From an uncultured Gellertiella sp. (GTDB lineage: Bacteria; Pseudomonadota; Alphaproteobacteria; Rhizobiales; Rhizobiaceae), in the NCBI RefSeq assembly GCF_963457605.1, contig NZ_OY735139.1, positions 248,001 through 312,000 of the forward strand: a stretch of DNA of 64,000 nt, given 5' to 3'. Shown here in pieces: positions 1-64,000 of the stretch. The stretch's first letter is position 1. Each line of letters opens with the position of its first letter. A program made the translations under genes and the position numbers. The notes under the pieces are model-generated. The model was not told where the DNA came from, made no database searches, and was given only the letters and a program-made list of their open reading frames with translations.

Positions 1-701
1 TCGATGCAGGAGGTCATGGCATTCCAGATCCGGTCGAGCCCGGCGTCGAGGTCCTCGCGGCTCATCGCCGCCTCCTCGTTGGCGCGTTTCATCTGGGCGA
101 TGGACTTGCCGGACCGGGCCGCCATCTCCAGCATCTGCTCGGCACTGTCGAAGGGATAGGGCACGCCCAGCGCCTGCTGGTTCGGTACGGTGTCGCTGCT
201 GCGCATCGCCTCCAGCTCGAGATCGGTGACGACGAAGCCGCCGCCAATCGAATAATAGACCTGGCTGACCAGCACCCGGCCGTCGCGGTCAAGCGCCGAG
301 ATGCTCATGCCATTGGCGTGGCCCGCAAGCGGCGTCTTCCTGTCGAAGACCAGATCGGTCGCGGGATTGAACTGATATGCCGGATGGCCGGGCGGCTGAA
401 CCGTACCGCTGCGCTCGACCTCGGCAATGATCCCGTCCATCCGGTCGGGATCAACGAGATCGGGCCGCTCGCCGGTCAGCCCGAGGATGACGGCCCTGCC
501 CGTGCCATGGCCGATGCCGGTATAGGCGAGCGAGCCATGCAGGCTGACCCTCAGCGCCTTCGGCTCGACACCCGCCGGGCGCGGCCAGTCAGAAGAGGCC
601 AGCAAATCCAGAAACCGGTTGGCCGCTGTCATCGGCCCCATCGTGTGCGAGCTCGATGGCCCGATACCAATCTTGAAGACGTCGAATACTGATAGAAACA
701 T
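1..701 (-). CDS. sdaA: L-serine ammonia-lyase (serine dehydratase), 5' part only
   Basis: Single-chain bacterial L-serine dehydratase, which deaminates L-serine to pyruvate and ammonia with a 4Fe-4S cluster. Reading down from the ATG at 701 gives MFLSVFDVFKIGIGPSSSHT, the hallmark N-terminus of the family; the SSSHTMGP substrate-loop motif is intact. About 233 codons are visible without a stop. The gene leaves the window at base 1, so the cysteine-bearing alpha domain is not seen. It is divergent from the DUF599 gene, with about 240 bp between the two starts. Serine degradation fits the glycine/serine one-carbon genes further along, but there is no operon link. The family call is firm; the truncation is only the window edge. 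Confidence 0.93.
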   Translation of the reverse strand, partial: MFLSVFDVFKIGIGPSSSHTMGPMTAANRFLDLLASSDWPRPAGVEPKALRVSLHGSLAYTGIGHGTGRAVILGLTGERPDLVDPDRMDGIIAEVERSGTVQPPGHPAYQFNPATDLVFDRKTPLAGHANGMSISALDRDGRVLVSQVYYSIGGGFVVTDLELEAMRSSDTVPNQQALGVPYPFDSAEQMLEMAARSGKSIAQMKRANEEAAMSREDLDAGLDRIWNAMTSCI

Positions 702-941
702 ACCCCGGAGCCCCATAAAATCCGGCTATCCTGCCGGTTAAAATTGATTGTTGCAAGCTAAGCCAGAGCCCGTTCGAAGCGTGGTGGCGAACCGACACGG
801 GATTGGACAGCGACGACATGAAGAGCTGCGATGCAGTGCAATCATGGCGGCGGTGCGGCCTTTGCCCTATGTTATGCGGATCTAACAGGAATCACTCCGG
901 AGCGCCCGTCATTCCGCGCCATGGGACAGGAGAATTTTTGC

Positions 942-1646
942 ATGCAGACCATCGATTATGTCGCGCTCGCGCTGTTTCTCGGCCTCTGGATCACCTATTC
1001 CCATATCACCAACGGCACGGTGAAACTCTTCAACCGCAAGAGTCTGACCCGCGTCATGGCCGACCATCGCCGCCACTGGATCCTGAATTCCCTGAAGCGC
1101 GACCTGAAGATGATCGATACCCAGATCATGGCGGGTTTGCAGAATGGCACCGCCTTCTTCGCCTCGACATCGATCTTCGCGCTCGGCGGCTGCTTCGCCC
1201 TGCTGGGGGCAACCGACAAGGTGGACGCGGTCTTTCGCGACCTGCCGCTTGCCTTTCACGGCGGGAGAACCGCCTTCGAGCTGAAGGTCGGCGGTCTCAC
1301 CGGGATTTTCGGCTATGCCTTCTTCAAGTTCGGCTGGTCCTACCGGCTGTTCAACTACTGCACCATCCTGTTCGGCGGACTGCCTATGGCAGCGGAGGCG
1401 GAACGTGAGCCTGCGGCAGCCGCGCGCGCGGCGGAACGGGTGACCGAAATGAACATCATCGCCGCCAACCACTTCAATGCGGGGCTAAGGGCGATTTTCC
1501 TGTCGATCGGCTATCTCGGCTGGTTCGTCAATGCCTATGTGTTCATCGCCACCACCATGTTCGTTGTGCTGACCCTGATCCGCCGCCAGTTCTTCTCACC
1601 TGCCCGCAAATTGCTGATGGAAGAAATCGGCATCAACGGCGGGTGA
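942..1646 (+). CDS. DUF599 family membrane protein
   Basis: A 234-residue integral membrane protein of the DUF599 family, whose function is unknown. Hydrophobic segments lie at about residues 4-20, 70-90, 118-147 and 183-213. A conserved-looking polar loop after the first segment carries basic and aromatic residues (RRHWILNSLKRD). I chose the ATG at 942 because AGGAG lies 9 nt upstream at 928-932; an in-frame ATG at 921 lacks a comparable site. The next gene begins about 80 bp downstream on the same strand, so co-transcription is possible. The family assignment comes from recognising the N-terminal pattern, without a database check. Confidence 0.75.
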   Translation: MQTIDYVALALFLGLWITYSHITNGTVKLFNRKSLTRVMADHRRHWILNSLKRDLKMIDTQIMAGLQNGTAFFASTSIFALGGCFALLGATDKVDAVFRDLPLAFHGGRTAFELKVGGLTGIFGYAFFKFGWSYRLFNYCTILFGGLPMAAEAEREPAAAARAAERVTEMNIIAANHFNAGLRAIFLSIGYLGWFVNAYVFIATTMFVVLTLIRRQFFSPARKLLMEEIGINGG

Positions 1647-1724
1647 TCGCCGCCGGATGCCCTGTCCTTTGCCGAAAGGCTGCGCTATGTGTCCGCCGTC
1701 CCGACCGAACCAGGCTGCCCTTTG

Positions 1725-2702
1725 ATGTCCCATTCCGAACTGCCATCGCCGCTGACTTCAGGCTTTTCGCGCGTTGGCTGGCTGGATACGGTCAGGGGCA
1801 TCGCGCTGCTGGCGATGGCGAGTTACCACCTGACCTGGGATTTCGAATATTTCGGCTATCTCGAACCCGGCACAACAGGCCACGGCCTGCCGAAGGTCTA
1901 TGCCAGACTGATCGCCTCGACATTCCTGCTGCTGGCCGGTTTCAGCCTGGCGCTTGCCCATCGGGACGGTATCCACTGGGGTAAATTCCGGACCCGTTTT
2001 CTGAAAGTCGGCGGCGCGGCCCTGCTGATCACCGCCGCCACCTTCCAGTTCATGCGGGAAGGCTTCATCCATTTCGGCATCTTGCATGAAATCGCCGCCG
2101 CCAGCCTGATCGGCCTGCTGTTCCTGCGCCTGCCGGTCCTGTTGACCTTTGCGGTGGCGGCCGGTGTGGCGGTGCTGCCGAATGTCTTCCGCCCGGAGCT
2201 GTTCAACACGCCCTTGCTGTGGTGGACGGGGCTCGCACCGCAGCCACCGGTATCCTTCGACTACGTGCCCGTCTTTCCCTGGCTCGCCCCGGTTCTGGTC
2301 GGGATCGGCCTCGGGCGGATCAACGCGATCAGGACCTTGCTCCGGAACCTTTCCGCTCCGGCACCCGCGCTGAAACCCTTCGCCCTCGCCGGAAGACACA
2401 GCCTGATCTTCTACCTGTTGCACCAGATCCCGTTGTTTGGCCTTGTCTGGCTCCTGTCGGTCGCCGCCCCGCCAGACCGGGGCCCGGCCTATCTCAACGA
2501 ATGTCAGCAGAGTTGTTCGGCCACCAGTGACGCCAGGCTTTGCCAGCGCTTCTGCAGTTGCACGCTCGACCGGCTGAACCAGGGCAGCCTGCTGGCGCCG
2601 CTGCAGACCGGCAAGATCACGGCGGATGATCCGCAGATCCAGTCACTCGCCCTGCAATGTTCGCGGGAAGCGGAAAAACCGGCTGATACCAAGGATCACT
2701 GA
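1725..2702 (+). CDS. DUF1624 family membrane protein (putative acyltransferase-like)
   Basis: A multi-spanning membrane protein of 325 residues. It opens with the DUF1624 pattern RxxWLDxxRGIALLxMxxYHxxWD, which contains the Arg, His and Asp residues typical of the family (related to heparan-alpha-glucosaminide N-acetyltransferase and OpgC-like acyltransferases). Seven or more hydrophobic stretches follow. The last ~75 residues are soluble and hold a cysteine cluster (C-x3-C-x8-C-x3-C-x-C), presumably periplasmic. The start could be 1725 or an in-frame ATG at 1689; 1725 gives the family-like N-terminus. The last seven codons and the stop lie inside the palindromic element at 2683-2957, so that element has shaped the C-terminus. 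Substrate unknown. Confidence 0.72.
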   Translation: MSHSELPSPLTSGFSRVGWLDTVRGIALLAMASYHLTWDFEYFGYLEPGTTGHGLPKVYARLIASTFLLLAGFSLALAHRDGIHWGKFRTRFLKVGGAALLITAATFQFMREGFIHFGILHEIAAASLIGLLFLRLPVLLTFAVAAGVAVLPNVFRPELFNTPLLWWTGLAPQPPVSFDYVPVFPWLAPVLVGIGLGRINAIRTLLRNLSAPAPALKPFALAGRHSLIFYLLHQIPLFGLVWLLSVAAPPDRGPAYLNECQQSCSATSDARLCQRFCSCTLDRLNQGSLLAPLQTGKITADDPQIQSLALQCSREAEKPADTKDH

Positions 2703-2957
2703 TGGGAACCCATTCGACCGGATCGATTTTGGCTTGCGGCCAGGAGAAAACCGCAGTCGGACCTACCGGTCCGGCGAGGATTTTCGACGCCGTCCGCAAG
2801 TCAAAAGCGACCGGCCCTCCGGGTGGCGTGGAATTCGGCCACCGGAGGGCGTCGAAATCCTCGGTCGATGCTCAAAGCATCGACCTGCGGTATTCTCCTG
2901 CCCGGTATCCGTTTCCACGCCATCGAATGGGTTCCCATCAGTGATCCCTGGTATGAG
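2683..2957. repeat. 275-bp palindromic intergenic element with nested hairpins
   Basis: The two ends are inverted copies. Bases 2683-2716 read CTGATACCAAGGATCACTGA and onward through GGGAACCCATTCGA, and the same series with few changes is found on the opposite strand from 2957 inwards. Further in, CAGGAGAA-ACCGCA and GAGGATTTTCGACGCC recur in both arms, so each arm is over 100 bp. Each arm carries its own small hairpin (GGTCGATGC/GCATCGACC at about 2873-2885), and the middle forms CCCTCCGGGTGGC/GCCACCGGAGGG at 2815-2849. No transposase and no target-site duplication are visible. It resembles rhizobial intergenic mosaic or palindromic repeats. It supplies the stop codon of the upstream gene. 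Confidence 0.8.
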
Positions 2958-2971
2958 TAGCCCGTCCTGTT

Positions 2972-3358
2972 TCAGGTGCCGACGCCGATTTCCGCAAGGC
3001 GCGTGAGGCAGGCTTCCTCGACATTGTCGAGTTCGGCCAGCGTCTCCTCGATGTCCTTGCGCTTCTGGCGCAACTCGTCGCGCTTCTCGTCCACCCGCTT
3101 CATCATCAGCTTCAGCTGACCGATCTCGCCGGGCGGCTCCTTGTAGACCTGGATGATCTCGCGGATTTCGGCAATCGTGAACCCGATCCGCCGGCCACGC
3201 AGGATTTCCTGGATCAGGGCCCGGTCGGCCGGGCGAAACAGCCGCGTGCGCCCGCGCCGCTCCGGCTGGATCAGCCCCTCGTCTTCATAGAACCGCAGGG
3301 TGCGGGTGGAGACGCCGAACTCCCGCGTCAATTCAGTGATCGAGTAATATTTCTTCAC
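2972..3358 (-). CDS. MerR-family transcriptional regulator, LiuR/AtuR-like
   Basis: A 128-residue MerR regulator. The N-terminal winged helix-turn-helix reads YYSITELTREFGVSTRTLRF and is followed by YEDEGLIQPERRGRTRLF; a dimerising coiled coil rich in E/K/R follows. No C-terminal metal- or drug-binding cysteine set is present. This compact form matches the LiuR/AtuR group that controls branched-chain and isoprenoid catabolism in proteobacteria. I take the GTG at 3358 because it gives the usual short N-terminus and has AGGA upstream; ATGs at 3391 and 3427 would add an untypical basic extension. A palindromic site at 3436-3455 suggests autoregulation. The target pathway genes are not visible in the window. 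Confidence 0.8.
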   Translation of the reverse strand: MKKYYSITELTREFGVSTRTLRFYEDEGLIQPERRGRTRLFRPADRALIQEILRGRRIGFTIAEIREIIQVYKEPPGEIGQLKLMMKRVDEKRDELRQKRKDIEETLAELDNVEEACLTRLAEIGVGT

Positions 3359-3435
3359 AATGGAAATGTCCTGGCGGCAGAGCGGGCTCATGCCGTTTCG
3401 ATTGCTTGGCATCAGCAGGAAAGCCATACCCTAAA

Positions 3436-3455
3436 TTAACTTACGTAAAAGTCAA
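3436..3455 (-). promoter_or_regulatory. Candidate LiuR-type operator upstream of the MerR gene
   Basis: Read on the minus strand the site is TTGACTTTTACGTAAGTTAA, centred on the palindrome TTACGTAA (3441-3448). Published LiuR-type sites have the form TTGACGTTTACGTAAACGTAA, and this site matches its left half and core well. Its position between mgtE and the MerR start fits autoregulation. The assignment is by motif resemblance only. Confidence 0.5.
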
Positions 3456-3474
3456 TTTTCAGGTGCTTTCTGGC

Positions 3475-4893
3475 TCAACTGAGCACGAACCACCAGGTGG
3501 CAATGCCGAGAAACGAGAAGAATCCGGTGATGTCGGTGATCGTGGTCACGAACACGGTCGAGGACACAGCCGGGTCCGCGCCGCTGCGATCCAGCACCAG
3601 CGGCACCAGGATGCCGACCAGCGCCGCCACCAGGAAATTGATGATATTGGCGATGGCAAAGACGCCACCGAGCTGGAAATCATTGAACCAGTAGCCCGCC
3701 ACCACACCCATGACCGAGGCGAGCGCCAGGCCATTGGCGAGCCCCACCCCGGCCTCACGGCGGATGATGCGGCCGGCATTGTAGATGTCGAGTTCACGGG
3801 TGGCGAGCGCCCGCACCGAAACGGTCATGGTCTGGGTGCCGGCATTGCCGCCGATGGCCGAGACAATCGGCATCAGCACGGCAAGCGCCACCATCTTCTC
3901 GATGGAATGGCCGAAGACGCCGATGATGCTCGCGCCGAGCGACGAGGTCAACAGGTTGACATAGAGCCAGGGCAGCCGCGAGCGGGCAATCGAGACGATG
4001 CTGTCGGACAGTTCTTCGTCGCCCACACCGGCGAGACGCATGATGTCCTCTTCCGCCTCCTCATGGATGACGTCGACCATGTCATCGATGGTGAGCACGC
4101 CGACGAGGCGGTTGTTCTCGTCGACCACGGCGGCGGAGAGAAGGTCATATTGCTCGAAAAGCTGGGCCGCCTCTTCCTGGTCCATGACCGCAGGGATCGG
4201 ATAGGTGGTCTCATGGGTGATCTGTTCGATCCGCACCTGCCGCTTGGTGCGCAAGAGCTTGTCGAGATCGACCGCGCCCAAAAGCTTGAAGGTCGGATCG
4301 ATGACAAAGATGATCGCGAACTGCTCGGGCAGATCCTCGCCATTGCGCAGATAGTCGATGGTCTGGCCGACGGTCCAGAACGGCGGCACCGCGACGAATT
4401 CCGTCTGCATGCGCCGGCCGGCGGAGCTTTCGGGATAGTCCAGCGCCCGCCGCAACCGCACCCGTTCGGTAAACGGCAACTGGGCAAGGATTTCCTCGCG
4501 GTCCTCCTCGTCGAGATCTTCCAGAATGTAGACGGCGTCGTCGGAATCCAGATCACCGATGGCCTCGGCGATCTTGTGGTTCGGGATCTGCTCGAAGATT
4601 TCAAGACGGATCGCCTCGTCCACCTCGGTCAGCGCTGTCATGTCGAAATCGTCGCCAAGCAGACTGATCAACGCCAGCCGCTGATCCGGAATCAAGGCGA
4701 CAATCAGGTCGCCGAGCTCCGATTCGTGCAGGCGCGCCACGTCATGGCGGAGAAACAGGATATCCCGGTCGGCAATTGCCGCCCCGACCAGCGCCAGGAA
4801 ATCCGGGCGGATGGAGCCATCTTCGGAATAGATGTCGATGGAGACGTCGTCGAACGACTTGCGGTTCGTGCCTTGATCCAGGGTTTCCGTCAT
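3475..4893 (-). CDS. mgtE: Magnesium transporter MgtE
   Basis: A 472-residue homodimeric Mg2+ channel/transporter of the inner membrane. In order: an acidic MgtE_N superhelical domain (about 35-135), a tandem CBS pair (about 140-260; MDQEEAAQLFEQYDLLSAAVVDENN is typical of the second CBS), a plug helix, and five membrane helices from about residue 285 to the end. The pore segment contains the family motif PIVSAIGGNAGTQ. The start at 4893 (MTETLDQG) has AAGGGCGG just upstream; a longer frame to 4953 exists but lacks family support. Mg2+ binding to the acidic and CBS domains is known to gate the channel. No M-box riboswitch is evident upstream. Confidence 0.95.
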   Translation of the reverse strand: MTETLDQGTNRKSFDDVSIDIYSEDGSIRPDFLALVGAAIADRDILFLRHDVARLHESELGDLIVALIPDQRLALISLLGDDFDMTALTEVDEAIRLEIFEQIPNHKIAEAIGDLDSDDAVYILEDLDEEDREEILAQLPFTERVRLRRALDYPESSAGRRMQTEFVAVPPFWTVGQTIDYLRNGEDLPEQFAIIFVIDPTFKLLGAVDLDKLLRTKRQVRIEQITHETTYPIPAVMDQEEAAQLFEQYDLLSAAVVDENNRLVGVLTIDDMVDVIHEEAEEDIMRLAGVGDEELSDSIVSIARSRLPWLYVNLLTSSLGASIIGVFGHSIEKMVALAVLMPIVSAIGGNAGTQTMTVSVRALATRELDIYNAGRIIRREAGVGLANGLALASVMGVVAGYWFNDFQLGGVFAIANIINFLVAALVGILVPLVLDRSGADPAVSSTVFVTTITDITGFFSFLGIATWWFVLS

Positions 4894-5159
4894 CGAACCG
4901 CCCTTCATCGTCCAAAATGGGATGGCCGCAGACGGCCCCCGAAAGGCGCACAATCCCGGATCCGGTCACCTGATAACGCCGCGCCCGCGCCCCGGAAACC
5001 GGAGCCTGCCGCAGGCCCGCCGCGCTTTCCTGCTACTCCAAGACTGAGGCGAGGTCCAGCACGGAAAATCGCCAAAAAACCTTTTCGTATCGATATTTGG
5101 CAAATGCAGAAAGTCGCTGTAGCTTCCGCTCGCCATCCCCACCTGTTTAGGACAATTTC

Positions 5160-5651
5160 ATGACAGTCTTGCCCTTGCTGCGCTATCCCGATCCCGGTCT
5201 GAAGACCGTCTGCCAGCCGGTCACGGTCTTCGACGAAACGCTTGCCGAACTGGCCGCTGACCTGCTGGAGACGATGCGCAAGGCACCCGGTGTCGGGATC
5301 ACTGCCGGGCATGCCGGAAAGCCGGTCAGGCTGGTGGTGATCGAACTGACACCGGGCGAGCCCCGTGTCTATGTCAATCCGTCGATCTTGTCCTCCTCCT
5401 CGGAGCGCATCAGGTCGACCGAGGGCAGCGTGTCCATGCCCGGTGTCACCGGGGAAATCGACCGGCCCCGGGCGATCCGGCTTTCCTGGCACGATCTTGC
5501 CGGCACGAGCCATGAGGGAGTAATGTCCGGCTTTGAAGCCGTGTGCATGCAGCACGAAATCGACCAGCTCGACGGGATCTTCTGGCTGCAGCGGCTGTCG
5601 CGGGTGAAGCGCGACCTGGTGATCCGCAAGTTCAGCAAGGCAAACCGGTAG
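5160..5651 (+). CDS. Peptide-deformylase-like protein lacking two metal ligands
   Basis: A 163-residue member of the peptide deformylase fold. All three family motifs can be located, but each is altered. Motif 1 is [10 protein letters not shown] (44-53) where GxGLAAxQxG is usual. Motif 2 is EGSVS (88-92), so the metal-binding Cys is Ser90. Motif 3 is QHEIDQ (131-136), so the second metal His is Gln136, while His132 and the catalytic Glu133 remain. True deformylases bind Fe2+/Zn2+ through the Cys and both His residues, so activity as a canonical deformylase is doubtful. Def-like paralogues of unknown role are common in rhizobia. The 3' end overlaps convergent lipB by 20 bp. Confidence 0.85.
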
Positions 5652-6375
5652 CCGGGTCTATGCCGCCGCTGACCGTTTCGCCGAACACCGCCTCGAAGGC
5701 GTGGCGCAGCCGGATGTCGACATCGCTCATCATCACCGGCAGGCCGAGATCGACGAGGCTGGTCACGCCATAGGCCTTGATCCCGCAGGGCACGATGCCG
5801 GTGAAATGGCTGAGGTCGGGATCGACATTCAGCGACAACCCGTGAAAACTCACCCAGCGGCGCAGCCGGATGCCGAGTGCCGCCACCTTGTCCTCCGCCA
5901 TGCTGCCATCGGCCAGCCCCGGTTTTTCCGGACGGCGCACCCAGACGCCGACCCGATCCTCCCGCCGCTCGCCGCGCACGTTCATCCCGGCCAGCGTGCC
6001 GATCACCACCGCTTCAAGTGCGGCGACAAAGGCGCGAACATCCGGCTTGCGGCGCTTGAGGTCCAGCATCACATAGGCGACCCTCTGGCCCGGCCCGTGA
6101 TAGGTATATTCGCCACCCCGTCCCGTTGCATGGACCGGGAAACGGTCCGGCTCGATCAGGTCTTTGGCATCGGCACTGGTGCCCGCCGTATAGAGCGGCG
6201 GGTGCTCGAGCAGCCAGACCAGTTCATCGGCCCGCCCCTCGGCAATCGCGGCGACGCGGGCCTCCATGAAGGCCACAGCCGCCTCGTAGCCGACCAGACC
6301 ATCGGAAATCGCCCAACGCACCGGCGGCGAACCGGGGTGAGCCGCAAAGACCGTGTCGATATCGTTGCGCTGCAT
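5632..6375 (-). CDS. lipB: Octanoyl-[acyl-carrier-protein]:protein octanoyltransferase
   Basis: LipB transfers octanoate from ACP to the lipoyl domains of GcvH and the 2-oxoacid dehydrogenases; LipA then inserts sulfur. The 247-residue protein has the substrate-pocket motif [12 protein letters not shown] (86-97), the lysine of the [10 protein letters not shown] segment (Lys163) and the acyl-accepting cysteine in GIVPCGI (Cys197). The length is normal. Its product is needed by GcvH, encoded at 20.4 kb, and it depends on Fe-S supply from the suf genes through LipA. The gene is convergent with the deformylase-like gene, with a 20-bp overlap of the 3' ends. Confidence 0.96.
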
Positions 6376-6612
6376 GGAGATTCTCCCGCCAGGCCTGCTG
6401 CCCCAACCCCGGAAAGAGGTGCGGTCCCTGTGACCTAACCCTATGTGGCAAAAAAGATTTCAATTGCCAAGATGCCTGCGTCACAAGGCTTCTGGAGCAC
6501 TTGCCGAAAGCCAATGTCATTGTTTTGCAAAAATCTCCAAAACCGCCCTTGCACCCCCCAGATGCTTTTGCTACATGCAGCCCCGCCGGAGCAATTCGGC
6601 ATCTACCACGAT

Positions 6613-6697
6613 GCGGTCGTGGCGGAATTGGTAGACGCGCAGCGTTGAGGTCGCTGTGGGGCAACCCGTGGAAGTTCGAGTCTTCTCGACCGCACCA
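6613..6697 (+). tRNA. tRNA-Leu (anticodon GAG)
   Basis: An 85-nt class II tRNA. The acceptor arms GCGGTCG (6613-6619) and CGACCGC (6687-6693) pair fully and are followed by discriminator A and an encoded CCA (6695-6697). The D-arm reads TGGCGGAATTGGTAGACGC. The anticodon stem CAGCG/CGCTG encloses the loop TTGAGGT, giving anticodon GAG (leucine CTC/CTT). A long variable arm (TGGGGCAACCCG) precedes the TTCGAGTC T-loop. A terminator follows immediately. Confidence 0.97.
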
Positions 6698-6700
6698 AAG

Positions 6701-6724
6701 AAACCCGCTTCGGCGGGTTTTTTC
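6701..6724 (+). terminator. Rho-independent terminator of tRNA-Leu
   Basis: AAACCCGC-TTCG-GCGGGTTT is a perfect 8-bp stem with a UUCG tetraloop, followed by further Ts. It starts 3 nt after the tRNA CCA end, so it closes the tRNA transcript. Confidence 0.93.
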
Positions 6725-6889
6725 TTGTCCGGATTTTGGCGAATCCGCGTTGGTTTGCGCCTGACGGCTTGCTGTTCGTCGATATCCGCAACCGTTTTCG
6801 TCGTCCGCCCGCGCAGATGGCGGACGGAAAGTCCGTCAAGCTGCTGTTTTGCGTCTACACCGAGCAACAATGCGCCCACGTGGTTGCGG

Positions 6890-8293
6890 CTACCGGCGCG
6901 GGTTTACAAGGGTTTCCGGGGAAATCAGATGCAGCCGCTCATCTTCTTGCGCCAGACTTTCGATATCGCCTGAAAAACCACTTCTGCTGAAAAGCAGGTA
7001 GTGCCTGGCCGTCGCCCCGTTCCCGTAGGTCGTTTTCCCGGATCGCTCACGCAACACGCGGAGGTCGCCAGGGTCGATCCCGCGGGATCGCCATTTGCAT
7101 TCGGCATAGAAGAATGTGCCGTCCAGCAATCGACCGGCGATATCGATGTCAAAATCGGCATGTCCCCAGATCTGGCCAACCTCCTGCGCCGGAACCGCCA
7201 GGACGTCCTGCAGATGAAGCCTTGCAAATTGAAGGGCGATCGGCTCGAACGCAGTCCCCATATAGTCGGCGAAGCGAGGCGCCACGACGCGGTCGTAAAC
7301 CTCCTCCCCAAACCCGCTGCTGATCGCGCTCAGGTTTGGGCGCACGAACCGATGCCAGAACGACATCAGGCTGTCTGCAACGCGATAGCGGCGGTTTCGC
7401 CCCTTTTCGTCGGCATCCAGCGATTTCGAATTATCGGTCAGATCAAGCGCGATCAGTTTTGCCAGGTAGGGTCCGATAGCGTCTGCTTTGACACCCAGCC
7501 GGCTTGCGATTTCAGACCTGGTGTTGCAACCGTCAGACACGGCCGCAACCACGCTTGCATAAAGGGACGGCTCTCTGAGTTCGGTCTGCAGCAGCGTGTT
7601 GGGTTCGTCGATCAGCGTGCCTGTCTCGGTGAGCAGGAGCTTGATGACATTGTTGCGGATCGGTTCCCGGGCGTCGCAGAGCTGAAGATAGTAGGGAATG
7701 CCGCCGAAAATCGCATAGGTTTTGATGATGTCCTCGGCCGTGTAGTCCGGGAAAAACCGGGCGACATCAACAAGGGGCAAGGCCTTCATCTCAAGCGACA
7801 GGGTTTTTCGTCCGTAAAGCGGGTTTCGTTCCGCCAGCAGCTCTTCCATTTGGGAAATGGCCGAGCCGCAAAGCATCAGTTTCATTGCCCCGTCGCCAGG
7901 CGCACCGGAATCCCAGAATTTCTGCATGATCGATGGCAAGGCTGGCTCGTTGTCCAGCAGATAGGGAAATTCGTCGATCGTGACGATCAATCCCGGATAG
8001 TCGGCGGCACGCTCGGCAACATAATGCAGCACCCCCTCCCAGCTTGAGAGAGCTTCGAGCTGTGGCTTGGACCCGATTGCCTTTCCGACATCGGATTTGA
8101 ACTGCTCCAGGTTCAAGAGTGACGAGACGCGGGTCGCCTGAAAGTAGATTTCCGGGCGATTCCGGGCGACCTCGCGCAGGAAGCGCGATTTGCCGATGCG
8201 GCGTCGGCCAAATACGAGGATCAGGGAAGGTTTTTGCGAATCCAGTTCGGTCCGCACCAGCCTGAGTTCACGTTCGCGCCCCAGAAACTGCAT
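6890..8293 (-). CDS. STAND/archaeal-type ATPase with DUF234-like C-terminus
   Basis: A 467-residue ATP-binding protein. The N-terminal P-loop domain has Walker A GRRRIGKS (29-36) and Walker B GLIVTIDEFP (Asp107, Glu108), the pattern of the archaeal ATPase family. A winged-helix segment follows (about 255-320), and a C-terminal DUF234-like region contains DFDIDIAG (380-387) and ECKWR (398-402). An Asp followed by E-x-K is the signature of PD-(D/E)xK nuclease folds. Family members are scattered across bacteria and archaea and their role is not settled; NTP-driven nucleic-acid or defence functions have been suggested. It sits just beyond a tRNA gene with little conserved synteny, which suggests acquisition by transfer. 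Confidence 0.78.
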   Translation of the reverse strand: MQFLGRERELRLVRTELDSQKPSLILVFGRRRIGKSRFLREVARNRPEIYFQATRVSSLLNLEQFKSDVGKAIGSKPQLEALSSWEGVLHYVAERAADYPGLIVTIDEFPYLLDNEPALPSIMQKFWDSGAPGDGAMKLMLCGSAISQMEELLAERNPLYGRKTLSLEMKALPLVDVARFFPDYTAEDIIKTYAIFGGIPYYLQLCDAREPIRNNVIKLLLTETGTLIDEPNTLLQTELREPSLYASVVAAVSDGCNTRSEIASRLGVKADAIGPYLAKLIALDLTDNSKSLDADEKGRNRRYRVADSLMSFWHRFVRPNLSAISSGFGEEVYDRVVAPRFADYMGTAFEPIALQFARLHLQDVLAVPAQEVGQIWGHADFDIDIAGRLLDGTFFYAECKWRSRGIDPGDLRVLRERSGKTTYGNGATARHYLLFSRSGFSGDIESLAQEDERLHLISPETLVNPRR

Positions 8294-8314
8294 GCGCCCA
8301 CCCCAGTAAGCATA

Positions 8315-8348
8315 ATTACTGTAATCGCGTTTACGTTAATCACGATTA
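8315..8348 (-). promoter_or_regulatory. Two short palindromes upstream of the ATPase gene
   Basis: ATTACTGTAAT (8315-8325) and TAATCACGATTA (8337-8348) are palindromic and lie about 22 bp apart centre to centre, two helical turns, directly upstream of the ATPase start at 8293. The spacing suits paired repressor binding. The neighbouring XRE-type regulator (8610-8954) is a natural candidate, but no link is shown. Confidence 0.4.
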
Positions 8349-8609
8349 TCTTGGGAACGGCTCTGCTGTCAAGTTCTGCGCGCTGCCGCCCACCAGCCTG
8401 AGACGGGTGCGAGGCGTCTCGGTCTGGTCGTGTAGGCACTTACCCCATCGCGGATCTCAGGTCATAATTGGCAGTGCAGGGAAACTTTGCGCCATCAGGC
8501 CATTGAAATATATGTATAATATCCCTGCGAATGATGTGCAGGCTCAGCCCCGGGCCAATGCGCCAGGATGTGGCTGGACCTTTCAGATCCGGCCCGGATC
8601 GTACCGGTT
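8349..8609. other. Intergenic stretch without a supported gene
   Basis: No reading frame here looks coding. The only structure I note is GCCCCGGGCCA (about 8549-8559) with its inverted copy TGGCCCGGGGC (8618-8628), the second inside the 3' end of the XRE gene. This long-range hairpin could help end the XRE transcript, but it has no T-run. Confidence 0.4.
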
Positions 8610-8954
8610 TCAGCGGCTGGCCCGGGGCCGTCGTGTCACTTTTCTGATGGCATTGCGGGAGACGAGCGGCAGGGTCAGTGGTTCCGCAAGGTGGTCTCCC
8701 GGTCCGTCGCCCTCGCCCGTCAGCAGCCAGATCGGGGAGACGCTGAGGATTGCCGCCAGCTTCTTCAGCGACTGGAGATTCGGCGCGGCGCGATCTGCTT
8801 CCCAGTAGTTGAGGGTTGCCGCATGCACATCCATCTGCCGCGCCACCATGGCCAGCGTCATGCGGGCATAATCCCGCGCCAGCGTCAGCCTGCCGCCGAG
8901 CGTGTCATCCGACTCCGGTTGCTTTGCATCTTCGGTGTAGTCGAAATGCGGCAT
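8610..8954 (-). CDS. XRE-family helix-turn-helix regulator
   Basis: A 114-residue Cro/CI-type DNA-binding protein. The HTH runs from about residue 22 to 80 (GGRLTLARDYARMTLAMVARQMDVHAATLNYWE, then LKKLAAILSVSPIWLLTGEG), the typical Xre pattern ending in the WLLTGEG turn. No enzymatic or ligand domain follows, only a short basic tail. The start at 8954 is set by AGGAGG 8 nt upstream; the open frame continues to 9089 but that part has no regulator-like sequence. It lies upstream of, and in the same direction as, the STAND-like ATPase, so it may control it. Confidence 0.82.
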   Translation of the reverse strand: MPHFDYTEDAKQPESDDTLGGRLTLARDYARMTLAMVARQMDVHAATLNYWEADRAAPNLQSLKKLAAILSVSPIWLLTGEGDGPGDHLAEPLTLPLVSRNAIRKVTRRPRASR

Positions 8955-9369
8955 TCGTGAACCTCCTGCTGGCCGATACGCTGATCGACCGGTTCGTTGT
9001 CCGGGCATGCTTGGTCGCGCCATGCCTGAAACGGGAGGGCATGGCGGCTCCTGAAGCCTAGTACAGGGCTGGAATTTGAAAAGAGGCAAAGACGACGATT
9101 GTTGGCTAAATCGACGCCCTTTTGCGCATTAATCCTTCATGGGCCAGGATTTGACCTCCGGGAAAGGTCCAGTCAGCACAAATGTCCGGTTTTCGCAGCC
9201 CCACCCTCCCGCTGGAGACCCGATCCGGATGAAGCCGAAGCTCCAGACCGGATTTCCGGCGGATCAATTTCCTGCCCTGAAATACATAAAATTAAGTCAA
9301 AGTACCGGAGATAACCTTAACTTCGTTTCTTTCGATATTCTCAACAAGGAATTGGTATTGATCATTTCG
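8955..9369. other. 415-bp intergenic region, mostly uncharacterised
   Basis: It separates the divergent XRE gene and the 233-residue unknown gene. Part of it is clearly AT-richer than its surroundings (about 9270-9365). An open frame at 9139-9378 has no ribosome binding site or recognisable protein sequence and is not called. It probably contains promoters for both neighbours. Confidence 0.4.
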
Positions 9370-9384
9370 GTTTCATGATGAAAC
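9370..9384. promoter_or_regulatory. Perfect palindrome just upstream of the 9396 gene
   Basis: GTTTCAT-G-ATGAAAC is a perfect inverted repeat ending immediately before the GGAGA ribosome binding site (9385-9389). In RNA it would fold next to the Shine-Dalgarno sequence; in DNA it could be an operator. No binding protein is identified. Confidence 0.4.
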
Positions 9385-9395
9385 GGAGATAAAAG

Positions 9396-10097
9396 ATGAG
9401 TGAACTGAGACTCTCTTTCCCGGCCAGCGCCATCGCCGGAAAAGGCAAGCTGACGGCCGACGATATTCACCTGCTGCGGACCGAGACCTTTCCGGAAGGT
9501 GTGCAGGATACCGAAGGCGCCGTCCTTCTTCTCGCCCTCCACAATTCCTGCCGCGAGACCTGCCCGCAATGGGCACCGTTCTTCATCGACAGCCTTACAC
9601 AATTCATCGTCCACCACACCTTTCCGCAAGGATCGCTGGATGATGCCAATGCGCTCTGGCTGGAGCGCATGCTGTCGACGGATGGCGTCATTGCCAGCGA
9701 GCTGGAACTGAAGCTGCTGCTGCATGTCATGACCGTTGCGGCGCATGTGCCGGAAAGCCTGAAGGTCTTTGCCCTCAGCCAGCTCCGCCACGCCGTGCAT
9801 GGCGATAGTGGTGCCTATGCCCGCCGCCGCCGGGGCCATCAACGTGCGCTTGGCGCTGCCGATCTGGAATTTGCCCGCTTTGTCGTCGGCTGCGGTGCGC
9901 CGGGAGATGCCCCCTCACCTTCAGGTGCCATCCATCGGGTCCTGCTGTCCATCGACGCCATCTCCAACCCGGCCCTGAATGAAAGCGGCTGGGTACGGTT
10001 CCTCTACCTGACCCGCACGGGCGAGCGCAGTCCGCAGGCCCGGACACCGATGCCCTCAGCTGCTGCCGCCCGCAGCAATGCCGTCGCCGCCGCCTGA
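9396..10097 (+). CDS. Hypothetical protein, 233 aa
   Basis: Not recognised. The ATG at 9396 is preceded by GGAGATAAAAG. The first ~135 residues look all-helical and contain a weak internal duplication: LRTETFPEG followed by a helix starting EGAVLLLALHNSC, and VHHTFPQGSLDDANALWLERM. Cysteines at about residues 52 and 56 (NSCRETC) are adjacent. The C-terminal third is Arg/Ala/Ser-rich and probably disordered. There is no signal peptide or membrane helix, so it is likely cytoplasmic. Codon use looks like the host chromosome. It stands alone: the next gene begins 110 bp downstream. The clean ribosome binding site and host-like composition make it a probable gene. Confidence 0.6.
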   Translation: MSELRLSFPASAIAGKGKLTADDIHLLRTETFPEGVQDTEGAVLLLALHNSCRETCPQWAPFFIDSLTQFIVHHTFPQGSLDDANALWLERMLSTDGVIASELELKLLLHVMTVAAHVPESLKVFALSQLRHAVHGDSGAYARRRRGHQRALGAADLEFARFVVGCGAPGDAPSPSGAIHRVLLSIDAISNPALNESGWVRFLYLTRTGERSPQARTPMPSAAAARSNAVAAA

Positions 10098-10207
10098 CAA
10101 TCGTCACGGCTGATAAAATCCCGATGAACCCGGTAGCGATTTGTCACCGGGTTCACGACTATACCAAGGCTCTGCGTGTCTGAAGACCGGAAACGGAGCC
10201 CCGTGGC

Positions 10208-11476
10208 ATGAACACATTGGCACCTGCCTGCTTTCTGCTGGTGGTGAATGTTGGTCTTCTCTGGCTGCTGATGGCCGCCCCCCTCGGGTGCCGCACGATC
10301 ACCTTCCGGCGGCAGTTCCCGCTTGATCCTGAAACCCTCTGGCAGGCGGTTCATCCACTCGGCAGCCTGTCGGGCTGGAACCCGTCGGTCCTGTCGAGCG
10401 AACCGGTCGGTGACGACAGGAGGGAAATCCGCCAGTCCTTTCGCTATCCCGACCGGCGCGGCAAGCCGATCGTGCGGATGCTGGCGCTGGAGGAAGGCGA
10501 GCCTGCCGCCCCCAACCGGCGTTTTCACACCCGTATTGTCGATGACAGCGCCCTGGATCACTCCTACTGGGCGAGTTTTTCGGAAACCCGGGCGGTGGCG
10601 TCCCTGCCCGATGGCGCGGAACTGACGGTCGAGGTCACCGACCGCTATCGCGGACTGGCAATGTTCCTGTTCCGCTATTTCGCGCTGCGCCGCGAGCTTG
10701 GACAGCTCCGGCAATGGGTGGAGACGGGCAAGGCGAAAGCGGGCGGGTTGATCGAACACCCGCTTACCCAGATTGCCAGCGCCATTGCCTCGACCCTGAT
10801 TCTCTGGCCGTTCTTCGGCCTGACGAGGATGGGGCTGCTGATGTCGACCCTGCTGACCGTCGTCATCGTGCTGCACGAATTCGGCCACATGCTGGCCTAT
10901 CGCGCCTTCGGCCACCGTTCGGCGCGGATGATCTTCGTGCCGCTGCTGGGCGGACTGGCGATTGGCGGCAGACCCTATAATTCGCTGTTCGAAGTCGCCA
11001 CCTGCGCCCTGATGGGGCCGGGCATGTCAGCCTTCCTGGTGCCGATCACCATTGCCGTCTTCGGGCTGGCGCGGGCGGGCGACCTGCCCCGCATCCTCGT
11101 CGAACCCTCGATCCTGCTCCTGTTGATCCTCGGTGCCTTCAATCTCCTGAACCTGCTGCCGATCTACCGCTTCGATGGCGGCCAGGTACTGCGCCAGGTC
11201 TTCCCCTCGCGCCGGATGCTGACGGTCGGCAGTTTTGGTGTCACGGTCCTCATTCTCGGCATTGGCTGGCGGATCGGCCTGCCCGCACCGGCGCTGGAGG
11301 CAGGCCTTGCGGTCTTCACCCTGATGAGCCTGATGGGCCGGGCGCGGGTAAAGCCGCGCGAAGCGCTGGTCCCCATGTCCTCGCCGGAACGGCTGATGGC
11401 GGGATTCGGCCTTTATGCCGCCATTGCCATCCATGGCTATGCCATCGTCTATGCCTGCGACCAGCTTTTTACCTGA
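10208..11476 (+). CDS. SRPBCC-domain / M50 site-2 protease fusion
   Basis: A 422-residue membrane protein in two parts. After an N-terminal hydrophobic segment (about 8-25), residues 30-160 look like an SRPBCC/START-type lipid- or ligand-binding domain (TITFRRQFPLDPETLWQAVH, then an alpha/beta pattern). From about residue 185 it is an intramembrane zinc protease: HEFGH (223-227) supplies two zinc His and the catalytic Glu, and NLLPIYRFDGG (315-325) supplies the third ligand Asp323. Site-2 proteases cut membrane-bound anti-sigma factors or clear signal-peptide remnants. An SRPBCC domain in front is unusual and could bind a lipid or couple to a substrate. No sigma/anti-sigma partner is nearby. 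Confidence 0.75.
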   Translation: MNTLAPACFLLVVNVGLLWLLMAAPLGCRTITFRRQFPLDPETLWQAVHPLGSLSGWNPSVLSSEPVGDDRREIRQSFRYPDRRGKPIVRMLALEEGEPAAPNRRFHTRIVDDSALDHSYWASFSETRAVASLPDGAELTVEVTDRYRGLAMFLFRYFALRRELGQLRQWVETGKAKAGGLIEHPLTQIASAIASTLILWPFFGLTRMGLLMSTLLTVVIVLHEFGHMLAYRAFGHRSARMIFVPLLGGLAIGGRPYNSLFEVATCALMGPGMSAFLVPITIAVFGLARAGDLPRILVEPSILLLLILGAFNLLNLLPIYRFDGGQVLRQVFPSRRMLTVGSFGVTVLILGIGWRIGLPAPALEAGLAVFTLMSLMGRARVKPREALVPMSSPERLMAGFGLYAAIAIHGYAIVYACDQLFT

Positions 11477-11643
11477 CAACGACAGACCGGGAGCGGCAAT
11501 GGATGCCGCTTTGAGAATGGTCCACAGCGCGAAAAGGCGGCCCGGCCGGTTCCGGTGGGTTGACGCACAGTTTTCACTTGAGCGTCACTTGCCGCCTGTG
11601 CCAATGTCCCGCCGAAAAACCGTGTCAGGGAGACGATTTAACC

Positions 11644-12771
<1,128 letters not shown>

Positions 12772-12781
12772 TCAGAACAGT

Positions 12782-12830
12782 CCCGCCCGGGCGCGCGACC
12801 GCCGGTATCGGCACGCGGGCTCCGGGCGGG
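12782..12830 (+). other. Intercistronic hairpin between adhC and gfa
   Basis: CCCGCCCGG (12782-12790) and CCGGGCGGG (12822-12830) are a perfect 9-bp inverted repeat about 10 bp after the adhC stop, with further GC pairing inside. There is no T-run, so it may stabilise the adhC mRNA end or attenuate transcription into gfa rather than terminate it. Confidence 0.55.
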
Positions 12831-12892
12831 TCATCATGGTCGCGGGCCGACGCGACGGCAGCTATTGGCATCGGCCGGGGAGGACTAACGAA

Positions 12893-13465
12893 ATGGCTCA
12901 TGTATCTCTGCACCCGTCCATAGATGGCGGGATCAGGAAGGGTTCCGCCGACTTTGCCGGTGGCACGCTCGTCTGCGCCTGCAGCGACCGGCCGGTGCGG
13001 CTGAAGATCAAGGGCAATGTGGCCCACAATCATGCCTGCGGCTGCACCAGGTGCTGGAAGCCCAAGGGGGCGAAATTTTCCGTTGTCGCCGTCACCGGCA
13101 CGGACAACGTGACGGTCGAGGCCAATGGCGACAAGCTCAAGGTCGTCGATCCCGCCGCCCTCATCCAGCGCCATGCCTGCACCGGTTGCGGCGTGCACAT
13201 GTACGGCCCGGTCGATCGCGACCACCCGTTCAAGGGCCTGTCCTTCGTGCACCCGGAACGTTTCGAGGAAGCGGGTTCCGCCGAGCCGGGCTTTGCCGCT
13301 TTCGTCTCCTCGATCATCGAGGCCGGTGTCAATCCATCCGAAATGGATGACGTGCGCGCCCGCCTGCGGGAACTCGGCCTCGAACCCTATGACTGCCTGA
13401 ACCCGCCGCTGATGGACTATATCGCCACCTTTACGGCGAAAAAGAGCGGCGTGCTGAAGGACTGA
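12893..13465 (+). CDS. gfa: S-(hydroxymethyl)glutathione synthase (Gfa family)
   Basis: A 190-residue glutathione-dependent formaldehyde-activating enzyme; it promotes or carries the formaldehyde-glutathione adduct used by AdhC. The Gfa fold's zinc cysteines are visible as CAC, CGCTRC and CTGCG. The C-terminus ([13 protein letters not shown]) is typical of the true Gfa enzyme rather than the wider DUF636 group. The ATG at 12893 has GGGGAGGAC upstream, so I set the start there rather than at the in-frame upstream ATG at 12836. It lies 120 bp after adhC and upstream of fghA. Confidence 0.92.
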
Positions 13466-13602
13466 GGCAAATCACCCGCAAGCCGTGTCCCATGTTCACA
13501 GTCGGGTGCGGCTTGCGGATTTGACAATTTCTGGTGCCTTGCCCTGTCGATCGCGACAGATACCGGCATCCTTGCCATCGGCAAGACCCATCCAAAGCAA
13601 GC

Positions 13603-14100
13603 ATGGAGCAGGATTTGACGGACCGATCGCCGCAGCGAATGCCGCAAATCTACGTCGATGCGGATGCCTGCCCCGTCAAGGCGGAGGTGCTGAAGGTGGC
13701 CGAACGGCATGGCCTGCCCGTCACCTTCGTCGCCAATTCCGGCCTCAGGCCGTCGCTTGATCCGATGGTGCGCAACATCATCGTCCCGGCGGGCTTTGAC
13801 GCCGCCGACAACTGGATCGTCGAGGCGGTAAAACCTGCCGATATCGCCATTACCGCCGATGTGCCGCTGGCGGTGCGCTGCGTGGCGGCGGGTGCGCTGG
13901 TCACCGGCCCCACCGGTCGGGTCTTCGACGAGACCAATATCGGCATGGCGTCGGCGATGCGCGATCTCGGCCAGCACCTGCGCGAAACCGGCGAGAGCAA
14001 GGGCTACAACGCCGCCTTCTCGCCGCGTGACCGCTCGAAATTTCTTGAAACACTGGACAGGCTGTGCCGCAAGGCAAAGGCGCAGCTGTCCCAATCCTGA
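13603..14100 (+). CDS. yaiI: YaiI/YqxD (DUF188) family protein
   Basis: A 165-residue member of the DUF188 family, a PIN-like fold with the conserved N-terminal IYVDADACPVKAEV and further acidic positions (ITADVPLA, GRVFDETNI). Its biochemical role is not established; the PIN-like fold suggests an RNase. The start is either 13603 (MEQDL) or 13639 (MPQIYVDADACP); neither has a strong ribosome binding site and the shorter form matches the family core. It sits between gfa and fghA, all on the same strand, with 25 bp to fghA, so it may be co-transcribed with formaldehyde detoxification, though a functional link is unproven. Confidence 0.88.
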   Translation: MEQDLTDRSPQRMPQIYVDADACPVKAEVLKVAERHGLPVTFVANSGLRPSLDPMVRNIIVPAGFDAADNWIVEAVKPADIAITADVPLAVRCVAAGALVTGPTGRVFDETNIGMASAMRDLGQHLRETGESKGYNAAFSPRDRSKFLETLDRLCRKAKAQLSQS

Positions 14101-14125
14101 CGATATCACCTCCCGGAGACATGCA

Positions 14126-14962
14126 ATGAAGGTCCTTTCCCAGAACACCGCATTCGGCGGCATGCAGGGTGTCTTTTCCCACGAGTCCGAAACCACCCAG
14201 TGCGAAATGACCTTCGCCGTCTTCGTGCCGCCGCAGGCGACCAAGGAGCCCTGCCCCGTGCTCTGGTATCTCTCCGGCCTCACCTGCACCCATGCCAATG
14301 TGATGGAAAAAGGCGAATACCGCAGGCTCGCCGCCGAACTGGGACTGGTGATCATCTGCCCCGATACCAGCCCGCGCGGCGATGCCGTGCCGGATGAACT
14401 CACCAACTGGCAGATGGGCAAGGGTGCCGGCTTCTATCTCGACGCCACCGAGGAACCGTGGAACAACCATTACCGGATGTATTCCTGGATCACGTCCGAA
14501 CTGCCCGACCTCGTCTCCCGGCAATTCCGCCTCGACATGACCCGCCAGGGAATTTTCGGCCATTCGATGGGCGGCCACGGCGCCATGACCATCGCGCTCA
14601 GGAACCCGGACCGGTACAGGAGCTGTTCCGCCTTTGCCCCCATTGTCGAACCTTCGACCGCGCATTGGTCAGTCGATGCTTACGAAAAATATCTGGGTCC
14701 CGACAGGTCCGCCTGGCGCGCCTATGACGCCTGCGCGCTGGTCGCCGACGGTGCCCGCTTCCCGGAATTCCTGATCGACCAGGGCAAGGCCGACAGCTTC
14801 CTCGACAATGGCCTGCGCCCATGGCTGTTCGAAGAGGCGATCAAGGGCAAGGATATCGGCCTGACGCTGCGCATGCACGAGCGCTACGACCACTCCTACT
14901 ACTTCATCTCCACCTTCATGGACGACCACCTGCGCTGGCACGCCGAACGCCTCGCCGGGTGA
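14126..14962 (+). CDS. fghA: S-formylglutathione hydrolase
   Basis: Hydrolyses S-formylglutathione to formate and glutathione, completing the pathway begun by AdhC. The 278-residue esterase-D-family alpha/beta hydrolase has the nucleophile elbow GHSMGGHGA (Ser147), the oxyanion segment LSGLTCTHANVMEKG, an acid residue in FLIDQGKAD and the catalytic His in RYDHSYYF. The start at 14126 follows CGGAGAC. Formate produced here can enter one-carbon metabolism. The length and all catalytic residues are normal. Confidence 0.96.
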   Translation: MKVLSQNTAFGGMQGVFSHESETTQCEMTFAVFVPPQATKEPCPVLWYLSGLTCTHANVMEKGEYRRLAAELGLVIICPDTSPRGDAVPDELTNWQMGKGAGFYLDATEEPWNNHYRMYSWITSELPDLVSRQFRLDMTRQGIFGHSMGGHGAMTIALRNPDRYRSCSAFAPIVEPSTAHWSVDAYEKYLGPDRSAWRAYDACALVADGARFPEFLIDQGKADSFLDNGLRPWLFEEAIKGKDIGLTLRMHERYDHSYYFISTFMDDHLRWHAERLAG

Positions 14963-15008
14963 CCGGCGCGCGGAACGGCTTGTGTAACGACTATACAAAA
15001 ATCAGCGG

Positions 15009-15026
15009 GCGATTTCCGGAAATCGC
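15009..15026. promoter_or_regulatory. 18-bp perfect palindrome upstream of sugE
   Basis: GCGATTTCCGGAAATCGC is a perfect palindrome 22 bp before the sugE start. It could be a dimeric repressor operator or a leader hairpin. I do not see the conserved loops of any guanidine riboswitch class in the 85-bp leader. Confidence 0.5.
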
Positions 15027-15048
15027 GGTGCGCTGGCGGAGGCCTTGC

Positions 15049-15363
15049 ATGGCATGGATCTATCTTCTTCTGGCGGGTGCCGGTGAAATCGGCTGGGCGC
15101 TTGGCATGAAATATACCAATGGCTTTACCAGGCCGCTGCCGACGGTGCTGACCATTGGCGTCATGGCGATCAGCGTGTTTTTCCTCGGCCTCGCGGTCAA
15201 GCAATTGCCGCTCGGCACCGCTTACGCGGTCTGGACCGGCATTGGCACGGTCGGCACGGTGATCCTCGGCATCTGGCTGTTCAACGAGCCGGCCGACGCG
15301 ATCCGCCTGTTCTGCATCGCGGTGATCATTGCCGGGATTGTCGGGCTGAAGCTGGTCAGCTGA
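15049..15363 (+). CDS. sugE: SMR-family transporter, SugE/Gdx type
   Basis: A 104-residue four-helix small multidrug-resistance protein. It begins MAWIYLLLAGAGEIGWALGM, with the membrane-embedded essential Glu13. The GWALGMKYTNGF segment and the LPLGTAYAVWTGIGTVGT motif are those of the SugE/Gdx subfamily, now known as guanidinium/H+ antiporters, rather than EmrE-type drug pumps. The start at 15049 has GGCGGAGG upstream. It is 86 bp downstream of fghA and convergent with the ATP12 gene. The subfamily call is confident; the physiological substrate is inferred. Confidence 0.88.
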   Translation: MAWIYLLLAGAGEIGWALGMKYTNGFTRPLPTVLTIGVMAISVFFLGLAVKQLPLGTAYAVWTGIGTVGTVILGIWLFNEPADAIRLFCIAVIIAGIVGLKLVS

Positions 15364-15377
15364 GCCGGGCGGCTCAG
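15360..15377. terminator. Hairpin between convergent sugE and ATP12 genes
   Basis: CTGAGCC-GGGC-GGCTCAG is a perfect 7-bp stem spanning the sugE stop codon and the ATP12 stop, followed by TTCTTC on the plus strand. Its place between convergent genes suggests a compact bidirectional terminator, although the T-tract is weak. Confidence 0.45.
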
Positions 15378-16159
15378 TTCTTCAGCGCCGCAAACGTATC
15401 GGCGGCAGCAGTCATTTCGACCAGCCGCAGCGCACGGCGGGCCATGCCCTCGTCGTCCTCGCCCCAATGCTCGATGGTCCAGTCCTCTTCGAGATGCGCG
15501 AGCGCCCAGATGCTGTCGAGGTCGAGATGACCTTCGGCATAGGCAAGCGCCAGCAGCGCGGAGCCCGAGAGCGTCGTCATGGTGTGAAGTGCTGCCAGCG
15601 CGATCGGATCGAGATGCGGCTGGAAAGCCTGCCTTATCGCCGCAACCGCTTCTTCCGGCTGTTGCTGATGGATCACCCCTTCGGCCAGGATGAAGCGGGC
15701 ACCGAACCGCTCGGCAACCCAGTCGAGAACCGGGTCCCAGCGCTGGTGCTGGCGCTCGACCAGCCCCTCCGGCTCGTGGGCGCGGTAGCAGAGCATGTCA
15801 TTGCCGGCATATTTGACGATATCGTCGGCGACCGCGAGAGGGTCATCGGCAATGCCGTCGAGTGCGGTGTTGATGAGCCGGGTCACCGGCATCCGGTGGG
15901 GATCGATGATCTCGGCCTGTGCATCCCATTCGCGCACCAGCATGTCGGCAAGCGCTGGCGTCGGCACCAGCAGCACCTTCCGCGCCGGAGTCTTGACCGG
16001 ACGCCCGTCGAGCAGGATGGCGTGACCGCCCTCCTCAGCCTCGTGGCTGACGCTCTTGTAGAAGCGCTTCGGCATCGGCTTCTTCATCTGGATCTGGGCG
16101 CGGATGATCGGGTCGGGATGGCTCAGTCCCTCGGAAAGGTCATTCAGCAGATCGCGCAT
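15374..16159 (-). CDS. ATP12-family F1-ATPase assembly chaperone
   Basis: A 261-residue homologue of mitochondrial ATP12/ATPAF2, which binds free F1 alpha subunits before assembly of the catalytic hexamer. Recognisable stretches include RFYKSVSHE, the segment ILLDGRPVKTPARKVL, MPVTRLINTALDG, MLCYRAHEPEGLVERQ and WDPVLDWV. The gene is confined among bacteria largely to alphaproteobacteria, which supports the taxonomic call. It is the last gene of a minus-strand group with the HAD phosphatase (6 bp away) and the pseudouridine synthase. The DUF1476 F1 inhibitor at 59 kb is another ATP-synthase accessory in this window. Confidence 0.93.
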   Translation of the reverse strand: MRDLLNDLSEGLSHPDPIIRAQIQMKKPMPKRFYKSVSHEAEEGGHAILLDGRPVKTPARKVLLVPTPALADMLVREWDAQAEIIDPHRMPVTRLINTALDGIADDPLAVADDIVKYAGNDMLCYRAHEPEGLVERQHQRWDPVLDWVAERFGARFILAEGVIHQQQPEEAVAAIRQAFQPHLDPIALAALHTMTTLSGSALLALAYAEGHLDLDSIWALAHLEEDWTIEHWGEDDEGMARRALRLVEMTAAADTFAALKN

Positions 16160-16165
16160 GGTTCG

Positions 16166-16822
16166 TTACTCGCCAATCAGGTCAACAAGGTCTTGCGGCA
16201 CGCGGGCAATGGCATCGGCTCCGGCCTCGACCAGCGCTTCGACAGGTCCATAGCCCCAGGCCACGCCGATGGCACGCGCTCCCGCCGCCTTGGCCATCTG
16301 CATGTCGTATATCGCGTCGCCAATCACAAGGGTGCGGCCCGCCGGAATGCCGCGCTCTTCGCAGCATTCGCTGACCATCGCCGGATGCGGCTTAGACGGG
16401 CAGTCATCCGCCGTGCGCGACACCTTGATATGCGGCCAGAGATCATGGGTGTCCATGATCAGGTTCAGACCCTGCCGCGACTTGCCGGTAACGGCCCCGA
16501 GCATCAGGCGCGGATCGGCAATCACCTGATCGAGCATGGCGCGAATGCCGGGAAACATCGGCTCGCTGAAGCCGGTCGCAGTCCGCACATCGGCAAAGAT
16601 CGACTTGTAATAGGCCATCATCGCCACCGCCTCCTCATCCGCATGCGGCTTGCCCTGGATGCGGGCAATGGCAATGTCGAGTGTCAGGCCGATGATCGAT
16701 TTTGTCGCGGCATAGGTCGGCTTGTCGTGGCCGAAATGCAGGAAGGTCCGTTCCATCACGTCGTGGATCAGCGCTCCGCTGTCAACCAGCGTGCCGTCGC
16801 AGTCAAACAGGACCAGCTTCAT
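16166..16822 (-). CDS. HAD-superfamily hydrolase, phosphoglycolate-phosphatase-like
   Basis: A 218-residue subfamily IA HAD phosphatase. Motif I is LFDCDGTLVDSG (nucleophile Asp8, Asp10), motif II is GAVTGKSR, motif III uses the Lys of CPSKPHPAMV, and motif IV is VIGDAIYDMQMAKAAG. The helical cap between motif I and II is present. The exact substrate cannot be read from sequence; the family includes phosphoglycolate and other small-phosphate phosphatases. Its start overlaps the stop of the upstream pseudouridine synthase by 4 bp (ATGA), so the two are translationally coupled, and ATP12 follows 6 bp later. Confidence 0.88.
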   Translation of the reverse strand: MKLVLFDCDGTLVDSGALIHDVMERTFLHFGHDKPTYAATKSIIGLTLDIAIARIQGKPHADEEAVAMMAYYKSIFADVRTATGFSEPMFPGIRAMLDQVIADPRLMLGAVTGKSRQGLNLIMDTHDLWPHIKVSRTADDCPSKPHPAMVSECCEERGIPAGRTLVIGDAIYDMQMAKAAGARAIGVAWGYGPVEALVEAGADAIARVPQDLVDLIGE

Positions 16823-17811
16823 CCTCGCTCCCGGTCTCCGTCGGTGACTTCAAGCCCGAGCAGGTTCCAGCTCTGCTCCATATGCGGCGGCAACGGCGCG
16901 GTGATCTTCAGGCGACCGCCGCTCGGATGCGGAATGTCGATATGGCGGGCGTGGAGATGCAGGCGTTTCTGCATGCCGCCGGGGAAATCCCAGTTCGGAT
17001 CGTCCTCGAAATATTTCGGGTCGCCGATGATCGGGTGGCCGATATGCAGCGCATGCACGCGCAACTGATGGGTACGGCCGGTATAGGGTTCCATTTCCAG
17101 CCAGCACAGGCTCTGCGCGGCGGTGTCAATGATCCGGTAGAAGGACACCGCGTGATCGGCCCCATCCTCGCCATGTTTGGCAATCAGCATCCGGTCGCCA
17201 TCCGGCGTCTGTTCCTTGACCAGCCAGGTCGAGATCTTGTCGTCCTTCTTGCGCGGCACGCCCTTGACCAGTGCCCAGTAGGTCTTCTTGGTGTCGCGCT
17301 CGCGGAAGGCGGCGGTGAGCTTCTGTGCGGCACCCCTTGTGCGGGCAATGACCAGAACCCCCGACGTATCCCGGTCGAGCCGGTGCACCAGCCGGGGCTT
17401 TTCGCCGCGCGGACTGGTCCAGGCCTCGAGCATCTGGTCGATATGCCGGTTGACGCCCGATCCGCCCTGCACCGCAAGGCCTGCCGGCTTGTTGAGCACG
17501 ATGACCTTGTCGTCCTCATGCAGCAGCATGCGCGACAAAAGCTCGTGGTCGCCGGCATGTTTCAGATCACGCCCGGCAATCGGACCGGCCTTGTCGGCCT
17601 TGTCAACGTCGAGCGGCGGAATGCGCACCATCTGGCCCGGCTGCACCCGCGCATCGGATTTAACCCGGCCGCCATCCACCCGCACCTGACCGGAACGCAG
17701 CAGCTTCTGCAAGGGACCGAAGCCAAGGCCCGGATAGTGCACCTTGAACCAGCGATCGAGGCGCATGCCCGCCTCGTCCTGTTCCACCATGATATGCTCA
17801 ATCCCTGCCAT
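16819..17811 (-). CDS. rluC: RluA-family 23S rRNA pseudouridine synthase (RluC-like)
   Basis: A 330-residue RNA-modifying enzyme. The N-terminal S4 domain (about 15-80, MRLDRWFKVHYPGLGFGPLQ) binds RNA. The catalytic domain carries RLVHRLDRDTSGVLVIA with the nucleophilic Asp, plus MEPYTGRTHQLRVH and GHPIIGDPKY. The family member that makes pseudouridines 955, 2504 and 2580 (RluC) is the nearest fit, but RluA-type specificities cannot be separated with certainty by eye. It begins the rluC-HAD-ATP12 group, about 115 bp after crcB on the same strand. Confidence 0.88.
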   Translation of the reverse strand: MAGIEHIMVEQDEAGMRLDRWFKVHYPGLGFGPLQKLLRSGQVRVDGGRVKSDARVQPGQMVRIPPLDVDKADKAGPIAGRDLKHAGDHELLSRMLLHEDDKVIVLNKPAGLAVQGGSGVNRHIDQMLEAWTSPRGEKPRLVHRLDRDTSGVLVIARTRGAAQKLTAAFRERDTKKTYWALVKGVPRKKDDKISTWLVKEQTPDGDRMLIAKHGEDGADHAVSFYRIIDTAAQSLCWLEMEPYTGRTHQLRVHALHIGHPIIGDPKYFEDDPNWDFPGGMQKRLHLHARHIDIPHPSGGRLKITAPLPPHMEQSWNLLGLEVTDGDRERG

Positions 17812-17926
17812 CGGTCCTGTCCTGTCGCTTTTTTCGGGGCAAACCCCAAGTCTGAAGGCTGGCTTTAGAGTATTTCCGTGGCGATGGGAAAGCAGAAATC
17901 ACCCATAAGGCCGAATTTCCGGCCTT

Positions 17927-18304
17927 TCAGAGCCATGCACGGGCCAGCATCAGCCCGCCCGCCACCGCCAGCAGTGACAGTCCGACGCTGGCTGCGATGT
18001 AGAGCAGCGCCAGGCCAGCCTGCCCGCGTTCCAGCAGGGCGATGGAATCCAGCGAAAACGAGGAGAAGGTGGTAAAGCCGCCGAGAAAGCCGGTGACCAG
18101 CAGCAGCCGGACCGGCTCGGACGCATTGAAGCGCCGCGCAATCGCCTCGACGAATACCCCGATGACAAATGACCCCGCCACATTCACGCTGATCGTGCCC
18201 CAGGGAAATCCCGGCCCCATCAGCCGCGTGGCGGCCAGCCCCGTCGCATAGCGAAAGACCGATCCCGTGGCGCCACCGACGGCGACCAGAAGCATGTTCA
18301 ACAT
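17927..18304 (-). CDS. crcB: Fluoride ion channel CrcB/Fluc
   Basis: A 125-residue, four-helix inner-membrane fluoride exporter that works as a dual-topology dimer. Family motifs visible: GGATGSVFRY near the N-terminus, GTISVNVAGSFVIG, and GFLGGFTTFSSFS with the phenylalanines of the fluoride pore and the Na+-binding turn. I place the start at 18304 (MLNMLLVAVGG); an in-frame ATG at 18337 would add an atypical soluble tail. No fluoride riboswitch consensus is apparent in the leader up to 18474. Transcription may continue into rluC. Confidence 0.93.
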   Translation of the reverse strand: MLNMLLVAVGGATGSVFRYATGLAATRLMGPGFPWGTISVNVAGSFVIGVFVEAIARRFNASEPVRLLLVTGFLGGFTTFSSFSLDSIALLERGQAGLALLYIAASVGLSLLAVAGGLMLARAWL

Positions 18305-18486
18305 TCCACTGCCCCATGATTCATCCGTTAACCTCACCCTCGACTATAGAGGAAAGCACCGGTGATTTTTCACGCAAAAGCACGGGATCACTCAAATCCT
18401 AACAAATTCCTCAACAAAGCATGAAGAGGCCAGAGGTACCGTAAGCGCAATCGGTATTGTCCTGGTGATTTCTCGTGGTCCAAATC

Positions 18487-18747
18487 ATGTCCATATCGGC
18501 CAACACGGCCGCAATAGCCATGGAGGCGTTGAGGCCCATGCCCCGCAAGGGCGCGAAGGCAAGTGTTGACGAAAATTCCCGCATCGCCCAGCGCAGTGAT
18601 CCCGAAAATCAAAGCGATTCCATCCTGCCACCGTCCGAGACGATCTCCGCCGTTTCCGCTCGTCTGGCGATGCTCGACAATGGCAATTACAAGCAGCAGA
18701 CCACCCTCAGACAGGCGGTCAATGCCTATATGAATTCTGAGTTCTGA
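18487..18747 (+). CDS. Small hypothetical protein, 86 aa
   Basis: Not recognised. It is an Ala/Ser-rich, partly polar protein. The C-terminal half (SETISAVSARLAMLDNGNYK, then QQTTLRQAVNAYMNSEF) predicts two helices; the N-terminal half is low complexity. There is no membrane helix or signal peptide. The start may be the ATG at 18487 or a GTG at 18475; neither has a strong ribosome binding site. The case for a real gene is that a good rho-independent terminator begins 22 bp after its stop and no other gene uses it. Confidence 0.5.
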   Translation: MSISANTAAIAMEALRPMPRKGAKASVDENSRIAQRSDPENQSDSILPPSETISAVSARLAMLDNGNYKQQTTLRQAVNAYMNSEF

Positions 18748-18768
18748 CTATTTGAGACATTTTGACTT

Positions 18769-18805
18769 GGCATGGCGACAGCACCTCGGGTTGCCGTGCC
18801 TTTTT
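18769..18805 (+). terminator. Rho-independent terminator after the 18487 ORF
   Basis: GGCATGGCGAC (18769-18779) pairs with GTTGCCGTGCC (18790-18800) through nine Watson-Crick and two G-U pairs and is followed by TTTTTATT. It ends the transcript of the small upstream ORF. Confidence 0.78.
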
Positions 18806-18872
18806 ATTCCCGGCCCCCGGCTGATATCTCATCCCCTGCCCCTGATCCTCCGCCCCGACCCGGCAGAAGACC

Positions 18873-18898
18873 GGTGTTCCAGCAGATGTTGGAACACC
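18873..18898 (+). other. 9-bp perfect hairpin upstream of the glycine riboswitch
   Basis: GGTGTTCCA/TGGAACACC with an 8-nt loop, followed about 17 bp later by a run of seven Ts (TCTTTTTTTCAG). It may be a second, weaker terminator or an operator ahead of the gcv transcript. The gcv promoter must lie between here and about 18979. Confidence 0.4.
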
Positions 18899-18978
18899 AT
18901 CAATCACGGCATCTTTTTTTCAGCCTGCGACATTTGGGGCTTGCCAAGCGTCATCCGAGCGCGATAATTGCGACATTC

Positions 18979-19140
18979 TGTTGGGAGAAGCCGCTTCGCT
19001 GCGGTGCCGAAGGAGCAACCGCCCCGGAAACTCTCAGGCAAAAGGACCAGCAGAAGCCTAAGGAAAATCTGGAGAGTTGCAGCCCGTCTGGGGTTGTGCG
19101 CCGAAGGGATAACAATCTCAGGCAAAAGGACAGAGGGGGC
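18979..19140 (+). promoter_or_regulatory. Tandem glycine riboswitch controlling gcvTHP
   Basis: Two glycine aptamers in series. The first contains GCCGAAGGAGCAACC and CTCTCAGGCAAAAGGACC (19005-19048); the second contains GCGCCGAAGGGATAACAATC and TCAGGCAAAAGGACAGAGGG (19098-19139). GCCGAAGG and CAGGCAAAAGGAC are the invariant core elements of this class. The linker between the two is short. Glycine binding normally switches on expression of the glycine cleavage genes. No obvious intrinsic terminator lies between the second aptamer and the gcvT TTG start at 19211, so control may act on translation initiation. Confidence 0.95.
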
Positions 19141-19210
19141 TCAAACCACGGCAGAGCCATGCCGAGAACCGAGCCCAGCGCGCGCCCGCGTGCCATCCTG
19201 GAGGTCCGTC

Positions 19211-20350
19211 TTGGACGAATCGTCAACACTTCTGAAGACACCCCTTCACGCCCAGCATGTGTCGCTTGGAGCCCGCATGGTGCCCTTTGCCGGCTACGAC
19301 ATGCCGGTGCAATATCCGGCAGGCGTGCTGAAGGAACATCTGCACACCCGCACTGCCGCGGGCCTGTTCGATGTTTCCCACATGGGTCAGGTGACCCTGC
19401 GCGCCCGCTCCGGCAACAACCGCGATGCGGCGCTGGCGCTCGAAAGCCTGGTGCCGGTCGATGTCGCCGGTCTTCCTCCCGGCCGCCAGCGCTATGGCCT
19501 GTTTACCAGTGCCGAAGGCGGCATTCTCGATGACCTGATGATCACCAACCGCGGCGATCACCTGTTTCTGGTGGTCAATGCCGGCTGCAAGGAAGCGGAT
19601 TTCGCCCATCTCGAACGGCATCTGGGCAGCACCTGCGAAGTCACCCCCTTGCGCGACCGCGCCCTGCTGGCGCTGCAGGGGCCGAAGGCTGAGGACGCGC
19701 TTGCCCGCCTTTCGCCCGATGTCGCCGCCATGCGCTTCATGGATGTGATTATGACCCGGCTGGTCGGCGGGGACTGCATCGTTTCGCGGTCGGGCTATTC
19801 CGGCGAGGACGGCTATGAAATCTCCGTGCCGGAGGATCATGCCGAAGCGCTGGCAAAGGCGCTGCTCGCCATCGAAGGCGTCGAGCCGATTGGCCTCGGG
19901 GCCCGCGATTCACTGCGGCTCGAAGCCGGTCTCTGCCTCTATGGCAACGATATCGACACCGGCACGACCCCTGTCGAGGCAGCCCTTGAATGGGCAATCC
20001 AGAAGGCTCGCCGCTCCGGTGGCGCACGGGCGGGCGGCTTTCCGGGAGCTGCACGCATCCTTGGCGAACTCGACAATGGCGCATCCCGCCGCCGGGTCGG
20101 GCTGAAGCCGGAAGGCCGGGCACCGGTACGCAACCACACGCCGCTGTTTGCCGATCCCGAAGGCGCGCAAAAGCTTGGCGAGGTCTCTTCCGGGACCTTC
20201 GGCCCTTCGGTCGAGGGTCCGGTGGCGATGGGCTACCTGCCTGGTTCGCACGCCACAATTGGCACCGAAATCTATGCGGAGGTGCGGGGCAAATACCTGC
20301 CCGTCACCGTCACCGCCCTCCCCTTCGTCACCCCCACCTACAAGCGCTGA
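19211..20350 (+). CDS. gcvT: Glycine cleavage system T protein (aminomethyltransferase)
   Basis: Transfers the methylene group from aminomethyl-lipoyl GcvH to tetrahydrofolate and releases ammonia. The 379-residue protein has the typical start [19 protein letters not shown], [26 protein letters not shown], and the C-terminal PVAMGYLP segment. The start is a TTG at 19211: GGAGG lies 6 nt upstream (19200-19204) and the first residues match rhizobial GcvT proteins, whereas no ATG is suitably placed. A riboswitch precedes the gene and gcvH follows 34 bp later, forming a gcvTHP operon. Confidence 0.96.
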
Positions 20351-20384
20351 CCGGCGATCCCAGCAAATAGAGAGAGGACCTTTG

Positions 20385-20747
20385 ATGTTGAAATTTACCA
20401 GCGAACACGAGTGGCTGAAGATCGAAAACGGCGTGGCCACCGTCGGTATTACCAGACATGCGGCAGAACAGCTGGGCGATCTCGTCTTCGTCGAACTGCC
20501 CGCCCCCGGCAGTGCCTTCGGCAAGGGCGACAATGCGGCAACCGTGGAATCGGTGAAGGCCGCCTCCGAAGTCTATTGCCCGCTCGACGGGGAAATCACC
20601 GAAAGCAATGACGCCATCGTTGCCGATCCCGCGCTGGTCAGCAGCGATCCGGAAGGGTCCGGCTGGTTCTTCAGGCTGAAGCTTGCCAATCCCGCCGATG
20701 CCGAAGGCCTGCTGGATGAGGCCGCCTACAAGGAGTTGATTGCCTGA
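20385..20747 (+). CDS. gcvH: Glycine cleavage system H protein
   Basis: The 120-residue lipoyl carrier that shuttles the aminomethyl group between GcvP, GcvT and the L protein. The lipoylation site is Lys58 in [14 protein letters not shown]. The start at 20385 is preceded by AGAGAGGACC. The stop and the gcvP start share one base (TGATG), so GcvH and GcvP are translationally coupled. Lipoylation requires octanoyl transfer by LipB (5632-6375 in this window) and then LipA. Confidence 0.97.
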
Positions 20748-23611
20748 TGCCCTCTCCCGTCGAATTTTCCTTTACCGATTACAAGCCCTATGATTTCGCC
20801 AACCGGCGGCATATCGGCCCCTCGCCGAGCGAAATGGCGGCGATGCTCGAGGTCGTCGGCTATCCGACGCTCGACGCGATGATCGACGACACGGTTCCGC
20901 CGTCGATCCGCCAGAAGCAGCCGCTGGCATGGGGCGCGCCGATGACCGAGCGCGAGGCGCTCGACCGGCTGCGCGAGATCGCCAACAAGAACCAGAATCT
21001 CGTCTCGCTGATCGGCCAGGGCTATCACGGCACCATCACGCCGCCGGTGATCCAGCGCTGCATTCTGGAAAACCCCGCCTGGTACACCGCCTATACGCCC
21101 TATCAGCCGGAAATCTCGCAAGGCCGGCTGGAAGCGCTGCTGAACTTCCAGACCATGGTCTGCGACCTCACCGGCCTCGACGTCGCCAATGCCTCGCTGC
21201 TCGATGAAGCGACTGCTGCCGCCGAAGCCATGGCGATGGCCGAACGGGTCTCGACATCGAAGGCGAAGGCCTTCTTCGTTGACGAGAATTGCCATGCCCA
21301 GACCATCGCCCTCATCCATACCCGCGCCGAGCCGCTTGGCTGGGAGGTGATCGTCGGCAATCCGCACCGCGATCTCGATCCGGCTGGACTGTTCGGCGCG
21401 ATCTTCCAGTATCCCGGCACCTATGGCCATGCCACGGATTTCACCCGGCAGATCGCCGCCCTGCATGCCACAGGCGCCATCGCCACCGTTGCCGCCGATC
21501 CGCTGGCGCTGGCGCTGCTCAAATCCCCCGGCGACATGGGGGCCGATATCGCCATCGGCTGCACCCAGCGTTTCGGCGTGCCGATGGGCTATGGTGGCCC
21601 GCATGCGGCCTATATGGCGGTCAAGGACGCCTACAAGCGCTCGATGCCCGGGCGTCTGGTCGGTGTTTCCGTCGATGCGCGCGGCAACCGCGCCTATCGC
21701 CTGTCGCTCCAGACCCGCGAACAGCATATCCGCCGCGAAAAGGCGACCTCGAATATCTGCACCGCGCAGGTGCTGCTCGCCGTGATGGCATCGATGTATG
21801 CGGTTTTCCATGGTCCCGAAGGCCTGAAGGCCATCGCCCAGAGTGTGCATCTGAAAGCGGTGCGGTTGGCGATGGGGCTTGAAAAGCTCGGCTACGACGT
21901 CGAGCCGAAGGTGTTCTTCGACACGATCACCGTCAATGTCGGCCGCCTGCAGGGCGCGATCATGAAGGCGGCGGTGGCCGAGGGCGTCAACCTGCGCAAG
22001 ATCGGCCATGACCGGATCGGCATCAGCCTTGACGAACGGTCGCGACCGGCAACGCTGGAGGCGGTGTGGAAGGCCTTCGGCGGCGATTTCCGCATTCGCG
22101 AATTCGAGCCCGTCTATCGCCTCCCCGATACGCTGATGCGCACCAGCCCCTATCTCGAACATCCGATCTTCCACATGAACCGGGCCGAAAGCGAGATGAC
22201 CCGCTATATCCGGCGGCTCTCCGACCGGGATCTGGCGCTCGACCGTTCGATGATCCCGCTCGGCTCCTGCACGATGAAGCTCAACGCCACCGCCGAAATG
22301 CTGCCGATCACCTGGCCGGAATTTGCCGAGATCCATCCCTTCGCGCCGGAAAACCAGGCGCTGGGCTACCGGGAAATGATCGAGGACCTCTCCGCCAAGC
22401 TCTGCGCCGTCACCGGCTATGACGCCTTTTCCATGCAGCCGAATTCCGGGGCGCAAGGCGAATATGCGGGGCTGCTGACGATCCGCAACTACCATATCGC
22501 CCGGGGCGAAGGCCACCGCGACATCTGCCTGATCCCCACCTCCGCCCATGGCACCAACCCGGCCTCCGCCAACATGGCGGGGATGAAGGTGGTGCCGGTC
22601 AAGGCCCGGGAGAATGGCGATATCGACATGGAGGATTTCCGCGCCAAGGCGGAGCAGCATTCGGCCAACCTCTCCTGCTGCATGATCACCTATCCCTCCA
22701 CCCACGGGGTTTTCGAGGAATCGGTGAAGGATGTCTGCGATCTCGTCCATGCCCATGGCGGCCAGGTCTATCTCGACGGGGCCAACATGAATGCCATGGT
22801 TGGCCTGTCCCGCCCCGGTGACATCGGTTCGGATGTCTCGCATCTGAACCTGCACAAGACCTTCTGCATCCCGCATGGCGGCGGCGGTCCCGGCATGGGG
22901 CCGATTGGCGTCAAGGCCCATCTGGCCGCCTATCTGCCCGGCCATCCAGAATGGGCGGCAAAGGACGGTGCTGTCTCGGCAGCCCCCTTCGGCTCCGCCT
23001 CGATCCTGCCGATTTCCTGGAGCTACTGCCTGATGATGGGCGGCGAGGGCCTGACACAGGCAACCAAGGTGGCGATTCTCAACGCCAACTATATCGCCGC
23101 CCGGCTGAAGGGTGCCTATTCCGTGCTCTACACCTCGCGCAGCGGACGCGTGGCGCATGAATGCATCCTCGACACCAGACCCCTCAACGACAGCGCCGGC
23201 GTTTCCGTCGACGATATCGCCAAGCGGCTGATCGACTGCGGCTTCCATGCGCCGACCATGAGCTGGCCGGTGGCGGGAACGCTGATGATCGAGCCGACGG
23301 AATCGGAAACCAAGGCCGAGCTGGACCGGTTCTGCGATGCGATGCTGGCGATCCGCGCGGAAATTCGCGCCATCGAGGAGGGCCGGATGGACAAGGCCAA
23401 CAACCCGCTGAAGAACGCCCCCCATACGGTCGAAGATCTGGTCGGCGACTGGGAGCGGCCCTATTCCCGCGAACAGGCCTGCTTCCCGCCCGGAGCCTTC
23501 CGCGTCGACAAATACTGGCCACCGGTCAACCGCGTCGACAATGTCTATGGCGACCGCCATCTGGTCTGCACCTGCCCGCCGGTCGAAGACTATGCGGAGG
23601 CGGCCGAATAG
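20747..23611 (+). CDS. gcvP: Glycine dehydrogenase (decarboxylating), P protein
   Basis: The PLP-dependent 954-residue P protein decarboxylates glycine and loads the aminomethyl group on GcvH. It is the single-chain form (homologous N and C halves), the usual size. The PLP lysine is Lys704 in [18 protein letters not shown]; the N-terminal half begins [10 protein letters not shown]. The C-terminal half has [24 protein letters not shown]. It is coupled to gcvH by a one-base overlap and closed by a strong terminator 27 bp downstream. No L protein (lpd) gene is present here, as expected since Lpd is shared with other complexes. Confidence 0.97.
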
Positions 23612-23637
23612 GCCGAACAGCGGTGACGCCAGACATC

Positions 23638-23674
23638 GAAAACCGCCGGGACGAAAGACGCCCGGCGGTTTTCT
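23638..23674. terminator. Terminator of the gcvTHP operon, probably bidirectional
   Basis: GAAAACCGCCGGG and CCCGGCGGTTTTC form a perfect 13-bp stem with a 10-nt loop, with a T-run on the plus strand and A-rich symmetry on the other. It lies between convergent gcvP and the LysE-type exporter gene, so it may serve both. Confidence 0.92.
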
Positions 23675-23692
23675 TCTGTTCAGGTTTTCAAA

Positions 23693-24325
23693 TTACCTCT
23701 GCGCTCCCGCAAGGGCCAGCGAGGCGCTGGTCAGCGCGAAAATGCCGAAGGCAATCAGGATCACGCCAGAGACGCGCGACACCCAGAGGGCAAAGCCGGG
23801 GGGAATCCGGTGCTTCAGCACCGTGACCGTGCCGCACAGGAAAAACCACCAGAGCAGCGAGCCGGTAAAGACACCTCCTGTGGTGACCAGCGCCGCAGAC
23901 CCCTGCCGGGCGAGGCCGAGGCCGGCAAAAATCGCGGCGAAGGACAGAATGGTCGCGGGATTGGAAAGCGTCAGCACGAAGGTCGTGGCGGTGACCTTCA
24001 GGAGATCGGTGACACCTGTGTCGGGAGCTGCCGGTTTGGGTTCCGTCCCCGCCCGCAGCGATTGCCAGCCGAGATAGAGCATGAAGGCCCCGCCGATAAT
24101 TCCGAGCGCCATCGACAGGCGGGCAAGCACCGCCGAGAAAACCGCAAATCCCGCCGCCGCCAGCACCGCATAGGCTCCGTCGGCGAGCGCCGTCCCGAGG
24201 CCTCCGGCAACACCCGCCCAAAAGCCGCGCGCCAGCGTCCTGTTGATGCAGAGCGCGCCGATGGGACCGAGCGGTGCGGCAATGGCCAGTCCCAGCACGA
24301 TCCCCTTCAGATAGACAAAGAGCAT
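23693..24325 (-). CDS. LysE-family amino-acid exporter
   Basis: A 210-residue inner-membrane translocator with about six hydrophobic segments. The N-terminus has the LysE-family signature GLAIAAPLGPIGALCINRTL with conserved prolines and glycine; another family feature is FVLTLSNPATILSF. Members export lysine, homoserine, threonine or other small metabolites, and the substrate cannot be told from sequence. The start at 24325 (MLFVYLKG) has CCGGAG upstream; the open frame extends to 24361 without a better site. It is convergent with gcvP and downstream of the small 24400 gene. Confidence 0.85.
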   Translation of the reverse strand: MLFVYLKGIVLGLAIAAPLGPIGALCINRTLARGFWAGVAGGLGTALADGAYAVLAAAGFAVFSAVLARLSMALGIIGGAFMLYLGWQSLRAGTEPKPAAPDTGVTDLLKVTATTFVLTLSNPATILSFAAIFAGLGLARQGSAALVTTGGVFTGSLLWWFFLCGTVTVLKHRIPPGFALWVSRVSGVILIAFGIFALTSASLALAGAQR

Positions 24326-24399
24326 CCCAAGGCTCCGGAGGAAAACACCACGAACCCGCAAAGCTTACCCGGCGCAGCGCGGGGGAACAAGACCGGGGC

Positions 24400-24573
24400 T
24401 TATTTCGACGACTTGAAACCCGAGCGGCGCTTGGCCGGTTTGCCGGTCGCCTCTTCTTCCGGTGCATCGGGATCGAGCGACAGCTGCACGGGATCCGCAG
24501 CCTTGACGGCGGCCTTTTTGGCCGGAGTTTCTGCCGTCGGGGCACTTTCCGGCTTCTGGGTAAATCTGATCAT
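24400..24573 (-). CDS. Small basic hypothetical protein, 57 aa
   Basis: Not recognised as a named family. It is very polar and Ala/Lys/Pro-rich, probably disordered: a short start MIRFTQKPESAP, an alternating A/K tract, an acidic centre (LDPDAPEEEATG) and a basic end (KPAKRRSGFKSSK). The start at 24573 has AAGCAGG upstream. Proteins of this look are common small conserved products in Rhizobiaceae. It lies alone between sufA and the LysE-type gene, about 180 bp beyond the sufA stop. Confidence 0.55.
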   Translation of the reverse strand: MIRFTQKPESAPTAETPAKKAAVKAADPVQLSLDPDAPEEEATGKPAKRRSGFKSSK

Positions 24574-24757
24574 CACATGCCTGCTTTCCAATTGCTGTCG
24601 ACGAGGATCGGCACGCGGCTCCGTCCTCGCCTGAATTATAGGTCGTGAAGATCATCCTACAGCATTTTGAAACGGGCAGGGCCAAATTCGCTGTCCATGC
24701 ACGCTTTCGGCGATCCGCCCGTGAACCGCCCTGGCGGGAATGGTGTTTGCGGCAGTT

Positions 24758-25150
24758 TTACCGGGTCTGGACCACCGCGTCGCCCCGGGCAGCAAGCGCT
24801 GCAAGATCGGCCGGCTTCAGCTCCACCGATTCGCCGCAGCCGCAGGCCGAGGTCTGGTTGGGATTGTGGAAGGTGAAGCCGGAGCGCAGCGTGGTCTGCT
24901 CGAAGCCCATTTCGGTGCCGAGCAGATAGAGAACCGCATGCGGGGCGACCCAGACGCGGGCCCCTTCATGTTCGATCAGGTCGTCCCGGGCATCGGGCTC
25001 GGTCACGAGGTCGATGGTATATTCCATGCCCGCGCAGCCGCCCTTCTTGACGCCAACGCGAATTCCGCGCGCATCCGGGCCGGATTTTTCGACGATGGCC
25101 TTCACCCGTGCGGCGGCGGCATCGTTGATCGTCATGATTGCGTAGCCCAT
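24758..25150 (-). CDS. sufA: A-type Fe-S cluster carrier protein
   Basis: A 130-residue HesB/IscA-family carrier that receives clusters from the SufBCD scaffold and passes them to apoproteins. The three cluster-binding cysteines are present: Cys39 in KKGGCAGMEY, and Cys103 and Cys105 in SACGCGESV. The length is normal. The start at 25150 follows AAGGAACAGG. It is the last gene of the suf operon, about 110 bp after sufT. Confidence 0.93.
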   Translation of the reverse strand: MGYAIMTINDAAAARVKAIVEKSGPDARGIRVGVKKGGCAGMEYTIDLVTEPDARDDLIEHEGARVWVAPHAVLYLLGTEMGFEQTTLRSGFTFHNPNQTSACGCGESVELKPADLAALAARGDAVVQTR

Positions 25151-25258
25151 CGGCCTGTTCCTTTCGTCACCGGAGGAAAGGTCCGGTGCCTCTTGAAGTC
25201 CGTCGCATCATTCTGCGAAACGCTCGTCGCCTGAATGTAAGATCTATCGGTAAAGGCT

Positions 25259-25639
25259 TCAATACCAGCCGACCGCAACCTGCGCCTCTTCCGACATCCG
25301 GTCCGCCGACCAGGGCGGATCGAAGGTAAGCTCGACCGTCACGCCCTGCACGCCCTCGACCGAACTGACGGCATTTTCCACCCAGCCCGGCATCTCGCCC
25401 GCAACCGGGCAGCCCGGAGCGGTCAGCGTCATGATGATCTTCACCATCCTGTCATCCTCGATGTCGATCTTGTAGATCAGTCCAAGCTCGAAGATGTCGG
25501 CGGGGATTTCCGGATCATAGACGGTCTTCAGCGCCGCGATGATGTCGTCGCTGAGGCGCGCGAGTTCTTCCGCCGGTATTGCCGATTGCACCAGTCCTTC
25601 GCGCAGATCGGCCTTCTGGTCGCTTGCAGCTTCACTCAT
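25259..25639 (-). CDS. sufT: SUF-system DUF59/MIP18-family protein
   Basis: A 126-residue protein of the DUF59 group, with the motif TVYDPEIPADIFELGLIYKI and the cysteine in LTAPGCPVAGEMP. SufT-type members act in maturation of Fe-S proteins, apparently helping delivery under high demand; the exact chemistry is unresolved. The start at 25639 has AGGAGATGG upstream. It lies 12 bp after sufS and before sufA, so it belongs to the suf operon. Confidence 0.9.
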   Translation of the reverse strand: MSEAASDQKADLREGLVQSAIPAEELARLSDDIIAALKTVYDPEIPADIFELGLIYKIDIEDDRMVKIIMTLTAPGCPVAGEMPGWVENAVSSVEGVQGVTVELTFDPPWSADRMSEEAQVAVGWY

Positions 25640-25651
25640 TGGGCCATCTCC

Positions 25652-26902
25652 TCAGGCAAAGAATTTACGGGCATATTCAAGTGCCTCCACCAGCACATCC
25701 ACTTCGGCCCGGGTATTGTAGAGGCCGAAGGAGGCGCGGCAGGTGGAGGTGACGCCAAAGCGTTTCAACAGCGGCTGGGCGCAGTGGGTTCCGGCCCGGA
25801 CCGCGACGCCGCGCCGGTCGATGACCATCGACACGTCATGGGCGTGGATCCCGGCAAGCTCGAAGGAAAAGATCCCGCCCTTGTCCGGCGCATTGCCAAA
25901 GATCTTCAGCGAATTGACCGACCTCAGCCGCTCGGCGGCATAGGCCGCCAGATCCGCCTCGTGGGCGGCAATCGCGGCACGGCCGATCTTCTCCATGTAA
26001 TCCAGCGCAAAGCCGAGGCCGATGGCCTGCACGATCGGCGGTGTCCCGGCTTCGAACCGGTGCGGCGGCTCGTTGTAGCTGACGGTCTCTTCCGAGACGT
26101 CGACGATCATCTCGCCGCCGCCCATGAAGGGCCGCATCTCGCGCAGCCGGTCCATCTTGCCATAGAGCACGCCGATGCCGGAGGGGCCGTAAAGCTTGTG
26201 GCCGGTCATCACATACCAGTCGCAGTCGATGTCGCGCACATCGACCGGCATGTGCACCGCCGCCTGGCTGCCATCGACCAGCACCGGAATGCCGCGCTCG
26301 CGGGCGATCCGGCAGACGTCCTTGACCGGAACGATGGTGCCGAGCGCATTCGACATGTGGGTAATGGCGATGAGTTTGGTCTTTTCGGTCAGGCTCGCCT
26401 CGAAGGCCTCGATATGGAAGGCTCCATCATCATCGACCGGCACCCAGACCAGCTTTGCACCCTGCCGCTCGCGGATGAAATGCCAGGGCACGATGTTGGA
26501 ATGGTGCTCCATGATCGTCAGCACGATCTCGTCACCTGCGCCGATCTTCGGCATGCCATGGCCATAGGCGACCGTGTTGATCGCTTCGGTCGAGGACTTG
26601 GTGAAGATGATCTCGTCCACCGACCCGGCATTCAGGAAGCGGCGCACCTTTTCGCGCGCGGCTTCATAGGCATCGGTCGCCGCATTCGACAGGAAATGCA
26701 GGCCGCGATGCACATTGGCATAGCCATTGCTGTAGGTGTCACTGATGGCATCGATCACCACCTGCGGCTTTTGCGCCGAAGCGCCATTGTCGAGATAGAC
26801 CAATGGCTTGCCGTGGACTTCGCGCGACAGGATCGGAAAATCCCGGCGAATGGCCTCGACATCATAGGCGGTGGCAGGGGGGATCTTGTCCATCTCAGCC
26901 AT
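25652..26902 (-). CDS. sufS: SufS-type cysteine desulfurase
   Basis: A PLP enzyme of 416 residues that takes sulfur from cysteine for SufBCD. The class II (SufS) pattern is clear: YLDNGASAQKPQ, the PLP lysine in MTGHKLYGPSGIG (Lys236) and the active-site cysteine in RAGTHCAQPL (Cys374). Start 26902 overlaps the sufD stop by 8 bp with GGAGG just before it; a second ATG at 26893 would be equally in frame. This operon also carries a distinct NifS/IscS-type desulfurase at its head. No sufE or sufU gene is present in the operon. Confidence 0.95.
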   Translation of the reverse strand: MAEMDKIPPATAYDVEAIRRDFPILSREVHGKPLVYLDNGASAQKPQVVIDAISDTYSNGYANVHRGLHFLSNAATDAYEAAREKVRRFLNAGSVDEIIFTKSSTEAINTVAYGHGMPKIGAGDEIVLTIMEHHSNIVPWHFIRERQGAKLVWVPVDDDGAFHIEAFEASLTEKTKLIAITHMSNALGTIVPVKDVCRIARERGIPVLVDGSQAAVHMPVDVRDIDCDWYVMTGHKLYGPSGIGVLYGKMDRLREMRPFMGGGEMIVDVSEETVSYNEPPHRFEAGTPPIVQAIGLGFALDYMEKIGRAAIAAHEADLAAYAAERLRSVNSLKIFGNAPDKGGIFSFELAGIHAHDVSMVIDRRGVAVRAGTHCAQPLLKRFGVTSTCRASFGLYNTRAEVDVLVEALEYARKFFA

Positions 26903-28166
26903 GCGCCTCCAGCCAGTTGGCAATCACCGCTTCCAATGCCTCGACCAGCGCTTCATCCTCGAGTTCCTCGACGATTTCGGCAACGAAGGCGTTGATCAGC
27001 AGGGCACGGGCCTGTTTCTTCGGAATGCCGCGGGCCATCAGGTAATAGAGATGGGTGTGGTCGATATCGGCAACCGTCGCCCCATGGGCACATTGCACGT
27101 CATCGGCAAAGATTTCGAGTTCCGGCTTGACCGAAAACTCCGCATCATCTGACATCAGCAGCGTATTGCAGGCCATCCGCGCATCGGTCTTCTGCGCATC
27201 CGGGGCAACCCGGATCTGGCCCTGGAAAACGCCCCTTGCCCGGTCGAACACCACCGAGCGGATAACCTCGGTCGAGGTCGTGTCCGGCACATTGTGGCCG
27301 AGCGTCATCGTCACATCCGTATGGCTTTCGGCCCCGAGCAGGTTGATGCCGCGCAGCGTGAAATCCGCGCCGCCGCCTGCCGTCGCCACATGCACTTCCT
27401 GGCGAACCAGCTTGCCACCGGCATTGATGAGGAAAAGCCGGAGCTTCGCATCGCCGTTGAGCACCACCTTGATCTGTCCGAGATGGGTATCGGCAACACC
27501 CTGCTGCTGCAGCACGATCCAGGTGACCTCGGCCCCCTCCTCCAGCACCAGATCGGCAACCGAGGACACCAGCGCGGGCGCATCCGTCACCGCCCGGTGA
27601 CGTTCCAGCACCGTCACCTTCGAGCCCGCACCGAAGCGCGCCGGAAAGCGGCTGTGGGACGTGCCTCCGGCCTGATTGGCCTGCAATTCGATGATTCCGG
27701 CAATCTCCGCACCGGCGGGAATGTCAAACCCGTAACCATCGCGGACGAAACTGCCGTTGATCCGGCCGATCGCATCATCGGCCCCCCGGTCGGCGAGACC
27801 CTGGGCAGCACTTCCATTCTGAAGCCCGTCGCCAAAGCGCGACAGGCCGAGATCGGCAGCGTCTGCCGCTCTGTCGGCCATGCCCTGCGACAGGGCGAAG
27901 ACCCGGGACCCCTCGACCAGCGGCGGGCTTGCCGCAGCCTTGGCGGTGACGGCAGCGGGCAGGCCCTTCAGGAGGGTTTTCAGATCCGTATAATGCCAGG
28001 CCTCGATCCGGCGGGTCGGCAGGCCCTCGGCCTTCAGCGCTGAAAGCAGCCGGTCGCGGGCGGCCATCACGGCACCATCACCCGGCAGATCCGACAGCGA
28101 GCTTGTGTAGGCGTCCAGCAACTGCACTTCGGCAGCCGTCTGGCGGTTCAATGTTGCCACGTTCAT
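26895..28166 (-). CDS. sufD: Fe-S cluster assembly scaffold subunit SufD
   Basis: A 423-residue SufBD-family protein; SufD pairs with SufB on the SufC ATPase dimer and helps iron entry and cluster assembly. The beta-helix core is recognisable near the end: VFQGQIRVAPDAQKTDAR, followed by LLMSDDAEFSVKPELEI and ADDVQCAHGATVADID, including the conserved Cys and His. The start at 28166 (MNVATLNRQTAAEV) has AAGGAGCGACG upstream; a longer frame to 28259 overlaps the sufC end and is not typical. It lies 25 bp after sufC and overlaps sufS. Confidence 0.94.
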   Translation of the reverse strand: MNVATLNRQTAAEVQLLDAYTSSLSDLPGDGAVMAARDRLLSALKAEGLPTRRIEAWHYTDLKTLLKGLPAAVTAKAAASPPLVEGSRVFALSQGMADRAADAADLGLSRFGDGLQNGSAAQGLADRGADDAIGRINGSFVRDGYGFDIPAGAEIAGIIELQANQAGGTSHSRFPARFGAGSKVTVLERHRAVTDAPALVSSVADLVLEEGAEVTWIVLQQQGVADTHLGQIKVVLNGDAKLRLFLINAGGKLVRQEVHVATAGGGADFTLRGINLLGAESHTDVTMTLGHNVPDTTSTEVIRSVVFDRARGVFQGQIRVAPDAQKTDARMACNTLLMSDDAEFSVKPELEIFADDVQCAHGATVADIDHTHLYYLMARGIPKKQARALLINAFVAEIVEELEDEALVEALEAVIANWLEAHG

Positions 28167-28191
28167 CGACGTCGCTCCTTGTCCTTGGCGC

Positions 28192-28947
28192 TTAAGCTGC
28201 TGCGCCGATGATGTCGGCATAGCCATTGGCTTCGAGTTCATGCGCCAGCGCCTTGTCACCCGACTTGATCACCTGGCCCTTGTAGAGCACATGCACCGTA
28301 TCCGGCACGATATAGTCGAGCAGGCGCTGGTAATGGGTGATGACGATAACAGCACGATCCGGCGAGCGCAGCGCATTGACCCCGTCGGCGACGATCTTCA
28401 GCGCATCGATGTCGAGGCCGCTGTCGGTTTCGTCAAGCACGCAGAGGCTCGGCTGCAACAGCGCCATCTGCAGGATTTCGGCGCGCTTCTTCTCGCCGCC
28501 GGAAAAGCCGACATTCAGCGGACGCTTCAGCATGGCGGGATCGATCTTCAGCCCGGCTGCTGCTTCCTTGACGCGGCGCATGAAATCCGGCGTCGTCAGT
28601 TCCGACTCGCCGCGCGCCTTGCGCTGCTCGTTCATCGCCACCTTCAGGAACTGCATGGTGGCAACGCCCGGAATTTCCACCGGATACTGGAAGGCAAGGA
28701 AAATGCCCTTCGTCGCCCGCTCGGCAGCGTCGAGTTCCAGAATGCTTTCGCCATTGAACAGGATATCACCGGAGGTGACTTCGTAATCCTCGCGGCCCGA
28801 CAGGATATAGGACAGCGTCGACTTGCCCGACCCGTTCGGCCCCATGATCGCCGCCACTTCCCCCGCCTTCACCACAAGATTCAGGCCCCGGATGATCTCC
28901 GTTTCGGTATCGGCGATCCTGGCATGGAGATTTCTGATTTCTAGCAT
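28192..28947 (-). CDS. sufC: Fe-S cluster assembly ATPase SufC
   Basis: A 251-residue soluble ABC ATPase that drives structural changes in SufBD. Walker A GPNGSGKST (36-44), signature NVGFSGGEKKRAEI, Walker B LCVLDETDSGLD and the H-loop VITHYQRLL are all intact. The start at 28947 has GAAGGAAGATAAC upstream; an upstream in-frame ATG at 28962 lies within that region and is less likely. It begins 16 bp after the TOPRIM-like gene, which separates it from sufB, normally its direct neighbour. Its expression therefore must pass through the inserted pair or start within it. Confidence 0.96.
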   Translation of the reverse strand: MLEIRNLHARIADTETEIIRGLNLVVKAGEVAAIMGPNGSGKSTLSYILSGREDYEVTSGDILFNGESILELDAAERATKGIFLAFQYPVEIPGVATMQFLKVAMNEQRKARGESELTTPDFMRRVKEAAAGLKIDPAMLKRPLNVGFSGGEKKRAEILQMALLQPSLCVLDETDSGLDIDALKIVADGVNALRSPDRAVIVITHYQRLLDYIVPDTVHVLYKGQVIKSGDKALAHELEANGYADIIGAAA

Positions 28948-28963
28948 GTTATCTTCCTTCATA

Positions 28964-29563
28964 TCAGTTCGCTATTTCAGCCAGTCGCCGATAGGCGCGA
29001 CGAAGGCTGTCACTGTTGGAGAGCGCCTCACTCAAATTCCAGCTCTTTTCGACAAAGGAACTGAGACGCTTGTTGTAACCGATCCCAATCGGAGTAAGGC
29101 TGCCTTCCGTGGGCACCAAATCCTCTCGAAGACCACGTTTGGCTCGGCGTGCCAAGTTTACGAGAGTCTGCTTGGGATCTGCTATCGCATCTGGAGATCG
29201 AGGTATTCGCGCATCGCTTACGCCCAAGAAGTTGGCTACTCCGCTCCGGTCTGACAAAATCCAAGCCTCTGCTTCCCTCACAGCCACTCGGAACATCAGT
29301 TTATCGGGTATGCTTTTGCCGTTGAACCATTCCGCCTTGAGCGCAGGTGCACAGGCCACATTGTCCAAATCGGTCAGCAACAACACTGGGTAGCGCGATG
29401 CCAACGTCATAAACTTATCAAGATTCGACCTCAGGTACCCATTCCCGCCTTTACACAGAACTTGAACATGAGTGTTCTTTCCCAGCGTTTCGTGGACAAG
29501 CCTGTAGCCTATTGCTTCGCTCAGCGCATCTTCAACGGCGAGATACAGATTGATGAAGCTCAT
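28964..29563 (-). CDS. TOPRIM-like (DUF4276-like) putative nuclease, partner of the adjacent ATPase
   Basis: A 199-residue protein with a TOPRIM-fold acidic pattern: a glutamate near the first strand (LAVEDALSE, Glu11), a D-x-D pair in VLLLTDLDN (Asp65, Asp67) and an acidic helix REAEAWILSD (Glu97, Glu99, Asp105). In TOPRIM nucleases such residues bind Mg2+. The DUF4276-type order is a good fit; I also considered RloB/AbiLii- and AriB-type partners. It overlaps the ATPase gene by 4 bp (ATGA), so the two form a unit. It lies inside the suf operon, 16 bp before sufC, and does not belong to Fe-S assembly. Base composition is visibly less GC-rich than in the suf genes. A defence role is inferred. 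Confidence 0.72.
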   Translation of the reverse strand: MSFINLYLAVEDALSEAIGYRLVHETLGKNTHVQVLCKGGNGYLRSNLDKFMTLASRYPVLLLTDLDNVACAPALKAEWFNGKSIPDKLMFRVAVREAEAWILSDRSGVANFLGVSDARIPRSPDAIADPKQTLVNLARRAKRGLREDLVPTEGSLTPIGIGYNKRLSSFVEKSWNLSEALSNSDSLRRAYRRLAEIAN

Positions 29564-30741
29564 AGCTCCAGTTCCAGCTGGATTTTTCTACCCGCGATCA
29601 TTTGAGCATTCGGCAAGACCGCCTCAGCGGCCGAAAAACCTGCCTCAATGCCGGCTTTTTCAATCGGGTTCACACCTCTGATCGTCGTACCCTCGCTGGT
29701 CGGATCCAGCACGACAAGTGATCGCGCGTCGATGCCGGCATTGCTAAGCATGGAGCGGCTATGTGTGGTCACAATGACCTGACGCCTGCGGTTTTTTTTG
29801 CGCGTTTGTTGAACGCGGAAGATGAGATACGGCAGCTGCTCTACAATCTCTTCGTTCAGCGACAGCTCCGGCTCTTCCAACAAGAGCAAGGACTCACCAT
29901 CAATCAACAGCCAAAACAACGCGATAAGTCGCAGTGTCCCATCCGAAAACTGATCTTCCAGTTGCCGTGCTCCGTGGGGGCGGTAATGTTCATATCTGAT
30001 CTCAAGATGTGGCCGACCCGTCTCATCGGGTGAAAAAGCCAAATCGTTCAAAGCAGGGACCACCTTCTTGAGCGCCTGCTCAATCCGTTTCAGTCGCGAA
30101 TTGCGTGTCCTTTCGGGCGTTTTGGCAAGTCGCTCCATGAAGGCTTGTCCGAAGGGATCGTTCTCCAGCGTTCTGCCGCCGATAAGATCTCCAAATTTGA
30201 GAAGTTGCGGCACTATATGCAAATATGTTGTGTCGGCGAGAAAGTCTGCAAGCTCCCGAAACTCGCGATTTGCCTGCACTTGCTCAATCGCAGTGGCGGT
30301 AAGTCGCTCAGGATCACTGTCATCTGCCGAGTCGGGTCGGGAAATCGAAAAAACTTCAGTGCCATTCGTGTCGAATTTCCGAACCGCCTCGCGCTTGATC
30401 TGAGGGCGCTGCGCACCCTTTCCCTCGTGGGAGAACTCAAGCAGGTAACTCCAAAGCGGATACGGATCATCGACCGAAGACGAAACTTCGATTTCAATTG
30501 CGACTTCTGAGTGCTGACGCGCATGCAGACATCTCAACTTCTTGATCCCGCCGCGATCAGCTATTGCCTTTTGCAACCCTCCGCCAGCTGGTCTGGCGAC
30601 ATCGCGAAGAAATCGAAAAACGTCGAGAAAATTGGATTTTCCTGATGCATTCACACCGATTATATAAGACATGTCACGCAAATCTGCTTCAGCGCGCTTG
30701 AAGTTTCGCCAATTTGTAAGTTTGACTTTTGTGATAAACAT
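29560..30741 (-). CDS. OLD/RecF-like AAA (AAA_21) ATPase, putative antiphage defence subunit
   Basis: A 393-residue ABC/SMC-type ATPase. Features: the typical start FITKVKLTNWRNFKRAE, Walker A GVNASGKS (29-36), a helical insert, the signature DQFSDGTLRLIAL (about 263-275), Walker B LLLLEEPELS (285-294) and the H-loop VTTHS (324-328). This domain order is that of OLD-family, AriA, AbiLi and GajA ATPases; here the TOPRIM part is on a separate, overlapping gene. The ATG at 30741 has GGGAGGAC upstream and lies 24 bp after the sufB stop. A sampled 60-base stretch (29881-29940) is half G+C, lower than the flanking suf genes. Phage defence is inferred from architecture. Confidence 0.8.
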   Translation of the reverse strand: MFITKVKLTNWRNFKRAEADLRDMSYIIGVNASGKSNFLDVFRFLRDVARPAGGGLQKAIADRGGIKKLRCLHARQHSEVAIEIEVSSSVDDPYPLWSYLLEFSHEGKGAQRPQIKREAVRKFDTNGTEVFSISRPDSADDSDPERLTATAIEQVQANREFRELADFLADTTYLHIVPQLLKFGDLIGGRTLENDPFGQAFMERLAKTPERTRNSRLKRIEQALKKVVPALNDLAFSPDETGRPHLEIRYEHYRPHGARQLEDQFSDGTLRLIALFWLLIDGESLLLLEEPELSLNEEIVEQLPYLIFRVQQTRKKNRRRQVIVTTHSRSMLSNAGIDARSLVVLDPTSEGTTIRGVNPIEKAGIEAGFSAAEAVLPNAQMIAGRKIQLELEL

Positions 30742-30765
30742 GACATGTCCTCCCGGTAGGATAGG

Positions 30766-32235
30766 TTACCCCACCGATCCTTCCAGCGATATGCCGATCA
30801 GCTTTTGGGCTTCGACCGCGAATTCCATCGGCAGTTCCTGAATGACTTCGCGCACGAAGCCGTTGACGATCAGGGCGATGGCGGCCTCTTGCGGGATGCC
30901 GCGCTGCAGGCAGTAGAAGAGCTGGTCTTCCGAGATTTTCGAGGTGGTCGCCTCATGCTCGAACTGGCAGGTCGAATTCTTCGCCTCGATATAGGGCACC
31001 GTATGCGCCCCGCATCTGTCGCCGATCAGCAGGCTGTCGCACTGGGTGAAGTTGCGGGCATTTTCCGCCTTGCGGTGGGCAGAGACCTGGCCGCGATAGG
31101 TATTCTGCGAAACCCCCGCCGAAATCCCCTTGGAGATGATGCGGCTGGAGGTGTTCTTGCCGAGATGGATCATCTTGGTGCCGCTGTCGACCTGCTGGTG
31201 ACCGTTCGACACCGCAATCGAGTAGAACTCGCCGCGCGATCCGTCGCCGCGCAGGATGCAGGACGGATATTTCCAGGTGATCGCCGAGCCGGTTTCCACC
31301 TGCGTCCACGAGATCTTGGAATTCCTTCCCCGGCAATCGCCGCGCTTGGTGACGAAATTGTAGATGCCGCCCTTGCCGTTCTTGTCGCCGGGATACCAGT
31401 TCTGGACGGTCGAATACTTGATTTCGGCATCATCCAGCGCCACCAGTTCGACAACGGCGGCGTGCAGCTGGTTTTCATCGCGCTGCGGCGCGGTGCAGCC
31501 TTCGAGATAGGAGACATAGGCCCCCTCTTCGGCAATGATCAGCGTGCGCTCGAACTGGCCGGTGTTTTTCTCGTTGATGCGGAAATAGGTGGAAAGCTCC
31601 ATCGGGCAGCGCACGCCCTTCGGAATGTAGACGAAGGAGCCGTCGGTAAATACCGCACAGTTCAGCGTCGCATAATAGTTGTCGGTGGTCGGCACGACCG
31701 AGCCCAGATACTGGCGCACGAGGTCGGGATGTTCGCGCACCGCTTCCGAGATCGACATGAAGATCACACCGGCCTTCTTCAGCTCTTCCTTGAAGGTGGT
31801 GACGACAGAGACCGAATCGAACACCGCATCGACGGCGATCTTCGAAGTCTTCACACCCGCCAGCATTTCCTGCTCGCGCAAGGGAATGCCGAGCTTTTCA
31901 TAGACCTTCAGCAGTTCCGGATCGACATCCTCCAGCGAGGTCGGACCTGCCGTGCTCTTCGGCGCGGCATAGTAATAGATGTCGTTGAAGTCGATCTTCG
32001 GATAGTGGACGCGGGCCCAGTCGGGCTCGACCATGGTCAGCCAGCGCTTGTAGGCCTCCAGACGCCATTCCAGCATCCAGTCCGGCTCCTGCTTCTTGGC
32101 GGAGATGAAGCGGATCACATCTTCGTTCAGGCCTTTCGGGGCCTTGTCGACTTCGATTTCCGTCTCGAAACCGTATTTGTACTGGTCCACATCGATCTGG
32201 CGGACCTGATCGATGGTTTCCTGAACCGCAGCCAT
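30766..32235 (-). CDS. sufB: Fe-S cluster assembly scaffold subunit SufB
   Basis: A 489-residue SufBD-family scaffold on which clusters are built. Clear family stretches: [20 protein letters not shown] near the C-terminus, [32 protein letters not shown], and [16 protein letters not shown] with the assembly Cys and Glu. The start at 32235 is preceded by TTGGAGAACG. It lies about 140 bp after the upstream desulfurase gene and is followed, unusually, by the ATPase/TOPRIM pair before sufC. Confidence 0.96.
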
Positions 32236-32377
32236 TTTCGTTCTCCAATCTCGCCGGGTCCAAGGCCCGGCAGCTTGTCAACGGGACGGTGTTACCGCCC
32301 TCATCTAGTTCTGCAAAAGAGAGTTTTCACCCCTTTTGTCCAGTTAAAATTTGCATTTCCGCAATTTTCCCGGCAGG

Positions 32378-33544
32378 TCAGGCCGCACTCGCCGCCTTCC
32401 GCCTCCCGGCAATCCGCCCGAAGGCCTGAAGCGCCCGGTCGATGTCGGCTGCGGTGGTCGAAGGGCCTGTCGACAGCCGGAGCGCCCCGAGTTTCGGGTC
32501 CAGTCCCATCGCCGACAGAACATGGCTCTCCCCGACCCGTCCGGACGAACAGGCGGCCCCCGCCGACAGCGCTATACCTTCGAGATCGAAGGCGATCTGT
32601 CCCGTTTCCGACTTCAGCCCCGGCAGGGTGAAAAACGAGGTATTGGCCACCCGCCCGACCTCGGCGCCGTGGATGATCACATCGGATGCCCGCTGCCGCA
32701 TGCCGCTCTCAAGCCGGTCGCGCAAAAGCGCGATGTCGAGGTTGCGGCGGTCCATCCCTTCTGCCGCAGCCCAGGCGGCGGCACCGAAACCGACGATCGA
32801 CATCAGGTTTTCCGTACCCGAGCGGTGGCCCCGCTCCTGCCCGCCGCCACGGATCAGCGGCGCGGGCATCAGGGTTTCGCCCTTCACCACCAGCGCACCC
32901 GCTCCGCGGGGGCCACCGATCTTGTGGGAGGAGATGATCAGGAAATCGGCCTCTGCCGCATGACGGGCGAGATCGATGCGGCCAGCGGCCTGCACCGCGT
33001 CGACTACAAGCAGGCCGCCATGCGCCTTGACGATATCCGATACCGCTGCAACCGGCTGGATGATGCCGGTCTCGTTGTTGACCAGCATCACCGCCACCAT
33101 CGGCAGGCCATGAGAAGATGCATCGTGATTCGAAAGCTGCTGCGTCAGCGCGGCCAGATCGATCAGCCCGGAGGAAAGCACCGGCACTTCGCTCACCCGG
33201 TCCTTCGAAAAACGCCCGCCCTCGCGGATTGCCGGATGCTCGATGGCCGAGACATAGAGATGTCCGAGGGCAAGCGGTGCGCGACCCATGCGGAAATCCG
33301 GCGTCAGCACCAGATTGGCGGCTTCCGTCGCGCCGCTGGTAAAGATCACATGGGCGGGATCACGGCCACACAGCACCCCCACCTGCCGCCGTGCACCCTC
33401 GAGAGCGGCCTTGGCGATGCGGCCTTCGCCATGCACTGAAGAGGGATTACCGGCCATGTCGAGAACCCGCAGCACGGCCTCGCGCGCTTCGGGACAAAGC
33501 GGTGCCGTGGCATTCCAGTCGAGATAGAGACGAGAAGCGGTCAT
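32378..33544 (-). CDS. NifS/IscS-type cysteine desulfurase
   Basis: A 388-residue class I PLP desulfurase heading the suf operon. It has YLDWNATAPLCPEAREAV, the PLP lysine in IISSHKIGGPRGAG and the catalytic cysteine in SAGAACSSGRVGESHVL; this long flexible cysteine loop distinguishes it from the SufS enzyme encoded downstream. Rhizobial suf operons commonly begin with such a gene. It may supply sulfur for SufBCD or for tRNA thiolation; sequence alone does not decide. A candidate Irr-binding site lies 110-126 bp upstream of its start. About 140 bp separates it from sufB. Confidence 0.92.
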   Translation of the reverse strand: MTASRLYLDWNATAPLCPEAREAVLRVLDMAGNPSSVHGEGRIAKAALEGARRQVGVLCGRDPAHVIFTSGATEAANLVLTPDFRMGRAPLALGHLYVSAIEHPAIREGGRFSKDRVSEVPVLSSGLIDLAALTQQLSNHDASSHGLPMVAVMLVNNETGIIQPVAAVSDIVKAHGGLLVVDAVQAAGRIDLARHAAEADFLIISSHKIGGPRGAGALVVKGETLMPAPLIRGGGQERGHRSGTENLMSIVGFGAAAWAAAEGMDRRNLDIALLRDRLESGMRQRASDVIIHGAEVGRVANTSFFTLPGLKSETGQIAFDLEGIALSAGAACSSGRVGESHVLSAMGLDPKLGALRLSTGPSTTAADIDRALQAFGRIAGRRKAASAA

Positions 33545-33653
33545 CGATCCGGTTCAGTTCACCCTGCAAATCAGCAGATGGTTCATTTTTCTTGAATTTG
33601 CCGTCTGGCTTGCCTTAAGACACAGTCACACGAACGTGCGACAGCACAGTCAG

Positions 33654-33670
33654 TTTTTAATGGTTCTAAA
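33654..33670 (-). promoter_or_regulatory. Candidate Irr iron-control element (ICE) upstream of the suf operon
   Basis: TTTTTAA-TGG-TTCTAAA matches the ICE consensus TTTAGAA-NNN-TTCTAAA at 12 of 14 defined positions, with a perfect right half. Irr, a haem-responsive Fur-family regulator of rhizobia, binds such sites. It lies between the divergent desulfurase (start 33544) and hydrolase (33761) genes. Iron-responsive control of suf is known in rhizobia, which supports the call. Confidence 0.6.
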
Positions 33671-33760
33671 CTGCGTTTTAAAAAACATGACAGTCTGAGT
33701 CAAGTCAACTCGGATGTCTGAATGCGCAATTGGGACCGGAAACCGAAGACCGGAGTACCG

Positions 33761-34438
33761 ATGCCTGAAGTGATTTTCAACGGCCCCGCGGGTCGCCTTG
33801 AAGGAAGATACCAGCCCTCGAAGGAAAAGAGCGCACCGATCGCCATCATCCTGCATCCGCACCCGCAGTTCGGCGGCACGATGAACAACCAGATCGTCTA
33901 TCAGCTGTTCTATCTGTTCCAGAAGCGCGGCTTCACGACGCTGCGCTTCAACTTCCGCAGCATCGGCCGCAGCCAGGGTGAATTCGACCATGGCGCGGGC
34001 GAACTCTCCGACGCCGCCTCGGCGCTCGACTGGGTGCAGAGCCTGCATCCCGACAGCAAGAGCTGCTGGGTGGCCGGTTACTCCTTCGGCGCCTGGATCG
34101 GCATGCAGCTGCTGATGCGCCGCCCGGAAATCGAAGGCTTCATCTCGGTTGCGCCGCAGCCCAATACCTACGATTTCTCCTTCCTCGCCCCCTGCCCCTC
34201 CTCCGGCCTGATCATCCATGGCGACCAGGACAAGGTCGCGCCGGAAAAGGATGTCAATGTGCTGGTCGACAAACTGAAGAGCCAGAAGGGCATTCTCATC
34301 ACCCACAAGACGCTGCCCGGTGCCAACCACTTCTTCTCCGGCCAGATCGACACGCTGACCGCCGAATGCGAAGACTATGTCGACCGCCGCATGGTCGGCG
34401 AACTCACCCCCGAACCGGCTGCCAAGCGCATCCGGTAA
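33761..34438 (+). CDS. Alpha/beta hydrolase
   Basis: A 225-residue small alpha/beta hydrolase. It starts MPEVIFNGPAGRLEGRYQP and has the oxyanion segment ILHPHPQFGGTMNNQ, a nucleophile elbow GYSFGAWIG (Ser about residue 110), an acid in IIHGDQDKVAP and the catalytic His in LPGANHFFSG. This is the group of COG2945-type hydrolases widespread in alphaproteobacteria; the substrate is unknown. The start at 33761 has CGGAGTACC upstream; an in-frame ATG at 33722 lacks a site. It is divergent from the suf operon and shares the intergenic region with the ICE-like element. Confidence 0.85.
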   Translation: MPEVIFNGPAGRLEGRYQPSKEKSAPIAIILHPHPQFGGTMNNQIVYQLFYLFQKRGFTTLRFNFRSIGRSQGEFDHGAGELSDAASALDWVQSLHPDSKSCWVAGYSFGAWIGMQLLMRRPEIEGFISVAPQPNTYDFSFLAPCPSSGLIIHGDQDKVAPEKDVNVLVDKLKSQKGILITHKTLPGANHFFSGQIDTLTAECEDYVDRRMVGELTPEPAAKRIR

Positions 34439-34559
34439 AAGCCGGGTATTCGGGCCTCCACGCCTGTGGGCCGGGGTTTACCCCCTGGCCAGCAGTTCAT
34501 GGCTGGCTTGCCGGAGGGGCAGGCCAAACGGGAAAACGTTGCCAGGCTCGTCCGGCGGT

Positions 34560-35708
34560 TCAATCCACCGCCGCCGCCAGCACTCCACCGCTGACCGCCT
34601 CGCGCACGCCGGTGGTACCGGGAAAGGTCAGTGGCAGGCCCTTCAGCGACCGCACCGCCAGATAGGCCCAGGCCTCCGCCTCCATCGCATCGCCGTCAAG
34701 ACCGGCCTGTTCGGCGGACAGGACCGCGCTGCCGCGCAGAGCTGCAAGGTCGGCCAGATCCTTCATGATCACCGCATTCAGCCGACCGCCGCCTGAAATC
34801 ACGAAGCTTGCCGGAAATTCCGGCAGATGTCCCGCCGATGTCAGGATCGCCGCGGCGGCGACATGGGCGAGCGAACGGGCACCGTCGGCAAGCTCCACCT
34901 CACCCGGGGCGGGCGGGCGAAAATCGTTGCGGTCCAGCGAACGGCGCTGGTCGCCCGAAAAAAACGGGTGGTCGAGATAGCGCGCCACGAGATCGCCGAT
35001 CACTCTGCCTTCGCTGGCAATCGCACCACCGGCGTCGAAGGGAATGCCCGCCTCGCCCTCGACCCACTGGTCGATCAGCGTATTGCCCGGGCCGCTGTCA
35101 AAGGCGCGGATCGTGCCATCCGGCAGGATCGCGGTGATGTTGGAGATGCCGCCGATATTGACGAAACAGATCGCCTCGCCCGGCTTGCGGACACCATCCG
35201 CCAGCGCCGCGTGATAGGCGGGGATCAGCGGCGCACCCTGCCCGCCATGCCGCATGTCGTTGGCCCGCATGTCATGGACTGTCTGAATGCCGGTTTCACA
35301 CGCCAACAGTGGGCCATCGCCGAGCTGCACCGTCAGCCCCTGGCCGGGCCGGTGCAAGACCGTCTGGCCGTGAAAGCCGATGACATCGATATTGTCGCGC
35401 GACAGCCGGTTCTTGGTCAGAAATTCCGTTACGGCAATCACATGCCGTAACGTCAGCTCCCGCTCCACCCCGGCGAGGCAGCCGATCCGCTGTTCGCGCG
35501 ATGCCAGACCTTTGGCATCCTCCAGCGCCTGCTTCAGCCGCTCTCGAAACGGCGCATCATAGGCAAGCCCGAGAAACGGGCCGCGCTCCACCACACGCTC
35601 GCCATCGGTGCGCAGCAATGCCACATCGATGCCATCCATGGATGTGCCGCTCATCAGCCCGATGGCGGTGAAGATTCCGTCCTGCAACCTCGTGTCCTCC
35701 CGCTGCAA
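34560..35708 (-). CDS. anmK: Anhydro-N-acetylmuramic acid kinase
   Basis: Cleaves and phosphorylates 1,6-anhydroMurNAc from recycled peptidoglycan to MurNAc-6-phosphate. The 382-residue protein has the family N-terminus [30 protein letters not shown], the phosphate motif [22 protein letters not shown] and [11 protein letters not shown]. The length is usual. The stop at 34560 is convergent with the upstream hydrolase gene. No murQ gene is visible, so the second recycling step must be encoded elsewhere. A canonical housekeeping gene. Confidence 0.95.
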
Positions 35709-35817
35709 GCCTGACTCGAAAAGCTGGCAGAAGGGATATCAGAGATTTTCCGTTTCGCCATGAAGACAGGCCGAAATTGCGTCCGCCCGTCTCGCAGGTG
35801 AAACCAGCCGAACGTCG

Positions 35818-35997
35818 CTAGCTGCCCGTGGCCGTCTGCAGCGATGTGGCAAGCGTGTTGAATGTCGTGCCGATCTGACCGCCCAGGGCAGTCGCGCCGG
35901 CAATCAGGGCCACCGAAACAAGCGCTGCAATCAAACCGTATTCGATGGCAGTTGCGCCCGCTTCATCCTCGATGAAACGCTTGAAAAGTCTTGCCAC
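35818..35997 (-). CDS. Flp/Fap-type pilin
   Basis: A short gene with a GTG start at 35997 (ribosome binding site AAGGGGAA). The 59-residue product starts MARLFKRFIEDEAG|ATAIEYGLIAALV: a basic leader, a prepilin-peptidase site after Gly14 and the Flp motif with Glu5 and Tyr6 of the mature protein, then one hydrophobic helix and a small polar tail. Flp pilins form the tad adhesive pilus exported by a type IVb system. No cpa/tad genes are next to it, so it is an orphan pilin in this window. A hairpin in its leader (36030-36048, CCCC-G-GACA/TGTC-GGGG) and AT-rich DNA further upstream probably hold its promoter. Confidence 0.88.
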   Translation of the reverse strand: MARLFKRFIEDEAGATAIEYGLIAALVSVALIAGATALGGQIGTTFNTLATSLQTATGS

Positions 35998-36242
35998 CCC
36001 GGTTCCCCTTTATGATCCGTCACCCCGAACCCCGGACATGTGTCGGGGCTTCAATAAGAATAATAGAATATAATTTATCATTTATAAAATACAGACTATG
36101 ACTAATCGCCAGTGACTGAGGGCGCGTCCGGCCCTCCCGCCTCTCATTCATCTCAAGGAAATACCGCTTCACACTTTTCCTGGAATTGCTTAAGAGCCCT
36201 CGATACAACACGATCCGCAGCCGGTTAGCAGAGAAACAGCTC

Positions 36243-37496
36243 ATGTCCGCGTTCAAATCCGATTTCCTTCGCACGCTTTCCGAGCGGGGCTTCATTCATC
36301 AGGTCTCCGATGAAACGGGCCTTGATGCCCTTCTGCAGAAGGAAACGGTCAGCGCCTATATCGGCTTTGATCCGACCGCGCCGTCGCTGCATGCGGGGTC
36401 TCTCATCCAGATCATGATGCTGCACTGGTTCCAGGCGACCGGCCACAGGGCGATTTCGCTGATGGGCGGTGGCACCGGCATGGTCGGCGACCCCTCCTTC
36501 AAGGAAGAATCCCGCCAGCTGATGACCGTCGACACCATCGAGGACAATATTGCCTCGATCAAGCGGGTGTTTTCCAATTACCTGACCTATGGCGACGGCC
36601 CCGCCGACGCGCTGATGATCAACAATGCCGACTGGCTGCGCCAAATCAACTATCTCGAATTCCTGCGCGATGTCGGGCGGCATTTTTCGGTCAACCGGAT
36701 GCTGTCCTTCGACAGCGTCAAGACCCGGCTTGACCGCGAGCAGTCGCTGTCCTTCCTCGAATTCAACTACATGATCCTGCAGGCCTATGACTTTACCGAA
36801 CTGGCGCGGCGCTACGATTGCCGCCTGCAGATGGGCGGGTCCGACCAGTGGGGCAACATCGTCAACGGCATCGATCTCGGTCACCGGATGGGGACAAAGC
36901 AGCTCTATGCGCTGACCTCGCCGCTTTTGACCACCTCCTCGGGGGCCAAGATGGGCAAATCCGCCAATGGCGCGATCTGGCTCAATGCCGACATGCTGTC
37001 GGCCTATGATTTCTGGCAATACTGGCGCAACACCGAGGATGCGGATGTCGCGCGCTTCCTGAAGCTCTACACGACCCTGCCGATGGACGAGATCGCCCGG
37101 CTGTCGCAGCTCGGCGGGGCCGAGATCAACGAGGTCAAGAAGATCCTCGCCACCGAGGTCACCGCCATCCTCCACGGTCGCACGGCTGCCGAACAGGCCG
37201 CAGAGACCGCGCGCAAGACCTTCGAGGAAGGCGCGCTTGCCGCCGATCTCCCTTCGATCGACATTGCCGCCGGCGAGCTTGAGGCCGGGATCGGCATTCT
37301 CGCCCTCTTCGTCAAGGCTGGCCTTGCCGACTCCAACGGCGAGGCCCGCCGTCACGTCAAGGGCGGCGCGGTGAAGGTGAATGACAAGCCGGTCAGCGAT
37401 GACCGCCAGATGGTCGGCACGGCGGATGTCACCGCCGATGGCGTCATCAAGCTGTCGCTCGGCAAGAAGAAGCACATGCTGGTGCGTCCCGCCTGA
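36243..37496 (+). CDS. tyrS: Tyrosyl-tRNA synthetase
   Basis: A 417-residue class Ic aminoacyl-tRNA synthetase. The HIGH motif is present as PSLHAGS and the KMSKS motif as AKMGKSANG; tyrosine-binding stretches [18 protein letters not shown] and [10 protein letters not shown] are intact. A C-terminal S4 RNA-binding domain follows ([14 protein letters not shown]). The start at 36243 ([17 protein letters not shown]) is the family N-terminus; an ATG at 36186 would add a spurious leader. A strong terminator follows the gene. Confidence 0.97.
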
Positions 37497-37527
37497 GCCG
37501 CGATCCGATCAGACCAAAGTCTGTTTG

Positions 37528-37554
37528 AAGGCCGGGCATTGCCCCGGCCTTTTT
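37528..37554. terminator. Rho-independent terminator of tyrS
   Basis: AAGGCCGGG-CATTGC-CCCGGCCTTTTT: a 9-bp GC-rich stem followed by five Ts. It also overlaps the 3' end of the convergent DUF3971 gene by two bases, so it may act in both directions. Confidence 0.92.
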
Positions 37555-40500
37555 ACTGGAATTCGAAAATCTGCCGGAAGATGCCGGGCGCGATGATCGA
37601 CAGTGGATTGATCGTCAGGTTCGGCTTGTCGAACGGCCCTGTCAGCTTGAAGGTGATGCCAAGCAGGCCGCGATCCCGGCCATTGCCGAGAATGATGCCG
37701 ATGATCGGCAATTCCGCAAACAGCCGGTTCAGCCCATAGGCCGGCATGAAGGTGCCGGTGACATCGATCTTGCCATTGGGATCGCGCACTGTTCCCTGGA
37801 AGGTCGCGCCGACCTGGGTGCCGCGCAGGATGCCGTTGGCGATCTGCAAGGCCCCGTCGGCATAGGTGAAATAGGCAAAGCCGCGCTGGAAACGCTCGGA
37901 GCTGACATCGATATCCCGTTTCACCGCCTTGTTCAGGCTGCGCCCGTCCGCCCCCGTGGGCGTCGAGACGATGGTCTGCAACCGCTCTTCATTGGCGAGC
38001 TGGAATTCGCGGATATCGATGTTACCGGTCCAGCTGCCGCTGCGTCCGGGCCGGATGCGGGTATTGAGCAGGCCCTTCTTCACCCGGCTGTAAAGGCCGA
38101 GAAACCGGAAGGTGGCACCGGCATCGCCTGACGTCAGCTGGATGAAATGGCCATTGGCATCATCCACCACCTGCCCCACCACCGCCTGTCCGCTCGAGGT
38201 CACGGCACTCAGCTGGAACTTGCCGCTGTTTGCCGAGACCGGCGCATAGGCGATCTCGAAGGCGTGCAGCTTTTCATCGCCGAAGCCATAGAGGGTGTCG
38301 AGTTTGGCGCGCAGCAGCAGACTGAACTTCGGCGGTGTCGGATCGGCACTGGTGCCGGCACTGCGCAGCCGGGCGATGGCGGCCCTGACATCGGCGGAAT
38401 GCCCGCTGATCGCCACATCATAGCCCGAGCGGACCGGTTTCACCCGCAGGCTGAAATCATCATTGGCGGAAAGCTTCACCTTGTCGAAGGACGCCTGCAC
38501 CAGCTTTCCCGCGCGGGCTTGCAGCTTGCCCGAGACACCGAAGCCGTCTCCTGAAATCTGCAGATTGCTGACATCGACGAGGTCACCATCCTTCCTCAGG
38601 TCGAAATTGGCCTTTGCGGCGATTCCGGATCCCTTGGTCCAGCCGGTTCCCGGCACCTTGAGCGTCGCCCGGGTGAGATCCGCCTCGATCTTCTGCACGC
38701 CTGCCGGCATCAGCGCGACCTGGGCCTTGATGGAACCGCCGAGCACGTCGCCCATGTGCGGCAGCAGACGCGCGATGTCCTCGTCGGCAAGGGTCATCGT
38801 CATCGCCCGCCTGCGTTCGACTTTGGACTCCTGCCCGACCGGTTCGGTCGCCGTGAGCTCCATCGGCACGCCATCGATCTTGCCCCTGGCCACCAGGTTG
38901 GCCGCCATCGGATCGATGTCGAGCGTTCCCGTCAGGCCCGTCATCCGCCTGCCCTCGATGGGCTTGAGGAGGTCGACATTGTTGAGCGCCATGGCCGCCT
39001 TCCATTGCGGCTTGATCTCATCGGCCGCGTTGAGGCCAAAGCTTGCCTGCACATCGGCGCGGATATTGCCGATCACGTCGCCGGGGGCGAGACCGACCCG
39101 GCTCAGATACTTGATCGGACGGTAGGTGATCAGTTCCGCCACCGCATCGGCAGCCCCCGATACAGTCACCGCCATTTGTGCGGTCAGGGGGTGAATGTCG
39201 ATGTCGGGAATGGTGAAGGTGCCGCCTTCTATGGCCACCGAACGGTCCGTGGGGAAATAGGAGGTGCCCGACTTGATGTCGACAACCACCTTCGCTCCCT
39301 TGATCTCGAAATGTCCGGTGGTGCCGCGCAGGGGCGGAATATCGCCGGCTATGTTCAGCCGCGCATTGGTGATGTCGAAGGAAATATCCAGTTGATCACC
39401 GTTCAGCAGCAACGTGCCATCCGCATTGCGTGGCCGGACCGCCGGCAGGAAAACCGCCAGCGATCCATTGGCAATCGCGCCGCCATAGAGATTGCCCGAT
39501 ACCCAGTGGCGGGCCCGCGGTGCAATCCAGAACGGCCAGAGCTGCTTGACCGTCTGGGTCTGGACATTCTCGGTCTGGGCGGCAAAGCTGATTTCCGGGT
39601 CCGGGCCGCCAAATTTCACCTTCAGCGAGCCGATCAGCGATCCCGCATCGGTTCCGGCGACCACCCGGTCGAGGGCCAGTTCGCCGGTGTCGGCATAATA
39701 GGCCCCGGTGGCCTGGGCGGCGACCGCAATGGGCACGGCGCCGGCCCCTTCCGTATAGGCCTTGCCACCCTTCACCAGCAGATCAACGCCAAACCCCTTG
39801 GGCGAGGCCGGTTTCAACCGGTCGAGATCGATCAGACCGCCGGTAAAGGGCAGGCTGGTCTGGCCGAAACTCATCGAGGACGGCAGGACTTCCAGCGAAT
39901 TTTTGGCAAAATCATAGGCAGCATTGACGGTTGCGCCATCAAAAGCCTGCTCGATCCCGTGGATGCGCAAGGTGCCGGGATTGGCGACCACGGCCAGCGA
40001 GATGGCCGGGGACACCGAGACGCTTGCCCGCGTGGCCGACAGTTCTGTCGCCGCCGAGGCAAGCAGTGTGTCGGGGCTGCTGCCATCGGGCTGCGGTGCG
40101 GCACCAAAGTGTTGCAGCGGGATGCCGGACAGGCGCGCCTTTACCGAAACGGTCTTGCCCAGCTTGCGTTGCGCCTTGATCGAAAAGGGCACGGTATCGG
40201 CTTCCACCACCAGCGAACCGTCCAGCGCCAGGCTTCCACCAGGCTGGCGGATCAGGCTGAAACTGGCACTGCCAACCGGCAGGGTCTTGCCATCCGGCTG
40301 TGCGGCCAGCAATTGCATGCCATTGACGCCAAGCGAATCCGTACGGGCCCGGTCGACGAAGCCACCGAACAGGTCAAGCTGTGCAAATCCGGTTTCAACC
40401 AGTGCAGGGATCGAATCGATGCGGAAACGGCTGAGATCGAACCGCGTGCCGGAGGCAAACAGCGCTGTGTCGAAGCGCACATTGTCGGCCTCGATCCGGT

Positions 40501-40924
40501 TGATGTTCAGTTCCCCGGCAATCAGCCTGAAAGGATCGAGCGCCATCCGGATGGCCGCTGTCTCGGAAACGGTGCGTCCGGTCTGCTGATCGACCATGAC
40601 GACATCCCTGGCCTCGATGGCCAATTGACGGTTGCCGGCAAAACGGATGGCGGTCTTGCCGACCCGGGCGAGATAGCGCGGCCCGATGGCCCCGTTCAGC
40701 GCACCTTCAGCCCGCGCCGTCAGCGTCTTGTCGAGCGCGCCGGATTCGACCGCCATGAAACCTGCCCCGGCGATCAGGATCAGCAGCATGACCAGCGTCA
40801 GCCCGCCTTTCACAACAAAGCGCAGCAGCCGGAACCGCTTCGGACGCCGGGCGCGTTTGCCCGCACGACCGCCCGCCTGCGTCGCGTCGCGTTGCCTGTC
40901 TGCCCTTGTTCCCCTGTCCTTCAT
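37553..40924 (-). CDS. DUF3971/AsmA-like (YhdP-type) envelope protein
   Basis: A very large 1123-residue protein. A basic cytoplasmic N-terminus (about 1-30) is followed by one membrane helix (LTLVMLLILIAGAGF, about 37-52) and then a long periplasmic region of repeating beta-strands, as in AsmA-type proteins. The end matches the AsmA_2 C-terminal region: GTFMPAYGLNRLFAELPIIG and ITFKLTGPFDKPNLTINPLS. This family (TamB/YhdP-like bridges) is linked to phospholipid transport between membranes; that role is inferred here. It is convergent with tyrS and divergent from bcp. A large antisense open frame is a shadow. Confidence 0.87.
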   Translation of the reverse strand: MKDRGTRADRQRDATQAGGRAGKRARRPKRFRLLRFVVKGGLTLVMLLILIAGAGFMAVESGALDKTLTARAEGALNGAIGPRYLARVGKTAIRFAGNRQLAIEARDVVMVDQQTGRTVSETAAIRMALDPFRLIAGELNINRIEADNVRFDTALFASGTRFDLSRFRIDSIPALVETGFAQLDLFGGFVDRARTDSLGVNGMQLLAAQPDGKTLPVGSASFSLIRQPGGSLALDGSLVVEADTVPFSIKAQRKLGKTVSVKARLSGIPLQHFGAAPQPDGSSPDTLLASAATELSATRASVSVSPAISLAVVANPGTLRIHGIEQAFDGATVNAAYDFAKNSLEVLPSSMSFGQTSLPFTGGLIDLDRLKPASPKGFGVDLLVKGGKAYTEGAGAVPIAVAAQATGAYYADTGELALDRVVAGTDAGSLIGSLKVKFGGPDPEISFAAQTENVQTQTVKQLWPFWIAPRARHWVSGNLYGGAIANGSLAVFLPAVRPRNADGTLLLNGDQLDISFDITNARLNIAGDIPPLRGTTGHFEIKGAKVVVDIKSGTSYFPTDRSVAIEGGTFTIPDIDIHPLTAQMAVTVSGAADAVAELITYRPIKYLSRVGLAPGDVIGNIRADVQASFGLNAADEIKPQWKAAMALNNVDLLKPIEGRRMTGLTGTLDIDPMAANLVARGKIDGVPMELTATEPVGQESKVERRRAMTMTLADEDIARLLPHMGDVLGGSIKAQVALMPAGVQKIEADLTRATLKVPGTGWTKGSGIAAKANFDLRKDGDLVDVSNLQISGDGFGVSGKLQARAGKLVQASFDKVKLSANDDFSLRVKPVRSGYDVAISGHSADVRAAIARLRSAGTSADPTPPKFSLLLRAKLDTLYGFGDEKLHAFEIAYAPVSANSGKFQLSAVTSSGQAVVGQVVDDANGHFIQLTSGDAGATFRFLGLYSRVKKGLLNTRIRPGRSGSWTGNIDIREFQLANEERLQTIVSTPTGADGRSLNKAVKRDIDVSSERFQRGFAYFTYADGALQIANGILRGTQVGATFQGTVRDPNGKIDVTGTFMPAYGLNRLFAELPIIGIILGNGRDRGLLGITFKLTGPFDKPNLTINPLSIIAPGIFRQIFEFQ

Positions 40925-41068
40925 GAACGGTTCCCTGTTGACTGTCGACGGTTCTGGTCGGCATCTCCGGCATGGACCTTCGCCACGGCCAGTCTATATA
41001 GGAACAAGCTATAACCAGATGGCGCACAGCCACAAAGCGATCTCTCGTCTGCACGAAAGGGTTTCCAC

Positions 41069-41548
41069 ATGTCAGCCGATCATTCCCCTCCCGATATCGG
41101 GGCCGTCGCCCCGGATTTTGACCTGCCGCGCGACGGAGGCACCCGGATTTCGCTTACCCATTTCGCAGGCAAACCGGTGGTTCTGTTTTTCTATCCCAAG
41201 GACAACACCCCAGGCTGCACCAGCGAAGCCATCGCCTTTTCCGCGCTGGCCGATGCGTTCTCCAAGGCGGGTGCCGCGGTGATTGGCCTGTCTGCCGATA
41301 ATGTCAAAAGCCACGAAAGGTTCATCCGGAAACACGCCTTGTCGGTACCGCTTGCCTCCGACGAGGATCAGGAAACGCTCAAGACCTATGGCGTGTGGAA
41401 GCAGAAAAGCATGTTCGGCAAGAGCTATATGGGCATCGAACGCACCACCTTTCTGATCGATGGCAATGGCCGGATTGCCCGGATCTGGAACAAGGTCAGC
41501 GTCGACGGCCATGCCCAGGAGGTGCTGGCCGCCGTGAGATCGCTGTGA
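41069..41548 (+). CDS. bcp: Thioredoxin-dependent peroxiredoxin, Bcp/PrxQ type
   Basis: A 159-residue peroxiredoxin that reduces hydroperoxides. The active-site motif is FFYPKDNTPGCTSEAI with peroxidatic Cys50. The resolving cysteine that many Bcp proteins have five residues later is absent (Ile55), and no other cysteine is present, so it is a 1-Cys form needing an external thiol. The start at 41069 is preceded by GAAAGGGTTTCCAC. It is divergent from the AsmA-like gene and 58 bp ahead of the DUF455 gene on the same strand. Confidence 0.93.
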   Translation: MSADHSPPDIGAVAPDFDLPRDGGTRISLTHFAGKPVVLFFYPKDNTPGCTSEAIAFSALADAFSKAGAAVIGLSADNVKSHERFIRKHALSVPLASDEDQETLKTYGVWKQKSMFGKSYMGIERTTFLIDGNGRIARIWNKVSVDGHAQEVLAAVRSL

Positions 41549-41606
41549 TATCGCTCGCGCGCCCGGCGGCCAGGTACATGTTGCCGATAACCCGACGAGA
41601 ACAGAC

Positions 41607-42434
41607 ATGACACAGGAAAAGCTGCTGACGTCGCTGCGGGCGGGTGCGATCCACGCCATCAGCGCCAGGGATCTCGACGAGAAGACCGGGCTTGCGCAGA
41701 GCGTGGCACGGCGCTGGTTCGGGCGGACCATATCGCTGCGCTCGCCGTTTGACCCTCCCTTGCCGGAGCGGCCAGGCCGCCCTGCGCAGCCTGCTCTGGT
41801 CCCGCCCCGGCAGATGAAGAAGCGCTCACTGCACACGCTGGCCGGCAGAATTGCCATGCTGCATGCGCTCGCCCATATCGAACTCAATGCAGTGGATCTG
41901 GCGCTCGACATCGTTGCCCGCTTTGTCACCGAACCCGTGCCGCAGTCGTTTTTCGATGGCTGGATGCAGGTGGCCTTTGAAGAGGCCAAGCATTTCAACA
42001 TGGTCCGCGACCGCCTGAAGGCGCTGGGGGCTGACTATGGCGACCTGCCGGCCCATGACGGGCTCTGGCAGGCAGCGCATGCCACCCGCAATTCGCTCTC
42101 CGCCCGGCTGGCCGTGGTGCCGCTGATCCTTGAGGCCCGTGGTCTCGATGTGACGCCGTCATTGCAGGAAAAGATGGTGGAAACCGGCGATCTCGACAGT
42201 GCCGCCGTACTGCAGGTCATCTATGACGACGAAAAGGGCCATGTCGCCATCGGGGCCAAATGGTTCCGCTTTCTCTGCGCCCGCGAACGCAAGGACCCGG
42301 CGGAGACGTTCAAGACCCTGGTCCGGTCCAATTTTCGCGGCCCGCTGAAGCCGCCCTTCAACGATCTCGCCCGGGCGGAAGCAGGCCTGACACCCTCCTT
42401 CTACCGGTCGCTGCCATCGATCAGTCACGCCTGA
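41607..42434 (+). CDS. DUF455 ferritin-like family protein
   Basis: A 275-residue helical protein of the DUF455 family, a ferritin-like di-iron fold related to MiaE. Likely metal ligands are visible in HALAHIELNAVDLALD (E-x-n-H pattern) and AFEEAKHFNMVRDRL, with further acidic/His pairs in IYDDEKGHVAIGAKWF. The function is not established. The start at 41607 is at GAACAGACATGAC. It follows bcp at 58 bp and could be co-transcribed; an oxygen- or peroxide-linked role would suit that neighbour but is only inferred. Confidence 0.87.
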   Translation: MTQEKLLTSLRAGAIHAISARDLDEKTGLAQSVARRWFGRTISLRSPFDPPLPERPGRPAQPALVPPRQMKKRSLHTLAGRIAMLHALAHIELNAVDLALDIVARFVTEPVPQSFFDGWMQVAFEEAKHFNMVRDRLKALGADYGDLPAHDGLWQAAHATRNSLSARLAVVPLILEARGLDVTPSLQEKMVETGDLDSAAVLQVIYDDEKGHVAIGAKWFRFLCARERKDPAETFKTLVRSNFRGPLKPPFNDLARAEAGLTPSFYRSLPSISHA

Positions 42435-42545
42435 TCTGCCCCGGCCTCTCGCCCGACCGGGGAGTGCTTGTAAACGCATTCTTAACCTTAATGATTTGTA
42501 ATCACCCTTGATGGAATCCTTCAGAGAAGGCGGTCCGAAGGGGGA

Positions 42546-43847
42546 ATGGGCGTGAACGACAATCAGGACAGCAGGGTTTTCGGCAAGCGCGCGCCCCGGC
42601 ACTTCCTGATTCTCGCCAGCGGCGAACGGGTTCGCCACATGGCCATACGCCCGTGGATGGCGGGCGCGGCGCTGACCGCCGTCGGCCTGGTCTGCGTCGG
42701 CTATCTCGCGGCCACCGCCTATCTGGTCCTGCGCGACGACCTGATCGGTGCCACCATGGCCCGTCAGGCCCGCATGCAATATGAATATGAAGACCGGATT
42801 GCTGCGCTGCGCGCCCAGGTCGATCGCGTGACCTCGCGCCAGATGCTGGATCAGCAGGTGGTGGAAGACAAGGTTGAAAAGCTGCTCGAACAGCAGGCTG
42901 CCCTGTCCACCCGCCACGGCAAGATCGGCACGCTTCTGGACCGTGCGGAAGCCTCCGGCCTGAATGGGGCCGCAGACCCGGCACCGACACCTGCCGCACC
43001 GGATCATGCCGCCATGAACGGCGGCCTTTCGGCCATTGACGCACTGCTCGGCAAAGCCGCCCCCGCCCCCTCGGGCAACAGCGAACTTGCCTATGCCGCG
43101 ACCGGCCACGAAAGTGCCGGTGACCGGGCGGACCGGCTGTTTTCCACCATGACCCTGTCACTGAAATCCATCGAACAGGACCAGCTGACCAAGGTACAGA
43201 CCCTGACCGCAGGCGCCTCGGAAACCGCCGGTCATATCGAGGACATTCTGGCGCGAACCGGCATTTCGGTCGATACCGCCTCCAGTGCCGACCCGGCTGC
43301 CGCGGCCGCCGGTCCGGCCGAAGGCGGCCCCTATGTCGAGCCGATGAACCAGGACCAGTTCGATCTCTCGCTGCAGCAGCTCGACCAGGCCCTGAACCGG
43401 CTTGAGACCGTCCGCGCCACGGCGCTGCGGCTGCCCTTTGCCAATCCCGCACCGGGCCGCGAGATCACCAGCACCTTCGGCAACCGCACCGATCCCTTTC
43501 TCGGCAAGCTCGCGATGCATACCGGCGTCGATTTCAAGTTCGAGACCGGCGAGGAAGTGCATTCGACCGGGGCGGGCAAGGTCACCAATGCCAGCGCCCT
43601 CGGCGGCTATGGCAACATGGTGGAAATCGACCATGGCAATGGTCTGAGCACCCGCTACGGCCACCTGTCCCGCATCCTCGTCTCCGTCGGCGACGAGGTG
43701 AAGGCGGGCGACCTGATCGGACGGGCAGGCTCCACCGGGCGCTCGACCGGTCCGCATCTCCATTACGAGGTCCGCTACAGGGGCGAGGCGGAAAATCCGA
43801 TGCGCTTCCTCAATGCCGGGGCAAAATTGCTCGCCTTCCTGAAATAG
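42546..43847 (+). CDS. M23-family metallopeptidase with coiled-coil N-terminus
   Basis: A 433-residue envelope protein. A cytoplasmic lead of ~38 residues is followed by one membrane helix (about 39-60, MAGAALTAVGLVCVGYLAA) and a coiled coil (about 75-125). An Ala/Pro-rich linker follows, then the LytM/M23 domain (about 300-425). Zinc ligands: His325 in MHTGVDFKF with its nearby Asp, and the HLHYE motif (His404, His406). It may cleave peptidoglycan cross-links or, like some rhizobial homologues, act in division or envelope integrity. The start is in GGGGAATGGGCG. It is preceded by AT-rich promoter-like DNA (42470-42510). Confidence 0.9.
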   Translation: MGVNDNQDSRVFGKRAPRHFLILASGERVRHMAIRPWMAGAALTAVGLVCVGYLAATAYLVLRDDLIGATMARQARMQYEYEDRIAALRAQVDRVTSRQMLDQQVVEDKVEKLLEQQAALSTRHGKIGTLLDRAEASGLNGAADPAPTPAAPDHAAMNGGLSAIDALLGKAAPAPSGNSELAYAATGHESAGDRADRLFSTMTLSLKSIEQDQLTKVQTLTAGASETAGHIEDILARTGISVDTASSADPAAAAAGPAEGGPYVEPMNQDQFDLSLQQLDQALNRLETVRATALRLPFANPAPGREITSTFGNRTDPFLGKLAMHTGVDFKFETGEEVHSTGAGKVTNASALGGYGNMVEIDHGNGLSTRYGHLSRILVSVGDEVKAGDLIGRAGSTGRSTGPHLHYEVRYRGEAENPMRFLNAGAKLLAFLK

Positions 43848-43982
43848 GACAGGAAGACCGCCGCAACCGGGCTTTTCCCCAAAAACGATCGGGCCGGACG
43901 GCATCCTCAACTTAATTTCGCCCGAAATTTACTGTCTTGACGGGTCAGACCACTCGAATTACCCCAAAAAGCCTGCATTTCC

Positions 43983-44011
43983 TTGACTTTGGGCCGCATT
44001 GGGACTATGCC
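43983..44011 (+). promoter_or_regulatory. Candidate sigma-70 promoter of the DEAD-box helicase gene
   Basis: TTGACT (43983-43988), a 17-bp spacer and TATGCC (44006-44011) give a near-consensus -35 and a weaker -10, about 75 bp before the TTG start at 44088. This also argues that coding starts downstream rather than at any upstream in-frame codon. Confidence 0.5.
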
Positions 44012-44087
44012 GCCCTGCGTCCGCACGGCTGTGCGCATCGATTCAACACTTGGTTTCTTCGAAAACCGGAACGGATACATTTTCCCT

Positions 44088-45674
44088 TTGACCACATTTG
44101 CTGACCTTGGCCTGAGCCCGAAAGTCCTCTCCGCAGTGACCGACGCGGGTTACACAATCCCGACGCCGATCCAGGCGGGCGCCATTCCTCCAGCCCTGCA
44201 ACGCAGGGACATTTGCGGGATTGCGCAGACCGGAACGGGCAAGACAGCATCTTTCGTGCTGCCGATGCTGACGCTTCTCGAACAGGGCCGCGCCCGGGCC
44301 CGCATGCCCCGCACCCTGATCCTCGAGCCGACCCGCGAGCTTGCTGCGCAGGTGGCCGAGAATTTCGAGAAATACGGCAAGAATCACAAGCTCAACATTG
44401 CGCTTCTGATCGGCGGCGTGTCGTTTGAAGACCAGAACCGCAAGCTCGAACGCGGTGCCGACGTACTGATCTGCACGCCCGGCCGCCTGCTCGACCATTG
44501 CGAGCGCGGCAAGCTGCTGATGACCGGCGTTGAAATCCTCGTCATCGACGAAGCCGACCGCATGCTGGACATGGGCTTCATTCCCGATATCGAACGCATC
44601 GCCAAGATGATCCCGTTCACCCGGCAGACACTGTTCTTCTCGGCCACCATGCCGCCGGAAATCCAGAAGCTGGCCGACCGCTTCCTGCAGAATCCGGAGC
44701 GGATCGAGGTGGCCCCGCCCTCTTCCACCGCCAAGACCGTGACGCAGCGCCTCGTTGCCGCGCACAACAAGGATTACGAAAAGCGCGCCGTGCTGCGCGA
44801 CCTGATCCGCGCCCAGGACGACCTGAAGAACGCCATCATCTTCTGCAACCGCAAGAAGGATGTCGCCGAACTGCTGCGTTCGCTCGAACGTCACAGCTTC
44901 TCGGTTGGTGCCCTGCATGGCGACATGGACCAGCGCTCGCGCACCACGATGCTGCAGAATTTCCGCGACGGCAACATCCAGTTGCTCGTCGCCTCCGACG
45001 TTGCCGCCCGTGGCCTTGACCTGCCCGATGTCGGCCATGTCTTCAATTTCGACGTGCCGATCCATGCGGAAGATTATGTCCACCGCATCGGCCGTACCGG
45101 TCGCGCCGGCCGTTCCGGCCGCGCCTTCACACTGGTGACAAAGTCCGACCTTAAATATGCCGATGCCATCGAGAAGCTGATCGACCAGAAGATCGAATGG
45201 CATAACGGCGACCTGTCCGCCCTTCCCGCTCCGATGGAGCCGACGGACAGCAAGCCGCGCAAGGGTCGCGAAAACCGCGATCGCGACCGGGAACGGGACC
45301 GCGATCAGGGCAAGCGGCGGGGCGACCGTCGTCCCCGCAGCGAAAAGGGTCCGGAAACGAGACCTGAAGAGGCAGCTGTGGCTGCCGCCGGTAACCGTGT
45401 TGAAAAGGATGTCGAAACACCCATGGTCCAAGCTGTCGAAACCGTGACTGCTGCCCCCGAATTGCGCATTGTCGAGCGGGCTGGCGACAGCCGCCCGCAC
45501 CAGCAGGCTGCCAGCCGCCACGCGCGGCCGAACCCGGCCAATGACGATGGACGCCGTGACCGCGACCGCCGTCACCGCAATCACCGCGACCACGACGACG
45601 GCCCTACCCCGGTTGGCTTCGGCGACGACATCCCCGCCTTCATGCTGATCGAAGGCCTGGCAGCCAAGGCCTGA
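44088..45674 (+). CDS. DEAD-box RNA helicase, RhlE-type
   Basis: A 528-residue RNA helicase. Motifs in order: Q-motif (PTPIQAGAIP), Walker A AQTGTGKT (46-53), PTRELA, DEAD at 154-157 (VIDEADRMLDMGF), SAT (FFSATMPPEI), and the helicase C motifs VASDVAARGLDLP and HRIGRTGRAGRSG. A highly charged, Arg/Asp/Glu-rich tail (about 395-510) probably binds RNA. The start is a TTG at 44088 (MTTFADLGLSPKVL), the usual family N-terminus; upstream in-frame codons overlap a candidate promoter. It may help ribosome assembly or cold adaptation. The stop overlaps the nudix gene start (TGATG). Confidence 0.92.
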   Translation: MTTFADLGLSPKVLSAVTDAGYTIPTPIQAGAIPPALQRRDICGIAQTGTGKTASFVLPMLTLLEQGRARARMPRTLILEPTRELAAQVAENFEKYGKNHKLNIALLIGGVSFEDQNRKLERGADVLICTPGRLLDHCERGKLLMTGVEILVIDEADRMLDMGFIPDIERIAKMIPFTRQTLFFSATMPPEIQKLADRFLQNPERIEVAPPSSTAKTVTQRLVAAHNKDYEKRAVLRDLIRAQDDLKNAIIFCNRKKDVAELLRSLERHSFSVGALHGDMDQRSRTTMLQNFRDGNIQLLVASDVAARGLDLPDVGHVFNFDVPIHAEDYVHRIGRTGRAGRSGRAFTLVTKSDLKYADAIEKLIDQKIEWHNGDLSALPAPMEPTDSKPRKGRENRDRDRERDRDQGKRRGDRRPRSEKGPETRPEEAAVAAAGNRVEKDVETPMVQAVETVTAAPELRIVERAGDSRPHQQAASRHARPNPANDDGRRDRDRRHRNHRDHDDGPTPVGFGDDIPAFMLIEGLAAKA

Positions 45675-46153
45675 TGCAGGACGGCAACCCGCCAGACGAA
45701 ACTGCCCCGAGCCCCGGTTTTCCGGGGCTTCATTTTCCCGGCGTCGGCTCTGGCCTTGCCTTCGTGCGCGACGGCAAGGTGTTGCTCTATCATCGCCGCA
45801 AGGCCCCTGAGGCCGATCACTGGAACATCACCGGTGGCAAGGTGGAGCACATGGAGCCTGCCGCAGAGGCAAGCCGGCGCGAGGCGCTGGAGGAAAGCGG
45901 TCTCACAGTCAGGTCAGACCGGTTTCTTTGCCATTCCGAACAGATCATCGGGAGGGATCGCCAGCACTGGCTGTCGCTGATTTTCGTCAGCGACCACTTT
46001 GACGGCAAGCCCGCATTGATGGAGCCGGAAAAATTCCACGGCTTCGGCTGGTGTTCACCCGACGCCCTGCCCGCCCCTCTCTCCCGTTTTGCCGCCGACG
46101 CCATATCCGCCCTGATCGGGCAGGGCTATCTGGCGCGCAGCGCCGCCTCATAG
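45674..46153 (+). CDS. Nudix hydrolase
   Basis: A 159-residue Nudix pyrophosphohydrolase. The box is complete: GGKVEHMEPAAEASRREALE followed by ESGL, matching G-x5-E-x7-REUxEE-x-GU. It hydrolyses a nucleoside diphosphate linked to another group; the target is not evident. The start at 45674 shares one base with the helicase stop (TGATG), so translation is coupled. The 3' end overlaps the convergent TfoX-like gene by 28 bp. Confidence 0.88.
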   Translation: MQDGNPPDETAPSPGFPGLHFPGVGSGLAFVRDGKVLLYHRRKAPEADHWNITGGKVEHMEPAAEASRREALEESGLTVRSDRFLCHSEQIIGRDRQHWLSLIFVSDHFDGKPALMEPEKFHGFGWCSPDALPAPLSRFAADAISALIGQGYLARSAAS

Positions 46154-46443
46154 GCACGCCGGGCCCAGACCGCCATGTCATCGGGATCGTCAAGGGCGGC
46201 ATCAGGCACGGTCCAGTAGGGCATATGCGCCTTCTTTCCCGACCTGCTTTCATAGCCCCACTGGCTGCAACCGGCTTCGACAAAGGCAGGCGCCGTCTCG
46301 GCATCGGCTTTCAGCAGCAGCGCGCCATCAACCACCACTGCCAGGATGCGACCCTGGTGATAGATGCCCTTGCCGCCGAACATTTTCCGGATCGTCACCT
46401 CGCCCAGTCCGCGGAAGAGGTCGTGAATGTCGTCGTTTTCCAT
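46126..46443 (-). CDS. TfoX/Sxy N-terminal-domain protein
   Basis: A 105-residue protein formed only by the TfoX N-terminal domain: LFRGLGEVTIRKMFGGKGIY followed by LAVVVDGALLLKAD and YESRSGKKAHMPYWTVPD. In gammaproteobacteria full-length TfoX/Sxy activates competence genes; single-domain rhizobial forms have no known role. The start is ATG 46443 with AAAGGGTG upstream; a GTG 6 nt earlier is possible. It lies 2 bp after the stop of the molybdopterin-binding protein gene, so it ends that minus-strand operon. Confidence 0.85.
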   Translation of the reverse strand: MENDDIHDLFRGLGEVTIRKMFGGKGIYHQGRILAVVVDGALLLKADAETAPAFVEAGCSQWGYESRSGKKAHMPYWTVPDAALDDPDDMAVWARRAYEAALRAR

Positions 46444-46445
46444 GG

Positions 46446-48074
46446 TCACCCTTTCAGCACGCCACCGGCCTTCACCACCGCCTCGGGCGTATCGACGTCG
46501 AGGCGGGCGCTGTCGCCGATTTCAACATCGATCACCGGAAGGCCGCATGTCTCGATGATCCCGCGGGCACCGGTATCGCCGACCAGCCGGGCAATGGCCG
46601 GAAAACTGGTGCGGGGCAGGATGACCGGATTGCCACGCTTGCCGCCGCTTACTGCCCGGATGATACTTTGTCCCTGCCCGTCCCGGAAGGCGGCAACCAG
46701 CGCGGCGATATCGGCAGAGCCCACCCCCGGCATGTCGGCCAGCATCACCAGCACCCCGTCGGCCGTCGAGACCTCCGGGCTGAGAATGCCCGAAACCAGC
46801 GAACTCGCCATCCCCGAGGGATAATCGGGATTGGCGACCAGCCGGACATCGAGCCCGGCCAGGGCTGCAACAATCTCGGCCTGCCGGTGGCCCGTCACCA
46901 CCGCGACCGGTGACCCACCGCCCTCGCCGACGACGCGGGCCGAACGGCGCACCAGCGGCTCGCCGTCAAATTCCGCCAGAAGCTTGTGGCCGCCGTCGCC
47001 CATGCGGCTGGCACTGCCTGCCGCCAGAACCAGGCCCGCAACCCGCAGCGGGCGGTCCTCCGTCCCGCTCTTGTCGCGCGGACTGGGGCGCAGCGGGATT
47101 TCCTTGAGCAACCCGCCGACACCAAAGCCGGTCAGGTCGTCTGCCGCGGGAAAGCGGCCGGCAAGGATGCGGTTCAGCACCCAGTCAAAGCCGTTTTCCG
47201 CCGGACTGCGCGCGCAGCCGGGGGCCCCGATCACCGGGACATCGCCGATGCGGCCCAGCACCAGCAGATTGCCGGGATCGACCGGCATGCCCGCATGCAC
47301 CACCTCGCCGCCGGCAAGCCGGATCGCCGCCGGAATGACATCGCTGAAATCCGTCATGGCGGAGGCCCCGAACACCACGATCAGCGGATCGGCATCGCGG
47401 GCCTCCAGCGCTGAAGCCATCGCCGCCGCAACCGCGTCGGCGCGATGCGCGCAGCGGATTTCGCGCAAGAGCGTGCTCTCGGACAACGCCAGCCGACGGG
47501 CAAGCACCCGCGCCGTCTTGTCCATCACCGAGGCTTTCAGCGATGGCAGTTCGGTCGCGACAAGGCTGACGGCATGCGGCCGGAACGGCAGGATGGCAAA
47601 AGGCGGTGCAGCCGAAACAACAGCCTCGGCTTCTTCCACCTTCTCCGCGCCGACCGCCAGCGGAATGATCTTGACGGTCCCCACCATCTCGCCCGCCATC
47701 ACCGGCACATGGCTTTCCAGGCAGGCAAAGGTGATCGCCGGGTCGATGCGGTTCAGCCGGTTGACCGTATCCCGATCCGCCGTGAACAGGCCGTTGACGG
47801 TGGCGTGGATATTGACCCTTCCGGTGCTGGCCGGGGTCAGGCGATGGTTCTGGCCGGCAAAAGCCGTTGCAATCCGCCGCGCCGCCTCGTCTTCTCCGAG
47901 ATCGCCCTCCTCCATCCGGACCGCGATGACCGAACCTATGCCTGCCCCGTGCAGCCGCTGGAGATCGGCAGGGGTCAGCACATGACCCTTCGCCAGCGCC
48001 CCACCCTCAAGCTTCAGGGAATGGGCAAGAATGACGCCTTCGGCGTCACCAAGTTCAAAGGTTCCAAACTTCAT
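46446..48074 (-). CDS. Molybdopterin-binding / MobA-like nucleotidyltransferase fusion
   Basis: A 542-residue two-domain protein. Residues ~1-330 resemble a MoeA/MogA-like molybdopterin-binding protein (KFGTFELGDAEGVILAHSLK, GASAMTDFSDVIP, GAPGCARSPAENGFDWVLNR). Residues ~345-535 are a MobA/MocA-type nucleotidyltransferase (LVLAAGSASRMGDGGHKLL, then MLADMPGVGSADI and SGGKRGNPVILP). MocA-type enzymes attach CMP to molybdopterin for hydroxylases such as xanthine or CO dehydrogenase. The fusion is typical next to xdhC/coxI genes. The start at 48074 (MKFGTFELG) overlaps the xdhC stop by 4 bp. Confidence 0.88.
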   Translation of the reverse strand: MKFGTFELGDAEGVILAHSLKLEGGALAKGHVLTPADLQRLHGAGIGSVIAVRMEEGDLGEDEAARRIATAFAGQNHRLTPASTGRVNIHATVNGLFTADRDTVNRLNRIDPAITFACLESHVPVMAGEMVGTVKIIPLAVGAEKVEEAEAVVSAAPPFAILPFRPHAVSLVATELPSLKASVMDKTARVLARRLALSESTLLREIRCAHRADAVAAAMASALEARDADPLIVVFGASAMTDFSDVIPAAIRLAGGEVVHAGMPVDPGNLLVLGRIGDVPVIGAPGCARSPAENGFDWVLNRILAGRFPAADDLTGFGVGGLLKEIPLRPSPRDKSGTEDRPLRVAGLVLAAGSASRMGDGGHKLLAEFDGEPLVRRSARVVGEGGGSPVAVVTGHRQAEIVAALAGLDVRLVANPDYPSGMASSLVSGILSPEVSTADGVLVMLADMPGVGSADIAALVAAFRDGQGQSIIRAVSGGKRGNPVILPRTSFPAIARLVGDTGARGIIETCGLPVIDVEIGDSARLDVDTPEAVVKAGGVLKG

Positions 48075-48772
48075 GAAGCCTCGCCGGATCTGAGGTCGCG
48101 GCACCGGTAGGCGCGGATGATGTCGGCAAGCACCGAGACAGCGATTTCGGCAGGCGTCGCCGCCCCGATATCAAGTCCGATGGGGGCTGAGATCCGGGCG
48201 ATATCGGCGTCGCCGATCCCCTCTGCCTTCAGCCGCTCCACCCGTCTTGCATGGGTCTTGCGGCTGCCGAGCGCGCCGACATAGAAGCAGCCGGTCACTA
48301 GCGCCGACACCAGCGGGACATCATCGATTTTCGGATCATGGGTGACCGCGACCAGCGCCGTATGGGGATCGAGCGGGTGCTGGCGCAGCGCATCCTCCGG
48401 CCATTCGGCGATCAGTTCGACACCGGCAAACCGCTCGGGTGTCGCAAAGGCGGTGCGGGGATCGATGACCACAAGATCGAAACCGGCAATCTCCGCCATC
48501 GGGGCCAGCGCCTGGCTGATATGCACCGCGCCGATCACCACGATGCGGACCGGCGGCAGATAGACATTGAGGAAATGCTGCCTGTGCCCAATCTCGACAA
48601 GTGCCGCTCTTCCTGTGCGAAACGCCTTTTCCAGCAGGCCTGCCACCGGCTCCTCCACCGCCTCGCCTTCCCACAGGAGGCGCGTAGTTCCGCCGTCAAG
48701 ATCCGTCAGCGTCGCCACCGCCTGCCGGTTGGCGCGGGCGCGGTTGAGGGCATGGAGCAGGTCTGGTTGCAT
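48071..48772 (-). CDS. XdhC-type molybdenum-hydroxylase maturation protein, Rossmann part
   Basis: A 233-residue protein with an XdhC_CoxI lead region (about 8-60) and a C-terminal Rossmann domain (VIGAVHISQALAPMAEIAGF, then VIDPRTAFATPERF, TGCFYVGALGSRKTHARR and IGLDIGAATPAEIAVSVLAD). XdhC proteins bind the molybdenum cofactor and assist its sulfuration and insertion into xanthine-dehydrogenase-type enzymes. The start shares one base with the preceding 107-residue XdhC-N gene stop (TGATG), and the stop overlaps the next start by 4 bp. The whole set is a tightly coupled operon. Confidence 0.88.
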   Translation of the reverse strand: MQPDLLHALNRARANRQAVATLTDLDGGTTRLLWEGEAVEEPVAGLLEKAFRTGRAALVEIGHRQHFLNVYLPPVRIVVIGAVHISQALAPMAEIAGFDLVVIDPRTAFATPERFAGVELIAEWPEDALRQHPLDPHTALVAVTHDPKIDDVPLVSALVTGCFYVGALGSRKTHARRVERLKAEGIGDADIARISAPIGLDIGAATPAEIAVSVLADIIRAYRCRDLRSGEAS

Positions 48773-49095
48773 CAGCCCAGCCTTTCCAGATGCACCCGGA
48801 TCCGCCCGCCGCAGGACAGGCCGACGCGCCAGGCGGTTTCATCGGCGACGCCAAATTCGAGGATGCGGGGGATGCCGGAGGCAATCACCTCGCCGGCTTC
48901 GGTGATGACCGCGCCTTCGACGCAGCCGCCGGAGACCGAGCCCATGAAATTGCCGAGGTAATCGATGACGAGATGACTGCCGACCGGCCTTGGCGCGGAG
49001 CCCCAGGTTTCGATCACCGTTGCCAGCGCCACGCCGCGTCCCTCGGCAAGCCAGGCCTCGCCTGCAACCAGCGGATCCTGCATGTCCTCCCTCAT
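48772..49095 (-). CDS. XdhC/CoxI N-terminal-domain protein
   Basis: A 107-residue stand-alone XdhC_CoxI domain: LATVIETWGSAPRPVGSHLV, GSVSGGCVEGAVI and VGLSCGGRIRVHLE, including the conserved cysteines of SGGCVEG and SCGG. Splitting XdhC into an N-terminal-only protein and a second full protein is common beside coxE/coxD-type genes. The start is either 49095 or ATG 49083. It overlaps the VWA gene stop by 4 bp (ATGA) and its own stop overlaps the next gene by one base. Confidence 0.87.
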   Translation of the reverse strand: MREDMQDPLVAGEAWLAEGRGVALATVIETWGSAPRPVGSHLVIDYLGNFMGSVSGGCVEGAVITEAGEVIASGIPRILEFGVADETAWRVGLSCGGRIRVHLERLG

Positions 49096-50438
49096 GATCG
49101 GTTCCTCCCGGTAAAGTCAGCAAATCGCCGCGCGGCGGTGTCAACCCCTGCCGCCGTATCGGCTGCCCGCTCCGCAGCAGGAAAGGCCGGTTCCGGCTTT
49201 CGCGACCATCGGCCCGGCCCGCCGCGCCCCGACAGGCTGTTGGCAATGTCCTGCAACGAGTTCAGATTGTGGACGGTGCGGAAATCATCGACATGCGGCA
49301 GCATGGCGCGCACGCCCCGCGCCCGAGCCTCGAAGCCGTCGAAGCGCAAGAGCGGGTTCAGCCAGATCAGCCGCCGGCAGGAGCGGTGCAGGCGGTCCAT
49401 CTCGGTTGCCAGCACATCCACCCCCTCGCGCTCCAGGCCATCGGTCAACAGCAGCACGATTGCCCCCTGCCCGAGCACGCGCCGCGCCCAGAGGCGGTTG
49501 AACGCCTTCAGCGTCTCGCCGATCCGCGTGCCGCCGGACCAGTCGTTGACCGCAGCCGTGCAGGCATCGACTGCCAGGTCCGGATCGCGATTGGCAATCT
49601 GGCGGCTGACATTGGTGAGCCTTGTGCCGAACAGGAAGACATGCACCCGCTTGCGCCTTGTCGCCAGCACATGCAGGAAATGCAGGAAGACCCGGCTGTA
49701 CTGGCTCATCGAACCCGATATGTCGGTCAGCACCACCAGCGGCGGATGCGCCTGCCGGGGGGCGCGAAAACGCGGCAGCATCAGGTCGCCGCCGGTCCTG
49801 AGACTCGCCCGCATGCTGGCGCGGGCATCGATGCGACCGGCGTGGGCGGGCTTGAAACGGCGCAGTTTCACCTTGTCCAGCGGCAGGACGAGATGTTCGA
49901 TGGCCTTTTTCGCCTCCGCGAGTTCCGCCGCCGACATCTGGGCGAAGTCCATTCTGCGCAGCACTTCCGAGCCTGATGCGGTAAAGCGGGAATCGGTGAT
50001 CACCTCCGGCGGCTGGTCTTCCCGCGCCTGCGCCTGCGGTCTGGTGTCGTAGAAGGCGTCCTTCACCCGGGCCGATCCCGGTTTCTGCCTTTCCGCCTCC
50101 CGCCGTGCCCCGACCGGCAGCATCATCGCCATCATCTGCGAGATGTAGTCGCGCGACCGCCAGAACAGCCGGAAGGCTTCGTCAAAGACCTGCTGGTCCT
50201 CGTGCCGGTTAACGAAGACGGAGGAAAGGGCGGCGTGAAATTCCTCGCGCGACCCGACCCCGACGGTAATCGCCGCCGCCATCGCATCCCTGACCGAGGC
50301 CGGTCCGACGCGCAGCCCCGCCTTGCGCAAGGCCCGCCCGAAATAGACGATATTGTCGGCAAAAGCCCCGTCCCCCGGCAGCAGCGGCGGCAGGGCAAGG
50401 GTCTGGAAACCGGGGTCAGGCGTCGCGTCCGCTGCCAT
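49092..50438 (-). CDS. CoxE-type VWA-domain protein
   Basis: A 448-residue cytoplasmic protein with a C-terminal von Willebrand factor A domain. The MIDAS motif DISGS is at residues 239-243 (VVLTDISGSMSQYSRVFLH), followed by the conserved Thr in GGTRIGETL and LLLTDGLERE. The N-terminal ~130 residues match the CoxE lead (FADNIVYFGRALRKAGLRVG). CoxE works with the MoxR-type ATPase CoxD in assembling the copper-sulfur or sulfurated molybdenum centre of CO-dehydrogenase-type enzymes. It lies 3 bp after the MoxR gene and overlaps the XdhC-N start. Confidence 0.9.
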   Translation of the reverse strand: MAADATPDPGFQTLALPPLLPGDGAFADNIVYFGRALRKAGLRVGPASVRDAMAAAITVGVGSREEFHAALSSVFVNRHEDQQVFDEAFRLFWRSRDYISQMMAMMLPVGARREAERQKPGSARVKDAFYDTRPQAQAREDQPPEVITDSRFTASGSEVLRRMDFAQMSAAELAEAKKAIEHLVLPLDKVKLRRFKPAHAGRIDARASMRASLRTGGDLMLPRFRAPRQAHPPLVVLTDISGSMSQYSRVFLHFLHVLATRRKRVHVFLFGTRLTNVSRQIANRDPDLAVDACTAAVNDWSGGTRIGETLKAFNRLWARRVLGQGAIVLLLTDGLEREGVDVLATEMDRLHRSCRRLIWLNPLLRFDGFEARARGVRAMLPHVDDFRTVHNLNSLQDIANSLSGRGGPGRWSRKPEPAFPAAERAADTAAGVDTAARRFADFTGRNRS

Positions 50439-50441
50439 GGC

Positions 50442-51374
50442 TCAGGCCCCGGCCGCAATGCCGGCCTTGACCTCGGCCAAGAGCTTTGCCCCTTCGCTTC
50501 CGGCAATCCGGGCGATGTCATCCTGGTATTTCAGGAGCGTGCCGAGCGTATCGGCAACCGTCGAGGGATCGAGCGCGAAACGATCGAGTTCGGTCAGCGC
50601 CGTCGCCCAGTCGATGGTTTCGGCAACGCCCGGATTCTTGAACAGGTCGAGCCTGCGCAGGCCCTGGACATAGCGGACGATCTCTTCCGACAGGCGCTCT
50701 GCACAATCCGGCACCTTCCTGCGCACGATGGACAATTCCTGCTCCGCATCGGGATAATCGACCCAGTGATAAAGGCAGCGCCGCTTCAGCGCGTCGTGGA
50801 CTTCGCGGGTGCGGTTGGTGGTGATGATGACGATCGGTGGCGCCTCCGCCCGGATCGTGCCGAGTTCGGGGATCGTCACCTGAAAATCCGAGAGCACTTC
50901 CAGCAGGAAAGCCTCGAAAGCCTCGTCGGCCCGGTCAAGCTCGTCGATCAGGAACACCGGCGGCCCTTTGCCGGGCGCAGGCGTCAGCGCCTGCAGCACC
51001 GGGCGGCGGATCAGGTGGCGTTCGGAAAACAGCCCCGCTTCGATCCGCTCGCGGCTCGCTTCGCCGGTCGCCTCCGCAAGCCGGATTTCCAGCATCTGTG
51101 CGGGATAGTTCCATTCATAGACCGCCGTCGAGACGTCAAGCCCCTCGTAGCATTGCAGGCGGATCAGGTCGCGACCGAGCCCCCGGGCGAGAACCTTGGC
51201 GATTTCCGTCTTGCCGACCCCTGCCTCGCCTTCGAGAAACAGCGGCCGCTTCATCTTCAGGGCCAGAAACACCACGGTCGCAAGCCCGCGTGAGGCCAGG
51301 TAATCCTGGCTCTCCAGCAGCCTTGCCGTCTCGTCGATGGATGCGGGAAGGGCGTGATCGGTACCAGACTGCAT
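50442..51374 (-). CDS. MoxR-family AAA+ ATPase (CoxD-like)
   Basis: A 310-residue AAA+ ATPase. Walker A GEAGVGKTE (49-57), Walker B VFLIDELDRADEAFEAFLLE, sensor 1 IIITTNRTREVH, and an Arg-rich helix (ALKRRCLYHWVDYP). MoxR ATPases act as chaperones together with VWA proteins; beside coxE and xdhC genes the CoxD role in maturing molybdenum hydroxylases is the natural reading. The start at 51374 (MQSGTDHALP) has GGGAG upstream; the open frame runs on to 51425 without support. It is the first gene of the operon MoxR-CoxE-XdhC(N)-XdhC-MoeA/MobA-TfoX. Confidence 0.92.
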   Translation of the reverse strand: MQSGTDHALPASIDETARLLESQDYLASRGLATVVFLALKMKRPLFLEGEAGVGKTEIAKVLARGLGRDLIRLQCYEGLDVSTAVYEWNYPAQMLEIRLAEATGEASRERIEAGLFSERHLIRRPVLQALTPAPGKGPPVFLIDELDRADEAFEAFLLEVLSDFQVTIPELGTIRAEAPPIVIITTNRTREVHDALKRRCLYHWVDYPDAEQELSIVRRKVPDCAERLSEEIVRYVQGLRRLDLFKNPGVAETIDWATALTELDRFALDPSTVADTLGTLLKYQDDIARIAGSEGAKLLAEVKAGIAAGA

Positions 51375-51440
51375 GAACGCTCCCAGATGGAGATGGGGCC
51401 TTGCGTGTCTTACGCATCCCGGCACCGCCTGAAGGGGAGC

Positions 51441-51935
51441 TTACAGCCTGTGATATCCCCGGTCCAGATAGACCAGCGCCTCATCCGGCTGTCCGTTGTG
51501 AACCGCCACGACCTCGCCGAACAGCACGGTGTGGGTATTGGTCACCTTCTGGTCGATCACCCGGCAGTCAAAACTGACATTGGCGGCAAGCAGCACCGGC
51601 GCGCCGGTCATAAGCGTGGTCCATTCGCCGAGCGCGAAACGCTCGTCTGCCGTCAGCTGATTGCGCCCGGAAAAGGCGTCCGCCAGCGGCTGCAGCCGGG
51701 CGCCAATGGTGTTCAGGGCAAAGATGCCGCTGTCGAAAAACACGCCATTGTTGGGGTTGGTGTTGTTGAGGCAGACAAGCACGGTCGGTGGATTGTCGGA
51801 GACCGAACAGGCCGCAGTGATCGTCACGCCGCGCCGAACCGTCCCGAGCGCCGTCGTGACAATCTGCACATGCCCGGCATAGCGCGCCATGGCATCGCGG
51901 TAGACTGCCGCATCCAGTTTCTGCTTCTCCAACAC
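51441..51935 (-). CDS. Flavin reductase family protein
   Basis: A 164-residue NAD(P)H:FMN reductase-like protein with a split-barrel flavin fold: YRDAMARYAGHVQIVTTALG, GVTITAACSVSDNPPTVLVC, NNGVFFDSGIFALNTIGARL and a closing LVYLDRGYHRL. Such enzymes supply reduced flavin to a monooxygenase partner. No monooxygenase gene is visible nearby, and the gene ends 66 bp after the MoxR start on the same strand, so it could belong to the same transcript as the molybdenum maturation genes. Confidence 0.88.
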   Translation of the reverse strand: MLEKQKLDAAVYRDAMARYAGHVQIVTTALGTVRRGVTITAACSVSDNPPTVLVCLNNTNPNNGVFFDSGIFALNTIGARLQPLADAFSGRNQLTADERFALGEWTTLMTGAPVLLAANVSFDCRVIDQKVTNTHTVLFGEVVAVHNGQPDEALVYLDRGYHRL

Positions 51936-52103
51936 CCGCTGCCTCCGCCCGAATTCATTCGGTCTTGTCTTGTCGCTGCGTTCTCACGGTGCCATCCCGA
52001 GGGGGCGAAGTGCGCAATGGTCTCAATATGGGAATCACATATTACATTTTCCACAACGGCACAGGGCGAAACGGGCAGGAGGCCTGCCAAAAACGCTTTT
52101 CCT

Positions 52104-52131
52104 TTGACGGTTTCGACCGGACAGTTACATA
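52104..52131 (+). promoter_or_regulatory. Candidate sigma-70 promoter of the binding-protein gene
   Basis: TTGACG (52104-52109), a 16-bp spacer and TACATA (52126-52131) lie about 37 bp upstream of the ATG at 52168. The sequence is a plausible vegetative promoter; no operator is apparent. Confidence 0.5.
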
Positions 52132-52167
52132 GAGAGTGAATAGTGTTTTAACGGGACCCGACATTTC

Positions 52168-53256
52168 ATGGCTTTCAGGCCAATTGCCGCCCTTGTCAGG
52201 GCATCCGCCCTCATCCTGCTGATTTCCGCCCTGCCCGCGCATGCCACGGGAAAGGTGATCGGCGTGGTCGCTCCGCTTGAGGGCCCCTATGCGATCCTCG
52301 GCAAGCAGGTTGCCGACGGTGCCAGCGTCCGCGCGGCAGCGCAGGGCGACAGTGCCGTGGTGGTGGGCGACAGTTGCGCCAGCGGCGGCGGGTCCGCCAT
52401 CGTTGACCGGCTGGTTCAGGAACATGCCGGTGTCGCCATCGGGTTTCTCTGCACGGAAACGCTGGAAGAAGCGCTGCCCGGACTGAAATCGGCAGGCATT
52501 GCCGCCATCACCCTCGGCGTGCGCTCGAATGTTCTGATGGAAGATGCCCTGAAGGCGGGCTGGCCGCTGTTCCGCCTCGCCCCCTCGCAAACAACAGAGG
52601 TGGAGAGCCTGGCCGATACCATCAGCACGCAATGGACGGCAGAACCCTTCGCGCTGATCGACGACGGGGCCATCGGCAATCACGATCTCCTGGAAAACCT
52701 CAGGGCCTCGCTGGAGGACAAGGGTGTCAAGCCGGTCCTCACCGATACGCTGCGCCCCGGACAGGATCAGCAATTGACGCTGGTGCGGCATCTGTCGTCG
52801 GCGGGCGTGCTGCGCGCCTTCATCGCCGCCGACCGGGACGATGTCGCGGTGCTGGCCCGCGACATCACCGAATCCGGCCTGCCGATCACCCTGCTGGCCG
52901 GTGCCTCGCTCGACACGACGCCCGGAACCGTGCAGCTTGCCGCAGGTGTTCAGGCCCTCGTGCTCAGCGATGCCGCGGCAGCCGGGAGCAACGCCGTACT
53001 CGTCAAGGCGCTTCGCGCCGCCAATATCGAGCCGGAAGGCTATGTCATGCCGGCAATTTCGGCGGTGGAGACCGCGGAACTGGCGCTCGACGCGGCGGCG
53101 GCGGAGAAAAAGCCTGTTGCAGAAGCCCTGCTCGGCCGGGCCTTCGATACTGTTGCCGGACCCGTCCGCTTCACCGAAAGGCACGAACTGACCGAAAATC
53201 CCTATACGGTGATGCAATGGGACGGCCACGCCTTTGTGGTGCCGCCGAAACAGTAA
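52168..53256 (+). CDS. Periplasmic binding protein, branched-chain amino acid ABC type (Peripla_BP_6)
   Basis: A 362-residue periplasmic protein with a Sec signal peptide (about 1-27, ALILLISALPAHA, likely cleavage after AHA). The mature part has the type I binding-protein pattern VIGVVAPLEGPYAILGKQVA, two cysteines (about 72 and 92) that may form a disulfide, and DTLRPGQDQQLTLVRHLSSA. No permease or ATPase genes accompany it, so it is an orphan receptor, which is common in rhizobia; it may share a transporter or act in signalling. It is divergent from the flavin reductase and is followed by rpe 96 bp later. Confidence 0.82.
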   Translation: MAFRPIAALVRASALILLISALPAHATGKVIGVVAPLEGPYAILGKQVADGASVRAAAQGDSAVVVGDSCASGGGSAIVDRLVQEHAGVAIGFLCTETLEEALPGLKSAGIAAITLGVRSNVLMEDALKAGWPLFRLAPSQTTEVESLADTISTQWTAEPFALIDDGAIGNHDLLENLRASLEDKGVKPVLTDTLRPGQDQQLTLVRHLSSAGVLRAFIAADRDDVAVLARDITESGLPITLLAGASLDTTPGTVQLAAGVQALVLSDAAAAGSNAVLVKALRAANIEPEGYVMPAISAVETAELALDAAAAEKKPVAEALLGRAFDTVAGPVRFTERHELTENPYTVMQWDGHAFVVPPKQ

Positions 53257-53352
53257 CCGGGGACGGACCCTTATCATGGCGGACGGCAGAACTTGCCGAT
53301 AGCCATGGCGAGGTGTTAAGAGGCGCGCACATCCACGGTATCAGGAGTTGTC

Positions 53353-54024
53353 ATGTCCCTGCCCCTGCGCATCGCGCCCTCGATTCTCGCCGCCAATTTC
53401 GCAAAACTCGGCCAGGAGGTAAGCGACGTCACGGCTGCGGGCGCGGACTGGATCCATCTCGACGTGATGGACGGCCATTTCGTCCCGAATATTTCCTTCG
53501 GACCCGACGTGATCAGGGCGCTGCGCCCGCATACCGACGCGGTCTTCGACTGCCACCTGATGATCGCGCCTGCCGATCCCTATCTGGAAGCCTTCGCCAG
53601 GGCGGGCTGCGACATCATCACCGTCCATGCGGAAGCCGGGCCGCATCTGCACCGCTCGCTGCAAACCATCCGGGCGCTCGGCTGCAAGGCCGGGGTGTCG
53701 CTCAATCCGGCGACCCCGCTCGATGTGCTCGACCATGTGCTTGATGATATCGACCTGCTGCTGATCATGAGCGTCAATCCCGGATTCGGTGGCCAGAAAT
53801 ACATTCCCGCCATGACCGACAAGATCAGGAAGGCGAAAGCCCTGATCGGCGACCGGCCCATCGAACTTGAAGTCGATGGCGGCGTGACGGCACTGACAGC
53901 ACCGGAAATCGTCGAAGCCGGGGCCAATGCGCTGGTCGCAGGCTCTGCCGTCTTCAGGGGCGACGGGGTCGAGGATTACCGCAAGTCGATTGCGCTGTTG
54001 CGGCAGGCGGCAGGCGGGTCTTGA
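53353..54024 (+). CDS. rpe: Ribulose-phosphate 3-epimerase
   Basis: Interconverts ribulose-5-phosphate and xylulose-5-phosphate in the pentose-phosphate pathway. The 223-residue TIM barrel has [16 protein letters not shown], the metal-site segments [16 protein letters not shown] and [26 protein letters not shown] and [13 protein letters not shown] with the catalytic Asp. All ligands (His, Asp, His, Asp) are intact. It is followed 46 bp later by the small membrane protein gene and then purB, a common rhizobial arrangement. Confidence 0.97.
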
Positions 54025-54070
54025 CCTGTTGACCCCGGCCGCGCAGCACCAGCCGAAACGGCCGGCCCGG

Positions 54071-54541
54071 ATGCCGATGCCATCCTACCGGTTGCTCTCC
54101 GGCGGCGGGCTCGGCTGGGGCCTGGTGATGGTGGCGAGCATGCTCCTCTATCAGCTCCACCAGACCGGTCTCAACAGCACCCATCTCTTTGAGCTCGGCA
54201 CCATCTATTTTGGCGGCGGATTTCTCGGCTGGATCTCCGCCCTGCCGGTTGCCAGCCTGGTCACCGGGCGGCGGGCCATCGAAACCCGGTTTGCCGCCTG
54301 CTTTTTCGGCCTTTCGGTTGCGACCATCAGCTTTACCGCCTTCCTGTTTGCCATGCAGTACCGGATGTTCTACGCCCGGTGGCACGATCCTTTCGGCTCG
54401 CTCAACTGGGCCATCGAATTCGTCGAAACCGGGGCTGGCGCCGTCTACCAGTTCCTCGTTCTCGGCCTGCCGCACTATCTGCCCCTCGCCTTTCCCGCGC
54501 TTCTTGTCGTCAGCTTTCGGCTGGCGTCGGGAACGCGTTGA
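54071..54541 (+). CDS. Small membrane protein of unknown function
   Basis: A 156-residue protein with four hydrophobic segments (about 13-27, 42-58, 72-96 and 125-148). There is no signal peptide or known motif; the loop YRMFYARWHDPFGSLNWAIEF between segments three and four is aromatic-rich. I start at 54071 (MPMPSYRLL); ATG 54077 is also possible. It lies between rpe and purB, all on the same strand, with 46 and 61 bp gaps. Similar unnamed proteins occur at this place in Rhizobium relatives, so it is likely real. Function not inferable. Confidence 0.65.
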   Translation: MPMPSYRLLSGGGLGWGLVMVASMLLYQLHQTGLNSTHLFELGTIYFGGGFLGWISALPVASLVTGRRAIETRFAACFFGLSVATISFTAFLFAMQYRMFYARWHDPFGSLNWAIEFVETGAGAVYQFLVLGLPHYLPLAFPALLVVSFRLASGTR

Positions 54542-54602
54542 GCTTGGCGCATGCAGATGCTAAAGCCGCCCCAACCAAAAGCTTTGAAAGAAGGCACCTG
54601 AC

Positions 54603-55916
54603 ATGATCCCGCGCTATTCCCGGCCCGAAATGGTTTCCATCTGGTCCCCGGAAACCAAGTTCCGCATCTGGTTCGAAATCGAAGCCCATGCCTGCGATGC
54701 GCTGGCAAAGCTCGGGGTGATCCCGGTGGAGGCCGCGCGGACGATCTGGGAAAAGGGCGGCGCCGCCACCTTCGACGTGGCGCGCATCGACGAGATCGAG
54801 GCGGTCACCAAGCACGATGTCATCGCCTTCCTCACCCATCTGGCGGAAATCGTCGGACCGGATGCCCGCTTCGTCCATCAGGGCATGACCTCATCCGACG
54901 TGCTCGACACCTGCTTCAACGTCCAGCTGGTGCGCGCGACCGACCTGCTGCTGGCCGACATGGACAAATTGCTGGCCGCCCTGAAGCGCCGGGCCTTCGA
55001 GCACAAGGACACCGTCACCATCGGCCGCTCGCATGGCATTCACGCCGAGCCCACCACCTTCGGCGTCAAGCTGGCGCTCGCCTATGCAGAATTCGACCGC
55101 TGCCGGGCCCGGCTGGTTGCCGCCCGCGAGGAAGTGGCGACCTGCGCCATCTCGGGTGCCGTCGGCACCTTCGCCAATATCGATCCGCGCGTCGAGGAAC
55201 ATGTGGCCGCAGCCATGGGTCTGAAGGCCGAGCCGGTCTCCACCCAGGTCATCCCCCGCGACCGGCATGCGATGTATTTCGCCACGCTCGGCGTCGTCGC
55301 CTCCTGCGTCGAACGGTTGGCAACCGAGATCCGGCATCTGCAACGCACCGAGGTTCTGGAAGCGGAAGAGTATTTCTCCCCCGGCCAGAAGGGCTCGTCG
55401 GCCATGCCGCACAAGCGCAACCCTGTGCTGACCGAAAACCTCACCGGCCTTGCCCGGATGGTGCGCGCCTATGCCATGCCCGCCATGGAGAATGTCGCCC
55501 TCTGGCATGAACGCGACATTTCCCACTCCTCCGTCGAGCGGATGATCGGCCCGGATGCGACCGTGACGCTCGATTTCGCGCTGGCGCGGCTGACCGGGGT
55601 CATCGACAAGCTCCTGATCTATCCCGACAACATGCTGAAGAACATGAACAAGTTCCGCGGCCTCGTGCATTCGCAGCGCGTGCTTCTGGCGCTCACCCAG
55701 GCCGGCCTGTCGCGCGAGGATTCCTATCGCCTCGTGCAGCGCAACGCCATGAAGGTCTGGGAACAGGGCAAGGACTTCCTCGAAGAACTTCTGGGCGACA
55801 GCGAAGTGCGCGCCGCCCTGCCGGAAGCCGAAATCCGCGAAAAATTCGACCTCGGCTATCACACCAAGCATGTCGACACGATCTTCACCCGGGTCTTCGG
55901 CACCGCACAGGCGTGA
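54603..55916 (+). CDS. purB: Adenylosuccinate lyase
   Basis: Acts twice in purine synthesis: it splits SAICAR to AICAR and adenylosuccinate to AMP, releasing fumarate each time. The 437-residue protein has the fumarase/aspartase-superfamily signature SSAMPHKRNPVLTENL with the catalytic serine loop, the His motif VGRSHGIHAEPTTFG-like segment (IGRSHGIHAEPTTFG), and MTSSDVLDTCFNVQL. The start at 54603 has AAAGAAGGCACC upstream. A terminator follows within 55 bp. PurC, PurS and PurQ are encoded 3.6-5.7 kb downstream, so the purine genes are split into two transcription units here. Confidence 0.97.
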   Translation: MIPRYSRPEMVSIWSPETKFRIWFEIEAHACDALAKLGVIPVEAARTIWEKGGAATFDVARIDEIEAVTKHDVIAFLTHLAEIVGPDARFVHQGMTSSDVLDTCFNVQLVRATDLLLADMDKLLAALKRRAFEHKDTVTIGRSHGIHAEPTTFGVKLALAYAEFDRCRARLVAAREEVATCAISGAVGTFANIDPRVEEHVAAAMGLKAEPVSTQVIPRDRHAMYFATLGVVASCVERLATEIRHLQRTEVLEAEEYFSPGQKGSSAMPHKRNPVLTENLTGLARMVRAYAMPAMENVALWHERDISHSSVERMIGPDATVTLDFALARLTGVIDKLLIYPDNMLKNMNKFRGLVHSQRVLLALTQAGLSREDSYRLVQRNAMKVWEQGKDFLEELLGDSEVRAALPEAEIREKFDLGYHTKHVDTIFTRVFGTAQA

Positions 55917-55944
55917 CATCAGGCGCAGGGTCTGCATCGGTCAG

Positions 55945-55970
55945 GGGGCTTCCTGCGGGAGGCCCTTTTT
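55945..55970 (+). terminator. Rho-independent terminator of purB
   Basis: GGGGCTTCC-TGCG-GGAGGCCC, an 8-bp stem with one G-U pair, followed by TTTTT. It lies 29 bp after the purB stop. Confidence 0.9.
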
Positions 55971-56039
55971 CGTGCCCGCATGCCAGACGTCACGCTGCCA
56001 CACTTGACGACCGGGCCACGGGAAAGCACATAGGCAGGC

Positions 56040-56594
56040 ATGAAAGTATCTGAAGCAGACATCCTGATCGTCCCCGGCTACACCAATTCCGGCGAACACC
56101 ACTGGCAGACCCGCTGGCAGTCGAAGCTGAGTTCCGCCCGGCGGGTTGAACAGGCGGAATGGTCAAAGCCGGTGCGCGACGACTGGGTGGCGACACTCGT
56201 CGAAGCGGTCAATGCCGCCGAAAAGCCGGTAGTGCTGGTCGCCCATTCGCTGGGCGTGCCAACCGTGATGCATGCCGTGCCGCAATTTACCAGACAGATT
56301 GCCGGCACCTTTCTGGTCGCCCCGCCGGATGTCGCCAATCCCGGTATCCGGCCAAAACATCTGATGAGTTTCGGCCCCTATCCCGAGAGACCACTGCCCT
56401 TTCCCTCGCTGACGGTCGCAAGCCGCAATGATCCTTTCGGCAGCTACGAACATGCGGAAAAGATGGCAAATGCCTGGGGCTCGCTGATCGTTGATGCCGG
56501 AGAGTCCGGACATATCAACGCCGAATCCGGCCATGGTCCCTGGCCGGAAGGCACGATGGTTTTCGCGCAGTTCCTGTCGAAGCTGAAACCTTAA
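56040..56594 (+). CDS. RBBP9/YdeN-family serine hydrolase
   Basis: A 184-residue small alpha/beta hydrolase. Family hallmarks: ILIVPGYTNSGEHHWQTRW at the N-terminus, the nucleophile elbow VAHSLGVPTV (Ser at about residue 66), the acid in ASRNDPFGSYEHA and the catalytic His in DAGESGHINAESGHGPWP. The physiological substrate is unknown. The start at 56040 follows GGAAAGCACATAGGCAGGC. It is a single gene between the purB terminator and the AT-rich region before the GGDEF-EAL gene. Confidence 0.9.
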   Translation: MKVSEADILIVPGYTNSGEHHWQTRWQSKLSSARRVEQAEWSKPVRDDWVATLVEAVNAAEKPVVLVAHSLGVPTVMHAVPQFTRQIAGTFLVAPPDVANPGIRPKHLMSFGPYPERPLPFPSLTVASRNDPFGSYEHAEKMANAWGSLIVDAGESGHINAESGHGPWPEGTMVFAQFLSKLKP

Positions 56595-56685
56595 ACAATA
56601 AATTGATTTGTAGTAATATATGCGATATGAATATAATTCATTATGTATTATGATTTAATTCCAAATTAATCGATGTCGAACATAG

Positions 56686-58929
56686 TTGACGGCATCTGAT
56701 CAACGGGTTGAAAAATTGTCTTCCAAGCCGCTCTTTTTCAAAGGAAATTTGGCCAATCCGGATCAAAAGTCCGTGGACGACAAATGGCGCGATGACCTCG
56801 TGGAGCGCGAGAGCCGCTGGAATCATGCACTTGTCGGTTCGGAACTCGGCGTATGGGACCACAATTTCAGCACCGGGCAATATTTCTATTCCGACATGTG
56901 GCGCGAGATGCGCGGCATTCCCGCAGGCGAGCCGATCAATGCGGATTTCGATGTCTGGATCGACAACATCCATCCGGAAGACCGCGATCTGGTCATTGAA
57001 GCGATCGCGGGCCAGAACGCCGGTGATGAACGCTACCAGGTTTTCGAATATCGCGAACGCCATCGCGATGGCCATTATATCTGGGTGGAGTGCCGTGGTT
57101 CGGTCGTCGAATGGGACAGTGATGGCGCGCCGTTGCGGGTGGTCGGAACCGATACCGACATTACCAAGCGCAAGAATGACGAAGAGAAGCTGGAGAAGAT
57201 TTCGAGAAGGCTTGAACTGGCCCTTGATGTCTCCTGCATCGGCGTCTTCGAAGCCGATCTGCAAACCGGTCTGGTCGAATGGGATGACAATATCCTGAAG
57301 ATCTTCGGCATGGAGGGCACGGCGTCGATCAAGCCGTTTGCCGCCTGGGAAGAGATGATCCTGCCCGAGGACAAGGACCGGGCGTTGGGGCGGGTGGAGT
57401 CCAACCTTGAGACCGACAGTTCCTTTGGCAACGAATACCGGATCCGCAAGCCGGACGGCAGCATCCGCTATGTCAGGGCACTGGCAGCGCCCTTCGACAC
57501 CAAGGAGGGCGGACGGCGGATCGTCGGGGCAAACTGGGATGTCACTGATGACGTGTTGCTGCGCCAGGAACTGGCCTCCGCCAGGAACCTCGCCGAAGCG
57601 CGCAACCACGAGCTGGAAGAGGTCCATGCCCGCATCAAGCACAATGCGCTGCACGACTACCTGACCGGCCTGCCGAACCGGCGCTATCTGGAAGAAATCC
57701 TCGACCGCGAGACAGCGATCAGCAGCCATGACCGCAGGCCGCTTTCAGTGCTGCATATCGACCTCAGCCGGTTCAAGCAGATCAACGATACGCTCGGCCA
57801 CGAGGCGGGAGACCTGTTGCTGAACGAGGCCGCCAAGGTATTGCGCGGGCTGGTGCGCGGCAATGATTTCGTGGCGCGAATCGGTGGCGATGAATTTGCC
57901 TTCGTCTCCCGCCAGTCGACCACGCCGCGCCGCCTGGCAGTGCTTGCCGACCGGATCATCAAGGAACTGTCGAAGCCGGTCACCTTTCAGGGCCATTCGA
58001 TCCGCATCGGGGCCAGCATCGGCATTGCGCTCGCCGAAGGTGCGGATATCGACGGCAAGCAGCTGCTGCTGAATGCCGACATCGCCCTCTACCGGGCGAA
58101 GAGCCGTGGCCGCAATCGCCATGAATTCTTCTCGCCCGAGACCCAGAATGAAATCATCCAGACCAAGCGCCTGTCGGACGAAATCCTCAGGGCACTCGAA
58201 AACGGCGAATTCGTCCCCTATTACCAGCCGCAGTTTTTCGCCGACGGCCTCGGCCTCGCAGGCATGGAAACGCTGGTGCGCTGGAACCACCCGGAGCGCG
58301 GCATCATCACGCCGGACCAGTTCCTTCAGGTGGCCAATGATCTCGACGTGGTCTCGATCATCGACGGTTTCGTGCTGGAAAGGGCACTCAGCGACATGGC
58401 GAAATGGGACAGGGAAGGCCTGGATATCAAACGGATCTCGGTCAATGTCTCCGCCCGCCGCCTCGACGACCCGCAACTGATCCGCAAGCTGAAGCAATTG
58501 AAGATCGCGCCGGGCAAGGTGTCTTTCGAACTGCTCGAATCAATCTTCCTCGACGATCACGACCAGAACACCGCTGACACGCTGGCGGAGATCCGGGCGC
58601 TGGGCATAGAAATCGAAATCGACGATTTCGGCACCGGCCATGCCTCGATCATCAGCCTGATGAAGATCAGCCCGGATATCCTGAAGATCGACCGGGAACT
58701 GGTCCGGGCCCTGCCGCAATCGGCAGAACAGCGGCGGCTTGTGGCTTCCATCGTCGAAATCGGCAAATCGCTGGATATCAAGGTTCTGGCCGAAGGCGTG
58801 GAAACCCGCGATCACGTGACGATCCTGCAGGATGTCGGCTGCGACATTCTCCAGGGCTACGGCCTGGCAAGACCGATGCCTGCGGCATCGATTGCGCCGT
58901 TCCTGCGATCCGGCAGCTGGTACAACTGA
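56686..58929 (+). CDS. PAS-PAS-GGDEF-EAL cyclic-di-GMP signalling protein
   Basis: A cytoplasmic protein of about 747 residues: PAS/PAC 1 (about 45-162, PEDRDLVIEAIAG and YRERHRDGHYIWVE), PAS/PAC 2 (about 172-290), a short coiled linker, GGDEF (about 322-480) and EAL (about 495-740). The GGDEF site RIGGDEF is intact (400-404) with an inhibitory RxxD site (RGND, 391-394), so cyclase activity is likely. The EAL motif reads ETLVRW (528-533), with Thr for Ala; other EAL residues (NVSARRL, EIEIDDFGTGHAS, KIDRELV, AEGVE) are present, so phosphodiesterase activity remains possible. The start is unclear: a TTG at 56686 or 56716, no strong ribosome binding site, AT-rich DNA upstream. Confidence 0.88.
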   Translation: MTASDQRVEKLSSKPLFFKGNLANPDQKSVDDKWRDDLVERESRWNHALVGSELGVWDHNFSTGQYFYSDMWREMRGIPAGEPINADFDVWIDNIHPEDRDLVIEAIAGQNAGDERYQVFEYRERHRDGHYIWVECRGSVVEWDSDGAPLRVVGTDTDITKRKNDEEKLEKISRRLELALDVSCIGVFEADLQTGLVEWDDNILKIFGMEGTASIKPFAAWEEMILPEDKDRALGRVESNLETDSSFGNEYRIRKPDGSIRYVRALAAPFDTKEGGRRIVGANWDVTDDVLLRQELASARNLAEARNHELEEVHARIKHNALHDYLTGLPNRRYLEEILDRETAISSHDRRPLSVLHIDLSRFKQINDTLGHEAGDLLLNEAAKVLRGLVRGNDFVARIGGDEFAFVSRQSTTPRRLAVLADRIIKELSKPVTFQGHSIRIGASIGIALAEGADIDGKQLLLNADIALYRAKSRGRNRHEFFSPETQNEIIQTKRLSDEILRALENGEFVPYYQPQFFADGLGLAGMETLVRWNHPERGIITPDQFLQVANDLDVVSIIDGFVLERALSDMAKWDREGLDIKRISVNVSARRLDDPQLIRKLKQLKIAPGKVSFELLESIFLDDHDQNTADTLAEIRALGIEIEIDDFGTGHASIISLMKISPDILKIDRELVRALPQSAEQRRLVASIVEIGKSLDIKVLAEGVETRDHVTILQDVGCDILQGYGLARPMPAASIAPFLRSGSWYN

Positions 58930-58977
58930 AAACCGGCCCCATTTGGAGGGACCGGCGCTTTCGGCAGTAATGCAGTC

Positions 58978-59292
58978 CTATTCCTCAAACAGCTGGCGTT
59001 GCGCCTCGGCATAAAGCGACTTGAGCTTTGCCACGATCTCCGCCTCCGATACCTTGATCCGCGCGGCCTCCAGATCGCCCCTGACCTTGGCAATCACGTC
59101 GCTGTCGTCCGCCTTCAGCGCATCGGCGGCGACCACGTCCCTGGCATAGGCGGCCGCATCGCTCCTGCCGAGCTGGCCAGCGGCCCAGAGTCCGAACAGC
59201 TTGTTGCGCCGCGCAATCGCCTTGAACCGCATTTCCTCGTCATGGACGAACTTGTTTTCGAAAGCCTTTTCACGATCACTCATACCCGTCAT
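58978..59292 (-). CDS. F1-ATPase inhibitor zeta subunit (DUF1476)
   Basis: A 104-residue helical protein that matches the alphaproteobacterial zeta inhibitor: REKAFENKFVHDEEMRFKAI, then RRNKLFGLWAAGQLG and ADDSDVIAKVRGDLE. In Paracoccus, zeta blocks ATP hydrolysis by inserting its N-terminus in F1, in place of mitochondrial IF1; in rhizobia the inhibitory strength differs. The start at 59292 has AGGAG 7 nt upstream; ATG 59283 is an alternative. It stands alone, divergent from purC. It complements the F1 assembly factor ATP12 encoded at 15.4 kb. Confidence 0.93.
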   Translation of the reverse strand: MTGMSDREKAFENKFVHDEEMRFKAIARRNKLFGLWAAGQLGRSDAAAYARDVVAADALKADDSDVIAKVRGDLEAARIKVSEAEIVAKLKSLYAEAQRQLFEE

Positions 59293-59364
59293 GCGTCGTC
59301 TCCTGCTGGATTTCGGTTTGCCGGAATGGTCATCAAAAGGGTGAATGATTGAAATTCAATTGTC

Positions 59365-59405
59365 GATGCACGAATATGTGCACCGTCTGCGAAAATTTGT
59401 GCATC
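59365..59405. promoter_or_regulatory. Nested inverted repeat in the DUF1476/purC divergent region
   Basis: GATGCAC (59365-59371) and GTGCATC (59399-59405) form an outer 7-bp inverted repeat, with an inner TGCAC/GTGCA pair at 59367-59382. It lies in the 274-bp region shared by the divergent zeta-inhibitor and purC genes, which is AT-richer than its surroundings. It may be an operator; I recognise no regulator for it. Confidence 0.35.
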
Positions 59406-59566
59406 TTCAGGCAAGCCCCGGACCGGCGGGCCATCATAAAACCTGCGGACAGATTCGAACCGAAGGACAGCCCACCCTCATTGTGAATTGTGTTCTTTTC
59501 CTTTAAGGGACCCCGTAACAAAGATCCGCGCCATCACTGGTGCCCATTAGAACAGAGACAAGCATC

Positions 59567-60331
59567 ATGAACCGTCGCCGCCGTATCTACGAAGGCAAGG
59601 GCAAGATCCTTTACGAAGGTCCCGAGCCGGGCACTCTCATCCAGTTCTTCAAGGATGATGCAACGGCATTCAACAAGAAGAAGCACGAGATCATTGACGG
59701 CAAGGGCGTTCTGAACAACCGCATTTGCGAATATATTTTCTCGCACCTGAACCGAATCGGCATCCCCACCCATTTCATCCGCCGCCTGAACATGCGCGAG
59801 CAGCTGATCCGCGAGGTGGAGATGATTCCACTGGAGATCGTCGTGCGCAATGTCGCCGCCGGTTCGCTCGCCAAGCGGCTCGGCATCGACGAGGGCACGG
59901 TGCTGCCGCGCTCGATCATCGAATTCTACTACAAGTCCGACGCGCTCGACGACCCCATGGTGTCGGAAGAGCACATCACCGCCTTTGGCTGGGCCAATCC
60001 GGCGGAGCTGGATGACATCATGGCGCTTGCCATCCGCGTCAACGATTTCATGACCGGCCTGTTCCTCGGCGTCGGCATCCAGCTGATCGATTTCAAGATC
60101 GAATGCGGCCGTCTGTTCGAGGGCGACATGATGCGCATCGTGCTGGCCGATGAAATCTCGCCGGACAGCTGCCGTCTGTGGGATATCGAGACCCGCGAGA
60201 AGATGGACAAGGACCGCTTCCGCGAAGACCTCGGCGGCCTGCTCGAGGCCTATCAGGAGGTCGCCCGCCGCCTCGGCATCATGAATGAAAATGAACCCGT
60301 GCGCGGCATGGGTCCGGTTCTGGTCAAGTAA
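59567..60331 (+). CDS. purC: SAICAR synthetase
   Basis: Ligates aspartate to CAIR with ATP, step 7 of purine synthesis. The 254-residue protein starts [20 protein letters not shown] (ATP-binding lead) and contains [32 protein letters not shown] and the SAICAR signature [20 protein letters not shown] followed by [14 protein letters not shown]. The start at 59567 is well placed; the frame upstream to 59540 adds nothing family-like. It heads the unit purC-purS-orf-purQ. Confidence 0.97.
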
Positions 60332-60349
60332 CAGCAGGGAATGAAGACA

Positions 60350-60592
60350 GTGATCAAGGCACGTGTGACCGTCACGCTGAAGAATGGCGTTCTCGACCCG
60401 CAGGGCAAGGCAATCGAGGGCGCGCTGTCGAGCCTCGGCTTTGACGGCGTCGGCCAGGTTCGCCAGGGCAAGGTTTTCGACATCGAGCTTGCCGAGACCG
60501 ACCGCAGCAAGGCCGAAGCGACGCTGAAGGCGATGTGCGAGAAGCTGCTTGCCAATACCGTTATCGAGAATTACGCTTTCACCCTCTCCTGA
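60350..60592 (+). CDS. purS: FGAM synthase subunit PurS
   Basis: The 80-residue small subunit that joins PurL and PurQ in the three-part formylglycinamidine synthase. It reads xIKARVTVTLKNGVLDPQGK, then ALSSLGFDGVGQVRQGKVF, the standard family pattern. I prefer the GTG at 60350: AGGGA lies 9 nt upstream and the product then matches rhizobial PurS. The in-frame ATG at 60341 abuts that site too closely. purC ends 18 bp before. The large PurL subunit is not in this window. Confidence 0.94.
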   Translation: MIKARVTVTLKNGVLDPQGKAIEGALSSLGFDGVGQVRQGKVFDIELAETDRSKAEATLKAMCEKLLANTVIENYAFTLS

Positions 60593-60603
60593 GGGGTAAG
60601 GCC

Positions 60604-60861
60604 ATGTCCGAGATTACCCGTGAGCGGATGTATGACGTGCTGAAATGCGTGGAAGCGGATATGTCGGCAATGCGTTGCGATCTCAGCGACATGAAATTCG
60701 GGTCAGGTGCCCTGCGCGGCACGACGATGGCGATACAGCAGGACATCCGGAGCATCTACGGCATTCTTCGAGACCACGGCACCGCACCTGAACGCATCGA
60801 GCGTCGCCTTGACCTGCGCGAGATGGCGGAAGCGGGAGCCCGCTTCGACCACCACAGCTAA
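60604..60861 (+). CDS. Small hypothetical protein between purS and purQ, 85 aa
   Basis: Not a named family. It is a helical, charged protein (ITRERMYDVLKCVEADMSAM, then two further helices MAIQQDIRSIYGILRDHG and PERIERRLDL). The first part, with DLSDMK and Met/Asp pattern, suggests a coiled coil. No membrane segment is present. The ATG at 60604 has GAGGGGTAAGG upstream and lies 11 bp after purS, so it belongs to the pur operon. Similar short helical ORFs occur at this place in rhizobial pur operons. A structural or regulatory role is possible but unknown. Confidence 0.65.
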   Translation: MSEITRERMYDVLKCVEADMSAMRCDLSDMKFGSGALRGTTMAIQQDIRSIYGILRDHGTAPERIERRLDLREMAEAGARFDHHS

Positions 60862-60949
60862 TCGCTCACTCTTGCAATAACTTCGCCTTGAACCGGCTTC
60901 ATTCCGGTTCCATTCTGCCGATACTGCCCAAACTCCGGAGACCCGCCTG

Positions 60950-61621
60950 ATGAAATCCGCCGTTGTCCAGCTTCCCGGTCTCAATCGCGACCGCGACATG
61001 ATCGCCGCGCTGACCAAGATCTCCGGCAAGGCGCCGGTGACCATCTGGCAGACGGAAACCGACATTCCCGACGTCGACCTGATCGTCATTCCCGGCGGCT
61101 TTTCCTATGGCGATTACCTGCGCTGCGGCGCGATTGCTGCCCGCATGCCGGTGATGCAGGCGATCAAGGCCCGCGCCGAACAGGGCGTCAAGGTGCTCGG
61201 CGTCTGCAACGGCTTCCAGATCCTGCTCGAAGCGGGACTTTTGCCCGGCGCGCTGATGCGCAATGCCTCGCTGCGCTTCGTCTGCAAGGAAATCAGGCTG
61301 GAAGTGGTCAATGCCGACACGGATTTCACCCGCGCCTATGCCCGGGGCCAGGTCATCCGCAGCCCTGTCGCCCATCACGACGGCAACTATTTTGCCGATG
61401 CCGAGACGCTGAAAACCATCGAAGGCAATGGCCAGGTGGTGTTCCGCTATGCCGAGGGCACCAATCCGAACGGTTCGGTCAACGACATCGCCGGCGTGAT
61501 GAATGCCCGCGGCAATGTCATGGGCATGATGCCGCATCCGGAAAACCTGATCGAGACCGCCCATGGCGGCAATGATGGCCGGGGGATCTTTGCCTCCGCG
61601 CTCGATGTCATCGCGGCGTAA
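60950..61621 (+). CDS. purQ: FGAM synthase glutaminase subunit PurQ
   Basis: Class I glutamine amidotransferase that supplies ammonia to PurL with PurS. The 223-residue protein has the nucleophile Cys86 in [34 protein letters not shown] and the catalytic His/Glu in [10 protein letters not shown]. The start at 60950 follows CCGGAGACCCGCC. It closes the visible pur unit; purL, often next in rhizobia, is absent, and a lipoprotein gene follows instead. Confidence 0.97.
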
Positions 61622-61725
61622 GCGCCCTGTTTTTTGTGCATGTCGGCCTCGCAGGACCGTTTCACAGGTTTGCGCGACATGCTCCAAGCCGACTGCCCCC
61701 CGCAAACAGACCGGAAGGTGCCGCC

Positions 61726-62121
61726 ATGACGACCCGTTTTCCCCGTGCCCTCGGTGCCACCCTCGCCCTTCTGCTGCTCGCTTCCTGCGCACCGAAAGCA
61801 CCGCGCCCGACGGCGGATGCGTCCCGCGCCGCGCTGCCGGTGATGGAGCGGGTGTCGCTGGGTGCCGCGCAATGCTGGTTCAAGTCGCATGATCCGGCCT
61901 TTGCCGCCTATCACATGGCCCCGGAACTGAATTCCTATTCCGGCCGCCCGCGCCTGCTGCTGGTCAAGGCCCACAGCCCGGAATCCCGCCCGCTGCTGGT
62001 GGTGCAGGCCGAAGGCAACCCGGCCCGCGTCGACACCTTCGGCCCGCTGATGAACGACGCCTCGGCCGGCCGCATCATGGCCGATGTCAACCGCTGGGCG
62101 GCAGGCGGCAAGGGCTGCTGA
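61726..62121 (+). CDS. Putative lipoprotein
   Basis: A 131-residue protein with a type II signal peptide: a basic lead, a hydrophobic core (ALGATLALLLLAS) and the lipobox LLASC (Cys at about residue 21). The mature part is Ala/Pro-rich then a compact domain with QCWFKSHDPAFAAYHMAPEL, and two further cysteines, the last being the C-terminal residue. It is probably anchored in the outer membrane. The start at 61726 has GGAAGG upstream. It lies about 100 bp after purQ; no functional link is evident. The family is not named, but it resembles conserved rhizobial lipoproteins. Confidence 0.75.
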   Translation: MTTRFPRALGATLALLLLASCAPKAPRPTADASRAALPVMERVSLGAAQCWFKSHDPAFAAYHMAPELNSYSGRPRLLLVKAHSPESRPLLVVQAEGNPARVDTFGPLMNDASAGRIMADVNRWAAGGKGC

Positions 62122-62131
62122 GCCTGCAGGC

Positions 62132-62383
62132 TCAATCCATATACAGTGACTTGCGATATTCCTCGCGCGCCTGATTGCGGGTGATGCCGATGTCGCGCAA
62201 TTCGGTGTCCGTCAGGCGGGAGAGCGCCCGGCGGCTTTTGCGCCGTTCCGCCCATTGTCTCACCCTGCCTGCGACAACACGCAGCCATTTCCGCAGCCGA
62301 CCGGGTGAAATTGTCTCTGCCTTCCCGGCAGGACCCACCATATGCAGGGTGACATTTGCATCATTCTTGCTGATATGCCGCAT
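62132..62383 (-). CDS. DUF1127-family small protein
   Basis: An 83-residue protein whose C-terminal 45 residues are the DUF1127 domain: WAERRKSRRALSRLTDTELR followed by DIGITRNQAREEYRKS. DUF1127 is an Arg-rich helix pair found in many small alphaproteobacterial proteins; some members bind RNA or affect phosphate, stress or RNA turnover. The start is ATG 62383 or the upstream in-frame ATG 62416. It is divergent from the MocR-type regulator, and this pairing recurs in rhizobia, which suggests that the regulator controls it. Confidence 0.85.
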   Translation of the reverse strand: MRHISKNDANVTLHMVGPAGKAETISPGRLRKWLRVVAGRVRQWAERRKSRRALSRLTDTELRDIGITRNQAREEYRKSLYMD

Positions 62384-62465
62384 GATTTGTCTCGATCTGG
62401 CTGGAACAAAGCGCATAATTGGGATACAATGCAGTCATTCCCGATCCAAACGAGATAATGTCACC

Positions 62466-63887
62466 ATGACAAATTGGCTTCCCGACCTCTCGACCGGCAC
62501 CGGCCCGCTCTATGTCCGACTCGCCAACCAGATCGAAGCGGCGATTGATGACGGGCAGTTGCCGCCGGGCACCAAGCTTCCGCCGCAACGCAATATCGCC
62601 TTCGATCTCGGCCTGACGGTGGGAACGATCAGCCGCGCCTATGCGCTGGTCCATGAACGGGGCCTTGTTTCCGGCGAGGTCGGACGCGGCACCTATGTGC
62701 TGGACCGCAGCCAGCGCGAGCCCGGCCGCGAGACCGATCCGGTCAGCATCGCGCTGGCGGGAACCCGCATTCAGAATGCCGAGCCGGACAAGTTGCGCTT
62801 CGACAGCGCATCCGCGCCCGATGTCGGCCAGGCCGCCGTGATTGCCGAGATCACCAATGCGGTGATCCGCAGCCACCCCTGGGAAATCGCCAGCTATACC
62901 CGCAATTTTCCGGCCTCCTGGTCGGAAGCGGGCGCGCGCTGGCTGGGTCGCGCCGGTTTCAGGCCGCAGACCGATTGCATCGTGCCGACCATCGGTGCCC
63001 ATGCGGCTGTGGTGGCGATCCTGTCGGTGGTCACCGTGCCCGGCGACCGGGTGGCCTTCGAACCCCTCACCTATTCGCAGATCAGCCGGGCTGCAGGCCT
63101 GACGGGTCGCCGCTGCGTGATGGTGGAAAGCGATGAGGACGGGCTGATCCCGGAAGAATTCGAGCGGGTCTGCGCCCAGCAGCATCCGAAACTGCTGTTC
63201 CTGATGCCGAATGTGCAGAACCCGACGCTGACCATGCTGCCCGAGAGCCGCAGGCGCGAGATTGCCGAGATCGCCCGACGCCACGGGGTCTGGATCATCG
63301 AGGACGATCTCTATGGATCGCTGGTCGCCGATCCCCCGCCGCCGATGTCAGCCTTTGCGCCGGAGCGGACCTTTCTGGTCAGCGGCCTGTCGAAATCGGT
63401 GGCGGCAGGCGTGCGCGGCGGCTGGGTTTCCTGCCCGCCACTCTATGCGCCCCGGGTGCGGATTGCCCACAAGATGATGACCGGCGGCCTGCCCTTCCTG
63501 CTGGCCGAGGTCACCGCACGGCTGGTGCTGTCGGGCGAGGCCGGGCGGTTGATGGGGCTCACCATCACGGAACTCACCGCCCGCGAACGGATGGCACGCC
63601 TCGCCTTTGCCGGGATCGATTTCCAGTCCCGCCCCGGCGTGCCCTTCCTCTGGATGAAATTGCCGGAACCCTGGCTCTCCGGCACTTTCAAGAAGGCCGC
63701 GCAGGAAGACAATATCCTGATCGACGACGAGGACGAGTTCAAATCCGGTCGCTGCGGCAGTGCGCATCCGCATGTCCGGATCAGCTTTTCGACCCCCACC
63801 AGCCGGGATGTGGTGCAGCGCGGCTTTGCAAAACTCGCCTGCCTGCTGGAAACCGGCCGCACCGGCTATGACCGGCTGGCCGGATAG
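62466..63887 (+). CDS. MocR-type GntR regulator with aminotransferase domain
   Basis: A 473-residue two-domain regulator. An N-terminal GntR winged helix (about 8-78, GPLYVRLANQIEAAIDDGQL, then AYALVHERGLVSGEVGRGTY) is followed by a fold-type I aminotransferase-like domain (about 105-465). The PLP lysine segment is VSGLSKSVAAGVRGGW, the cofactor aspartate is in IIEDDLYG, and the PLP arginine in HVRISF. MocR proteins bind PLP or an amino-acid adduct and control neighbouring, often divergent, genes. The start at 62466 (MTNWLPDLSTG) lies about 80 bp from the DUF1127 start. Confidence 0.92.
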   Translation: MTNWLPDLSTGTGPLYVRLANQIEAAIDDGQLPPGTKLPPQRNIAFDLGLTVGTISRAYALVHERGLVSGEVGRGTYVLDRSQREPGRETDPVSIALAGTRIQNAEPDKLRFDSASAPDVGQAAVIAEITNAVIRSHPWEIASYTRNFPASWSEAGARWLGRAGFRPQTDCIVPTIGAHAAVVAILSVVTVPGDRVAFEPLTYSQISRAAGLTGRRCVMVESDEDGLIPEEFERVCAQQHPKLLFLMPNVQNPTLTMLPESRRREIAEIARRHGVWIIEDDLYGSLVADPPPPMSAFAPERTFLVSGLSKSVAAGVRGGWVSCPPLYAPRVRIAHKMMTGGLPFLLAEVTARLVLSGEAGRLMGLTITELTARERMARLAFAGIDFQSRPGVPFLWMKLPEPWLSGTFKKAAQEDNILIDDEDEFKSGRCGSAHPHVRISFSTPTSRDVVQRGFAKLACLLETGRTGYDRLAG

Positions 63888-64000
63888 GGGGGCAGCCACC
63901 TCCCCGGTTGAAAAACCCTGTAGTTCTAACCCATCCGTATTGCTTCGTTTGAAAACACCAGTGCGAATTTTCGCTTCTGCAAAATCAGGGGTTGTCATTC
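63888..64000. other. Terminal intergenic segment
   Basis: The last 113 bp contain no supported gene, terminator or repeat. The sequence becomes AT-richer towards the end (about 63910-64000) and may be the promoter region of a gene beyond the window. Confidence 0.4.

Follow-up and report, generated by a model that had tools for sequence, protein, structure and literature searches.

Searches for anti-phage defence systems usually turn to defence islands, prophages and plasmids. Two described arrangements of an ATPase with a TOPRIM-type enzyme bear on the locus considered here. PARIS has AriB, described as a TOPRIM ribonuclease that uses two metals and cleaves tRNA-Lys (PMC12409363), and in OLD and GajA the ATPase and the TOPRIM domain are described as parts of one chain (PMC10568477). 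Closer still are the Hma-embedded candidates, abbreviated HEC (PMC10855318; PMC12988326), several of which, including HEC-06, are reported to have antiviral activity (PMC12988326). HEC-01 goes back to the preprint of Payne et al. 2024, as cited in PMC12629846 and PMC12255303, and a paper on gut Desulfovibrio counts it among the predicted systems (PMC12724379).

Insertions into the suf operon also have precedents. In Muricauda olearia, momL, which encodes an AHL lactonase, lies between sufB and sufC and is reported to be co-transcribed with suf (PMC5484670), and in Caulobacter a small ORF for a putative ADP-ribosylglycohydrolase occupies the same junction and is reported to belong to the isc-suf operon (PMC11475020). 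Open-licence papers yielded no report of this junction as a general slot; one may exist elsewhere. While HEC-01 and single sufB-sufC insertions are known, what is new here is the junction as a recurrent cargo slot.

The locus lies in a 64,000-nucleotide stretch of a Gellertiella contig (the window), where, at 28964-30741 on the minus strand, genes for an ABC-type ATPase (393 aa) and a TOPRIM-like protein (199 aa) stand between sufB and sufC (Table 1). The reading that we consider likely is that a candidate anti-phage module, HEC-01, landed without a promoter in a variable sufB-sufC cargo slot, where it would be read from the suf promoter and would serve defence. The HEC-01 identity of the pair, its deviant composition, its absence from the congeners searched, and the slot and its turnover are established below.

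An HEC-01 pair in the suf operon

Both genes match models of PADLOC-DB 2.0.0 over nearly their full length, the ATPase matching HEC-01A (PDLC04180) with E 6.7e-139 over residues 1-381 and the 199-aa protein HEC-01B (PDLC04194) with E 1.6e-62. The Pfam matches of the ATPase (AAA_21, E 6.2e-29; AAA_15, E 3e-16) are far weaker, and the profile search placed the two proteins in HEC-01 and in no housekeeping family. By these matches the pair is HEC-01, an already catalogued family of defence candidates. The first-pass annotation had thus been right to see a two-gene unit of ATPase and putative nuclease with a defence connection; its suggestion that the system might be undescribed is ruled out, because both genes match HEC-01 in PADLOC. 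A weak match of HEC-01B to DUF4276 (E 0.0013) fell below the cut-off, and membership in that family was rejected.

The window pair resembles PARIS in that an ABC ATPase and a separate putative nuclease are encoded by adjacent genes, as are AriA and AriB, and the ATPase profile reaches AriA chains (E 3.6e-5), with the AriA model itself matching at E 4.9e-25. The HEC-01 models nevertheless score far above AriA for this ATPase, and no AriB model was among the 13 families listed for HEC-01B, so that AriA and AriB are not the best matches of the pair. The N-terminus of the ATPase also aligns with GajA (E 8.9e-9). Where OLD and GajA are described with ATPase and TOPRIM in one chain (PMC10568477), the window has two separate ORFs, which sets it outside OLD/Gabija. 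With its HEC-01 relatives the pair shares both the A and the B model. Those relatives are found embedded in Hma and adjoining restriction-modification (R-M) genes, whereas the window copy is embedded in an iron-sulphur operon, and the immune operons associated with the relatives are not found here. Like momL and the Caulobacter ORF, both reported in the suf transcription unit, the pair is non-suf cargo at the sufB-sufC junction; those were described as single cases, with cargo other than HEC-01.

The motifs that had been claimed for the ATPase (GVNASGKS, FSDGT, LLEEPELS and TTHS) are all present in the 393-aa ORF, and profile searches of solved chains place its RecF/Rad50-like core with the OLD/GajA/AriA kind. 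In an alignment of 39 rows the invariant residues of HEC-01B include E11, D12, D65, D67, E99, W101, D105 and K131, and this pattern of a Glu, a D-x-D and a further acidic motif with a Lys is one that we take to be the TOPRIM nuclease motif. The TOPRIM-like pattern noted at first reading therefore stands as regards the conserved Glu, D-x-D, E-x-E and Lys; from these residues we infer that HEC-01B is a TOPRIM-type nuclease. Comparison of HEC-01B with OLD TOPRIM domains by hhalign aligned only 23 columns, at the D-x-D, with a probability of 14%; the OLD-like_TOPRIM profile has no match in this genome, and the best solved chain for HEC-01B is unrelated-looking (E 0.74).

Table 1. The suf operon of the window and the pair within it
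Feature	Coordinates	Strand	Basis
Cysteine desulfurase gene, upstream of sufB	32378..33544	-	ORF, named from own sequence
sufB	30766..32235	-	ORF; PF01458 E 1e-79
Spacer sufB to HEC-01A, 24 bp, with ribosome-binding-like GGGAGGA	30742..30765	-	sequence
HEC-01A, OLD/RecF/AriA-type ABC ATPase, 393 aa	29560..30741	-	PADLOC PDLC04180 and Pfam
HEC-01B, putative TOPRIM-type nuclease, 199 aa	28964..29563	-	PADLOC PDLC04194
Spacer HEC-01B to sufC, 16 bp, with GAAGGAAG	28948..28963	-	sequence
sufC, 251 aa counted from ATG 28947	28192..28947	-	ORF
sufD, start at the MNVATLN methionine, by inspection	26895..28166	-	ORF; PF01458 E 3.2e-70
sufS-type cysteine desulfurase	25652..26923	-	ORF, named from own sequence

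Gene order and spacing are as first described, with the pair 24 bp after sufB and 16 bp before sufC and its reading frames overlapping by 4 bp (ATGA). The GAAGGAAG in the second spacer is probably the ribosome-binding site of sufC, a gene with 92-93% identity to those of three congeners and with an alternative in-frame ATG at 28962; the longest ORF for sufD starts at 28259. The SUFBD_core profile has two matches in the genome, sufB and sufD. As had also been claimed, the pair is less GC-rich than the suf genes, at 0.519 for the insert against 0.599 for the flanking suf DNA (the last 290 bases of sufB and the first 750 of sufC). A scan of 28000-34000 for sigma-70-like promoters found none, a weak result in that shuffles average 1.8; Rfam found no RNA families in 20000-40000, and a search for transposon-like ends found no flanking repeats of at least 12 nt around the insert.

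The pair would lack a promoter of its own and be transcribed from that of suf, with ribosome-binding sites at its genes, an expectation that follows from the spacing, the common strand and the two published cases in Muricauda and Caulobacter. By analogy with PARIS, the ATPase may sense a cue of infection and hold or activate its TOPRIM-like partner, which would cut nucleic acid (tRNA or DNA) so that phage growth stops, as with AriA and AriB; infection would then end in growth arrest.

The sufB-sufC junction as a cargo slot

None of the three congeners with resolved sufB-sufC junctions has an empty one, and each is filled with other cargo: G002 (locus L008) carries a GIY-YIG gene, and G003 and G004 (L006 and L007) an MNT (NTP_transf_2) and HEPN pair, the MNT gene of L007 overlapping the sufB stop by one base. 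A search of four congeners for HEC-01A at E 1e-10, one of them (G001) only 77% complete and without a sufC match at the limit used, found none. HEC-01 is therefore not at this junction in all relatives. Together with the deviant composition and the profile searches, this disposes of the three observations that the first-pass annotation had named as speaking against its reading, namely presence in all relatives, host-like composition and a housekeeping family.

What that annotation had missed, in seeing HEC-01 at the junction, is that sufB-sufC receives cargo recurrently. Among 184 such junctions sampled in the order, 68 have gaps of 300 bp or more, and the cargo consists of unrelated cassettes of one or a few genes. 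The family sample (144 junctions: L003, L006, L007, L008 and 140 fetched loci, the latter a non-random set from the best ~150 SufB rows of a 394-genome search) has gaps from 26 to 1818 bp, with at least 150 bp in 80, at least 300 in 56 and at least 500 in 35. The sample from the rest of the order (40 loci, hand-picked at one or two per family) has 12 gaps of at least 300 bp. In the 180 loci that could be followed through the whole operon (L003, L101, L248 and L251 having no usable sufD or sufS), gaps of this size occur at sufB-sufC in 66, at sufC-sufD in none and at sufD-sufS in 12. The last is a second, less used variable gap, seen in L047, L062, L075, L083, L092, L138 and others.

The cargo recognised at sufB-sufC in the family includes GIY-YIG (13 loci), a coiled-coil family (8), ABM (7), MNT with HEPN (6), DoxX (4), cupin (3), GFA (2), HEC-01 (1) and small membrane proteins, with MNT-HEPN and cupin appearing again outside the family in L267 and L260, respectively. 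Much of it (DoxX, GFA, ABM, cupin and the small membrane proteins) does not look like defence. Seven of ten chosen suf-strand cargo ORFs match Pfam. Because these representatives had been chosen among suf-strand ORFs, an opposite-strand control was added, in which none of the ten longest opposite-strand gap ORFs (of 32 with at least 90 aa) matched Pfam at 0.01. A PADLOC scan of ten cargo proteins (nine of those scanned with Pfam and one other) gave a single match, of MNT to PDC-S09 (E 3.5e-10).

Some smaller features of these gaps may be recorded. The cargo of L083 is a 237-aa protein after sufB with no Pfam or PADLOC match. The gaps of L008, L075, L082, L084, L093 and L151 often hold palindromes, GTCATCC..CGGGC..GAGGAT or ..AATGACGA; a GIY-YIG gene is present in all of these loci except L151, as if a REP-like element and the gene had travelled together. 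L265 and L282, with gaps of 441 and 612 bp, have a cargo protein in common (FRPVG..FPPRLPEQPIFYPV..), which we take to be that annotated as 'ADP-ribosylation/crystallin J1'.

On a FastTree tree of suf genes (183 rows, L101 being dropped; 138 with sufC and sufD, 45 with sufC alone), the label for gaps of 300 bp or more requires at least 41 changes, as compared with 49 to 62 for shuffled labels (30 shuffles). GIY-YIG (13 rows) requires 13 changes, cupin (4 rows) 4, and MNT-HEPN (7 rows, in two families of the order) 4. By these counts, the slot changes its contents nearly as though host descent had no bearing on them. So quick a turnover speaks against the idea that residence in suf prevents easy loss.

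The sufB 3' ends of the two MNT-HEPN congeners, L006 and L007, are nearer to L074 (88%) than to the other congeners. At the start of sufC, L006 is nearest to L008, a congener, and L007 is about equally near L067 and L008. The sufB end is different again in the MNT-HEPN loci found in other genera. These resemblances are suggestive at most of cargo having moved together with the end of sufB.

Such a slot may exist because a spacer is tolerated between sufB and sufC but not between sufC and sufD, and recombination in the conserved sequence of sufB and sufC on either side could swap cassettes. It is quite possible, if somewhat less than an even bet, that nothing is recruited here at all, and that a junction free of translational coupling simply lets same-strand insertions survive, neutral or short-lived, with no gain from suf regulation. 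The functional mixture of the cargo, the rapid turnover, and the contrast between sufC-sufD, which never opens in 180 loci, and sufD-sufS, which opens in 12, are all as expected of a merely tolerant gap. What such a gap explains less well is that some cargo families recur on distant branches, as the change counts for MNT-HEPN, cupin and GIY-YIG attest, and that three genera, from two families, have HEC-01 before sufC (see below). We put forward only tentatively, and with more doubt than conviction, the broader proposal that sufB-sufC is an order-wide slot, repeatedly refilled by unrelated cassettes, defence and toxin-antitoxin modules among them, and that the immunity of HEC-01 and MNT-HEPN is thereby controlled by iron and Fe-S stress, which infection or reactive oxygen may itself bring about.

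Were a recurrent slot in a housekeeping operon borne out, it would amount to an overlooked reservoir of defence systems. Reading one junction across genomes would then yield candidate cassettes for immunity, toxin-antitoxin and accessory functions, for which an iron-responsive promoter may already be in place; 'guilt by embedding' would be extended from immune operons to housekeeping ones, and a tie between immunity and Fe-S status would become testable.

Relatives of HEC-01 and their neighbourhoods

Two further loci have HEC-01 before sufC. In L152, a contig of a Mesorhizobium MAG that corresponds to G361/L009, the pair directly precedes sufC; the contig starts 14 bp before HEC-01A, placing the region of sufB outside it. 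In L211, from a Methylobacteriaceae MAG, the order is sufB, cupin, a CaMKII_AD protein, HEC-01A, HEC-01B and sufC. On a tree of 71 HEC-01 rows (leaving out the duplicates L004 and L009, rows without B, L011 with its too short A, and rows with a stop in the B translation at the extended start), these group with the window copy in a single starred clade, which has five rows, all alphaproteobacterial, and the slot label requires 2 changes, a count as low being reached in 19 of 500 shuffles. Such clustering would be expected had a single entry of HEC-01 into the slot, in an early alphaproteobacterium, been followed by inheritance and then loss almost everywhere, a history we nevertheless think unlikely. 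Homologues of HEC-01A are rare. With the genome of the window included in every count, they occur in 5 of 394 genomes of the family at E 1e-40 (one has an internal stop), in 6 of 397 order-sample genomes at E 1e-60 and, at the strict limit of E 1e-100, in 1 of 385 class-sample genomes. Only G000 and G361, of ten genomes with a homologue, have HEC-01 at suf. L188 and L196, in the same clade, have no suf gene in their loci, L196 ending soon after HEC-01B, and the GC content of the insert deviates from that of its surroundings.

A scan of genome contigs confirmed at least 513 relatives, the best 80 of which, named here, span several phyla at 47-61% identity. Among these best 80 of at least 513, the B homologue directly follows A in 78 loci (in the exceptions, the B match of L200 has E 0.05 and L220 has none), and, with neighbours read by inspection, 11 have type III R-M-type genes around or next to them and 2 are enclosed in Hma. 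Eight of these 13 were checked with PADLOC or Pfam: PADLOC finds a type III methylase upstream of HEC-01 in L155 and L156, and places HEC-01 between HmaA and HmaB in L185 and between HmaB and HmaC in L222, while Pfam finds ResIII downstream in L155 and L227 and N6_N4_Mtase upstream in L201, L216 and L178. At 1e-20, PADLOC has no match for the proteins encoded downstream in L155, L156 and L227. The six loci L155, L156, L178, L201, L216 and L227 show a recurrent embedding outside Hma, HEC-01 being next to, or enclosed by, the methylase and ResIII-type genes of a single type III-like R-M family.

Housekeeping neighbours are seen in other loci, eight of them checked by Pfam: glutamyl/glutaminyl-tRNA synthetase and flavin reductase (L158), a HemN-type protein (L160), semialdehyde dehydrogenase (L163), a ribosome-binding GTPase (L165), RNase E/G (L175), riboflavin enzymes (L182), a POR-family oxidoreductase with a FolD-type protein (L209) and an ABC ATPase (L218). 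The upstream gene is co-directional at 61 of 75 HEC-01 loci, the figure for ordinary gene pairs being 197 of 298; if it must also lie within 100 bp, the figures are 34 of 75 and 106 of 298. Both sides are so arranged at 15 of 68. These counts, from a rough gene caller (cross-validated at 94%), give no clear sign that the family is tied to operons more than ordinary genes are.

At E 1e-30 no plasmid matches HEC-01A, although relaxing the limit to 1e-5 brings in 3 remote matches from Streptomyces, and phage records give none at 1e-15; six viral contigs carry relatives, four of them at 43% identity or more. This near-absence from plasmids and phages is unusual for a mobile defence system. It could be accounted for, at the limits used, if the pair were instead an Fe-S or DNA-repair accessory working with SUF, as its place inside the suf operon and its RecF/Rad50-like ATPase core might also suggest. 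We regard this as very improbable: of the 80 named loci (best 80 of at least 513, some of them short), only 2 were seen to have a suf gene, and relatives of the pair lie within Hma or adjoin R-M genes. In one locus, L011 (G074), HEC-01A has a stop inside and a transposase-like gene follows close behind, perhaps a copy in decay.
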